Shown one piece after another: positions 1-64,000 of a DNA stretch of 64,000 nt (its first letter is position 1; each line of letters starts with the position of its first letter). The position numbers and the translations under genes were made by a program. This stretch comes from Tubiluchus corallicola (Eukaryota; Priapulida; Priapulimorpha; Priapulimorphida; Tubiluchidae): assembly GCA_030141605.1 (NCBI GenBank), contig JAQGDQ010000599.1:52501-116500 (forward strand), written 5' to 3'. Under the pieces are notes generated by a model. It was not told the DNA's origin. It saw nothing but the letters and a program-made list of their open reading frames with translations, and searched no databases.

Positions 1-85
1 GCTGTACATGGCGGCTCAGGAAAATCATGACAAGGTAGTGAAAGTGCTGCTGTCTGTTGGTGCCAACCAAGGAATCGCAACCGAG
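1..85 (+). CDS. ank: Ankyrin exon: ANK repeat 4 (3' part)
   Basis: The frame starting at base 2 reads [13 protein letters not shown] and ends in GANQGIATE just before donor GTAAGC at 86. This matches vertebrate ankyrin repeat 4 (LYMAAQENH...ATE) almost residue for residue. The exon is cut by the window start and ends in phase 0. Confidence 0.95.
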
Positions 86-3000
86 GTAAGCTATATGATG
101 TCTACATTTAAGTTCTTTTCTTTTTCCATTCAGTCAAATCTCGTTTATAATCCTCCCTTTATAATGCCAACCTCTCTTAATGCCCATATTTTTGGCAAAA
201 CAAAATGTCATATTAGCATAGTCATGTATGTACTAACACAGCTCATTATAGTGCCAAATTCGCTTAACACAAACTTATTTCGTAGTCCCAAAATAGACAG
301 TATAAAGACATTTGACTGTACTCAAATCATTAAAGGAAAACCGCATGACTGTGTAAACATTAGTTCAGAATAAAGAATGCTCTAAAATATTGAAAACTAC
401 AACAGCTTTCTTTAAATAAAAGCTTAGATTAAATAATAATTACCTTGGATACTCAAATTTCGTTAAACTTTCAAAGCTACGCGCGGCTCAGTGAATCTAC
501 TAAGATTGGCAACTTTTTGCCACATTCATGTGCCCGACAAATAAAAGGTGGTACCGTGATAACCATGATCATGAACTACAGTGTTAGTTTCTGACGTCAT
601 ATGATATAGACCCCTTTTTCGTGACATCATGCATTTAAGCAGTACTGTAACACTCATGCAAATGTACTTGATGCGCAAGCGAAGTTGCCTGCCATTGCAC
701 AAACCGTGGTTAGTTTCTGACGTAAGCAATAGCTGTGTTCGGTTGCTGTTAATTAACTTTCTAAGCTAATTATTCAAATATAAGGAACAATTGCTAACTT
801 TTATAGGCAAGAAAACGTATATTTTGGACAGTAAATTAAAATGAGATTGAGTCTCAACAGTTGTCCGGTCTTCCTTTAAGTTTTGTAATGGCAACTATCT
901 ACATTTTATAGCTTGTCTGTTATCTATCAGCACACGACTGCATGATGTGCATTTTATTTTGTGTTGAGGGCTCTTACTATTTGCATAAAAATATCTTTTT
1001 GAGGCAAAGGGCATTAAAGATTTTCGGGAGAGCGCACCTAATTCTAAACTATGCGTGAAAGCTTTCTTACTACTGCTACTTTTCAATGAAAACAGTCAAA
1101 ACTACAGAAATTAAAACTGCTGAACTACTTTTAAAACAGAATTTGCACTCTGGCATTATTTTCTTTACAAACAGTGCGTAAGTCTTCTTTATTCTTTTGT
1201 CATGTAATAACATTATAGTTATGCAAATGTTTGTAATATTGACTAGAAGTCCACACATCCTACTGTGTATGGAAAGAAATCGTATATATTAATTTCGCTG
1301 GTATATATATATATATATATATGTAAGATTCAAGGCTACAGCTCGGATGACGGCACCATTTGCGGCGATCTATACATCAAACGAAAGGTCTCGATTTAGT
1401 GTCGTGCCATTGGGGGTTTATTTTTTGAATCATGCCCACCAGGAGGAACGGGGGGGGGCAGAAAACCTCCAAAAATGGCCATTTTTCTGCCGTTTTTTTG
1501 CAAAACTTATAACCCTTATTTCTGAAGAACAACAATGGGCCATGGGTAGTGCTAGCTTTGGATAGATAGTCCGTTCAGCGGTGTCCTGTAACGGACGTTT
1601 TCCCGGACCCAACTCTCGATTTTTTTCGAAATTTTGGTCAGACAGCCTGCAGAAAAATGTTCTAGCGACGCCTGGTGGGACTCTCGGAAGGAGTCCGGTT
1701 CTTTAGAAAGAGCAAGAACAGGGCTACACGATGACGTGGGCTGCATGTTGGGATGCTTCCTTCTTGAGGAGCTGTGATGAGTTGATTGGAGGTTCTATTT
1801 CGCACGATTTTCGCTTGGAAAACTGCTGACGCAAAGCCATTGTTCTGAATATATAATACTAATGCTAGTAGATTTTGTTTTTAATTGTATTAATTATTAA
1901 AGAAAAGAATATTTAGTTGTATTCTCTGTTTTGTAGGATGGCTTCACTCCTTTAGCTGTAGCACTCCAACAAGGTCATGATCGTGTCGTAACAGTTTTAT
2001 TAGAGAATGACACACGAGGCAAGGTCAAGCTGCCTGCACTGCATATTGCCGCGAAGAAGGATGACTGCAAGGCGGCAGCACTACTGCTCCAGAACGAACA
2101 CAATCCGGATGTGACGTCAAAGTCTGGCTTCACGCCGCTTCACATTGCAGCACACTATGGCAACAACAACATTGCCACGTTGCTGGTTTCCCGAGGAGCG
2201 AACATCAACTTTAACGCTAGGGTGAGCTGATGTAGAACGATTTATTTACTAAATTTTTCAAGACTTTGTGTCTCTCCATTTGTAAATTCCCACATAATGA
2301 GTGTCTGTTAACAGCTGTTGACTTCAGCATACAAGTGATAATTAAATTAACTTACTGATTTCTTTTGTAAAAAAATTTTCTGTAGTTATTTTGTAGGTGC
2401 AGACGGTAACACTATGAAATTTTTGCATTATATTTGTTACTGTAGCAGCCTTTCATACTACAGTAAACTTCGTATAACTCGGACTGGTATAACTCAAATT
2501 CTTGAGTATCTCGAAGAGATCGTGCTGAATGGATTTTCCTTTTCACTTTTCCCTTTAACAAACATCGCGTAACTCGAACCGAATTCCTGGTACAATTCTT
2601 AAGAAATTAGCTCGTCTACCTCGAACAGCCTTCCAAGCGAGAAGTCATACATGAAAGTGTGCACCACATTTTAGCTGCTAGTTTCAGTAAAGATGCTAAG
2701 ATTTCTTGTATTACCTTAGCAGAATACTACACACAACATGGCTTAACAAACTTGGTTTGATAACTAGATCACAATATTATTATTGCCAAATTCTATTAAT
2801 CACGCTACTCAGACTACAATAGAGGTGGACCAGTCATTTTATGTTTGATTATTCATAGAAACTGTTGTATGTTATTTGATTAAAGGCTGTTTTTGTCATT
2901 TTCACAGGGTGTAGTGTTATTAGTGTATTGTCCAACATTGATAAGTGACTCAATCTTGTTTTTTTACGAACATCGTCTAACTCATACTTTTGCATAACTC

Positions 3001-6000
3001 GAACAAATTTTTCGGACTCGAGTTGTTGGAGTTTTACCTAGTTTATCGTATATCATTATATTATTGTAACAAGTAATTGAATACTTGGAAGCTCATTCAT
3101 TTTGATTAATTGAGAAAAGTTCTTAATGCCTGAGTCAATAAAAACAAACGTGAAACAAGAGGGAAAAAAGAAATAAAAGTGAATAAAATTCGGACAGGAA
3201 TCGGCGAAGTGTTCGACAGTCCATTATTTCTGTCTGCTGTTAGCTCTGATTTCTTGCATGCAGAGTTAGCGATTTAGTCATCCAGAGTACACAGTTGTCA
3301 GAAGATTTTCTAGCGATTTAGTTATCCAGAGTGCACAATTGTCAGAAGGTTTTGTTATACATTTATTTGGTGATGGCTATTCATGCAGCGTACATAGCAC
3401 AATTTTTTAAATGGTTTCAAAGTGACTTAGTTTAGATTTTGTCATTATTTGATATTTGCATAAAATTCTGTAGTTCGGGTTTTATAAAGCGCTTCATTAA
3501 GTTAAATTAAATTAAACAGATCGATGTATTTATTAAACAATGCATTTTGTTAAACTAAATTGTTAAGAATTTTGGTTAACCTTTATAGGGTCACCGGGTA
3601 ACCGGTTTTTTGCATTTTACCCTTTTACCATACGCATCCCAGTAATCCTTATTTATGACTTTTTCTAAATATGTTTTGTGCACAAAATACTTTCAGGTAT
3701 TTATTTTAGGCGCATAGTCTCACCATGAAATAAAAGTGAAAATGCTATATGTTGATTTTTTAAAATTGTCAAAATTTTACTTCGCTTGTCTATACGTTAT
3801 ATCGGCGTGGTTGTTTTGTGGCCATGTCAGTTACTCAAATTACTCCACCTAAAAGAAGAAAGTAGTAGACAAAAAATTCAAAATAACAACGATTTTTGCA
3901 CACGCGCTGGCAAAGTCTGTTGTCTACAGATATTCCAGCATAGATAAGGGAACGTAACTAAGTGAATTTAAATTTCGTATTTCTAGTAAGTCACATGTCT
4001 TTAAGCAGAGGTATAATGTATCCTATGGTGTTCAGCATAACCACAAATTATGCTGTTGCTGTTTACTAATGAAACACGGCAGTTTATCAAAAGTAATTTA
4101 CGAATTATGGTGGGGTTAATTTTTTACCCCCCCCGGTTACCAAAATCGGTTGTAAAAAATCGTGACCCTATAAGGTGACCCTAAAATATGAATATGTGAC
4201 ATTTTATAAAGGACGTAATCAAAATAATTTTAGAATTGAGTTTCATCACGCAAACTTGGTAGGTTATATTGATAACTTTAATTGAAAGGGTGGCTGATTT
4301 GCTAACCTCTAGGGTTTTTTCACCACCCTTTCTCTGATACTAACAATTTATTTTGCTATGTAATTGTTTTTTGCGTGTATTACAAGAGATAAATAAAATT
4401 ATCTATCTATCTAGGTTAAATTTGAACCGTCAGTTTGTATTTTTTTATTCATAGCATCATATTACTCCGATTCATGTGGCAGCAAAGTGGGGACGTGTGA
4501 ATATGGTTACTTTACTGTTGGACCGAGGAGCACAAATTGACTGTGTTACTAGAGTAAGTGAATCATTTTAATACGTGAACCATCTCTAATGTGCATCTAA
4601 TGTAATGAGAAGAATATTGAGAGAGTTTGACGATTGGATATATATTCATTTAGCATTCCAAAACTGATCTAGATAATGATTCAGTCTTTTGAGCCTGGTG
4701 TTTGATTGAGTAATCCTTGGTCTGAACTGCCTTGAAGTTTTCTGCAATTTTTGGCCAGATATGAGGCTCTAGAGTGAATTGTAAAAATAATTTCTGATTT
4801 TTCTTATTCAAACCGATGACACGATTTTCTGGAAACGTGTGACACTAAAGAAAGCAACCGAGTGTTTTCATGCCATTACATTTTCGCACAAATTCAATTT
4901 TCCATCTTGTTTTTTTCTGTAAGTTTTAGCTGGCAGTGCTTTCAAGTTATTAAAGACATCCGCTATAATCGATAATGACATCTGTTTAGAATGGAGAAAA
5001 TTCTGCCGTGTTCATTAAATTAAATTTAAGTAACAAAACACATTAGAAATTGAAAACGGAAATGCCAGGTGAAACCATATCCATCGTTACCGAAGCCGTT
5101 GTTGTGCCACAAGCCGTTCATTGTTAAACATTATCTGGTATAAGTAGTAGGAAGCCATGTTTGATTTGCGATTAGGTTGTAGTTTTAACACCAGGTAAAA
5201 ATTTGTTCATGAGTAGGGCCTTGTCAAACTTTCTACTGAGTAAGTTACTGCTGCTCCATTACTGAATTGTTATAGTGACTTTAATTTTGTTGCACCGCTT
5301 AGGAACTGATCGTCGAGAACAGCATTTTTTTATTTTGCCTGTCGTGTCACTGCATTAAAAATGTTTAATCAATATAAAAATGTTTACATAAGCACAAGTT
5401 TAATTGTGCTTGTGCGTGTCTCAACAAACCTGCTGCACATTTTAGGATGGCCTCACTCCACTTCACTGTGCAGCTAGGAGCGGTCATTACCAAGTCGTGG
5501 ATGTGTTGCTAGAGAGGGGTTCACCGATCTCTGCGCAGACGAAGAACGGTCTCGCTCCTCTACACATGACAGCTCAGGGTGACCATGTGGAAGCTGCTAG
5601 AGTCCTGCTTCACCACAGAGCTCCTGTAGATGATCTCACTGTTGTGAGTATTGGATATCGTTACTATAGAAAAACATTTTGACCCGTATGCCTCCCGGAG
5701 GGTGACCTTCATTTAGTTCTGCTTTGTGATAATTATTCTCGTGTTGAGCTTTTAGTAAAAGTAAAAAGCAAAACCAAGTACGGCTTACTGAAAAGGTTCA
5801 CTTGATCGGCTCACACTGGTCACTGTCACGGTCACTGTTATACTTAATATAAGTTAATATTTGTATTTTTGTTGTTGTTTTTGTAGTGTGTGTTTGTGTG
5901 TGTGTGTGTGCATGCGCATGCATGCGTGAGGGTGTGTGTGCGTGTGCGTGCATGCGTGCTTGCGTGAGGGTGTGTGTGCACGCGTGCGTGCGTGAGGGTG

Positions 6001-9000
6001 CGTGCGCATGTGTGTGTGAGGGTGTGTATGCATGTGCATGTGGGGCTAGATGTGCGTGTGATTGTGTGTGTGTGTGTGTGTGTGCATGCGTGTGTGTACG
6101 TGTGTGTGCATGCATGTGTGAGTGAGCGTACGTGTGTGTGTGTGTGTGCGCATGTGTGTGAGTGAGAGCGTGTATGGGTGTGTGAGGGTGTGTGCGTGTG
6201 TGTGTGTGTGTGCATGTGCGTGTGTGTGTGTGTGTGTATGTGTGTGTGTGTGTGTGTGTGTATTAAATACTGTTAATTTAGCACCATTTTCTCACTTCAA
6301 AGCTTCCATTGCAGTCTTGCTATAACAAGTCAAGGATCTTTAATATGTTTCTGTTTGTTTGCCGAGTGGTTGTACATTTTTTTGCAAGTTTTCATGCTGG
6401 TATTTTTCTCAGTAGATAAACAATTTTCTGTTATCTTTATTGTGTGTATTTCTCCAGTATGAAAATTTCAACTGTACAAGTCAGCAAGTGGAATTTTCTG
6501 AAATTCAGTTGGCATTCTGCAAAATGTTAAAATTCATGCTCAGAACGTAGGAAAACATTTATCTTAGTGAAATGTCGCCCGCTGCTGTTAGAACTATTGA
6601 TCAATTTTAGCTTGTGTCCAAACTAATTGAATTTTTCACTGCAGTCGAAGGTTTTATTACTGCTTGAAGGGTATTTTGGTGATTCTAGTGCAAGTCATGT
6701 GCCATACGCGTGTTATCCACACTAACTTGGCTATTGTTAATGCAATCATCTGAAGTGTTATTTCATAGATGCTACATTTACTCATAGCACATAGGTTGTG
6801 CCACTCCACTAACTCTTCATTCACGTGTACCACATGCAGTGCCATTTCACTGATGCTTCACTCACTGCTGCCCGATCAGCACTGTGAAACTGAAACAGTA
6901 ATTTATCAAATACGACCTTACATGGCATCCCAGACTTCCATTATTTTTGCTAGTACATATACCACTGGCAGTAAAATTACTCTTGAGAATTGTATAAAAT
7001 AGTTGAAAGCTTTTGCAAATAAATTCCACTCAAGATGGCAATATTTACATGAGCTTGAAAAACGGTGCCTTTTTGTCACATTCGCATGGGCGTCAAATAG
7101 AAGGCGGTGCTGTGATAACCATGATTATGGACTGCAGTGTTAGTTTCTGACGTCATATGATGCAGAGCCCATTTTTCGTGACATTTGCGTTTAAACAATA
7201 CTATAACACTTATATGCAAATGTGCCTTGACGAGCAAGGGAAGACGTCTGCCATTATACAAACTGTGGTTAGTTTCTGACATAACCAATAGCTGTGTTCG
7301 GTTGCCCTTAATTAACTTTCTAAGCTAATTATTCAAATATAAGAAACAATTGCTAACTTTTATAGCACCTCATGTTGCTATGAGCACAACAGTTTATTTA
7401 CATCTTCATTTCTAGTAATTTGAATTTACGGTAACTCTGATAAAAGCAATCTTACACTTGTCTAGCAGGTTTTTTTTGGTCACTAATAAATTTATATATT
7501 CTGGTTACTAGGACTATTTGACAGCTCTGCATGTGGCTGCACACTATGGACACGTGAAAGTTGCCAAGCTTCTACTCGAGTATAAGTGTGAAGTCAACGC
7601 TCGCGCTCTGAACGGTTTCACTCCACTTCATATTGCTTGTAAGAAGAATCGCATTAAAATTGTCGAACTCTTGCTGAAGTACGGCGCGTCCATCGAGGCC
7701 AAGACCGAGGTATGGCTTTGGCATTTTCAGAGTTTTAAAACTGGTATTTTTTACAGTTTGTGGTGTATGTGTGTTCACGTGTAAGCCACAACTTTAGTTC
7801 TGACAGTAGAGTGAGAGAATGAACTTTTGAAAATATTAGGATTGTGCTTTTGAGGATTGTATTTATCTGTTTTCTATAATTCTGTTAATTTCATATCAGT
7901 ATTGTGATGAATCTTAGTGCAAAAATTTCATACAAACAGCAGGACAGCAGGTCTGGTTTACTTGTTTTAAGTTTAGGCCTATTATACTTGTTTTTACTTG
8001 AAAAATTCAATTGAATATAGTTTTGTACTAGTGCTAATTAGAAAAGTCAATTTCATCCTCGAAAACCAAAGAGTTCTAAAAATAATATATTTATTTGCAT
8101 TTTAAATGGATTTCTTGTTGAACTTCGTATAATGTTTGGTTGAAGTAACTTGATTCACAGTGAATTTTATTGCCTGTGGCTTTTATGATAATAACTTTAC
8201 TCTCTTAGGTAATTTAAGTAAATTATACTAACGAATCTCTGTAGTATGCTAGGCTGGCTTGCATACTACATGTGGCTGGATTATGTTTACTGCTACCAAC
8301 AAATTTCCGTAATGAAGCGTTTCATAAAATTAACTTTGGTAACCTCTATTTCTAGTCGGGTTTGACGCCGCTACACGTAGCTTCATTTATGGGATGTATG
8401 AACATTGTCTTATACCTGATCCAGAAAGGCAGCTCTCCTGATACGCCCACGATGCGAGGAGAAACGGCTCTTCATCTGGCCGCAAGGGCAAACCAGACTG
8501 ATATCATCCGCATATTACTTAGGAACGGTGCTAACGTAGACGCTCGTGCTAGAGTACGTATTATTTATACGTTAGTTAGGAAGAACATATGTTGTTTAGA
8601 ATGGTTTAATTGCACTTTTCAATTACATTTCATGCCATGTCGAAAAAATGCATCTTAGATGGTTTACATAATTCTATAGTTATACAATGACAGAACTATT
8701 AAAATTACTTACAATAAAAGTGTTGGAAAATTATTCTTACTTCCGTATGTTTGCAGTGTTAGACATATTTGTTTAAACTGTGACATCCTTACTTTGATGT
8801 CGTAGTTAAATGCTCACCTTAATCTCTCTTTGTTGCGAGTTTCTATATGAAAAATATTTTGGACTTGTACTCCATTTTCAGTCTGAAATATTTAAACAAA
8901 TTCGAACTGGATACGGGACATCCGTTTAGCTAGGAGTAAATGAGAACGGGTTAAAAGGAAAATGATGTACATCTATTGGATTAATTGTTTTGTAATTGTA

Positions 9001-12000
9001 ATTGTAGTTAGCCAGAATTTTTTTTTGTATTATTTTTTTAATGATCGTAGTTCTACTTGTTCTTTGTAATTATTATTGTGAATGTACTTGGTAATTGTGT
9101 AACTGTGTTTTTTTGTGTAATTTATCACTTGGGCTTCAAAATTAAGAATCTAAACTAATCTAATTTAATGTGTAATGTGTAATCAGTTATTTGATTACGA
9201 TTTCGATTTATTTATTCATCCATTTAGCACAATACGACAAAATACAAGTTATACGATTAAAAATTGACAGTGCTATAAGCACAGCAGAAGAAATTAACTT
9301 ATGAGTTATGCTCAACATGAGTAAGACTTAATTAATGATATAAACAACAATTAAAAAATACGTTAAGTGGAGCGAAGCAAGCAGATGCGAGAAAATGATA
9401 ATGATGATGTTGATGATAATGATGACAATGATGGTGATATTAATGCTGATGATGATGGTGACGGTGATGAAAATGATAATGAATTGATGCTAATGGCAAT
9501 AATGTGCATAATTATGTTATTTTTACAGGAAAACCAGACCCCGCTACACATTGCTGCTCGCCTAGGTAATTCTGATATTGTGATGCTACTACTACAGCAC
9601 GGTGCTTCAGTCGACTCGGCTACTAATGACCAGTATACAGCATTACACATTGCTGCTAAAGAGGGACAAGAAGACGTGGCAGCCATATTGTTAGATCACG
9701 GAGCCAACATTGCTCTGCAAACAAAGGTAATTGGGGTTATAGTGATCGAAAGAGCAGTCGTATGAGTTTTTGTGTTCCTTTATTATCTGTGTGTTTTGGA
9801 CAGTTCAATGTATATCTGTTAATGAAGCAATCAAACTGATGTATAGTGTTCCCTCGCTACTTCGCGGTGCGTTTATCGCGGACTCGCTGTTTCGCGGGTT
9901 TACAAAAATATCAATGTAAAATATTTATCTCGGTATTTTTGCTGTTTCGCGGGATTTTGCGGTACTCCCTCTAAAATATTTTTGCTCATGCGTAGTATGT
10001 ATTGTACGGTAATGTATAGATTTGATGAATTTTGCATAAAAAATTACAAAATGTATAAAAATTTGTTAAAAATATTAATTCTAACATTAAAACAATTTAT
10101 AAAATCATAAAAAATTATAATTTGCAGTAAATAGTGTATTTATTCAGCGGATGAATGCACACAAAAAACGAAATGTAGTACTGGCGCCTGCTTGAGATGC
10201 TACTTCTGGGCGTGGAACAGACCACCCGTGATAAGTGAGGGAACACTGTATGTTGAAGATTGTTGGCAAGAATTTAAGGTCACCTCTACGCCTGCCAGAC
10301 TTGATGGTTAATTTTCTTTTTATATTATACTGGTCGCAATATGAGAATGGAATTAAGCGCTAACTGATGTGATTGCAGTCAAATTGACAAGCAGTTGTCT
10401 GCATTCACTTCTACATTACTTTAACGATATTGTGCTAGAAATGTAGATTTATAAATTATTATCAATTTTTTTGTAATTTTGTACTTTCTGTTAACTATTA
10501 TTATCATAGGTACGTAAAGTTTAGTACTAATATTTACACTTACATTATTATACTGTACGATATGCTGCACGATGTCGTCCCCTTTGTACGGGGAACTACT
10601 TTGGGTAATTTAAATTATTGTACTTTGTTGTAAATTTTTGTTACTAGTCGAGCTACAATTACCCATAAATAATAAATTGTTATTATTTCGGTACAAATCT
10701 GTAATCTCATTTTGTAGAAGGGATTCACACCGCTCCATCTAGCCGCCAAACACGGAAACATGAAAGTAGCACGGCTGCTTCTGCAGAGACAAGCTCCGAT
10801 AGATGCACAGGGCAAAAATGGCGTCACCCCTCTTCACGTTGCTGCTCATTATGATCACGTTAATGTTGCACTGTTGTTACTGGAATCCGGGGCGTCCCCA
10901 CACGCTACTGCAAAGGTTTGGATACGCCTTGTTTTTTTACTATGAAAAGTTTCGAAAGCATTAATAGTTCACTTACTATAACATATTGACACACTAGGAA
11001 CATCAAGTGTTGTTGTTTCTTTTATGACTTATTATCTAAATTGAGTAAAATCGATGATTTCAGTGGTTTAGTAGCTGTAAGAAAATGAATAGCAGAAAAC
11101 TTGGGTGATATCGCTGTACCTTATAGAAGTAAATACAGCAGTATATTCAAATTTGTAAATCAAATGTGTGAAAGCGTGATTGTGTCGCGTCATCAGTTTA
11201 ATTTTCCTCCAGTAAAAATTCATGCTGTACATTGAAGCTTACAAATTTCGCCTTTAATATTTATTTAGTGTTTTTCTGCCTGTAGTAACTTTTCTCAGTT
11301 ACTAGGATTGGAGGCTGTTGAAGCCAGGGTTCAGTTATTAAGCATGACGTACAGTCGAGTTTCTTGAACCTCCTTGAATGCTTTTACTTTATGTTGAATC
11401 GTAATGATCCTAGTCAATACTTTGCTAATTTTTTTTCAGAATGGCTACACACCCCTGCATATTGCAGCCAAGAAGAACCAAATGGACATCGCAACTTCCA
11501 TGCTGGAATATGGAGCGAACCCTAACGCAGAATCTAAAGCCGGGTTCACACCGCTTCATTTAGCCTCTCAGGAAGGAAATGTCGATCTGGCTTCCTTACT
11601 CATTGAAAGCGGCGCCCTCGTAAATTCACAAGCAAAGGTAATTTTTGTTTTGTTTTACTATTGAACATGACAGAGGAGCGTATTTCAGTAATTGTAGGTA
11701 GTTGTTGCGCTGACATGATTGCAGTTTCATTCGTATTTGCACCTGACTTCCCTTCTTTGAATATAAGACAACTTAACTGAAATAGAGTCAGTTCAGAGAA
11801 AACTCCAGCATTTTAAAATTATAACGCCTTCTTTTTTAACTTTTACCAGCATTAATTAATAAGATATGGCAGGTTTAAAAACATTTTGTAAAATTAACCG
11901 CAGAATGTTCTCTCCTTTAACAGGGATGAGAATTTTCCGCAGATACGCAGAATTCCGAGTTTTTGGAAGACCAGTAGTGCCATGATTTGAGTCAATTGCA

Positions 12001-14027
12001 GACAGTTTTTATATAGTTTAGTTTTGCATAGGAGTGGCCCGTATTTAAACGTTTTTGAGACAATTATGTATCATGTATCCTTGATGGTTAGGTATTTTGA
12101 ATTATGCACGAGACAAGGTAACTGATATTTTAAGTCCACTTAGAGGCTCTCTGTGGCACACGCAGCCCGAAGCCGCTGGCCTGTTTCAGAGTTTTTTGCA
12201 ATTTGTCATTCTCATCCCTGCTTTAAAATTACTTATACCATGACTAAGGCAATCACTCATGTATATTTAATGATAATACGAGAGCTGTTCTTTTATAGCT
12301 ATTTAACTGCAGGGTGTGATTTTGATTAGCAGTTGAATGTAAACGACCTGGTAATGTGTGATAGAACAGCCATTTAAATCCTGTCCTTGTTTTGCAAGAT
12401 TATGGCGTGCATTTATTTGCTTGTGCGTCTAATTAGTGCGTAATAAGTTATCGATCCTTTCAACGACGTTCTCGCTTTGACGTGATCACAGTAAATTAAT
12501 AAGAAATTAAAATGAAAATTAGTAAGCCTGTCCTATGTGTACGGTCTTCATCCATTTAGAGTTTTTTGCAATTTTTCATTCTCATCCCTGATTTAGCCTA
12601 TAATTATTGACTTAATCATATCGATTAAGTGTGTTTTCTCTGGAGTGACACCATGATTACTCATTCATTTGTTATGCCAGCCATACTGATTTGATGTTGT
12701 TATTCAGCATTGTAATGTCTAATGGGAATGTACCCACTTGTTCTGACTCTACTTGATGCAGGCCTTTTAGTGGTAGTGATAGCAATAGTCATAGTCATAT
12801 GATGTTTACTGTTTGGTCTCACAAGTGTAAGCTTGTTGGTGATGATGATGACAACGATAATGAGGACGATGACAACTCATATCGATATTGTAGCAAATAT
12901 GATCAAATACGACATAGGCACACTTTATTAACACTTAGAAGCTGTACGTTATAAATCTGGCACAAAAATATCTATTTTTCAAGTGTATGTATATTTTTTT
13001 GTAACTGCGCTAAACACACAAACTTTATACCATTTTGTAGATGTTTTCAAGCCGTACAAATCTCACTGTAGTTTTGTTTATAATGATAATTTCTAGCTGT
13101 GCATCTAGTATCTGTGTAGCACTAGCCTAAATTATTAGCAAAAATTCAAACTTATGAAAACTGGTTCATATTTAAACACAACACACAGCACCAAACTTTC
13201 AACTTTCAGCTAACTTCTCTGCTGTATCATGACAACTAATACAGTAACTATTTAAAAAAATAAAAGACGGAGTATGCAATACATGGAATTTTGCTATCGG
13301 CTGTGCTTTTCTAGGGTAGATGAGAGATGACCTATTTGAGGAATTTTGCAGAAAGTTACGCAACACTTTTTATTCATTTTCTTGCAAGGAAATACTTTGG
13401 CTTTACTTGTTTGTTTGTTAGGACAGCATATGCTGTCTGATAAGTGTTAAAACAAAACATTAAAGACATCATATGCTGTCTGATAAGTGTTAAAACAAAA
13501 CAATAAAGACAGCATTGCTGTTTGATAAGTGTTAAAACAAAACAATAAAGACAGCATTGCTGTTTGATAGCTTTTAAGTCTTAATCTCTATGCAAAATTT
13601 GTACTTTTATAGTGACACAGTGATAAATTGATACTAATGACAATGACTTTGATGCTGGATTTGATGTTAATAACTAGTATGCTGATGACTTGCATACTGA
13701 TTGTGGATTAACTCTTGTGTTTGTAATACAGAATGGATTGACACCGCTCCACCTCTGTGCACAGGAAGATCACGTACCAGTGGCAGCAGTGCTGGTGAAA
13801 AATGGTGCTGTCATCGATCCACAAACCAATGCTGGCTACACTCCATTGCACGTAGCCTGCCACTTTGGACAGCTTAACATGGTGCGATTTTTATTGCAAC
13901 ACGGTGCTTCTGTGGATTCCAAAACAGAGGTATGTTACTTCAAATTCTGTTTTTCCTTTCTCCTTCTTTTTTCTTTCTTATTGACTCTTTTTGACTCTCT
14001 AATTTTTTTACTGTCTTTGTTGGTTTT

Positions 14028-14075
<48 letters not shown>

Positions 14076-17000
14076 CTCTGTTCCACCCTTCCTCTCTCCT
14101 CTCTTTCCCTCCCTACCTCCCTCCCCCCTTCTCTCTCTCTCTCTCTCTCTTCCTCTCCCTCTCCCTCTCCCTCTTTCTCTCTCCCCCTCTCTCCCTCTTT
14201 CTGTCTCTCGCTTTCTTTCTCCCTTCCTCCCTCTTTCTCCCTCTCTCTCTCTCTCTCTTTCTCTGTCTCTCTCTTTCTCTCTCTCTCGCTCTCTCTCTTG
14301 CTCTCTCTCTCTCTCTCTTTCTCTGTCTTTCTCTTTCTCTCTCCCTCCCTCTCCCTCTCCTTCTACATCTGTGGTGTTCTGAGTATTGTCAGTGCATCTG
14401 CCAAGTAAGAACTTTCAGAAGATTTTATGATGAAAATACTTCTTTTCAGATGGGTTACACACCTCTGCACCAGGCGGCACAGCAAGGTCACACTCTCATC
14501 ATCGACCTCCTGCTCAAACATAAAGCTTCTCCAAACGAACTCACTGATGTACGTTTTTTATGTATTTTAGTACAGCAGAAAGTACAGTCAATTAGTTGGA
14601 ATTATTAACATCTATTAAGGACATACTGTTAACATATCAAGTCATGTCAAGTATGACATACTTAGAAACATAAAACTGAAACATAGTAGTATTTTTATCG
14701 ATAGCTTCAGAAAGTCATTTTTAAAGATGAATAGGTTATGCCTATTGCCAGAGTTAATAGAAATAAAACCTTAATAGTCTTCCAGTTATGAAATATCAGG
14801 GTTAAGCCACAGTGAATTATGTCAGCAGTATAAAGGTATCAAGTTTTGTTCTTATTGGTGTGCTAATTGGTTTTTCAAATGATCCATATTTTGTAGGTTT
14901 TGATATCGTGTTTTTTTGTCAACATTTGTAATTACAGTGCCATTGAAACTATTTTTAAAAGGTTTTTTTGCTTTTTAATCTCTCACTATAGAAGTAGAGA
15001 AAAGAATTTTAATCTAAAGTAACAGGAAGCCTGTCAGAGCATTTCCTAGATGACATTGAATGGCATTTCCCAGAAATGTAAAAAATCTCCAGGGAAAAGA
15101 AAAATGTGACCTTATTAGCCATAGCAACTATTTATAAACATCAAATAGATTTATTACTCTAAAATGATAAAAACATGTGTTCCATTCAAAGACTTTGTCT
15201 TTGACGCTCTTGTATTTACAGTAGTTGTCAAAACACGTTTTTGCGTTTTATTGGTGTTAGCGGACTGTCACGTCAGTAGAGGTCTATTGCTGGTGCATAA
15301 CTTTCAGTGCAGGCGCTTTGTTGTCACTGTTGTCACTAGAAACTGTTGTCATTATGATTGTAAACAAATCAGTTTATGGTCACTTGTAGAATGGCCAGTC
15401 GGCGATCTCAATCGCACAGCGGCTCGGATATGTTTCTGTGGTGGAGACGCTAAAAGTTGTTACTGAGACGACCGTCATAACGACTACGACGACGACTACA
15501 GAGGAGAAATATCAGATGGTGGCACCGGAAAGCATGCAAGAAACGTTCATGTCTGACTCGGAGGACGAAGCAGGTGAGTTATTCATCTCGGAGCACATGT
15601 TAAATGTTAGCCGGTCATGTGCTATGTCTGGCTTCACCGCAACTTCAGGTTTCAGTGATATTAATGTTTAGGTTTACTTGTAAGAGACATAATTCCTTTA
15701 GATTGAGATTTATGGCTTCGGCTCTTCATTAAATGAAGCCATGTACTAGTTTTGGCTTCTCCATGTTCGTCGTGCAGATATTTGAAATTATTGCTCTCGT
15801 TTGTCTGCCGTTGTTTTGCTCCTGGTTGAAGCTGCTGGATTTGAGCTTACAGCGGAAGAACTTGATGGTGTCCGTTTGTTGCTGGACCAAAGCCTAGTTA
15901 ATCCTTCAAGATCTCGTGAGAATTTGACAAACGGCTCTCTGGAGAGCGCATCTTTTCGCCTTTCTTCTCTCCTGTGAGTTACAATCGTTCCCTTCTACAG
16001 TTCTTGACTACTTGCAAGAATATTACAGTTTCCATGGCAACCTATAGGAGTACTTTTCGAGGTAGAACGAACTCACCGAATGCATTAATATGAACTGTAC
16101 GTTGACTTTTTTCGATGCTCAAATGTTTTCACCAAACTGTGCAATTACATATATAATGTTGTCCCAGTGCATTCAGGATAAGCTTATTGGTAAAAAAATC
16201 ACTTGGAATGCATCAGATTTGTCTTCTTCTGATAGGCTGTCTTTTTATTTATGTTCACATTGTTTTTTTATTTTCTCCGATAGCTGTGCGCTAGCACCAC
16301 TCCCTATTTAGTCTTTGATTTTAGAGCATGATTGAATTCAAAGCTACTAAATTGTTAAGGATCTGTTAGTTAGCCACAGTCTTCATTATTAATTTTCAGT
16401 TGACGTGTTGTTGTTTTTTTTACTGTGTCATCCTAGTCTAAATCTTTGATTGCATATCATTCCATTCTATGTGCCAAATTGCGCAATATTATTTTTTGCT
16501 GTTATATTGTGAAGGCAATTTTAAGAATTCTTTCATTGCCTCTATCAAAAGTAACCTGATTTCTTTTAAATATTGGTTGCATTTTTTCTAATCATTTTAA
16601 CATAATCTACTTTTTCTGGTAACAAATTTTTCTAAAACATCGCTGTAGTTTAAAGAGCTAATGGTAATAATGATCCTTTGACTTCAGAGGATGTGCAGTT
16701 TGCTAGTTGCCGTCTTTATACAGTTTTTCTTCCTTTCTTATTTGGTTGCTTTTGTGCACATGATATTACTGCTTTCGTATTTGACTTTTATTTTTTTAAC
16801 ATTATAAGTTTCTTTTGTTTGTTTTTCGTCTTCTATTTTTGTTGTCCAATCGTGTAGGGGAAGTGTTGGAAAATTATCATAGGAAATCGGCAAAACCCGG
16901 TTATTTGGTGTTTTACGATTCCAGTGAGACATCTGAGGAAGGTATGGGTGTGAACCTGGCTTTAGGTCCAACAGATAAAAAATTAGCTGCATTTTTGGGA

Positions 17001-20000
17001 ACTACAGTGTGTTATATCAAGTGTTTTGGCATAGTGTAATGGCGTTATGTTGAGTCCAGTAATGTAGAGCTATGTTTATTGATCTAGTGCTAGTGATGTT
17101 ACTAACGTTATGTGAAAATAGTCCAGTAATAGTTTGACAGCACGGAATTTGTGCACAAGATTGTTAAACGCTCTGCAATCTGCGGCTTGACTTAGAAAAA
17201 CGTTATAGCATAGAGACTGTAGGTACTTTTTGCCTTAGGTGATCAAAGTTTATGTATTTATGCTTTGTAGCCTCTAATTTAATTAGAAATGTACCACTTT
17301 ACATTATTTTAGAAGCATAGCATAGCATTTCCGCTTACAAAGATTGCCGTTTTGTAGTTTTCAACTCCATGCAAACTATGTTTTGCTTGCTTTCCCCTTT
17401 CCCGCAGGCAAGTATTTTTGGACCAAGCATTAGTACAATGTACGTAAAAATATTTGAATAATTTATTTATTGCAGTTAGAGGCTGTCATAGTAAAAGGTT
17501 TAGTTATTTTTTGTTTGCGGTTTTAATCTTACCCTCAGCAAAAACGTGTTACGTAAAGAATTGCCAAAAGTTTGTCAGATATGTCATTGAATCAGTTGCC
17601 TTGGATGTTACTGTATTGTGTTCAAATAATTCCAAAGTTAGTCATGACTGCCTCTTATTTTATCTTCATGAAGGAATGGTTTAGGTTGAAGGACCACTAA
17701 TGCTAGTGCTATATGCATTACGGTTTTTCTTATGCTTTCCGAAGATTTTCTTTTTTTGGTACTTACTTTAGTTTAAAAAATGAAATTATTGCAGTATGTG
17801 TTTACCACAATGAAATGTGTTTTGCAATGTACCATGACTATGATCTTGTTGTAGATGAGGACACGATGCTTGGCGATCAGTCGTATCGTTATCTGACTAC
17901 CGATGAAATGAAGTCAATGGGCGACGATTCTATCATGCCCGAGCAGAAAATGGATAAGCTTGACGAAGCTGGTAATTGTTCTTAGTTGTTCGTAGCGTAT
18001 TCATTTTTGAGAGAACAGTCAATGTTTGGAGAATGTGAAATTTGATTAGAAAATTCGCCGATGGTGTTGTGATTGAGTTTGAGGGAGAGGCAGTGTCTTG
18101 CTTTCCATGATTCTTAACCATGACGTCAGTTCAGGAATAATAAATTATTCTGAAAAATTGTTCATTGAACATAGTTTGAGCACATGTGTTCTTATTGTTA
18201 TGCAAAAATTGACATTTATCCTCAGAAAGTAGAGAATGGTGTTTGTCAATATGCATGTTTTCTACATAGAGGAAATGGTATCACCAAATGTATTATTTTG
18301 CTTAGTAATTTGAAAAACTGATACACTGCCACTCGATAGATTTGCTCACCTATTTTGATTATAATGTTGTAATTTGCTGTTTGAAATCAATTGTCTTGTT
18401 TTATTTGACGGAAAATGGACTAAGTCATTGCTAATTTTATCAGAATGTAATTTACATAAGCAGGCTTCACTAAAGTGCAAGTTTTTGCTTCAATTATAGT
18501 GCAAAACATGCACAACGTATAATATAAGCTTAAATTTTGATATGCACTACCGTGGTTCTACATACACCTGTGGTTCCAAATGGTGGCTGATGTTGATGGT
18601 CTAATTTTTTTCTAGGTCTTGACCATGATGATGAAATAATTCTGAAGCAGCAAAGAGCCGGCTTAATTGAAATGAGTCCGCCGCCCACGGCTCCAATGAT
18701 GAATGGAATTCCCGATAACGAAGCTCGGTACAATGTTTATAATCAGCGGGTAAGTTTCAACTTCAACTTTTTTATGTTTATTTGTCCAAAAATCTCTTGG
18801 AGAACGAATGTGACCTTGACTTTTGTACATAAATTCCGAGGCTGAGACTGGAGACCCTTACCAAATAACTACATCCTCTAATGAAATAAAATAACTCGCC
18901 CTTTTTGATGGACAATTAGATTGGCTAACCTTGGAGTTGTATCCATCTAATAAGTGTCCAGAATTAGTGTTGCGGAGCTTTGAAAATGGGTTTTAGACAA
19001 TTTCGGGTTGACTTTAGTACTTTCGAAATTTTAACTACATTGATGATGGTTGAACTCTATCGTGTTTTGGTTAACTTTGTCAATGATTCTGCTGATCTTG
19101 TTTAGAAGTAATAATGACCAACTCAAAGTACTTTCTTTCCTGTTTAGAAGTAATAATTACCAACTCAAAGTACTTTCTTTCCTGTTTAGAAGTAATAATT
19201 ACCAACTCAAAGTACTTTCTTTTGTGTTTAGAAGTAATAATTACCAACTCAAAGTACTTTCTTTCATACGCACATTCAGTTTTAGTTGTTTTTGCTTGTT
19301 CCAAAGTGTACTATTTAAGTTATAATTTTGTCTTGTCGTTTCTGCCTTGCCTTGTAAGCTTCTAGCTGTGTCACTTGCTTTCTCTACCTACTTTTAGGTG
19401 AAAATGTATCAGCGGTATCAGCCAAAGGTAACCTGCTTGGGTTTTTGTCACCTGCATGTTTTGTCACGGATTTTTTGCCTGTTTTATAAATCACTAACAT
19501 GCATTTTGTGACAGTCATATGTTCTTTGGTAAACGAGCAGTTGCTTTGAGAGTTTGGGAATAAGTGTAATTAAGTCATTATGCCCACCAGTTTTTTTATA
19601 TTTAACTTTTTACTTCAGTGTAGTGTGTTATGACAGTACTTTAGCATGTTTAACACTCTACTGCTTGAGTTATTTTATGTAATGTATTTTAATACAGACG
19701 TCATTTACCTTTTTACACTAAAGTATTAATTCTTTAGCGGACTTTGTCTTATAAGATATAAGCATTTGCTTGAATTTTCTTCACCATAAATTGTGATTTT
19801 GTTACGGTAGTTTTTGCTGAGCATTTGCGTCTAGCAAGTGGTTTTCTGTAGAGCATACGAACAATGTAGGTGCTTACCGTTATGTTCTAAAATCGATATT
19901 GCGATGCGACACAAGATTGGCTGATACAACAATGAAGTTATTCACTTGTTTGATTAGCTATGTTAGCGCATTTTTATTTCACGATAAAGTTTTTTGTTCG

Positions 20001-23000
20001 CTGTGAAAAATTAACGTTTTTAACCGTACTACGAAAGCTTTATACGTGTTTCAAGTCATGCGTTTTTGCAACTGGTGCGCCAATGCGATCCGACATGGCA
20101 TCTAATGTAAACTGTATAAGTGTTGGTTTGGTTCAATGTCGAGTGATTGTTTTACAATTGTTTATCATTGTTTATGCACTTAAACAGACAAACAACGGAG
20201 AGGATCGAATTAAATGTAGCCTCTGAGTTTTGCATAAGTGTGTTGGTGTGTTTATGTGTGAATTTGGCAGGACATTGTAATTGTTTTCTGATTTCAAATT
20301 CTTGTTTGCCATCTGCTTTAAAAACCATAACAGGGTTTAATAATAACTAATGTGTTTAATTAATTATGAATGACATCAAGGTGGCTTGTATTTTGTAGAT
20401 GTACGAGCCTCCGGTTCACAGCTTCAACATTGATAAGTATCAGAACGTGTTGACTAGTGTAGAACCTGTGACGGTGTTAGACGGCGAGGAGAAACAGATG
20501 CGTGAATACCCGGAGTACCAGGGCAAGTTTGAACCTGACAACATCGCGGTCGACAGAACCCCGTTGCATGCTGGGTAAGATCACTGAGATTAGTGCATTT
20601 TTTTCGTTATGTAAACTTGATGGCTATTCGGGGGCTTGGGGAAAAGGCAGTCACAATGAAGAGCAACTAGATTATTTTATAAGGATACCGCTAAGTGCAC
20701 GCGTGCATAAGTGCCATCCAGTGAAAGTGCTACTTGCCCAAGAGGATAAAATATGAGGATGTTTCTAGACGTATGGAGACTCTGAGGTAGTTTCACAATA
20801 TGATTGCTCGCGTCTTTTTTATGGTGGCTTAAAATTCCTTTAATAACTTATACTCTTTTAAGGCTTCTGCAAAAATTGGTGATGTGCAGGAATACTCTTT
20901 TAAGGCTTCTTTAAACATTCGTTATGTGCAGGAATACTCTTTTAAGGCTTCTTCAAACATTGGTTATGTGCAGGAATACTCTTTTAAGGCTTCTGCAAAC
21001 ATCAACCTCCCAATTCAGTTCTGTACATTGTGTACCATATGCATTATACATCCAGAAAATCTGATATAATTGCCGTTTTATGTACTGTATTTGGCAGTTA
21101 TATTTCTTATGGAATCAAAGTTCACTTGAAAATTGACTAGTGCTCAAAAACAACATTTTTTGTTTCAGTATTGGTAATTTTTGTGAAAGACCACAGGTCT
21201 GATGTAGTTTTTTACTAGTACTTTACCTTCGTTTCGTTTCAACTTTTTTAATCCCTACTTTGTTTTTCTGAGAAACGATTCACTGTATGTATCATACAGT
21301 ATACGAATTTGCGTATGTCGTCCTATGTCTTGTCTTATGTAGTATGTTATGATATATAATGTATGCACAATTTATATATGTTCCTTCTACATCGAAGTGT
21401 AGCTGTGTTATAAATTATTCATATGAATTTTTCCAATTGATGCTTAATTCTTTTATCACACACTGTATCACACCTCACTTCTTTATTGTTGCTTCTCCAT
21501 GATTAGGAGCTAAAACAAGTTTTTATGCTGTCTCATGTGTTGTCTTGTTACCACCCACAAGCAGTAGTAGGTGCATTTAACAACTGATTGTATTAAAAGT
21601 TCTTGTGTAAGCATTTCACTAAGCAAATCAAGAACTATTGTGTTTCATTGGCAAAGTAGAAATTTTTATTGCTTTTGTAAATAGTTTTAGTCTTGGGATT
21701 TTGCTGCACGGCAAAGTATAGACTACCTGACCAGGCACTACTAAATTATTCGAATGAATCCAGAACCAATACTTGTTTCTTTTTTGGTTTTAAGTTGACA
21801 TAATACACACGAAATTTACTGACAGTTTGCATTCGACAAGTGTGTCGTATTTCCTGCACAGTACCACAACGCAAAACAACAATTGTACCTCACATCAAAG
21901 TTACCTGCACTTTTATGTATGAGCAACCGTGTAACCTGACAATCTCTCAACGTCTCAATTGTGCTGTGCTGCAAAATCTTACAAGATACATTTTGTTTTC
22001 ATAATTGTCTCGCACAGACAGGATCGACACTCACCACTAACCAACTTCTTTTGTCTTTTCGCAGCAAACTAAAATTTAAAACGTAAGTTTCTTGTTGCAG
22101 TTGAAATTCTTGGTGTTTCTTTGCTGTATTTGTATCCAAGTTGTGCAATTATAGCTACTTATGTTTAGCATGATCATGTTAGCTGCTTTTGCAGAAATAC
22201 CTGTTCTCTCTTGTAAAGCATCATTGTTGTCTGTAGATTTGTCTAGTTGTTTATCTATGGTATTAGGTACTTTGTATTTGTAGGTTTTTTGCTTGTAATG
22301 CTTGAAAGTGTTCTTCCCTTCCATGTTTGGCTGTTATATACAAGATGGTTACTTTTCACGTTTTAATCATTTTAATTATCTAGACATTTAAAACGCTGGG
22401 ATTTGATGCTACGGAAAACGTAAGCACGATTTGGTGATAGTTGAACACTCGGTGCATAAAACATCTGAACAGCTATTTTGCTGTTCAATTGTTTCAAGAT
22501 GATTCCGAGCATGGCGGTTTACTCCACCTACGTGCACAGTGATCGTTTGTACCAAAAAGTGTGTGTGTGCATTTTGCCGTGTGCAAATATTGTAAGTGAT
22601 TTTGTCGTTTGTTACACACAGAACGTTTCGCATATTTGGCGAGCTTGAACAGGAGCATGGGATCTCACTGTATGACCACATATCCAGCAGGTTAGATGGT
22701 TTGCGACATGTTTGCTAAAAACTAATCACCTCCACTAACTGCATTTCACCTTCCTAATCTTCGAATAATTCCACATTGCACCATTTTCTACGTTTCACCA
22801 TCGGGGAGCGTAAATTGCTCTAGTATTCATAATTGATTACTACGATGATTATACCTTTCAAAGGATAAATGCGAAGTTGTAGTCACTGTAGTGGGTTTGC
22901 TTTAATTCTAAACATTCATTTACAATACTAAAATGCTAAATGGTAAATAGTGTTAATTTGGGCTGTTTGTGCTGAACATTGGGTTGAAACCTGCATTAAC

Positions 23001-26000
23001 GTAATTTTATTGCTCCCAAGAAATATTTCTTGCAGTCTTTGGTACATTTGTGTGCCAATGTTAGCAAGGACTTCTTATTTTTTTATTGCTTCAAAGGTTT
23101 TCTGTTAAATTTCTTTGATCTTTTGTAACTTTGATCTGGTCCTTGTTTTGATTAATAAAAATCAATTTGCGTACAATTTGAGTTTTCTGACTATCGTGCA
23201 CTAGTTGAGCTTCTCATAATTATCATATGTATCAAATGTATGCATAATTATGTCTTCAGGGTTTGGCGTTTTCCTGTATGCAGAGATTGGTAAATTTTCA
23301 TTCATTTATGCAAATGCTTTGTTCAGCATGTGCAGTAAATGATACTGTAAGCTATTGCTCACAATGCTAACAAAGATTTTGCGAAGCTGCCGATAACCGT
23401 CGCTGTGTGTGCGTTAATCTGAAACGAATCTAATCTTGATTTGGCAATGCCATCTTGAAGTTGCTAGTTAACAACTGTTCAAATGGCAATTGCTTTTTTT
23501 AAAATTGTGTTGTTTTGTTTGGGGAGGAAAAAGAGTTAAGGGAATTTAACAGAATGCATGCTTTGCTGTTCATAATGTAATTTAAAAGAATCTACAAGAG
23601 TTTTATATCAAACTTGTGGTACGGTACAACAGCATCAAAATTATTGATGTCATGACCGTTAGGCGCAACAATTTTGACAAAGGGTCGTTTGAGACAAAGT
23701 AATAATGTGTTTTTGGTGAGTCAGTGGTGCACACTGGGAAGTTGAGTCAGTGACATTTTATCAGTTTGCACGAACATCTTAAATTATTAAGAATTTTCTT
23801 TTTTAATTACATAAGTCTTTCACGCAGGTAATCAATGTACTGAGTCATTGGTTCTTAACGTTTTTTACTGCTGGTACTGCCTGAAGTCGAGCAAAGTCGT
23901 CTGGTACCCCTTGTAGAAATTAACAAAAAGTATGTATATAGGAACAAAGTAGATTTTTTAAACACATGCCCACACTATTTCTGCGGTATAACTCCAGTTT
24001 AACGTCATAAATTATTTAATACAAAGTGCGCCGCAATTTCTACGGAAATAAAGATTCAGGCGGTTCACAGTGCAAACCTATTTACGTATTTAGTAAAAGT
24101 ATATTTTAACAGTGTTTTAACGATTGGGGTCGGGGTTCAACTACTTTATCCTCTTTGTTTAGCTTTGAGAGTTGTATCTTTTTCTGAGTCGCCCTCAGGG
24201 CAAAATTTTTGATAAACCAGATCTGCGTTTGGTACCCCCTGGGACGCCGTTTGGTACCCCCATTGGGTACCAGCAACCAGGTTAAGAACCACTGTACTAA
24301 GTAATATAACTTTGTATGGAAAGTTTTTTGGAAAGTTATTTAAAATTGTTATTTCTTCCCCTTTAAATGTCTTTGAGTTCCGGAAACAAAAATTGTCTTG
24401 TGTGGTTTAATTGACGAAAGCAAAACCAATAATTTCATCTATGAATAAACGGAAATAATTGCTTATTAATGTGCTAAAATTGGTTTGAAAAAATTCTCAC
24501 TCCGAACAACTCTCATGAATCAAATGCCGTACCCGCACTAGTACTACGGTTCGAAGTCCACAGACAAAGTAAATAGCAATTCAAATACTATGGGGGTTGG
24601 AATGGGAACATGTTAGTGTAACGTTTACATGTGAAATGCACTGCGAAGGTACGGAGTTGTTCCCTTAATTTACATATTGGCATTCGGTAATCGTGGATTA
24701 TTGTGTTTTTGTTCGATATTGCGGGTGAGTTTTGCATAGGTATGGTTGAGTTAAGAAATTCTCAACTTTTTGATGAGCAAATATGTTGTTTCAAATCATT
24801 TTATTTCATGGCTTCTGTGAGAGCATAGCATATTTGCTATATTTTTGCTTTTATTTGTTTCCTACATTTGAATAACAACACATGGCAGCCTAACATACGT
24901 GTTAACACAGCAATTATTGGCATTCTTATAGTGATTAGAATACTGGCATTCTGAGTTTAATAATTCTCATCTCTTCAGATGCATTATTTTTGAATTATTT
25001 TGTGTAATAGATGTTAACATCATGTTGTGGTGGCAGTTTATAATTATGGCTGATGGACAGAAGAAAATCATTTTCATTACTCTAAATTTAAATTTATGCT
25101 GTATTGTCATCATACTTTTTTGAGTTTTGGATAGTGCTGCCATCTTCAGGTGTTCTTGTTAAAATTGTTAAATGTTTCTCTTTACTGTTTAAATTTCCAT
25201 TGGCTTCTACAGTTTATGAATGCATAATCTCTAAACCTGTTTTCACACCTAAATGATTTCACCTGTAGTTTTGGTCACTTGGTTTTCTGCTTTTCAACAT
25301 GACACTACGTCGCTATTTATGTAGACACTTCAGAATAAAATCTTAAAACTTCAAGTTTTTTGGTTTCTTCAAACCAGTTATAGTAGTGTTATAAACGAAG
25401 ATTTATAAAGGATTTTTCTAATTGCATCACAACCAGTAGAATTTTGCTAGTTTAGTCAGAGTTTATTATCACATCATTAATATCACAGAATCCTAACAGA
25501 AGAGCAGTGTCGTCTCACAGTTTCTTACTTAAGGTCAATATATTTTGAACTTGTGCAAGACCTAGTGAAATTGTCAAAAGCATTGTTCTTGAAAACACAA
25601 TTGCTTTATCTAGATTATCGATTTATTGATGCTTTTTGTAGTTTTGTCTCTTTCTTTTAATCTTTTGCATTCAGGCAAATTTTTGTTACTTCTCTTTTTT
25701 GGCACTCGTGCTTTTTTGCTCGTCCTTGTTTTGTATTTCAATCTTAAATGCGAGAAGAAATAATTGGAAGGGTAATAAATGGGTAGGAAGGAGATATCTA
25801 ACTAATGACGTAATGATATCTAAATAATTATTTGACTTTGCGTGGAACACTGTAGACACGTTGGGCTGTGCATCAATGTCACTCTCACTTTGCTCATTGT
25901 AAAATCATAATCAGCTGCTTTGATGGAAGTAATGGACCTCTTATCATTGGTTCCTAAATACCAAGAGAGATAGAGTGTGTGAGAGTGAGTGAGTGAGAGA

Positions 26001-29000
26001 GAGAGAGAGAGTGTGTGAGTGAGTGAGTGAGTGAGAGAGTGAGTGAGTGAGTGAGAGAGAGTGTGTGTGAGTGAGTGAGTGAGAGAGTGAGTGAGAAAGT
26101 GATTGAGAGAGAGTGAGTGAATGAGTGAGTGAGTGAGCGAGAGAGAGAGAGAGAGTGTGTGTGTATGTGTGTGTGTGTGTGTGTGCGTGCGTGCGAGCGA
26201 GCGAGAGAGAGAGAGAGCGGGAGAGAGAGGGACAGTGAGTGAGTGATTGAGTGGGTGAGTGAGTGAGTGTGTGAGAGAGAGAAAGAGAGAGAGAGATTGC
26301 TTGGTCATTCTTAGATACAGAACAACTACGTATCTTCACTCTTTTTTCCACGGACCACTTATCTGTTGAACTGTTTACCAGAAGAATGTTTGCGTTATTA
26401 TTTACCACCTCATTGCTTCAAGATGAACATCAACACACGTTGCTCATTACTAGACAAATATACTTTATAAAATCTACTTTCAAGAATGCTTTACTTTTGG
26501 ATTCACATTCATATTCTCACATTCAAATTGTAGTCTCACACCTTGAGTTGCCATTGCACTAGGCTGTGTGATTTATATAAAAACTTTTAATGCCTGCATG
26601 GTGAACGTAAAGGCTTCTTTCCGAATTTCCTGTATTTATTATTGTTGCTGATCATCTATCAGTTTCTAATTTAACTGTGGCACGTGTTTGTCATGACAGC
26701 AATGTGTAGTGTTACAGCTTTATGGCGTATGAGATTGTAAACATGTGGTTTGAGCTCAGAACGCAGCTGCAGACTCCTCTAAATAACTTGCTAGGGCCTC
26801 TTCTCCATTAATCAAACTCATCTGTCTCCCGTGATGAACCTGGTTAGTTTTGGATCACATGAAGGATGTGTGATTTTTTTGACAGCAATTGACTAACCGC
26901 ATTTGAGGTGGTGAAAGTTGGAAATTTGAATGCATGATAAAGTTCATTAATTAATATACAAGTGACAGAAAGACATGGTAGAAGGTTAAATGAACTAATC
27001 CAAATGCTTTTCTAAACCTTCAAAATCATTAATTGGCTTAATCTGTACAATCAAACTTTATTGTGCGTGCACTTGAATTTATTTGTCTGGTGCCGTTGTT
27101 TTGCGAACAGGTTGAAACGCATGTACATATTTTGTACATATTTACATGTACATGTACATATTTTGTACATGCGTGAGAAATATTTTTTCATCCATTTGCA
27201 TTATTCAATAAATTCAGAGTGTTAAATTTAATTACGATAATTAGTTAAAGCATTTTATACAGTTTGTCTTAAACAAGGCCCTTGGCTACTTAAAGCAATA
27301 GCTATAAATTAATTGTGGCTAGACCAGAATCTAGCTTTTTCAAGGATGAACCTCTGAAATAAGATGCTGGGCTGGCAAATGTGTCTTTATCTACTTTTTG
27401 ATACATGTATGTCTTTCCTTGCGGAGATAGTCAGGGCATTGGGACAGCTAAAACTGCTCAGAGTACTCTTACCTTAAGTGTTTTTTACCTGTCACGCATC
27501 CATCTGCTCTCCAAGTCTGGCACTGCTTCGTCAAGCTCGTGCCATGATCACTCAGCTTTTCCTCTCTGCTTCCAGCAGGCTGAGCAATGGTCATTTAGTT
27601 CTTCCACTGCATCTGTTGATGCGCATTCCGATCTCATTCCGGTAATTGACAACAGGTCATCCCTCCTGCTCTATCAGTGCAGCAGTAGCCTCCTGGCTGT
27701 GAGCGTGGTTTCCCTAACGCGGCTTCAGAATGTGGCTTCCCTAGTGTGTGCTCAATCTACTTTTTGGCTTCTTTAGACACAGTTTTTTGTTACATATGCA
27801 GCAATCAATGAATCTGGCATCGACTTTGACACAATTTCAACTTGTCGTGGTTAACTTATTTTGTGTGCAGTAGTTTTTGCTCACGTGTTGTACATATAGA
27901 AGCGTATTTATGTGTGTCATTCTACACTATTCATGATCAGTGATTTCAATTCTTTGCTACGGTTTTCGTCATTGGTGATCTTGTAAATCACTGTGACTGA
28001 GAATCGAATGCAGAGGCGCTACATGAACTAAGTCGTTGAACTATTTCATATACTTTTCCTATAACACTTGTAATTACTTTGTTTTGTAAGTTCAGTGTTG
28101 AACTAGATCGGGTATTTTTCCCTGGTAATCACTGGTAGAACACTGGTATCTACTGGATCTTTTCATTAACACCAGAAACAATATATTTATCTTGTCTTTG
28201 TGCCTGATGGCATTTTGATTTTTCTTTACCATCATATAAACATTAAAGATTGATGTATCCTGTACACCCAGTTTGGTACTGGCCTCCCATCCTGTACTGG
28301 GAATGGGAGAAAGAATGGTGGTGGTTATGGCTGCTGCATTGTCCCTGGAAGTGGGAGATGAAAAGAAGGGCGTAAGTACTTCACCGCACTTGTAAAATGT
28401 CCTGTATGAATGCATAATCTACTAGCTACATTTCATCTTCTTTGCCCGAGCTACAGTGTGAGTTTGTATAAACCTTGTAGGTTCTGTTTGACAGTCTGAG
28501 TCAATTTGTAATCATTCGGCATGGACTGCTATTTTCTTCCAGCATTTTCACCTGTCTTGAATCTTGACAGTTCCCTTTGTGTCCATTGTATTTAATTGTT
28601 TCTATTGCATTTAATTGTTTCTGTTGTATTTAATTGTTTCTGTTGTAATTAATTGTTTCTGTTGTATTTAATTTTTTCCCTTGTATTTAATTTTTTCCGT
28701 TGTATTTAATTGTTTCCGTTGTATTTAATTGTTTCCGTTGTATTTAATTGTTTCCGCTGTATTTAATTGTTTCCACTGTATTTAATTGTTTCCGTTCTTT
28801 CCATTGTATTTAATTTTTTTCGCTGTATTTAATTGTTTCTGTTGTATTTAATTGTTTCTATGTTATTTGATTGTTTATGGTCATTTGTTTTTATTTTTCT
28901 TGCTTTGTGTGCGGGTCTACATGATAACTGGTTTATTGGGAAAAGTAGATTGTCTTTTTCTAAATGGTTGATTTTTTCGTGTCTGAATCAATGCATCTCT

Positions 29001-32000
29001 GTTGGATATTGTCAGCTGCGTGCTGTATATTGCAAATTAGTGGATTTTGCTTGGCTTGCAAGGGGATTTACGCCTAATTAACTAGAACTTAACCAGTAAT
29101 CCTCTACTGTTCTTAATTTCGTACAAATACACTTATCATTTCATTGTGTTTGCAGCGAGCTGCACTAATCACATATTGCCATCTTCTGTTTTAATTTTAG
29201 CTACTACAAAATTAAGATTCAGTGTTTAAAAAGCACTTCATTAAACTTTCACGCAAGCTGAGCAGCACCACTGCAAAAATTGCTAAAAGAGAATTAAGAT
29301 CTTGCCAAATGAAATGCTAAAATAATAAGAAGAGCATGAATAATTCACTGAAATTATGATGGTTCTGTAATCAGCCGTGTATTCTGATTAATTATTCACT
29401 GTATTTTACATCTTATTGGTGGCTGTATAAAGATAGGCTTGTAAATTTCTCCCCTGGAAGTCATTTTGATTGATTTTTCTATAGTTTGTGTATCACCCCA
29501 GGGCATGTTTGCATTGTCCACGCCTTGCAGTGGTCATAGCTGATTTATGCGTTCTGGTTACTGGAATGGACGAGGAAAGTCAGTGTATGCTCACCATGAC
29601 TTTGTGTAAATCAGCAGTTAAAGGAAAACTGAATGATTGTGTAAACATGAGCTTAGAATAAAAAATGCTCTAAAATATTGAAAACTACAATAGCTTTTTT
29701 TAAATCAAAGCTTAGATTAAATAATAATTACCTCGGATACTCAAATTTCATGAAACTTTCAAAGCTACACGCGGTTCAGTGAATTTACGTAGAGCCCATT
29801 TTTCATGACATCATGCGTTTAAACAGTACTGTAACACTTATGGAAATGTGCTTGATGCACAAGCAAAGATGCCTACCATTGCACAAACTGTGGTTAGTTT
29901 GTGACATAAACAATAGCTGTGTTCGGTTACCGTTAATTAAATTTCTAAGCTAATTATTCAAATATAAGGAACAATTGTTAACTTTTATAGGCAAGAAAAC
30001 GTATATTTTGGACAGTAAATTAAAATGAGATTGAGTGTAAAGAATCGGCCGGTTTTCCTTTAACGTTCTAATGCTGCATTTACACCGAATGCTGTTAGTT
30101 CATTTTAATTTTCCCCTTGAGTGAAAGCAGGTACTCTGCTGACTGATCAGGAGGGTTTCTTGTTTGTTTGCTTGCAGCTTCTGGCCTAATTTTAGACCGC
30201 CAAGTCAGTGTTTTTCTACATCCGAGAAACTTGTGCTGAGCATCCTCGATTCCTGACACCAGCAAACTACACGGTGGACTAAAAAAATTCTATCTATTTT
30301 TGAGAAGTTGGGCCCTAGAATTTGTTTGCTAGTATTTGCAGTGGATTGCAGAACAGCTTAGATACAAATATTAATGAGTTTTGCACTTTCCATTCTGCTT
30401 TCAAATGCTCCCTGTAAGCTTTTTGCTAGCTGCTGTTTGCTTTTGAGATGGTCATAAACTAAATTTTATTGCAATTTGTGGATAGTCAGCATACTCCTTA
30501 CGAGGTAAAACAAGGCTGTACGTGAACAGGGTCAACTGCCATTTTGATGTTAAAAATTTCAGGCTAATTAAAACTGTTTTATTCATTTATGACTACGATT
30601 AGTGTGGGTGGAAAACTAGTAAGTTGTGCAACACCCAAGCTGGTCTGCAGCAAGTGTAAAAAACTTTAGGGTGGAAATGGTATTAAATGAAACTTGTGTT
30701 TGTTTTTAATTTTATAAATTTATGTTTAATACAATTGTTCAATGAATTCGGTGCGTTCACGTGAGTAATGTTGGAAGGTTCGAATCTGTGTTTCTGATTG
30801 TTTTTTTTTAAATTGAATAGCTGTATACAGGCTGTGCACTTAACAGGTTTGATCATTTTTGTGAACATTCATCTTACGTTCTTTTTAAATTTAAGTACTG
30901 ATATTGTGTTATTCTGCTTCGTAATGTTTTCCTTATAGAAACACGTGTGACTCTTAAGCTATTTTTATTCATTTGACTTAACTTTCCCCTTCTTAATCAA
31001 TGTTTTCATTGTCCTGTTTTCATAAATCCAACAGTTTCTTATTAAAAATACTCTTAGAAAAATTGATTTTAGCATTATTAGTCATGTTTTAATGAGAGTT
31101 GATCTTATTGACAACTATATGCCACATGTAGAAGGATGTCATAATATTACTTTAGACAAAGTTTTTGTCTTGTTGAACATCAGTTTGTGGTGAATTAATT
31201 AGTTGTTGTGTCAGTAAGCACTCCAGTTGACATCAATTTTATGTGAGAAGAATGAAAGACTAAAACAGAAAAAGTTTTTTTCTCATTTAACATCAGTTTG
31301 TGGTAAATTAATTGGTTGTTGTGTCAGTAAGCGCTCAATGTAAATACTCCAGTTGTCAACAATTTTATGTGAGAAGAATGAAAGACTAAAACAACATTCC
31401 GAATGTTTAGGATGTGATTGTAATCAAAGGGCAACGTTCTCTACCGGGGTGGCCTTACGTAAAACCTAAAACATGTTTGTTTGTTTGTTTGTTTTTCTTT
31501 TTATTCTTCTAAATGTTTTCGAGATAAAATTTCTAATGTTGCACGTTTGTCGAAGTTTTCAAATTTAGTTTCTTTACGGTTCATCTTTCGTCTAGGTCAT
31601 TTGGGCTGAGAATTTTTAAAGTATATGTAGTTCTCACTGCGATTATTTTTAGCGTTGCGTAAACATGTTTCTAGTACGCGGTCCTGGTTGAAGATGTCGT
31701 CAGTTGCTACATTTTGTTTTCCTAAAGATTTGCTGGGATAACAAATGCCACATGTAAACTGTTTAGCGCTTTGTGGTTTTTTATAGCATTTTTATGTTTA
31801 AGCAAAGCGTTTCTAGCTTATAGGAACTGTCCTAATAGGAATCTTAATTATGATTATCTTTATAGGGTGTGCCATGTATAAATACGTATCCTATATAATT
31901 ATAGCGTAGTTTACATGTAGTTTATACTTCAGTAGAAATAAAAAATTTGTACGATAGAATTTTCACACATTTGATAATAAATTTTATGAGACTAACTGAT

Positions 32001-35000
32001 GCACTTGCTTTTCGAATTATTCTCGAAGATTTTCCGCATTAGAAAAGTTTTGCACTGCAGACGGATCAAAAGTAGACGTTTTTGTTTCGCATAGCAGAAA
32101 GTTTGCTATATACGTTTACTGGGAGTGACTGTCTACCGAGACTTGTGCGCATTAAATATACGAAAGGTTAAAAATGCATTTTATCTCTATTAGTTTTTTC
32201 TACTTTTGACACCTTACTGTTGCATAATAATTAGGTAAGAATCAACAAAGGACACCTGGGTTTGAGTTTGTTTCAAAAGTGGGCTGTAAATCGGTCTATG
32301 TTTGGAACCAGTCTTAATCTAGTATAAAAATCAGAATGTTATTAATATCACCTACAACTACTGCCTTGTTTACAAGCTCAAAAAAGTCGGATTCTTCCTG
32401 GGTTACCTAATGAATTCTCTGGAGAAAAATTTAGTACAATGGGTTAGGAACCTGATGAATTCTCTGGAGAAAAATTTAGTAGAATGGGTTAGGTATGCTT
32501 AACCTGTAGGTCTCTATAGACTTTAATTATATTTGAATGCATGTAGAAAGTGTTATATTTATATGTTAACTGGGAGTGATTAAATGGAGCTTTTGTAACA
32601 GCAACTAATCAGTGGTGAGTTTGTTAATCGCATGCTTGTAAGCAAATTTAGATTGAGTCAGTATGTGCTATTGATGTGTATTGCAAAGAAATTGTCTGTT
32701 GTCTCTTGTAGGTTAAACGGGCAATTCTGTTTCAGAATTATTGTTCTTTTTACAGAATTAAACAAAAACTAAAAATGTTAATTTATTTTGTTTAGTGCAT
32801 AGAAAATCTTTCATTGTTTTTTTATCATTAAATCAAAATGACCATTGATATTGATATTATTATTTGTGTTGTTGTACATTGTTATTCTTTTGTAAATTAT
32901 TTGTCAGTTTAGCTTGATACGGGTGTTTAATATGTGTAACGTTTTGCTTAAAATAGTCCATCATTTTTTGCATACCATGAACTTGTGTAATTTCGAATAT
33001 TTTGCTGTTTTAGCTTCTTGGTAAGTTTCATGGTGGACGCAAGAGGTGGCGCCATGCGTGGCTGCCGTCACAGTGGCGTACGGATCATCATTCCCCCGCG
33101 CAAGGCTCCGTCGCCGATGCGGATCACTTGTAAACTAGTGAAAAAGGAGAAACTGATGCATCCACCCCCGCTGATGGAGGGAGAGGCGCTTGCTAGTCGA
33201 GTGCTAGAGATGGGTCCTGCAGGGGCGAGATTTTTAGGGTGAGATATTTCTTAGATTCAGTTTTAAAATTTCAGATAGGTTTGCCGAATGTTTTGCTTGA
33301 AAGCAAGTGTTTAAAAATACATCCAAACCACTAAAGTGTTTTATATACAGTTTCTCAGTACGTAAACAAATAGTTTTTAATGTGCGTTATCTTATAATCA
33401 TAATTTATAAAAACCTATTATAGACTGGAATAATTCAACAAGGTCTTCATTTACTAAACACGTTTTCAAAAGCTATAGGCAATTGCTACTTCGTGCTCGG
33501 AAAGGGGTGCTTATTCAGTTTTATCATTTTGCGATGAAGCCGTCAGTACCTGTCCTCTTGTGTGTCTAAATGATTACCTGTCTACTAGAAGCAGATGTCA
33601 ATTGACTCGTGCATTACGTATTTTCATTATAATATTAATTACAACACATTTGGATGATATTTGCACAAAGTTGTACAGAATCACAGCAGTGTGTCATCTT
33701 TTATTTTATATATTATATTTAATTAAAGGTTTCCACGTTACAACACTGTTTTTATATATCAGTATATCGTCATCATCATCATCATTATCATCATCGTCAT
33801 TATCATCATCATCATCATCATCATCGTCGTCGTCATCATCATCATCATTGTCGTCGTCATTGTCGTCGTCGTCATCATCATCATCACCACCATCACCATC
33901 AACCGTCACAGCACTTTCACCCCGGCGCCCTATCTTGCTATTCTTTTGACTTTCTTCATTATTTGGTATTGGCAAAAATGAGAACGAAAACAGATATTAA
34001 ATATTTTTGTAGTACCTATTAGTGGACATTGAAATTTACCATTGTTGTAGAAAATGGCCTACATTAGGCCTATTAGTGGACTTTGAAATTTACCATTGTT
34101 GTAGAAAATGGCCTACATTAGGCCTATTAGTGGACATTGAAATTTACCATTGTTGTAGAAAATGGCCTACATTAGGCCTATTAGTGGACATTGAAATTTA
34201 CCATTGTTGTAGAAAATGGCCTACATTAGGCCTATTAGTGGACATTGAAATTTACCATTGTTGTAGAAAATGGCCTACATTAGGTCTATTAGTGGACATT
34301 GAAATTTACCATTGTTGTAGAAAATGGCCTACATTAGGCCTATTAGTGGACTTTGAAATTTACCATTGTTGTAGAAAATGGCCTACATTAGGCCTATTAG
34401 TGGACATTGAAATTTACCATTGTTGTAGAAAATGGCCTACATTAGGCCTATTAGTGGACATTCAAATTTACCATTGTTGTAGAAAATGGCCTACATTAGG
34501 TCTATTAGTGGACATTGAAATCTACCATTGTTGTAGAAAATGGCCTACATTAGGCCTATTAGTGGACTTTGAAATTTACCATTGTTGTAGAAAATGGCCT
34601 ACATTAGGCATATTAGTGGACATTGAAATTTACCATTGTTGTAGAAAATGGCCTACATTAGGCCTATTAGTGGACATTGAAATTTACCATTGTTGTATAA
34701 AATGGCCTACATTAGGCCTTGGAGGCCTAATTAAGTAAAGGAACGTAATTCACTAAATACAAACTCTGACAATTTTATTCTAATTTTTCGCATGTAAACT
34801 TAATACTGCATATGCCAGTTTAGCACTGTAATCAAAAGTATGACTTAGGTTTAGTGATCAACAGAAGTTGTACAGTTGTGTTTCTTCTGTATTAATGGAC
34901 GAGATGTGATTGCACCCCATAACCAGTATTCATGTGACCTTGACATGTGATTACACCCTATAACCAGTATTCATGTGACCTTGAGTTGCGATTACACCCC

Positions 35001-38000
35001 ATAACCAGTATTCATGTGACCTTGAGATGTGATTACACCCCATAACCAGTATTCATATGACCTTGACATGTGATTACACCCCATAACCAGTATTCATGTG
35101 ACCTTGAGATGTGATTACATCCCATAACCAGTATTCATATGACCTTGAGATGCGATTACACCCCATAACCAGTATTCATGTGACCTTGAGATGTGATTAC
35201 ACCCCATAACCAGTATTCATATGACCCTGAGATGCGATTACACCCCATAACCAGTATTCATGTGACTTTGAGATGTGATTACACCCCATAACCAGTATTC
35301 ATATGACCTTGAGATGCGATTATACCCCATAACCAGTATTCATGTGACCTTGGGATGTGATTACACCCCATAACCAGTATTCATGTGACCTTGAAATATT
35401 TCCGGTGGGGGTTTTATTGTAGAGTGCTATGGACCAGTGGATGGTTCTTGAAATTACAGAATTTTTCAATTACTGCACATTAATTAAGTCGCAGCTACTT
35501 GGGCATGTCGCTGTTATACTGCTTTCTTTTAATTCATGTCAGATCAAATCTCTGATGCAGTGTACAAAAACATGATGCAGATGTTTGATTAGGCATGCAT
35601 AAATGCATGCAGGCTTGGTTCAGTTGGTGGCATACATGCAGAACCTTACCATTGGCGAGGGAGGAATCTTCTGGCTTCCTGGATTAGAGCCAAAAGTGAA
35701 GCCAGATGTTTGCTATCAAGTAAACCGGTCACGTGACACAACTATCAGTAGCATCTGCATGTTGCAACTAGTAGTTTGCTAGAACAGTAAATACAGTATC
35801 TAGGAAGAAGGGAATGGCCGTCTTTCCTAGTTTCAGATCATTTTGGGAAGCCAATAAACATATCGTTGTAGCTACTAAACATTACATTACAACACACCAT
35901 TTTTACATTATTGGCATTTTGAGACACAACTATAGAGCAAGTGTTTAACAGGGGAATTTTTCAATACTGTAATTGAAAAAGGAAGAACTGTGAGAAAATT
36001 GGTGTGAAATTTAGTGTGTAGGAGTTATAGAATTCATTTCTGCTTTCATTTGTCTGTTTGCTCATTCATTTGTTCATTCATTCATTTCTGCTTTCATTTG
36101 TCTGTTTGCTCATTCATTTGTTAATGTTTTGCTAATTAGTTACTAGCTGTAATATATTTCTGGACCTCTAGGCTTTTTGCATATCCTATTTATAATGTTG
36201 TTCCATGCTTAAAGCTCAATGTCATTCCGTGCTTAAAGCTTAATGTCATTCCGTGCCTAAAGCTCAATGTCATTCCGTGCCTAAAGCTCAATGTCATTCC
36301 GTGCCTAAAGCTCAATGTCATTCCATGCTTAAAGCTCATTGTTATACGTGTACTAATCATGTACGTGACATTGCAGGCCAGTTATAATAGAGGTGCCACA
36401 TTTTGCATCGCTCCGTGGGAAGGAACGAGAGATCACGATTATGCGCAGTGATAATGGAGAGACGTGGAGGGAGCACACACTAGAAGCTAATGAGACGGCC
36501 GTGCAAGACGTACTCAATGAGAGCTTCGAGGGAGAAGGTGTGTTGTCTTTATGCAACTTGTTCTCGCTCTTATACGCGGACAGTCATGCAGGGATGAGAA
36601 TATTCCGTGGATACGTGGAATTCACAGTTTTTGGAAGACCAGTAGTGCCATTTTTGTAAATCGCATAAATTCTTTGAGAAAATTTTCACGGACCCAGTAC
36701 ATTATTTCACAAGCTGACCACTAGTTGGCAAGCCGTCACTTTGTTTACATCACGTACATCAGTGTAAACACGTGCATATCTCTATGTATAAAAATATAGA
36801 ATTAATTGCGCAGAGTTATTTGAGTCAATTGCAGACATTTTTTAAATACTTTTGCATAGGAGGAACCAGTATTTAGCTGTTTTTGAGACAATTAGGTATC
36901 ATGTATCCTTGATAGTTGGGTATTTTAGATTATGCATGAAACAAGGTGATTGATATTTTAAGTCCAATTAGAGGCACTCTATGGTCACAAAATTGCTATT
37001 TGTTATGTCCTTCTGCTTTTGCTGTAGTTATTTTTATCCACAGTACACTCATGTCTCGGCTTGCCCGACCTTGCTTTTACGGATATCGGAAAAACTGACA
37101 AAATCTGGACCGCTAAAAGTCCTGCATACTATAGTGTTGTTTCGTGAGCTGACTGCTAGCTGGTCACTTCGTTTACATCATTACATCAGTGCAACCAAGC
37201 AGCATGTAATGACACGTTTGTAGCTTGTATGTCAGGACCGGCCTGTATTAGACGTTTTTGAGGCAATTAGGCAATTGATTCTACGTTACCGTGATTCTAA
37301 TACACGGCGCCTACCGTATTAGCTTATTATCGGCAAATACGGACAATCGGCAAATTCTGACCGATGTCTTCCCGCTTTCGTCCGGCAAACCAAGATATGA
37401 GTGTGTTCTTAAACTGTTGCACTAATTTGTTTTTATACATATTTATAATTTTCCCAGCACAGTGCTTTGATTTTGATTTTTCAGAACTGGATGCGATAGA
37501 AGATTTACACACAAACAGAATAACACGAATCCTCACAAACGACTTTCCAGTTTACTTTGCCATCGTAACTCGAATACACCAGGAGAGCCGGACAGTCGGC
37601 CCTGAAGGGGGCATGGTTAGCTCGACCGTTGTGCCACAGGTGCAGGCGATGTTTCCGGAAGGAGCGCTGCAGAAGAAGATTCGCGTTGGCCTTCAGGTTG
37701 GTTCCTCTTCTAAAAATGGATCAAAAGTTAGAAAGAACTTTTTTGTCGCTAGTAGAAACATTTTAGCTACTTGCATGATAATCTATTCAAAAGTAAGTTA
37801 GGGGTAACTTAAGGTATCTTATAAATAGTATGGCTGTCAAATGTTCAAAGGAAATACCCTGAAAGCCTCTCATACTGCACTATGACCAGGGTTTTGCATA
37901 TGGCTTTTTTTGTTTAGAAAAAAAGGCTACTGTTTGTGAGATAATCTATAATAATCTATAATGATGATGATGATGATGATGATGATGATGCTGATGGTGA

Positions 38001-41000
38001 TGCTGATGGTGATGGTGATGGTGATGGTGATGGTGATGGTGATGATGATGATGATGATGATGATGATTATGATGATGATGATGCTGATGCTGAGCTGATG
38101 GTGATGGGGATGATGATGATAAATAATATTAAAAATAATCTATAATAGATAATATAATCAGTGTCAGTATTAACTACTTGAAATAATACCACTCTTCAAT
38201 TTTACACGGTTCTTGTGGTGTGTTTTCCCACTATTTTTGCTTTGCCTGTTTAACCTCTGACCCATACATTTCATAAATATTTTGTGTTTTTGTGTATGGA
38301 TCATATGATGTTTTGTTCTGGCCAACGTTGGCCAAATTTTTCTTAACTTTGAATCTAATGAGATGCGAAAAAAACTATTCAAAGTTGAAATTTAAGCTGT
38401 GTTCACCTTATATCTGTTTAATATACTTGTGCTTGCTACAAGTAAAAATTTAATGGGTTCCAGGAAAAATTAAGAATTTTCTATACTTCTTTTAAAGCAT
38501 ACACTTGTTTGATTAACGTTCAATGTTTTTCTAGGCTCAACCAATTCCTTCTGACACTGTTCGCAAGTTGCTAGGCAACCGCATCGCTGTGAGTCCTATT
38601 GTTACTGTAGAACCGAGACGTAGGAAATTCCACAAACCGATCACGTTAACCATTCCGGTACCGCAGGCAGCAAGCAAGGGCATGATAAACCAGTATGGCG
38701 GGGACGCGCCCACGCTACGGTTGCTCTGTAGTATCTCAGGTGGCGCTCAGCCTGCACAGTGGGAGGACATTACGGGAACAACGCCACTCACACTTGTTAA
38801 CCAGTGTGTGTCATTCACCACGACTGTTTCTGCAAGGTATTGTTAATTGCATAATTTAAGCACTGTCGTTTATTAGCATTGCATTGTATTGTATGGTTAA
38901 AATTTTTGGAAATGTCATGTACTCTACATATTCTTGAAATATAGTATAAGTGTAAAGTGTAAGGTTTTGTTAGAAATGTATCTGTAGACGTGTTTGATGA
39001 AAAATTGATTTGATTTTAAGCTTGTAAGATTGTTGTTGAACAAGTGTACTGTCTCGCTTTGACTTGAGTCTATTTGGAAACTTACACATATCTGACGCAC
39101 TGTTCAAGACAATTTCTGACATTGCCAGTTATTCTGTCTTCATGTCATCATCCATTAATTGAGCAAGGAAATTTTTTGGTTTAGCATTGTTTTTCAAAAT
39201 ATGATGCTCTATGAATAATGAAGCAATGCTGAGCAATGAGAAATAGTTTGGTAAACCTCTGAGCTTCACTTTTGAATATTTTTCTTACTCCTTGTCAGGT
39301 TGTTGAGACTGTACTGAAAGGAACAGGCCTAGTGATAAAGAAGTAAAATTTTGTAATAAAATCATTTTCAAATGAATTTGTATCCTCAAATCTTAGCCTT
39401 ATAAACGAGTGTACGAACATCGATGAAACATTTTTACTAAAAATGAATTTGTAATATTCCGGTTTTTAAAAATTGTGTAGTTAAAACATGGATCATGTTG
39501 ATGACTGAATCATATGTAGGTCTAGCACACGTACAGTTTATAATTTAGCGAAAATTCTGTTATAAAATTTTAGGTTTTGGTTGATGGATTGTCAACAAGT
39601 GAATGAAGCCTCGCGTCTTGCCACAGAACTTTATAGAGAAGCCATCCATGTCCCATTTATGGCCAAGTTTGTTGTGTTTGCCAAACGCGTGGAACCACAG
39701 GAAGGGCAGCTACGTGTGTTTTGCATGACAGACGACAAGATGGAGAAGACGCTCGAATGCCAAGAGCATTTCCACGAAGTCGCTCGCAGCCGTGACGTTG
39801 AGGTAGCTGATAATGTGATAGATGTGTTGAAATAAGTGTTATTGAGATGTTACATCAAAGACTCTGCAATAGCTATTTTTATACTCTTCTCAGGGATGAG
39901 AATTTTCCACGGATAAGCGAAATTCCGAGTTTTTGGAAGACCAGTAGTGCCATTTTTGTAAATCGCGAAATTCGTTGAGAAAATTTTTACGGACCCAGTA
40001 CATTATTTCACAAGCTGACTGCTTTGTTGGCAGGCCGTCACTTTGTTTACATCACGTATATCAGTGTAACCACGTGTAGATCTCTATGTATAAAAATATA
40101 GAATCAATTGTGTGGAGTTATTTGAGTCAATTGCAGACAGTTTTTATATACTTTTGCATAGGAGTGGCCAGTACTTAGGTGTTTTTGAGACAATTAGGTA
40201 TCATGTATCCTTGATAGTTGGGTATTTTAAATTGTACATGAAACAAGGTGATTTATATGAAACAAGGTGATTGATATTTTAAGTCCAATTAGAGGTTCTC
40301 TATGCTCACAAAATTGCAATTTGTTCTGGCTGCAAGGGAGCTTCACCCCCCTTGAACCCTACCCGGCCCCCAAACCCCCATTCCTGTTTCAGAGTTTTTT
40401 GCAATTTGTCATTCTCATCCCTGTATTCTACTGCTGAATTAAAAGGCATCTCTTTCGCTTAGAATAGATACGATGGTTAGTTTAGATGAGCTCTTCTTAA
40501 CTTGCAATTTGAAATGTTGTATTTTTATACGAGTGAAATGCAGAACATTAAATAGAGAAGTTACACTTTTTTGCAGGTTTTGGAAGCTAAGCCACAATTT
40601 ATCGAAATGGCAGGTAACCTGGTACCTGTGACAAAGTCCGGAGAGCAGCTCTACCTTCATTTTTTCTCATTCCAAGAAAACCGTCTACCTTTTATTGTGA
40701 GAGTGCGGGATCCGCACCAAGAAGCTTTAGGTAACGCATGTGAACCAGCTCTTACATTACTAGGCTAACACATGTAACTTGTAAAACGTGACTTTGACAC
40801 AATTATGCCAAACCTATTTACTTATTTTGTTAATTTTATTAATAGATCTACAAAATATGGTTTTGATTCTTACCACTTTTTATGTAAGAATTGTTTTTGC
40901 TTTATCAATGAGCGCTTTTACACTTCTTAGCATTTCATTAACATTTACACGTTCATCTTTTCAGCAAGGATAGCATTTATGAAAGAGGAGAAGGCTAGCA

Positions 41001-44000
41001 AAGGAGAACCACCTCAGACGCCAATATGCAACCTTAATATAACTCTTCCAGATTACACTCCAGTAAGTGCAAGTGTTTCGTTGAGACATTGTTATATTAG
41101 TGATTGTTTACATGTTACTAGACTACGGCCAAATTACGTTGAAAATGCCGGTTCTCGTCTGATCGCCGAAGTTAAGCAACATAGAGCCTGGTTAGTACTT
41201 GGATGGGTGACCAACAAGAAAAACTGGGGCTGTAGGCTTGCGGGATGCCCACACTGTATCTCGACACTAGGCGGAGGAGGTCAAGTGACCCAACGGCCAT
41301 GTGTAGAGGAGTAAACCTTCCAAATCAGGAGTGGAGCCCTGAAGCGGACCAGTGCAGCATGCTCACTGACTCCGGCAGCTCCTGCAGCCAACCTGGTGCC
41401 AAACGTATCACTCCGCTTTCCTTTGGACTACACCAGGGAAGAAGAGAGGGGGTTCCTGTTGTCTGCGCAACTCAGGATCTCCATACACCTTGCCCAGGCG
41501 TGCGCCCTGGAGACGTTCAAGGATCGCACTGCCCAGCCACAGTCGACGCTGCAGCTCCATCAATGTGTTCAATAACTGACTCTCTTGGCCCACATTCCAC
41601 TGTCTTCCAAGACAGAAGGATGCCAACCATTACATGTTACTAAAGAAGACAGTTATGAGGAAATTTGATCTAAATTAAATCGAACAGCTATCTTACGTTA
41701 CATATTGTTTAGTAAGTGCGATCTAAACTAACTGTAAGAACATTAGCTCTAACTTGTTTATCTTACTGTGACTTTCTTGTGTTAGTACACGAGAATATGT
41801 AAATTTATTTTTAAGTGAATTATATAACTTGCTTTATTTTCACTTATATTTCTTGTTTGATTTTCCCTAGAAAAGCAAAAATGTGCCAGAATTCTGATTT
41901 TACGTTTATTCCTTGTCTTCAACTAAAATGAGACAGACAGTAAGGCTATTTTTTAGTTTTTTATTTGTTTCGTTCGCCCTCAACGCACGAACTTACCAGT
42001 GTTTGCCGTTTTCGTTGCAGTTACGATTAGCCAGGGAACCTCATTCGCCCAAAACCGAATTAGTAACATTGGAGAAAAAGTATGGTTACCTGTCTGAGCT
42101 AGGAGTGGGTGAGTAGAGCGTGTTAGATTATTGTCAGAGTAACTAACATGGGGAACAATTTTATTTGTCGGTCGCCGAGTAACCCACTAGCTGAAGTAGG
42201 ACAATTGGCGTACATGGGCTAGCCCAAGTAGGACGCTAGAGACATGTCACAAATTGAGTTGTTAACCGTACTGGCAGCACCCGTTGTCCTTGTTTATTTA
42301 ATAATAATAACTGAAAACGTCAAAAATATACAATAATTTATTTTATACCTGGTAAAATAAAAGAATCTTATTTTGAGTTAGTAAAATTTCCAATATTAAA
42401 TTCGGCTTCGATATTAATCTTTTTGAAGTGAAATAAGCCCACTTTTTAGGCGATTCCAACGTTTGCTTAAGGTATATCACTTTCATTTTGTCTCGCTTCA
42501 CAGACAGGTGACCCGTTTCACTACCTCTTGGACAAATAATTGTTTTTTTACTAAGTAAACGGGTTAGCGAGCTATGTGCCTTACATAGTTCCTCTCTTTA
42601 AAGCATTAGATACTTTGTTGAATGTTATGATGATATTAATGGAGCTAATAATAATGATGATATTACTGTAAAAAACATTGTAAATTGTCAAGGAGTATCC
42701 ATCATTATTATAAAGTTACTTTTTTCTAAAACAAATTTAGTTTTACGTTTCATTATGTCATAATTCTCGACAGAAATCGCCAGTGTCCTACTTGGGCTGC
42801 CCGTGTACGACACTACTTTTCCGCAAATTTAGCACATGCGTTTTAGCGGAAGTGTCCTACTTCGGCTAGTGGGTTACTCGGCACCCTACAGAAGTATTAG
42901 TAGTGTCGATAACTTTAGTATCGATTTTAGGAACTAGTAAATTAAATGCATGAAAAGGGTCCCTCTTATCAAGTGTTCTGTAATTTGTTTGAAAATAATA
43001 ATCTGTAAATCAAATACTACAATTTACAAACTACACAAAACTTCAATTAACTAACAAGTTTAATTTGTCTGATTCGTTTGTTTAACTGATGCGTAGATCC
43101 CTTGTTGTCAAGAAGAAGTTTTCGACAAATTGCGAATTCCTGTCTATTTGTCAAAACGTGATTGCTGATTCGTTTAATTTGGTTGTTGGCAAATCGGGTA
43201 TTTTTTTATGCTGCCACCATCTTAACGTAAATTATAGTATGCAGCATTGTTTCACACTTGCATATTTCATTCCTTTTTTAAGTAACCTTTATTACTATGT
43301 GTTTTCTAGCCCGTGATACAACAATTTCTAAAGCAGACATGCGTTTATCGGACATTGCCTATCAGCTGCAGGGAGATTGGGTAATGTTAGCCTTACAGTT
43401 AGACATTACTGAAACTGAAATTCAACAAATAAAAGAAGAGCATCCATCCAATGTCAATGCACAGGCTCTAGAGATGCTGAAAATTTGGAAGATTCAGAAG
43501 CGGGAGCTGGCCACAGGTATGATTTGTTCACGGGGTCGTTTATTTTGTGTGGTCAACGTTTCTGCAGGGCAGCGAACAACAGTTAGTTTGCTAGGAGACA
43601 ATCAAGAATGCTTCGTTGTTTTTTGTGCACTTTGTAGTTATTTTGCCTGTCTCTCGTCGTTTTGTTTGACCGTTTCCGTAACTTTATTCATAGCATATGT
43701 GCCTTATGTAATTCATTTCATTCTCATGCTTTTATTTGCATTTGTTTCTTCACCGTTGTAGCGCGATCAGTGAATCCAAACTTAATAGTTTTTTTGTTCA
43801 TTTTTCAGTATGATTATAAAAAGTAAAATTCCAGCTGTTAATATTCAGTCACATATAGTGGTCTTGCTTTTTTTAGGCAACAGTCTTGAGAAGGCTCTTC
43901 GTAAGATCAATCGAAAAGACATCGTCGACAAATCCATGACAAACGTGGAACTTGTGACGGATGAACTTGAGCAAGCGGCAGCGAAAGCTGCAATGGACCA

Positions 44001-47000
44001 ATCCGGTATCGTTTATACACTTGTAGAACCTGTTGTGTTTCTTATTAAAAGTTTTGTAATATAGCAGCACTCAAATTATAAAATTGTGCTTTGTTTGCAT
44101 CGCGATAATTTATAATGTGCAAACTTATCAATAATAGCGTCAAAATTGCATCAAAATTTGCTGTTTTTAACTTTTTAATGTTTAATCTTTTCAAGAAATT
44201 AACATTTAATCGAATTTGACAACATGAGAAACACGTTTTTCGTATTACATTATGTATGTAATGTAATGTATCGTTTAGTAATGTAAATTTAATTAGTATC
44301 TGTACCTGATTTTAGTTAATGTTAAAATAGGTTTCTGTTGAAAGCAGTTTTGTTATATGTATTTAAACTAGTTTTCTAAACTATTCTATCCGGTAAATTG
44401 CTTACCATTAATATCTGTTATGTTTCTAAAGGTTTTGATGCATTAAAAGAGGAACTTGGACCCTCTAGAGATGCTTCCCTTGCGAGAGATGCTTCATTGG
44501 ATGTGTCTTATGATGAAAAAGATGCAAAGGTACCACAGCACTTCCGTTTACTTATTATAAATTTGATTTGAAGTTTATTTTTAGTGGCTATATCTGTACA
44601 TAATTTTGTATGTTTTTATTCACTGTAGTGGTATGTAGTGATAGTTGTTTGCTTTGCGTCTAACTAAGTTATACTGCTGATTACATTCGAAACAGTATTT
44701 CCTCATAAACATTCCGTTGTTTTGCACTTATCGTCTTTGTTGCTTGTTCAAATGGAGAACACGTTACTCGCGTTACTCGAGTGCCGACATGTAGGCGAGA
44801 GGAACATTTCATTTTTCTGGAGCTAATAGTGATTTTTGGAACATTGCATGTTTCTGTGAAAGTACGCAGCCATTTTTTCTGTGTAGATTATGTACGTTTC
44901 CTTTTGCTGCCAATTTTCAGGTTTCGACTTGGTTAAAACTGTTTCGTTCTTTTCACTTTACTTTTGCCAAATCCTTCTGTTGCTACTTGCTGTTTCCTTA
45001 ATGAAAGTTAAATAAAAGGCTTTTATCTATGAACTAAAATTCTTTTACAGTAATAATTATTGGTCCATTCTATAATCGTAAACCATTGCAATTACAAACA
45101 AACACTTGCAAATATTGCTACTTTGTCTAACATGTACTCTTATGCTTTAGAATGCGTCTTAAAAGCAAGCTGAGAATCGTCGTTCTACATGTTAATTGGC
45201 TAATTTCTGGGATAATTAAATGTATTGTTTTCCTTAAAATATGTGATATCCATTCTAGTCAGTGAATCTGAAAATTGGTGTTGAACTTGTTTGTTTTTTT
45301 ATCTGCGAACTGTTGTTGTTTACACTTGTTTTTTCTTATCACCCTCTCACTTCTTCTCTTTCTGCTTCTTTATGTGAACAGATGCAGCTGGACCTAATCA
45401 AGGTGTGAGTTAAGTCCTATTTATTTTACTTCTTGTGTTTCAGGTGTAAATTTATTTATGCGTCAGTTGTTTTAGTGTTCTTGATTACCTGTTTGTGGAA
45501 GAATTGTTTTTGGTTGACAGAATGCCAAGTCCGTCTGATCAGTATATACGTATTTCAACTTTTATGAGTGTCACCGCTGTTACCAGGATTTTGTAGAAAA
45601 CTACAAGTTTCGATTTTATCAACTGTGCTGTTAAATTTTCATTGGTATTACCAATATTTACATGTTTGTCCTCAGCGTATGAAATTTATTTTATTGTTTT
45701 GCAAACATCTAGAACCAGTGCCTTCAACATCTGCATTTTTAGACGATTCGCTATCATTTTAGGATCACCTGTCAATTAAAAGTGATTTGATGAATTGTGA
45801 TACTAATTTTCACCATGTGTTGTAAAGTTGTTTTTGTTTTGAATATAGGAGGACGAATCCGAGTCAGAAAGCGACAAAGAGTCGGTTAAAGAAAAATCGG
45901 ACGAAGCGCGTAAGTTTGCTTTTATTCTTGCGTCTCATCAGACTTTTAAAGGAAACAAATCTCACGTTTCGAATTTCAAAATTACCGAACAACCCGTCGT
46001 CAAAGTCTGTTTTATACAATTTGAAATTTTTTGGTGTTAAAATTAACTGGTGTCAATGAAGATAATGTTATTTTATTACGCCTTTTTTGCACTAATTTCA
46101 CTGTGCAGAAATTGCATTACAGCTTTACATTACTCTTGCAGTATGTACTAGTAAAATGCTGTGCAGTACAAAAAACATGTTGCAAATTGTACAATAGATT
46201 GTAAGGTAGCAAAACAGCGCAGTCCTGTGCAGGACAATCTATGCCCAAAATAAAGACGTGAATAGTTTCTTGCTGTGCCTCCTTGCTGTAGAAGAGTGAC
46301 ATTAGCATTTTGAGGTATCCGTTTGAGGGAATCTTGGCATAAAAGAGGACCACCATATCTTGACGAAAATTGGACGTCTCGCACGATATTTTTCACTTTC
46401 TCAGAATTTTCTACAATGCGGTTAACATTGAACAATGAATATTACTATAATGTACCATATTAGCTGTTTCTGCTATGTCTGTGTATTCATTCAGTAGATT
46501 TTTACTATAGTCGTAAATCTTCTCTTTAAAATAGTTTTTTAGTACTTCCAGAAATTTCTCGGATTTTTCCTTTATCTTTTCCTGTTGTTACATCAACCTT
46601 TTCTTGTTTTTGCTTGTTTATGGTAGCGATCGTATTTCAGTTTGATAGGCATGTGCCACGTAGTAAGGCTTTTCTTGTAAATGTGCCAGTGCTGAAATTT
46701 TTTACCTTTTGTTTTTTTCGGGTTGCTTTACGTATTTTCATATATTTAAATATGAACGTTTAACATTAAATATTAAGTTGAATGCGGCCTGTGTTAATTT
46801 GTTGCTCAAATTTGAGTCAGTTGTTGTTAGTTCATTCCACGTTTTTGTTATATGCCTTGCCTAACATATGCTTTGCTGTATTTTTGCAGAAATTCATATT
46901 ATTAAACGTCCTATGTGTTTATATCAGTATGTGATTTTGCCATAATTATGCTTTCCTTTGTCATTTACTGTGTTAACAGATTTACTAATTTGCAATATGC

Positions 47001-50000
47001 ATTTGTCTTTGTGTGTGTGTGAGTTTCTGTGTGCACATTTGCTATATAATAGGATTCTGTGCATATTGTTATTAATTTATTGTTATTTTTGAGAAACGTA
47101 AACAGTTCTAATTGAATAAGAATGATGCGCTTAATCAGCGTAACTTTTGCATTGTTTCAGTATTTGCATCAGGTCATTTTACGTACTTATTATGCTTGGC
47201 ATTGTAAGCATGACAGTATCTTAAAATGTATTTGTGATGTTAATTTGGTATGCATAATAAATCCTGATTCGTGTGAATTTGTGTTTGACGTCTATAATTT
47301 CCTTTGTGGTTTCCACAAACATCTTTTAAATGACTATTTCTGGTCGTACTATTACTAAGATAAGATAGGTTTTAAATATTTAACTTTTAATTCTTATATT
47401 TTGTTCTAATTCTGTTATTCATTGGCTAACATTTATGTTAGAAACAGTTCCCTCAGATATGTCAAGCTCGGATGAAATTGACTCGCCCCCTGGTGGTTCT
47501 CAATGTGACGAGAAGAAGCATCCGGAAAGACGTAAAAAGGGACATCAGTTAATTGAACAATATGTCGAGATCTTTGAGGACGTAAAACCTGCGCCTTTAG
47601 TTCCACAAGAAAATGATCTTATTGATGCAAGATGGGAAGAGAGGGTGAGGGACTATGAGCAAAAAGCTGAAGTTGCCGATGATGCTGTCGGTAAGGATTC
47701 GCGTCTCGGCTACTGGATCAAACACCGTGTGAAATGTTTTGAGATGGACGAAACTGGCACAGTGCCAGCAGCTGAAACTGTGGTCGAGGCCGACGTTGCA
47801 CCAGGGGAAGTAATAGAAATTGTGCACGAGTTACTTGATGAGTCTGATGCCGGACACTTGCCTGAAGAAGAAATTCCATATGTTGATTCTGAGGTGGAAG
47901 TAACATCCGAAAGACCCAAGAAAAAAAAGCGCAGGTTGTACGAAACAGCAGAAGAGCAGCTTATTGAAATCCTTGAAGACTGTTGCCCACCACCTGCTTT
48001 CAGTCCTAGCGAAGAAGGTGAACCCACTGGTACTGATGCTGGTGCAGGTGCTGACGCTGATTTAGATCCTGACAGTAAGCAAAAGTCTGCAAAAAAATAC
48101 ACTATGGAAGAACACCTTGTAGAAATATTTGAAGAATATAATAAACCTGAGGTAGAAGGTGATTTGATGAATGTTGAACCACATTTAACTATTTCAGAAA
48201 TGCCTTCAGGTGATACAAAAAGCGGACAGACCTTAGATACATCTGAAGATATTAGTTTACCCTTTAAAAGTGATATTTTAGATGAAGATGTAACTAGTTC
48301 TTCTAGCTGCATTGAACAATCAGAATTACTTTTTGTCGAAGAGCAAATGCAGAAGAAAATAAGTCCACTTGATAGTTCCATTCCAAGCAGCCAACCAGAA
48401 GAAACTATGAGTGATGTGCTGGCAGAGGTGAACGAGGATTTGATTGTAGCTTCACGTCGTGAACCGCCACACGTTGGCAGCCAACGTGTTATTGTGACAG
48501 ATGAGGAGAAGAGCAAAATACTTGGACTGCTGTGCTCATTAGATGATACCGAATATGCCAGCACTATAACTAAGTCCCAGCCAGGTAGCTGCACGTTACA
48601 AGCATGCATAGACGTGCTTGCTGATTTGTGTACGACATTGCGGCATGCAATTAGATTGTGCCTCTTAAATGAGCATTTATATTATAACGTCTTAGTGGTT
48701 AACAGACATTATTTATATGCTAACATGTTGAAAATAAACCAGTCGAAAATATCTTAGTTCTACTAAATATTGTGTTTTTGGTATTGTTGTGTGGTTTCTG
48801 TTAACTTAATACTAACATGTCCTATGACATTAGCCTGCATTCGATGTAAAATAACAATTTGAATTGTAATGTGCATCTTTATTAACACTTACTTATAACT
48901 TATTTAGGACAACAGGAAGCGGTGAAAAGATATGAAATTATAAAAACTGCTGCTAGCGAAATAGTAACGCAATGGCCATCTAACGAATACTCATATGTAA
49001 AGAAAGAGGATTCTAAGGACTCTCCTATTGCCGAACCTGAGGAAACAAGTGATTTATCTTTATCATTTCAAAGAACGCATCCGGTTCATGGTGTTGCTTT
49101 GACTTCTCAGCAGATAGATGAAACTTTGTCTGTTGTGAAAACTACTAATGCTCCTATGATAAGAGTATATGAAGGGGATGCGGATCTGGAAGATGAAAAG
49201 AAGCATATAACCGAAGAAGAGTTAGAATATTCTAAAACTACTGCAATGGAAATTAGTTCTGAGTTCGAAAAGGGGGCATTAGATGAACCTGAAAAAGAAG
49301 CTTTGATTAAAACTGAAACAAGTGAAATATCCATGCAAGAGCAAGAACATATTTTGCATGAGTATGCTATTTCAAGTGAATCTGTAAAACTTAGCAAAGA
49401 ATTTGTTGAACCCTTTCAGCCAGCAAAAGAAGAAGCTGTACACGAAGAAGACGATTTGAAAAGATCCTATGAAGAAAAATATATGACCGAGGAGTTAAAA
49501 TCAGAAGATGTGCCGCAAGCTTTTACAGAGAGTTTTTACGAAGAAAAAACCGTTTTGGAAAAGGAAACTGTTCTTGCTTATGAAAAAGTACAAACAGTTG
49601 AAGAAATTTCTACTAAAGAACATGCTGAAGTAAGCGAGAAACTGATAGAACGAGGTACCTACAAGTTGCCCGTAGTCGATGAAAAAGTATGTGATATTGA
49701 TGTTAGTGATAAGCTGAGTGAATCACAAGAATATGTACCTGGAGAAATATCTACCGAAAATATACCAAAAAGCGAAGAATCTGTTAGAGAAGACATTCAA
49801 GAAATTGTATCGGAAAGTGAGATTGCTTTTGCAGTTCGTGACAAACAGAAATTTGAAGACGAGGTGTCAGAAGGAAAAGAAGAAAGCTTTGAAGAAAAGG
49901 TGATGTCAGATGAAGAAGTTGTTGATGTTATTGGTGAAGAATATGAAGAAAAATTTGAAGAAATAGAGAAGAAAATTTTAGAACAAAGATTGCCTTTTGC

Positions 50001-53000
50001 TGAAGATATGCCAGAAGATGAAGAAATTGTTAGAGAACACATTGTAGAAATCGTATCTGAAGCAGTACCTGAATGTGATAGTGAGTTTGCAGCTTATGAG
50101 AAGCCTAGACTCGAAGAAGATATGCCTGTGATTGAGAAAGCGGTTATAGAACATATACAAGAAATACGAGCAAGTGACAAGGGGATGGCAGAAAAGTTTG
50201 TAGATGCTACAGATATAGAAGCTGCTACTAAAAGACCATTAGAACAATCATCAGAGGAGTTTCCGATTGAAACTGAAATTGGTGAAGTAATAATTGAAGA
50301 ACATGAGACAGAAGCTGTAACAGAAAAACAACTAGCACAAGTGTCAGAAGAACTGCCCTGTAAAACTAAAGTTGAAGTAGTGACCGAAGAATACGAATCA
50401 AAAGCCGTATGTGTGGAAGCAGTAGCAGAAGAATATGAGACAAAAGCTGTTCCAGTTGATTCTAAAGTTGATAAAGTTGTAGCAGAAGAATATGAGGCAG
50501 AAGCTGTTCCAGTTGAATCTGAAGTTGGTAAAGTTGTAGTTGAAGAATATGAGGCAGAAGCTGTTCCAGTTGATTCTGAAGTTGATAGAGTTGTAGTTGA
50601 AGAATATGAGGCAGAAGCTGTTCCAGTTGATTCTGAAGTTGGTAAAGTTTTAGTTGAAGAATATGAGGCAGAAGCTGTTCCAGTTGATTCTGAAGTTGGT
50701 AAAGTTGTAGTTGAAGAATATGAGGCAGAAGCTGTTCCAGTTGAATCTGAAGTTGGTAAAGTTGTAGTTGAAGAATATGAGACAAAAGCTGTTCCAGTTG
50801 ATTCTAAAGTTGATAAAGTTGTAGCAGAAGAATATGAGGCAGAAGCTGTTCCAGTTGAATCTGAAGTTGGTAAAATTGTAGTTGAAGAATATGAGGCAGA
50901 AGCTGTTCCAGTTGATTCTGAAGTTGATAGAGTTGTAGTTGAAGAATATGAGGCAGAAGCTGTTCCAGTTGATTCTGAAGTTGGTAAAGTTGTAGTTGAA
51001 GAATATGAGGCAGAAGCTGTTCCAGTTGATTCTGAAGTTGGTAAAGTTGTAGTTGAAGAATATGAGGCAGAAGCTGTTCCAGTTGAATCTGAAGTTGGTA
51101 AAGTTGTAGTTGAAGAATATGAGACAAAAGCTGTTCCAGTTGATTCTAAAGTTGATAAAGTTGTAGCAGAAGAATATGAGGCAGAAGCTGTTCCAGTTGA
51201 ATCCGAAGTTGGTAAAGTTGTAGTTGAAGAATATGAGACAAAAGCTGTTCCAGTTGATTCTGAAGTTGATAAAGTTTTAGTTGAAGAATATGAGACAGAA
51301 GCTGTTCCAGTTGATTCTGAAGTTGATAAAGTTGTAGTTGAAGAATATGAGGCAGAAGCTGTTCCAGTTGAATCTGAAGTTGGTAAAGTTGTAGTTGAAG
51401 AATATGAGGCAGAAGCTGTTCCAGTTGAATCTGAAGTTGGTAAAGTTGTAGTTGAAGAATATGAGGCAGAAGCTGTTCCAGTTGAATCTGAAGTTGGTAA
51501 AGTTGTAGTTGAAGAATATGAGGCAGAAGCAGTTCCAGTTGATTCTGAAGTTGATAGAGTTGTAGTTGAAGAATATGAGGCAGAAGCTGTTCCAGTTGAT
51601 TCTGAAGTTGGTAAAGTTGTAGTTGAAGAATATGAGGCAGAAGCTGTTCTAGTTGATTCTGAAGCTGGTAAAGTTGTAGTTGAAGAATATGAGGCAGAAG
51701 CTGTTGCAGTTGAATCTGAAGTTGGTAAAGTTGTAGCTGAAGAATATGAGGCAGAAGCTGTTCCAGTTGAATCTGTAGTTGATAAAGTTGTAGCTGAAGA
51801 ATATGAGGCAGAAACTGTTCCAGTTGAATCTGAAGTTGGTAAAGTTGTAGTTGAAGAATATGAGGCAGAAACTGTTCCAGTTGAATCTGAAGTTGATAAA
51901 GTTGTAGCTGAAGAATATGAGGCAGAAGCTGTTCTAGTAGAATCTGAAGTTGGTAAAGTTGTAGTTGAAGAATATGAGGCAGAAGCTGTTCCAGTTGAAT
52001 CTGAAGTTGGTAAAGTTGTAGCTGAAGAATATGAGGCAGAAGCTGTTCCAGTTGAATCTGAAGTTGATAAAGTTGTAGCAGAAGAATATGAGGCAGAAGC
52101 TGTTCCAGTTGATTCTGAAGTTGGTAAAGTTGTAGCTGAAGAATATGAGACAGAAGCTGTTCCAGTTGATTCTGAAGTTGGTAAAGTTGTAGTTGAAGAA
52201 TATGAGGCAGAAGCTGTTCCAGTTGAATCTGAAGTTGGTAAAGTTGTAGCTGAGGAATATGAGGCAGAAGCTGTTCCAGTTGATTCTGAAGTTGGTAAAG
52301 TTGTAGTTGAAGAATATGAAGCAGAAGCTGTTCCAGTTGAATCTGAAGTTGGTAAAGTTGTAGTTGAAGAATATGAGGCAGAAGCTGTTCCAGTTGAATC
52401 TGAAGTTGGTAAAGTTGTAATTGAAGAATATGAGGCAGAGGCTGTTCCAGTTGAATCTGAAGTTGGTAAAGTTGTAGCTGAAGAATATGAGACAGAAGAG
52501 CATCAAGATAAAACTGGAGAAGTAATAGCAGAAGAACACGAGACAGAGGCTGTTACAGAAGATCGTGCAGATGAGACTGATGAGCTAATAGCAGAAGAAT
52601 ATGAGACAGAAGCTGTTCCAGTTGAATCTGAAGTTGGTAAAGTTGTAATTGAAGAATATGAGGCAGAAGCTGTTCCAGTTGATTCTGAAGTTGGTAAAGT
52701 TGTAGCTGAAGAATATGAGGCAGAAGCTGTTCCAGTTGATTCTGAAGTTGATAAAGTTGTAGCTGAAGAATATGAGGCAGAAGCTGTTCCAGTTGATTCT
52801 GAAGTTGATAAAGTTGTAGCTGAAGAATATGAGGCAGAAGCTGTTCCAGTTGATTCTGAAGTTAGTAAAGTTGTAGTTGAAGAATATGAGGCAGAAGCTG
52901 TTGCAGTTGATTCTGAAGTTGGTAAAGTTGTAGCTGAAGAATATGAGGCAGAAACTGTTCCAGTTGATTCTGAAGTTGGTAAAGTTGTAGCTGAAGAATA

Positions 53001-56000
53001 TGAGACAGAAGAGCATCAAGATAAAACTGGAGAAGTAATAGCAGAAGAACACGAGACACAGGCTGTTACAGAAGATCGTGCAGATGAGACTGATGAGCTA
53101 ATAGCAGAAGAATATGAGACAGAAGCTGTTACAGAAGATCATGCAGATGAGACTGATGAGGTAATAGCAGAAGAATATGAGACAGAAGCTGTTACAGAAG
53201 ATCATGCAGATGAGACTGATGAGGTAATAGCAGAAGAATATGAGACAGAAGCTGTTACAGAGGATCATGCAGATGAGACTGATGAGGTAATAGCAGAAGA
53301 ATATGAGACAGAAGCTGTTACAGAAGATCATGCAGATGAGACTGATGAGGTGATAGCAGAAGAATATGAGACAGAAGCTGTTACAGAAGATCATGCAGAT
53401 GAGACTGATGAGGTAATAGCAGAAGAATATGAGACAGAAGCTGTTACAGAGGATCATGCAGATGAGACTGATGAGGTAATAGCAGAAGAATATGAGACAG
53501 AAGCTGTTACAGAAGATCATCCAGATGAAAGTGATAAAGTTGGTAAAACTGTAATCGAAGGATATGATATGGAAGCTATCGAAGAAGAGTTTCCAGTGAA
53601 AACTGAAACTGATGAAATTGTGGCTGAAAAACTTGAGAGAGAAGCTGATCTAGTTGACTCTGGAGTTACTAAAGTAGTAGCTGAGGAACTAGAACTTACC
53701 ACTGCAGGTAGAGAGGCTGTTACAGGAAAGCAACTAGCAGACATGTCAGAAGAACTTCCAGAAGAAACAGACTCTATTTTGGAGGAAGAAAGTGACACAC
53801 AGGAATTCACTGAAATTTACAGAAAAGTTGAAGTGGCAGAAAAAAAAACTGGCACATCTGCTGACCCCGTGAAAGTACAACCACCAGAATGTATAACAGT
53901 ACCAGTTCCAGAAGAACCAGATATAATAACAACTTCTTTTATTGATGATCATGTTAATGTTGAATATTTTGCGCAGCCATTTACTGAATTATCTGATCTA
54001 CTTATTGCCACTTCTGCTGAGGATACGAAGGAAGAAATTATATCTGAGGACATTGTGGAATGCACAGCTGAACCTGAACCCAGTGATGCACTCTCTCAGT
54101 TTATAGAGACTTACAGAGACATTTTCAAGATTAGCTCAGAAGAAGATGCAGACCGCGGCCATAAAGGTATTTCCCTCATTAGGCTGCTATGTGCACATCG
54201 TGTCTGCTACCATCGACCAGCTTGCTATGTTCTGTATTTCATACAAGCGAACATGAGTATTGCTTGCTATGCATGCAGCCGTTTTCAACTGGAACTTATG
54301 TTAAGGTACACGAAATCGAAGGCACGTTTTTCGTTCTTACAGAAAGCTTGCAACTGCATTAACTCTGCTTGCTTCACCGATTCTTCAGTTTTTTCAGTGC
54401 AGTTATCATTGTTCATGCGGACGTTTGTCAGTATAATTTGCAATATTTAAACGGCATACAACCCAAGATAAGCATGTCTTTTTCACACCTGCCGATCAAG
54501 ACAGCCCGAAATTTTCAGTTTTGCTTTTGACTAGAACATTATTAGTTTTCTTTCAGCCTTTTAGCATGTTCAACAAGCCTGAGTAGCATAGTGAAGCATG
54601 CAGCAACTTGAAATAATTTTTCATAAAGTGCTTTATTTAACAAATAATATCGGTAAATAAGTTTGTTTTAACAATTGTGTCAGCTTTCTTGTTTTTGATA
54701 TATATATATATATGTGCTTTTAATTAAAGTAGTTTTTATCCTTGTTGTGGAAGCATCCCCGTTACATAATAACAATTTTAAGTCTTTGTCTTTAATAATA
54801 CTCTGCTTTAATCACAACTTTTCAAGAGAACAGTTAACTTCTCACTGTTGCTTTGTTCTTACTTATTTTCAGTTTGCTCTGTTAATTAATGTTAATTAAC
54901 TGTTAAAAAATGCAGATGATGATAACTATTAATGTGTGTTCACGTAGTTACTAACACTAAATAGATACATTGCATGTCCTTGCACAGGTGACAGAGACTC
55001 CGGTAGCGACCACACGGTCGAAGAAGAGGAAATTTCTCCGGTCGTAGTTCCGTCATCCCGTCCCCGCCCTAGAACTCAGTCTCCTTCATCCCCCGCTGAC
55101 GTCGTACAGATGCTAGTGGCGGAAACCCAGCGAATCGATGCCGCCTATAAACCAGCCGTGATACGACCACCTGTCACTGAAGGTAGAATAGCTAACATTT
55201 GTGCATCCCTGAAATGTGAATACTAATCTCTCAGTCTCTTTACAAAAAAATCATGAGCGATTTTCAACCATTTTCTGATATTTTGCACTTATGTTCCTAA
55301 TTACAACTAATTAAAATAATCAAAAGGTAATTAGTTAGCATATTATTTTTTGTACATTTATTTGTTCAATACAGTCGACCCTCGTTAAATCGGACCCCGT
55401 TAACCCGGATATTGTGGTAAAGGAAACTGACCGATTTCCGTCCGAGCCGGTGCGCTAAACACAACACCGCCTACCAACTGTACAATAATTTCTTTATCCT
55501 CACAGATTAACTATTTTAAAGTAATACAGTATGGTATATAGTGCACAGTATATAGTGCAATGTATATAGGCCTTATTAAGGTGATTATTCCTGTATAATA
55601 TAGACCATATATAGGCATATTGGATAAATCAGACAATCGGCTAAACCGGACCACCCCACCCCCCGGGTTAGCCCGGTTTAACGAGGGTTGACTGTGTTCT
55701 TCACCACTTGGTAAATTTCAGGTTTGCACAAATGTATGTGGGGCTAATAACAAACTAACTTGCTTGTTTTCTGACGTGTCTGCACTTTAAAATAATTCCA
55801 CTTAATCTTTTTTCTGCACGTAATAAAGTACATACATATCAGTGTCAGGCATTTTCTCATTAATAAGACTCTTGTTTTCAATTAAGCTGAGCAGGATTTT
55901 CCGCATTGTAAATCCACGTATTATAAGCCCGTTTAAAAAATATAGCCTCGGTTTTGCTTCAAAGCCATTTTGTTTTTTTAATAGTCTCATTGTTATCATA

Positions 56001-59000
56001 CGTGTTTTCGTTGCCATGCTCATCGTTCTTAACAACAAACATTGGAATCCTGGAAACAAAATTGGAAACAGTTGGAAGCGAAACTCAATATTACTATAAA
56101 GTCCTACCTAACTTTCTTTATTTCTCTCAGTGTCTTTCTTTTTTGATGCGTGAAACAATTCGACACTGAAAAATAGTGCAGCGCGCAATCGAGGAACGGC
56201 CGTCACATTGAAGACATGCTTCTATAGCATGTAAAGTGTTAGTTTTTTTTTAAAAGTCAAGAGGACTTGTTTGTGTCGGAAATGCCGGGCACTTTTTGAA
56301 TATCCTGTAAATTTCGCTAGTTTGTTAATTATTCCAAGATTGTCTAAGGTTTCTAATTATAGCTTCTCTGTATTTTTATAACTCACTGTAACCTAGTTGT
56401 CTAAATCTTTTAAATTATGTGAAAAATCTCGTTACTATAAACTTGTAATGTGACCGTCAGTATGATTATAGTTTCTTTTATTCTTTTCACTTTGATAGTG
56501 CTAATGTGTGTTATAGTCTTATAGAACACCAGACTTGATGCTTTTTCTGCATACCAGCTTAGACTTCAATGTTTGTTTATAAATAAGTTTGCAGTACAGT
56601 TGTAAGCAAGGATTGTATGGTATTGTTGTCACCTGACTGATAACTTGTAAAAGAATCAGTACTTGTTCCTTTATAGTTTTTTCATTCCTTTCTTGTTTCT
56701 TGAATTTTATGTTGACTGAGCCAAAATGAATGAAACATTTTCTTTGTAGAAGGTACGGAACCAGCGGAAGAGGATGAGATAGTGCCGGTAAAGAAAGAGG
56801 ATCAAGTAAAAGAGGAGGTGATTATTCGAGTGGAGCAGCAGGAAGATGAGAGGTCACCGACACTTGCTGAGGCTGAACAAACCGGTATCGACGAGAGTTA
56901 CCTGCAGAAGGAAATGTCTGACGAGGACGATGCCGCCACGCCTCCGCCGACGCCCATCACTGAAGAAAAAGAAGGTTATTCTTTTGCTTGTGTATTAAGA
57001 TGTCAGAATAAAAGTCCCGTCTCTAACTGAAAACAGTGACTCCCAGAACAGTGATTCTTGTGTATTAAGATGTCAGAATCAAAGTCCCGTCTCTAACTGA
57101 AAACAGCAACCTCTAGAACAATGATTCTTGTGTATTAAGATGTCAGAATCAAAGTCCCGTCTCTAACTGAAAACAGCAACCTCGAGAACAATGATTCTTG
57201 TGTATTAAGATGTCAGAATAAAAGTCCCGTCTCTAACTGAAAACAGCGCCCTCGAGAACAGTGATTCTTAGTTAGGCCAGTATTTATGCCTTCATGGTTT
57301 AACCATTTATTGCCAAGCTATCAATAAGTGAAATTAGCAAATTTTGTAATTGTCAACTAATGATGTTGCCTATACCTCCCTGAGCTCAATACATGTGTAG
57401 AGAATTGGATACATATATGTTGGTGTAACAGTCAATTTTTAAACTGATACTTTTCTATTTACGTAGTGTGTAGAATAGATTGTTTGGGCACATACACGTA
57501 TCCTAAGTGTTTTTCGTTATTTGTGGTTTATCTCTTTATTCCCAGTGTAGGTCGCTAAGTACTAAATAAAGTTGTCTGATAAATGAGTGACGGTAAGTAA
57601 ATATTATTTCATTTTCATTTCAGATGTACAAACGAAGGAGGAAATGGAAACGTATACTCTAGATGACGGTACGGAAGTCACACGCGTCACCAAAACCACT
57701 ACAAAAACTACAACGGTGATTGAAGGTGACTTTTTAATGTATTTTTTCGGTTATTTGAAGAATGCAGTTATACTTGTTTTTTTAATTTTACGTTGTCTCG
57801 AGAGAAAATGCCTTTGTGTGTTAAACTGAGCAACCCACTCCATTTTGACATAAATTTAATGGTTCGTCTAATAAACATTTATCGTTTGTTGTTGGCATCC
57901 TTCTGTCTCGGAAGACAATGGAGTGTGCGCGAAGAGAGTCAGTTATTGATCACACTGATGGAGCTGCAGCATTGACTGTGGCTGAGCAATCCAATCCTTT
58001 AATCACTGGAGTAGCCTCTCCAGGGCACATGCATAGGCAAGGTGTATGGAGATCCTGAGTTGCCCAGACAACAGGAACCCCCTCTCTTCCTCCCTGGTGT
58101 AGTCCAAAGGAAAGCGGAGCGATACGTTTGGCACCAGGTTGGCTGCAGGAGCTGCCGGAGTCAGTGAGCATGCTGCACTGGTCCGCCTTCGGGGCTCCAC
58201 TCCTGATTTGCAAGGTTTACTCCTCTACACATGGCCGTTGGGTCACTTGACCTCCTCCGCCCTCTAGCTGTTGGCTGCTTGTGCAGCTCCTCCGCCTACT
58301 GTCGAGATACAGTGTGGGCATCCCGCAAGCCTACAGCCCTGGTTTTTCTTGTCGGTCACCCATCCAAGTACTAACCAGGCTCTATGTTGCTTAACTTCGG
58401 TGATCAGACAAGAACCGGTGTTTTCAACGTGATATGGCCATAGACATTTATCGGTTACTAATTAATAATTAGCAGCCAGAGAAGCACAGCTTGAACGAAA
58501 TCTGGAGTGGACAGTAAGTAGAAAACAGTCCACTGCCCCACTTTTATGCTATATTCGGTAGTTCATTGACCTGGATTTTATTGAAACAAGTACCAATGAG
58601 TGAACAGTTTATTAAGAGTAGAGAGAAAAATGACTTTTGAATAGCTCCCGATGGGGCAGCTGAGAAACGAGGTTGCATTTCTGGTTTTTGTCTATTTTTT
58701 ATTTTGCGTTTATAAAAAGGTTTTACGTATTGAAAATGTTATTCTGTATTTCTTTTTTTATAAATAAACAGACTTAACCCATGCTTAGCACTCTTAGTTT
58801 TGCTAGATCTGTGTTGTGTTCAGATGACCAGCGATTAGCTGTTGATGTCAAAATTATGTTTTCATTAACTGTCGGTTGTTTTGCAGGCACTTTTGTTAAA
58901 GCAAAGTTACTATTCTGTTATGTAAATTTAAACCCTTAGACCAACATGAATGAATTTTCCATCCTCAAATTTTGACGACCACTCTGCCTTGTCTAAGCAC

Positions 59001-62000
59001 ACTGGTTGCCACCATTACTGTCACTATAGCTGCTTGACTGAGCTTAACGGATAAGAGACTGCATTCTGTCTCCATAATGGATGACCTTAGCCATCCTCAA
59101 ATTTTGACAAACACTTTGCCTTGTCTAAGCACACTGGTTGCCACAATTACTTTCACTATAGCTGGTTGACTGAGCTTAACTGATAAGAGACTGCATTCTG
59201 TCTCCATAATGAATGACCTTAGCCATCCTCAAATTTTGACAACCACTCTGCCTTGTCTAAGCACACTGGTTGCCACAATTACTGTCACTATAGCTGCTTG
59301 ACTGAGCTTAACAGATAAGAGACTGCATTCTGTCTCCATAATGGATGACCTTAGCCATCCTCAAATTTTGACGACCACTCTGCCTTGTCTAAGCACACTG
59401 GTTGCCATAATTACTGTCACTATAGCTGCTTGACTGAGCTTAACTGATAAGAGACTGCATTCTGTCTCCATAATGGATGACCTTAGCCATCCTCAAATTT
59501 TGACAAACACTTTGCTATTTATCGAAACTCATGTTTCAATAATATTTTTTAACATGCAGTGAAATTTTGAAGTGAAGAAGTGATACTGTGGCAATTTTGA
59601 CAAATACTACTCTTTCTTTTTCCAATTTTATAGAACAAGTTGTTTTAATTTGAAATTTAAGTAAAAATTAAGTTGTTCTAATTTGCAACTAAAATATTTT
59701 ACTAATACAAAACTACTAAAATGTAGCATTTAGTAGATACGAAGATGATTCCAGTTTTCCAGACTTAGTTATGTCGCCTTATGCTAGCTGCATTTTTTAG
59801 GTGGTCATCTTAGCGAAGAGGAAATTGCTGAAAAACTGGCTGGTGCCGATGATTTATGGGAACCGGAGCGTGAGGGTAGGTAGGGCCTTGAGGGTCTATT
59901 CTTGCTGCCTGTTGACAATTTGAATGTGACTGTGCTAACATGATGATAATACCAGCATTAATGTCGATACTGGTATTCTCTCGATCAGCATTTATAATAT
60001 TAGTGTCTTCACTGACTGAATTAATAATTGATCATTGATGTTATTGTTAATGATAATTTTACTAATGATAGAACGTAGCAGTGAATGCTGATTTTAGTAG
60101 CTTGGTGGAATGCTTTTCCTGATCTACCATCAGTTAAAATTGATGATGGTATCTAGTTCATTATACATATGTGTGCTTGCATAGCAAAAGCGTCCATTTG
60201 ATGATGGTATCTAGTTCATTATACATATGTGTGCTTGCATAGCAAAAGCGTCCATTTGATGATGGTATCTAGTTCATTATACATATGTGTGCTTGCATAG
60301 CAAAATCGTCCATAAGTCGGCAGTTAAATGTTTCTAGTTATTCTCATATTCTGAATCTCCATTTCATGAGGATCATTTTGATACCAAGTTCATCACTTTG
60401 TGTTATTTCTAAGCTGAGATAATCCACGTTGATGTTGAGGTGTAGGCTATGCCGTGAAAAACATAATCTTGAGAAAATCACTTAAAATCAGCCGTTGTTT
60501 TTTGTCGCGTCTCTACAAAACACTTAGCAGCCGTACGAATGTTGGTTGCTGTGGACTTTGCAAGAACACATTGAAGTTATGCTGAAATCCAGTAGATGGC
60601 TCTTCCTGATGAAGATCTGGGCTTGGCAACAGGAAAAACTTGAAGCAAAATGACAGCTTCCATGAGCTACAATCGGAGTTTGAAAATAGGAGTTTTTTAC
60701 AATTGCAGTACTAGGTGCTAGACAGAAAAGTGGGTAAGGAGTTATAAAACAAAGTTTTTAGTGTTCTTCAAACACTTTTTCGACAATTTGATGCTAAAAT
60801 ATAAAAGTCCAATATATTTAGCGTTGGTTTTTACAAAATATGAAAAATTGACAATTTTTGGGTCATTCTACTTTGAAGCATCTTAGCGCAGTTTTAACTA
60901 TGCCGACTTATGGATTGTTTTGGTTTGCAAGCACACATACATTGTGCCACAGTTGTGTTTTACTTAATGTGATTATTAATTTTCTTGACAAAACTCTGGA
61001 CGCTTTTGCTCTGCTTGTTTTTGCGTTCGCCATCTACAGTTAACTGATGGTACCAAGCAATAAGAGTTTGTTTTTATTAGATCATGACTAAATTTTTTGA
61101 ATTGAAAAATGAACCAAATGTGCTAGCAAATATGTTTTGTTTTGTCTGATAACAAAAAAAATTGTGCAAAAATTAACACTATCAGTTGCCAGATGTGTAC
61201 CATCAATCTTGCGTGACCAATTCATAATCACAAGTGCATGTTTTCTAATTATTGTTTTTATTATTATTGTTATTTGAAATAAATCTTTTCTTTTATGTTT
61301 GTAGCAGTTGCACTAATTTAGTTGACTTTTCGTTTTTTTAGTTTTTTGTTGTTTACTTGTATAAAATTCTTGCATGAAACACTTTTTTGCTTACCTTTAC
61401 TTGTGTGTTTACACAAACAATTTCGTAAACTGTAAAGGTTCAATTGTTTACAAAATTCTTGACTTGTAACAAAATCGTGGATAAGTGTTTTTCCTTTCTG
61501 TGTTTTCAAGTTTTTGGTTCATTGTGGCTGTGTCAAAATTTTAGCAACATCAATGTTAGCATTTAGTTCACTTTATGTAAGTTGAATTTTTTACAACTGG
61601 GAATTCCTTTTTTCTTGGAATTATTTTGCTAGGCTGTATAAAACATAATTTTTTTGTAAACATTTGTTCTAACCCCACGTTTTCTAGTAAAACTTTATCA
61701 TTGCAGAATTAATTGTGTTTGGGTCTCAGTGATCACACTGCTCAGTCTATTGAATTGTCTTTTTCAGTTGTAATGCTCCAATTGTTTTTTGTTGAATAAA
61801 CTTACTCCTTGTCTTATTCTGGCAGTATTTCTTTTCACATTTTGTAGTTTAAATCGCACTCTCTCGCACGTATTTTCTTTTTTGTTTTTGTAGTTTCTCA
61901 CTGTGCAAGTTTTAAAATGTCTACTAATAGTTCTGACAATTAAGACATACTTGATATTAACAATACCTGGGGAACAGAAGATCTTGTAGCTTTCCATACA

Positions 62001-64000: not shown

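Follow-up and report, generated by a model that had tools for sequence, protein, structure and literature searches.

The window analysed here, a stretch of 64,000 nucleotides on contig JAQGDQ010000599.1 of Tubiluchus corallicola, contains an ankyrin gene in which a series of phase 1-1 tail exons comes after the death domain; several of these exons are very long and packed with in-frame tandem repeats. Ankyrin proteins link the plasma membrane to the cytoskeleton. The gene (gene A) is a canonical ankyrin, with an ankyrin repeat array, a ZU5-ZU5-UPA core and a death domain, and a second ankyrin gene (gene B) is found on contig C1399 of the same genome. Taken as a whole, gene A very probably represents the protostome giant type among canonical bilaterian ankyrin genes; its tail exons would be used as cassettes and its tail would have a spacer role. 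The sequences suggest that tandem duplication enlarges the tail exons and that their turnover is rapid. The core consists of the following features:

1937 to 15573, + strand, ankyrin repeats, 10 exons taken (1937-2221, 5446-5643, 7512-7709, 8356-8553, 9529-9726, 10718-10915, 11440-11637, 13732-13929, 14450-14548, 15390-15573)
33011 to 41062, + strand, spectrin-binding core of two ZU5 stretches and UPA, ends approximate (33011-33238, 36362-36537, 37472-37696, 38535-38836, 39564-39802, 40577-40763, 40965-41062)
43310-43516 and 43877-44005, + strand, death domain in two exons

The joined translation of the ankyrin repeat exons matched Pfam Ank with 485.2 bits. This array lies at the N-terminal side of the gene and the match comprises 16 stretches, a count for the exons within the window, as upstream exons precede it and either adjoin an assembly gap or lie on its far side. 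ZU5 was found in two stretches (141.4 bits), and UPA_2 scored 182.6 bits. Ankyrin-2 and ankyrin-3 were the best PDB matches to the gene core, with 695.6 bits over 458 aligned residues for ankyrin-2 chain 6m3q_E. The death domain is placed after UPA (Pfam Death, 58.8 bits), and the death domains of ankyrin-2 (E 3.8e-10) and ankyrin-3 were the top two of 28 PDB matches. The core exons taken are all intact, and their splice sites fit; for six of them, and for exons e4 and e5 of the tail, the acceptor or donor was picked among several candidates by phase and homology.

The tail, which continues on the contig beyond the end of the window, includes the following features:

44432-44529 and 45849-45909, + strand, two short exons after the death domain, phases fitting
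45382 to 45402, + strand, candidate 21-nt exon, phase 0-0, peptide MQLDLIK, spotted by eye and a lead only
47442 to 48584, + strand, 1143-bp exon, phase 1-1, AG acceptor and GT donor
47522-47599, 47918-47998 and 48077-48157, + strand, three copies of a motif of about 26 residues in the 1143-bp exon
48908 to 54166, + strand, 5259-bp exon, phase 1-1, AG acceptor and GT donor
50428 to 53011, + strand, tandem array of about 45 copies of a 57-bp (19-residue) unit (57 bp x 45.3, 0% indels)
53005 to 53535, + strand, tandem array of about 8 copies of a 63-bp (21-residue) unit (63 bp x 8.4, 0% indels)
54988-55182, + strand, e195, short exon, phase 1-1
56750-56974, + strand, e224 (e224/225), short exon, phase 1-1
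57624-57725, + strand, e102, short exon, phase 1-1
59801-59875, + strand, e75, short exon, phase 1-1
63504 to 66154 (window numbering continued), + strand, e3, third long exon, repeat-bearing, nominally 2651 bp, with a 108-bp repeat
67659-76328 (window numbering continued), + strand, e4, 8670-bp exon with a 270-residue higher-order repeat
76759-77160 (window numbering continued), + strand, e5, following e4 on the contig

The sequence-only reading had placed two phase 1-1 exons of 1143 and 5259 bp 3' of the death domain, and our coordinates, exon ends and Death score agree with it: the death domain ends at 44005 and the two long exons follow from 47442 on. Its estimate of an extension of over 2,100 residues fits these two exons (2,134 codons) but is too low for the gene as a whole. 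The end of the window cuts the exon list: the contig continues with two more large exons, of which one exceeds 5259 bp, and about 6,400 codons run from the death domain to e5 if all exons are joined (e3 holds a gap). Its statement that the extension is not recognisable also stands, since a Pfam search with the 1143-bp exon gave no match, and in the 5259-bp exon only DUF4097 was matched, inside the array (79.1 bits); we take this match as an artefact of repeats and composition and not as homology. A short-peptide search of e102 against PDB returned nothing up to E 10.

Both exons are open over their full length, with 380 full codons in the 1143-bp exon and 1752 in the 5259-bp exon. The longest open run of the former (380 codons) compares with a maximum of 152 in 300 shuffles. 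In the latter, the unique parts on the 5' and 3' side of the arrays have longest open runs of 489 and 213 codons, against shuffle maxima of 94 and 101 (n=300 each), and are open in the same frame. For the 5' 1469 bases of this exon the sole full-length match in the genome is their own locus, while the remaining two of three matches are 58 bases long and lie within the array.

The open frame of the array itself proves little, because its minus strand is likewise open for 802 codons. Among 36 units of the 57-bp array pN/pS was 1.72 in the proposed frame, compared with values of 0.31 and 0.59 when the frame was shifted, so the substitutions among these copies give no sign of purifying selection in the proposed frame. 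Strong-looking donor sites are also present inside. These three observations would all fit array frames that are non-coding or internally spliced out, their openness being a by-product of a unit length divisible by three. We nevertheless regard this as unlikely, given that the flanking unique parts are open far above shuffles in one frame, that the composition of the exon is close to that of known long exons, and that all four repeat units (57, 63, 108 and 810 bp) are multiples of three and thus frame-preserving. For the 270-residue repeat of e4 pN/pS was 1.24, and values leaning to purifying selection were found for the 63-bp array (0.30) and the 108-bp array (0.35; few changes). An AlphaFold2 model of 12 units of the 57-bp array, with nine array stretches as alignment input, was all-strand with a mean pLDDT of 57; it was set aside because structure models of repeats of such kind are reported to be unrealistic (PMC11795689).

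The 108-bp repeat of e3 (36 residues, at least six copies) is interrupted by an assembly gap, a run of 1118 N inside the array. This gap, and the proneness of tandem arrays to misassembly, which makes the array copy numbers uncertain, speak for an assembly artefact such as a collapsed or chimeric contig. That the locus is such an artefact, or a pseudogene, is nonetheless very improbable: the core exons are intact and their splice sites fit, gene B has a parallel structure elsewhere in the genome, and the 5' unique stretch of the 5259-bp exon is matched in full at its own locus alone. Among other searches of the genome, those for COX1, Chitin_bind_4 and a molluscan hemocyanin domain gave no hit, and the latter two negatives carry little weight because their controls gave no signal either. 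A homeodomain search gave 36 matches; of 12 loci taken from it, 11 were translated, and the Hox genes among them resemble a protostome, probably a spiralian, set.

The long exons of giant ankyrins have been reported to consist, on average, of S, E, T, D, K and P to more than 55%, versus 31.8% (Jegla et al. 2016, PMC5135030). The bias in Tubiluchus has the same direction and is a little under that figure, with 52.6% and 53.0% in the 1143- and 5259-bp exons versus 31.3% in the core; the further gene A values are 44.6% (e3 before the gap) and 53.3%, and five gene B ORFs range from 46.7 to 52.2%. The 5259-bp exon is very acidic, with a net charge of -25 per 100 residues. In the 1143-bp exon the motif consists of a basic stretch followed by an EEQLVEIFED-like helix, and the pair scores of its three copies were matched by 0, 1 and 0 of 500 shuffles, a test that came after both the basic and the helical motif had been chosen by eye. 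One basic cluster was counted in this exon (equalled in 21 of 500 shuffles), and none in the 5259-bp and 8.7-kb (e4) exons. SxIP (EB-type) motifs were not enriched in the gene A long exons (2 versus 1.96 expected) and gave no signal in gene B (6 versus 4.95).

By the definition of Jegla et al., a giant ankyrin has an open exon exceeding 3 kb on the 3' side of UPA, and gene A has such exons of 5259 and 8670 bp. Its long exons lie 3' of the death domain, a placement described for echinoderms and throughout the protostomes (Jegla et al. 2016, PMC5135030) and hence not new. Vertebrate ankyrin-G and ankyrin-B share the core domains and an acidic, S/E-rich giant exon, which in their case lies between UPA and the death domain, and ankyrin-G is described as being without repeat arrays (PMC5135030); the sequence-only reading had drawn this contrast in placement correctly, yet it was already published there. 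Drosophila Ank2-L and Ank2-XL likewise have two long exons after the death domain, with tandem repeats in XL, and their giant forms arise by exon inclusion (PMC5135030, PMC6703079), as they would here. The Drosophila repeat is 76 residues x 93, whereas gene A has 19 x about 45, 21 x about 8, 36 x at least 6 and a 270-residue higher-order unit; unlike Ank2, gene A has four large tail exons, and its genome contains another ankyrin gene with long tail ORFs. The giant isoform of C. elegans UNC-44, which links the membrane skeleton to microtubules in neurons, also has a long S/T/E/P-rich tail after the death domain (PMC7159925, PMC5135030), although the arrays here are richer in E, V and A. Limulus polyphemus, too, has two giant ankyrin genes per genome, but its multiple long exons are attributed to recent introns splitting one exon (PMC5135030), while those of Tubiluchus occupy separate slots with conserved short exons between them.

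Being of phase 1-1, the tail exons could act as cassettes that are included or skipped without a frame shift, and because of this one short and one or more giant forms would be expected. By analogy with fly, worm and vertebrate ankyrins the giant forms may be neuronal. The ankyrin repeats would hold membrane proteins and ZU5-UPA would hold beta-spectrin, with the long acidic tail as a putative flexible spacer and docking arm reaching the microtubule system, like Ank2-XL, whose C-terminal repeats are needed for microtubule interaction (PMC6703079), and UNC-44, as the worm ankyrin complex anchors microtubules (PMC7159925). The 5259-bp exon probably grew through tandem duplication of the 57-bp and 63-bp units, and is expected to be a spacer and not a direct microtubule binder because it is so acidic. 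With its three motif copies, the 1143-bp exon may be the better candidate for binding.

Core exons of genes A and B are mostly 74–97% identical, and the exon at 44432-44529 is 84% identical over 31 residues. A 21-nt candidate (AQMDLIE) is found in gene B in the same intron as MQLDLIK in gene A, with a DNA similarity not above chance. The longest tail ORFs of gene B are 6375 and 5148 bp and are without arrays like those of gene A. When tail segments were compared 13 x 13, six of the 169 cells had z > 4, all collinear and none involving a long exon. No similarity was detected between the long exons of the two genes. A scan of the gene B tail with seven short gene A segments (60 shuffles each) gave counterparts of e224 and e102 in order, each scoring above all shuffles. 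Scores of e195 (53; 95th percentile 54) and e75 (38; 41) did not exceed shuffles, nor did those of e3b, e6 and e7; e195 and e75 matched weakly (z 4.4 and 4.1) only in the 13 x 13 comparison, for which gene B pieces had been trimmed by eye. By tblastn against gene B DNA, one of 14 gene A tail segments reached E <= 0.05 (e102, E 0.019). BLASTP of the two tails gave its best hit (E 0.006, 43 residues) between the 6375-bp ORF and the unique 3' part of the 5259-bp exon; this likeness was rejected, because the same pair gives only z 1.6 in the 13 x 13 comparison. The comparison suggests that long tail exons are quickly replaced while the short exons between them stay.

A single origin of the long exons in the bilaterian ancestor has been argued by Jegla et al. 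(PMC5135030), on the ground that open frames of such size seldom occur and are difficult to gain a second time. The long exons would then be one anciently inherited giant exon, diverged beyond recognition and split or enlarged, with the 5259-bp exon as its descendant. Both paralogs carry long ORFs after the death domain, and e4 in gene A (8.7 kb) occupies the same slot, between the short anchor exons e102 and e5, as the 6375-bp ORF in gene B, so a long exon there may predate the duplication; long exons are also reported to lose similarity rapidly (PMC5135030). However, the 5259-bp exon lies in another slot, adjoining the death domain, where gene B ORFs reach at most 930 bp, and the 5148-bp ORF of gene B is found 3' of e5, a region in which the contig of gene A carries short exons only. 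Such paralog-specific slots are not predicted by a single origin, which we consider quite possible, if somewhat short of an even chance. Just about evenly poised, in our judgement, is the reading that there was no single inherited block and that short phase 1-1 exons inflate by in-frame tandem duplication, independently per slot and paralog; gene A would then have gained the 5259-bp exon and gene B the 5148-bp ORF, while the short tail exons of the family kept their order.

In vertebrates and in flies, the beginning of the axon depends on giant ankyrins for its organisation. Two paralogs with partly different long-exon slots and collinear short exons provide a fixed ruler for long-exon change. 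Independent inflation, if true, would make it harder to argue from rarity that giant exons arose only once, and the presence of a long exon would then be weaker evidence of common origin than has been supposed.

Most of one ankyrin gene (gene A) lies inside the window, bases 52501-116500 of contig C1983 (131,784 bases; genome 343.5 Mb), on the plus strand. A profile search of its joined exon translations returned Pfam Ank, ZU5 (two stretches), UPA_2 and Death, all over the cut-off, and the ZU5-UPA part matched PDB chains of human-type ankyrin-2 and ankyrin-3 at 695.6 and 692.2 bits. The sequence-only reading had placed two adjacent long exons of 1143 and 5259 bp, phase 1-1, downstream of the death domain. 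Both are borne out by their splice-site ends and open frames, and the tail continues past the window.

Death domain and tail of gene A (positions beyond 64000 are window-continued)
43310-43516 and 43877-44005, plus strand: death domain, two exons (Pfam Death, PDB match)
45382-45402, plus strand: candidate 21-nt exon found by eye, peptide MQLDLIK, phase 0-0
47442-48584, plus strand: 1143-bp tail exon, AG acceptor, GT donor, phase 1 at both ends
48908-54166, plus strand: 5259-bp tail exon, AG acceptor, GT donor, phase 1 at both ends
54988-59875, plus strand: four short tail exons (e195, e224, e102, e75) between the 5259-bp exon and e3
63504 to past the window, plus strand: e3, third long exon, carrying a repeat of 108 bp and a run of 1118 N
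67659-76328, plus strand: e4, exon of about 8670 bp (8745 bp with an alternative acceptor)
76759-77160, plus strand: e5, next exon after e4

The open frames in the unique parts of the 1143-bp and 5259-bp exons are far longer than in shuffled sequence. The 5259-bp exon carries two tandem arrays, one of 57-bp units (45.3 copies) and one of 63-bp units (8.4 copies), with zero indels, and since the minus strand of the array is also open, for 802 codons, the array's open frame alone is weak evidence. Across 36 units of the 57-bp array, pN/pS was 1.72 in the proposed frame vs 0.31 and 0.59 in the other two forward frames, and therefore protein-level selection is not visible within this main array; the 63-bp units gave 0.30. 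The 57-bp copies are young and homogenised, and the amino-acid changes among them are mostly mild (D/E, A/V, A/T, G/D). Introns hold non-coding minisatellites at 34015-34719 (54 bp x 13), 34901-35394 (41 bp x 12), 58959-59515 (132 bp x 4.2) and 60140-60313 (58 bp x 3). Tandem duplication thus looks frequent in this genome, in agreement with array growth within exons.

A basic-stretch-plus-helix motif occurs three times in the 1143-bp exon, and these pieces, picked by eye, were matched in 0, 1 and 0 of 500 shuffles. The non-repetitive 5' portion of the 5259-bp exon (48908-50376) holds two copies of an 11-residue motif resembling the helix of that motif. In e4 a FDDAL-like motif recurs 35 times, mostly spaced 49-62 residues apart, and the exon also has a higher-order repeat of 270 residues (810 bp). 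The nominal length of e3, 2651 bp, is uncertain because of its N run. Provided all exons are joined, the death domain through e5 spans 19,217 bp, or ~6,400 codons. Beyond the window near the contig end, a cytochrome P450 first exon (L006 about 5234-5683, minus strand; Pfam p450 43.3 bits, N-terminal 73 positions) overlaps the last ankyrin open frame on the opposite strand; no minus-strand heme-binding motif turned up anywhere in the joined 79-kb stretch.

Long exons 3' of the death domain are described for protostomes and echinoderms in the portion of the survey of Jegla et al. 2016 (PMC5135030) drawn on here, which also reports that 8 of 23 loci carry two tandem long exons, that a subset has repeat arrays and that long exons lose their similarity to one another, and argues for their single origin. 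Gene A is therefore not a new kind but a further case of the giant ankyrins already described; the 810-bp repeat of e4 does exceed the 36-228 bp range given in that portion.

A domain search of the genome placed Death at four sites and ZU5 at five. Both domains lie on contig C1399, and the 140 kb read there carry a second ankyrin gene (gene B) in minus orientation. Between the two genes, tblastn gives 74-97% identity for the main pieces of their ankyrin, ZU5 and UPA exons (71% in one overlapping 41-residue piece) and 60, 81 and 84% for the death-domain exons; linker exons l11 and l12 of gene A had no match in gene B at E 0.05. Elsewhere, C2247 (about 310490-313992) has both Death and ZU5, possibly in a netrin-receptor-type gene, and C1813 (about 291432) has Death without ZU5. 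As a lead on affinity, the homeodomain genes of this genome resemble a protostome set, probably a spiralian one.

Measured between stop codons, gene B has long open frames of 930, 1038, 6375, 804 and 5148 bp 3' of its death domain. Tandem Repeats Finder (10 rows over four 10-kb pieces) detected no arrays like those of gene A in this tail, its sole row inside a long frame being an 18-bp repeat of 1.9 copies. When 13 tail segments of gene A were compared with 13 of gene B (100 shuffles each), z exceeded 4 in 6 of 169 cells, every one at a collinear place: the exon after the death domain (29.3), e195 (4.4), e224 (8.6), e102 (8.9), e75 (4.1) and e5 (5.5). The best remaining cell reached 3.2. Against gene B segments the 5259-bp exon, e3 and e4 gave no z above 3.2 and at most 1.1 on the diagonal, and the 1143-bp exon was not significant (z 2.2) against a short frame at the corresponding position in gene B. 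In a separate test of e5 against the 804-bp frame, the score of 89 was reached by 0 of 500 shuffles (maximum 60); e195 and e75 were not significant in a wider scan of the gene B tail. With e102 and e5 as anchors, e4 and the 6375-bp frame occupy one shared slot. In the slot of the 5259-bp exon the gene B frame is at most 930 bp, and the 5148-bp frame lies beyond e5, where gene A has only short exons on this contig. A comparison of two giant paralogs in one genome via conserved short tail exons was not among the papers listed in the literature searches.

Gene B, too, offers a 21-nt candidate, located in the corresponding intron 3' of its death domain.

Candidate in gene B
L016 about 7974-7994, minus strand: candidate 21-nt exon, peptide AQMDLIE, phase 0-0

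The two candidate peptides are alike at 4 of 7 residues; their DNA identity, 12/21, is not above that of unrelated windows (13/21). The GTGTGA donor of the gene A candidate fails the stricter scan that picked up that of gene B. The vertebrate Ank3 microexon E35a, as placed in the part of PMC12713133 cited here, sits before the death domain, whereas the candidate here follows it. Ankyrin introns further contain two full-length 5S rRNA matches, at 41121-41238 (plus strand, 83.3 bits) and 58328-58445 (minus strand, 88.7 bits). They are opposite in orientation, with flanks similar by eye, and a 5S-derived mobile element is their probable source.

The tail exons of gene A are cassette-like and of phase 1-1. 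Net charge per 100 residues is -13.9 in the 1143-bp exon, -24.9 in the 5259-bp exon and -22.6 in e4, and S+E+T+D+K+P make up 52.6, 53.0 and 53.3% of them vs 31.3% of the core. SxIP-like motifs showed no enrichment in the long exons of either gene. Within the tail, the strongly acidic arrays may serve as spacer and the 1143-bp exon, with its three motif copies, would be the likelier contact. In worm, ankyrin acts together with UNC-33 and UNC-119, according to the part of PMC7159925 consulted. If fly and worm are a guide, the long exons would be included in neurons, yielding giant forms that may connect membrane partners and spectrin to microtubules.
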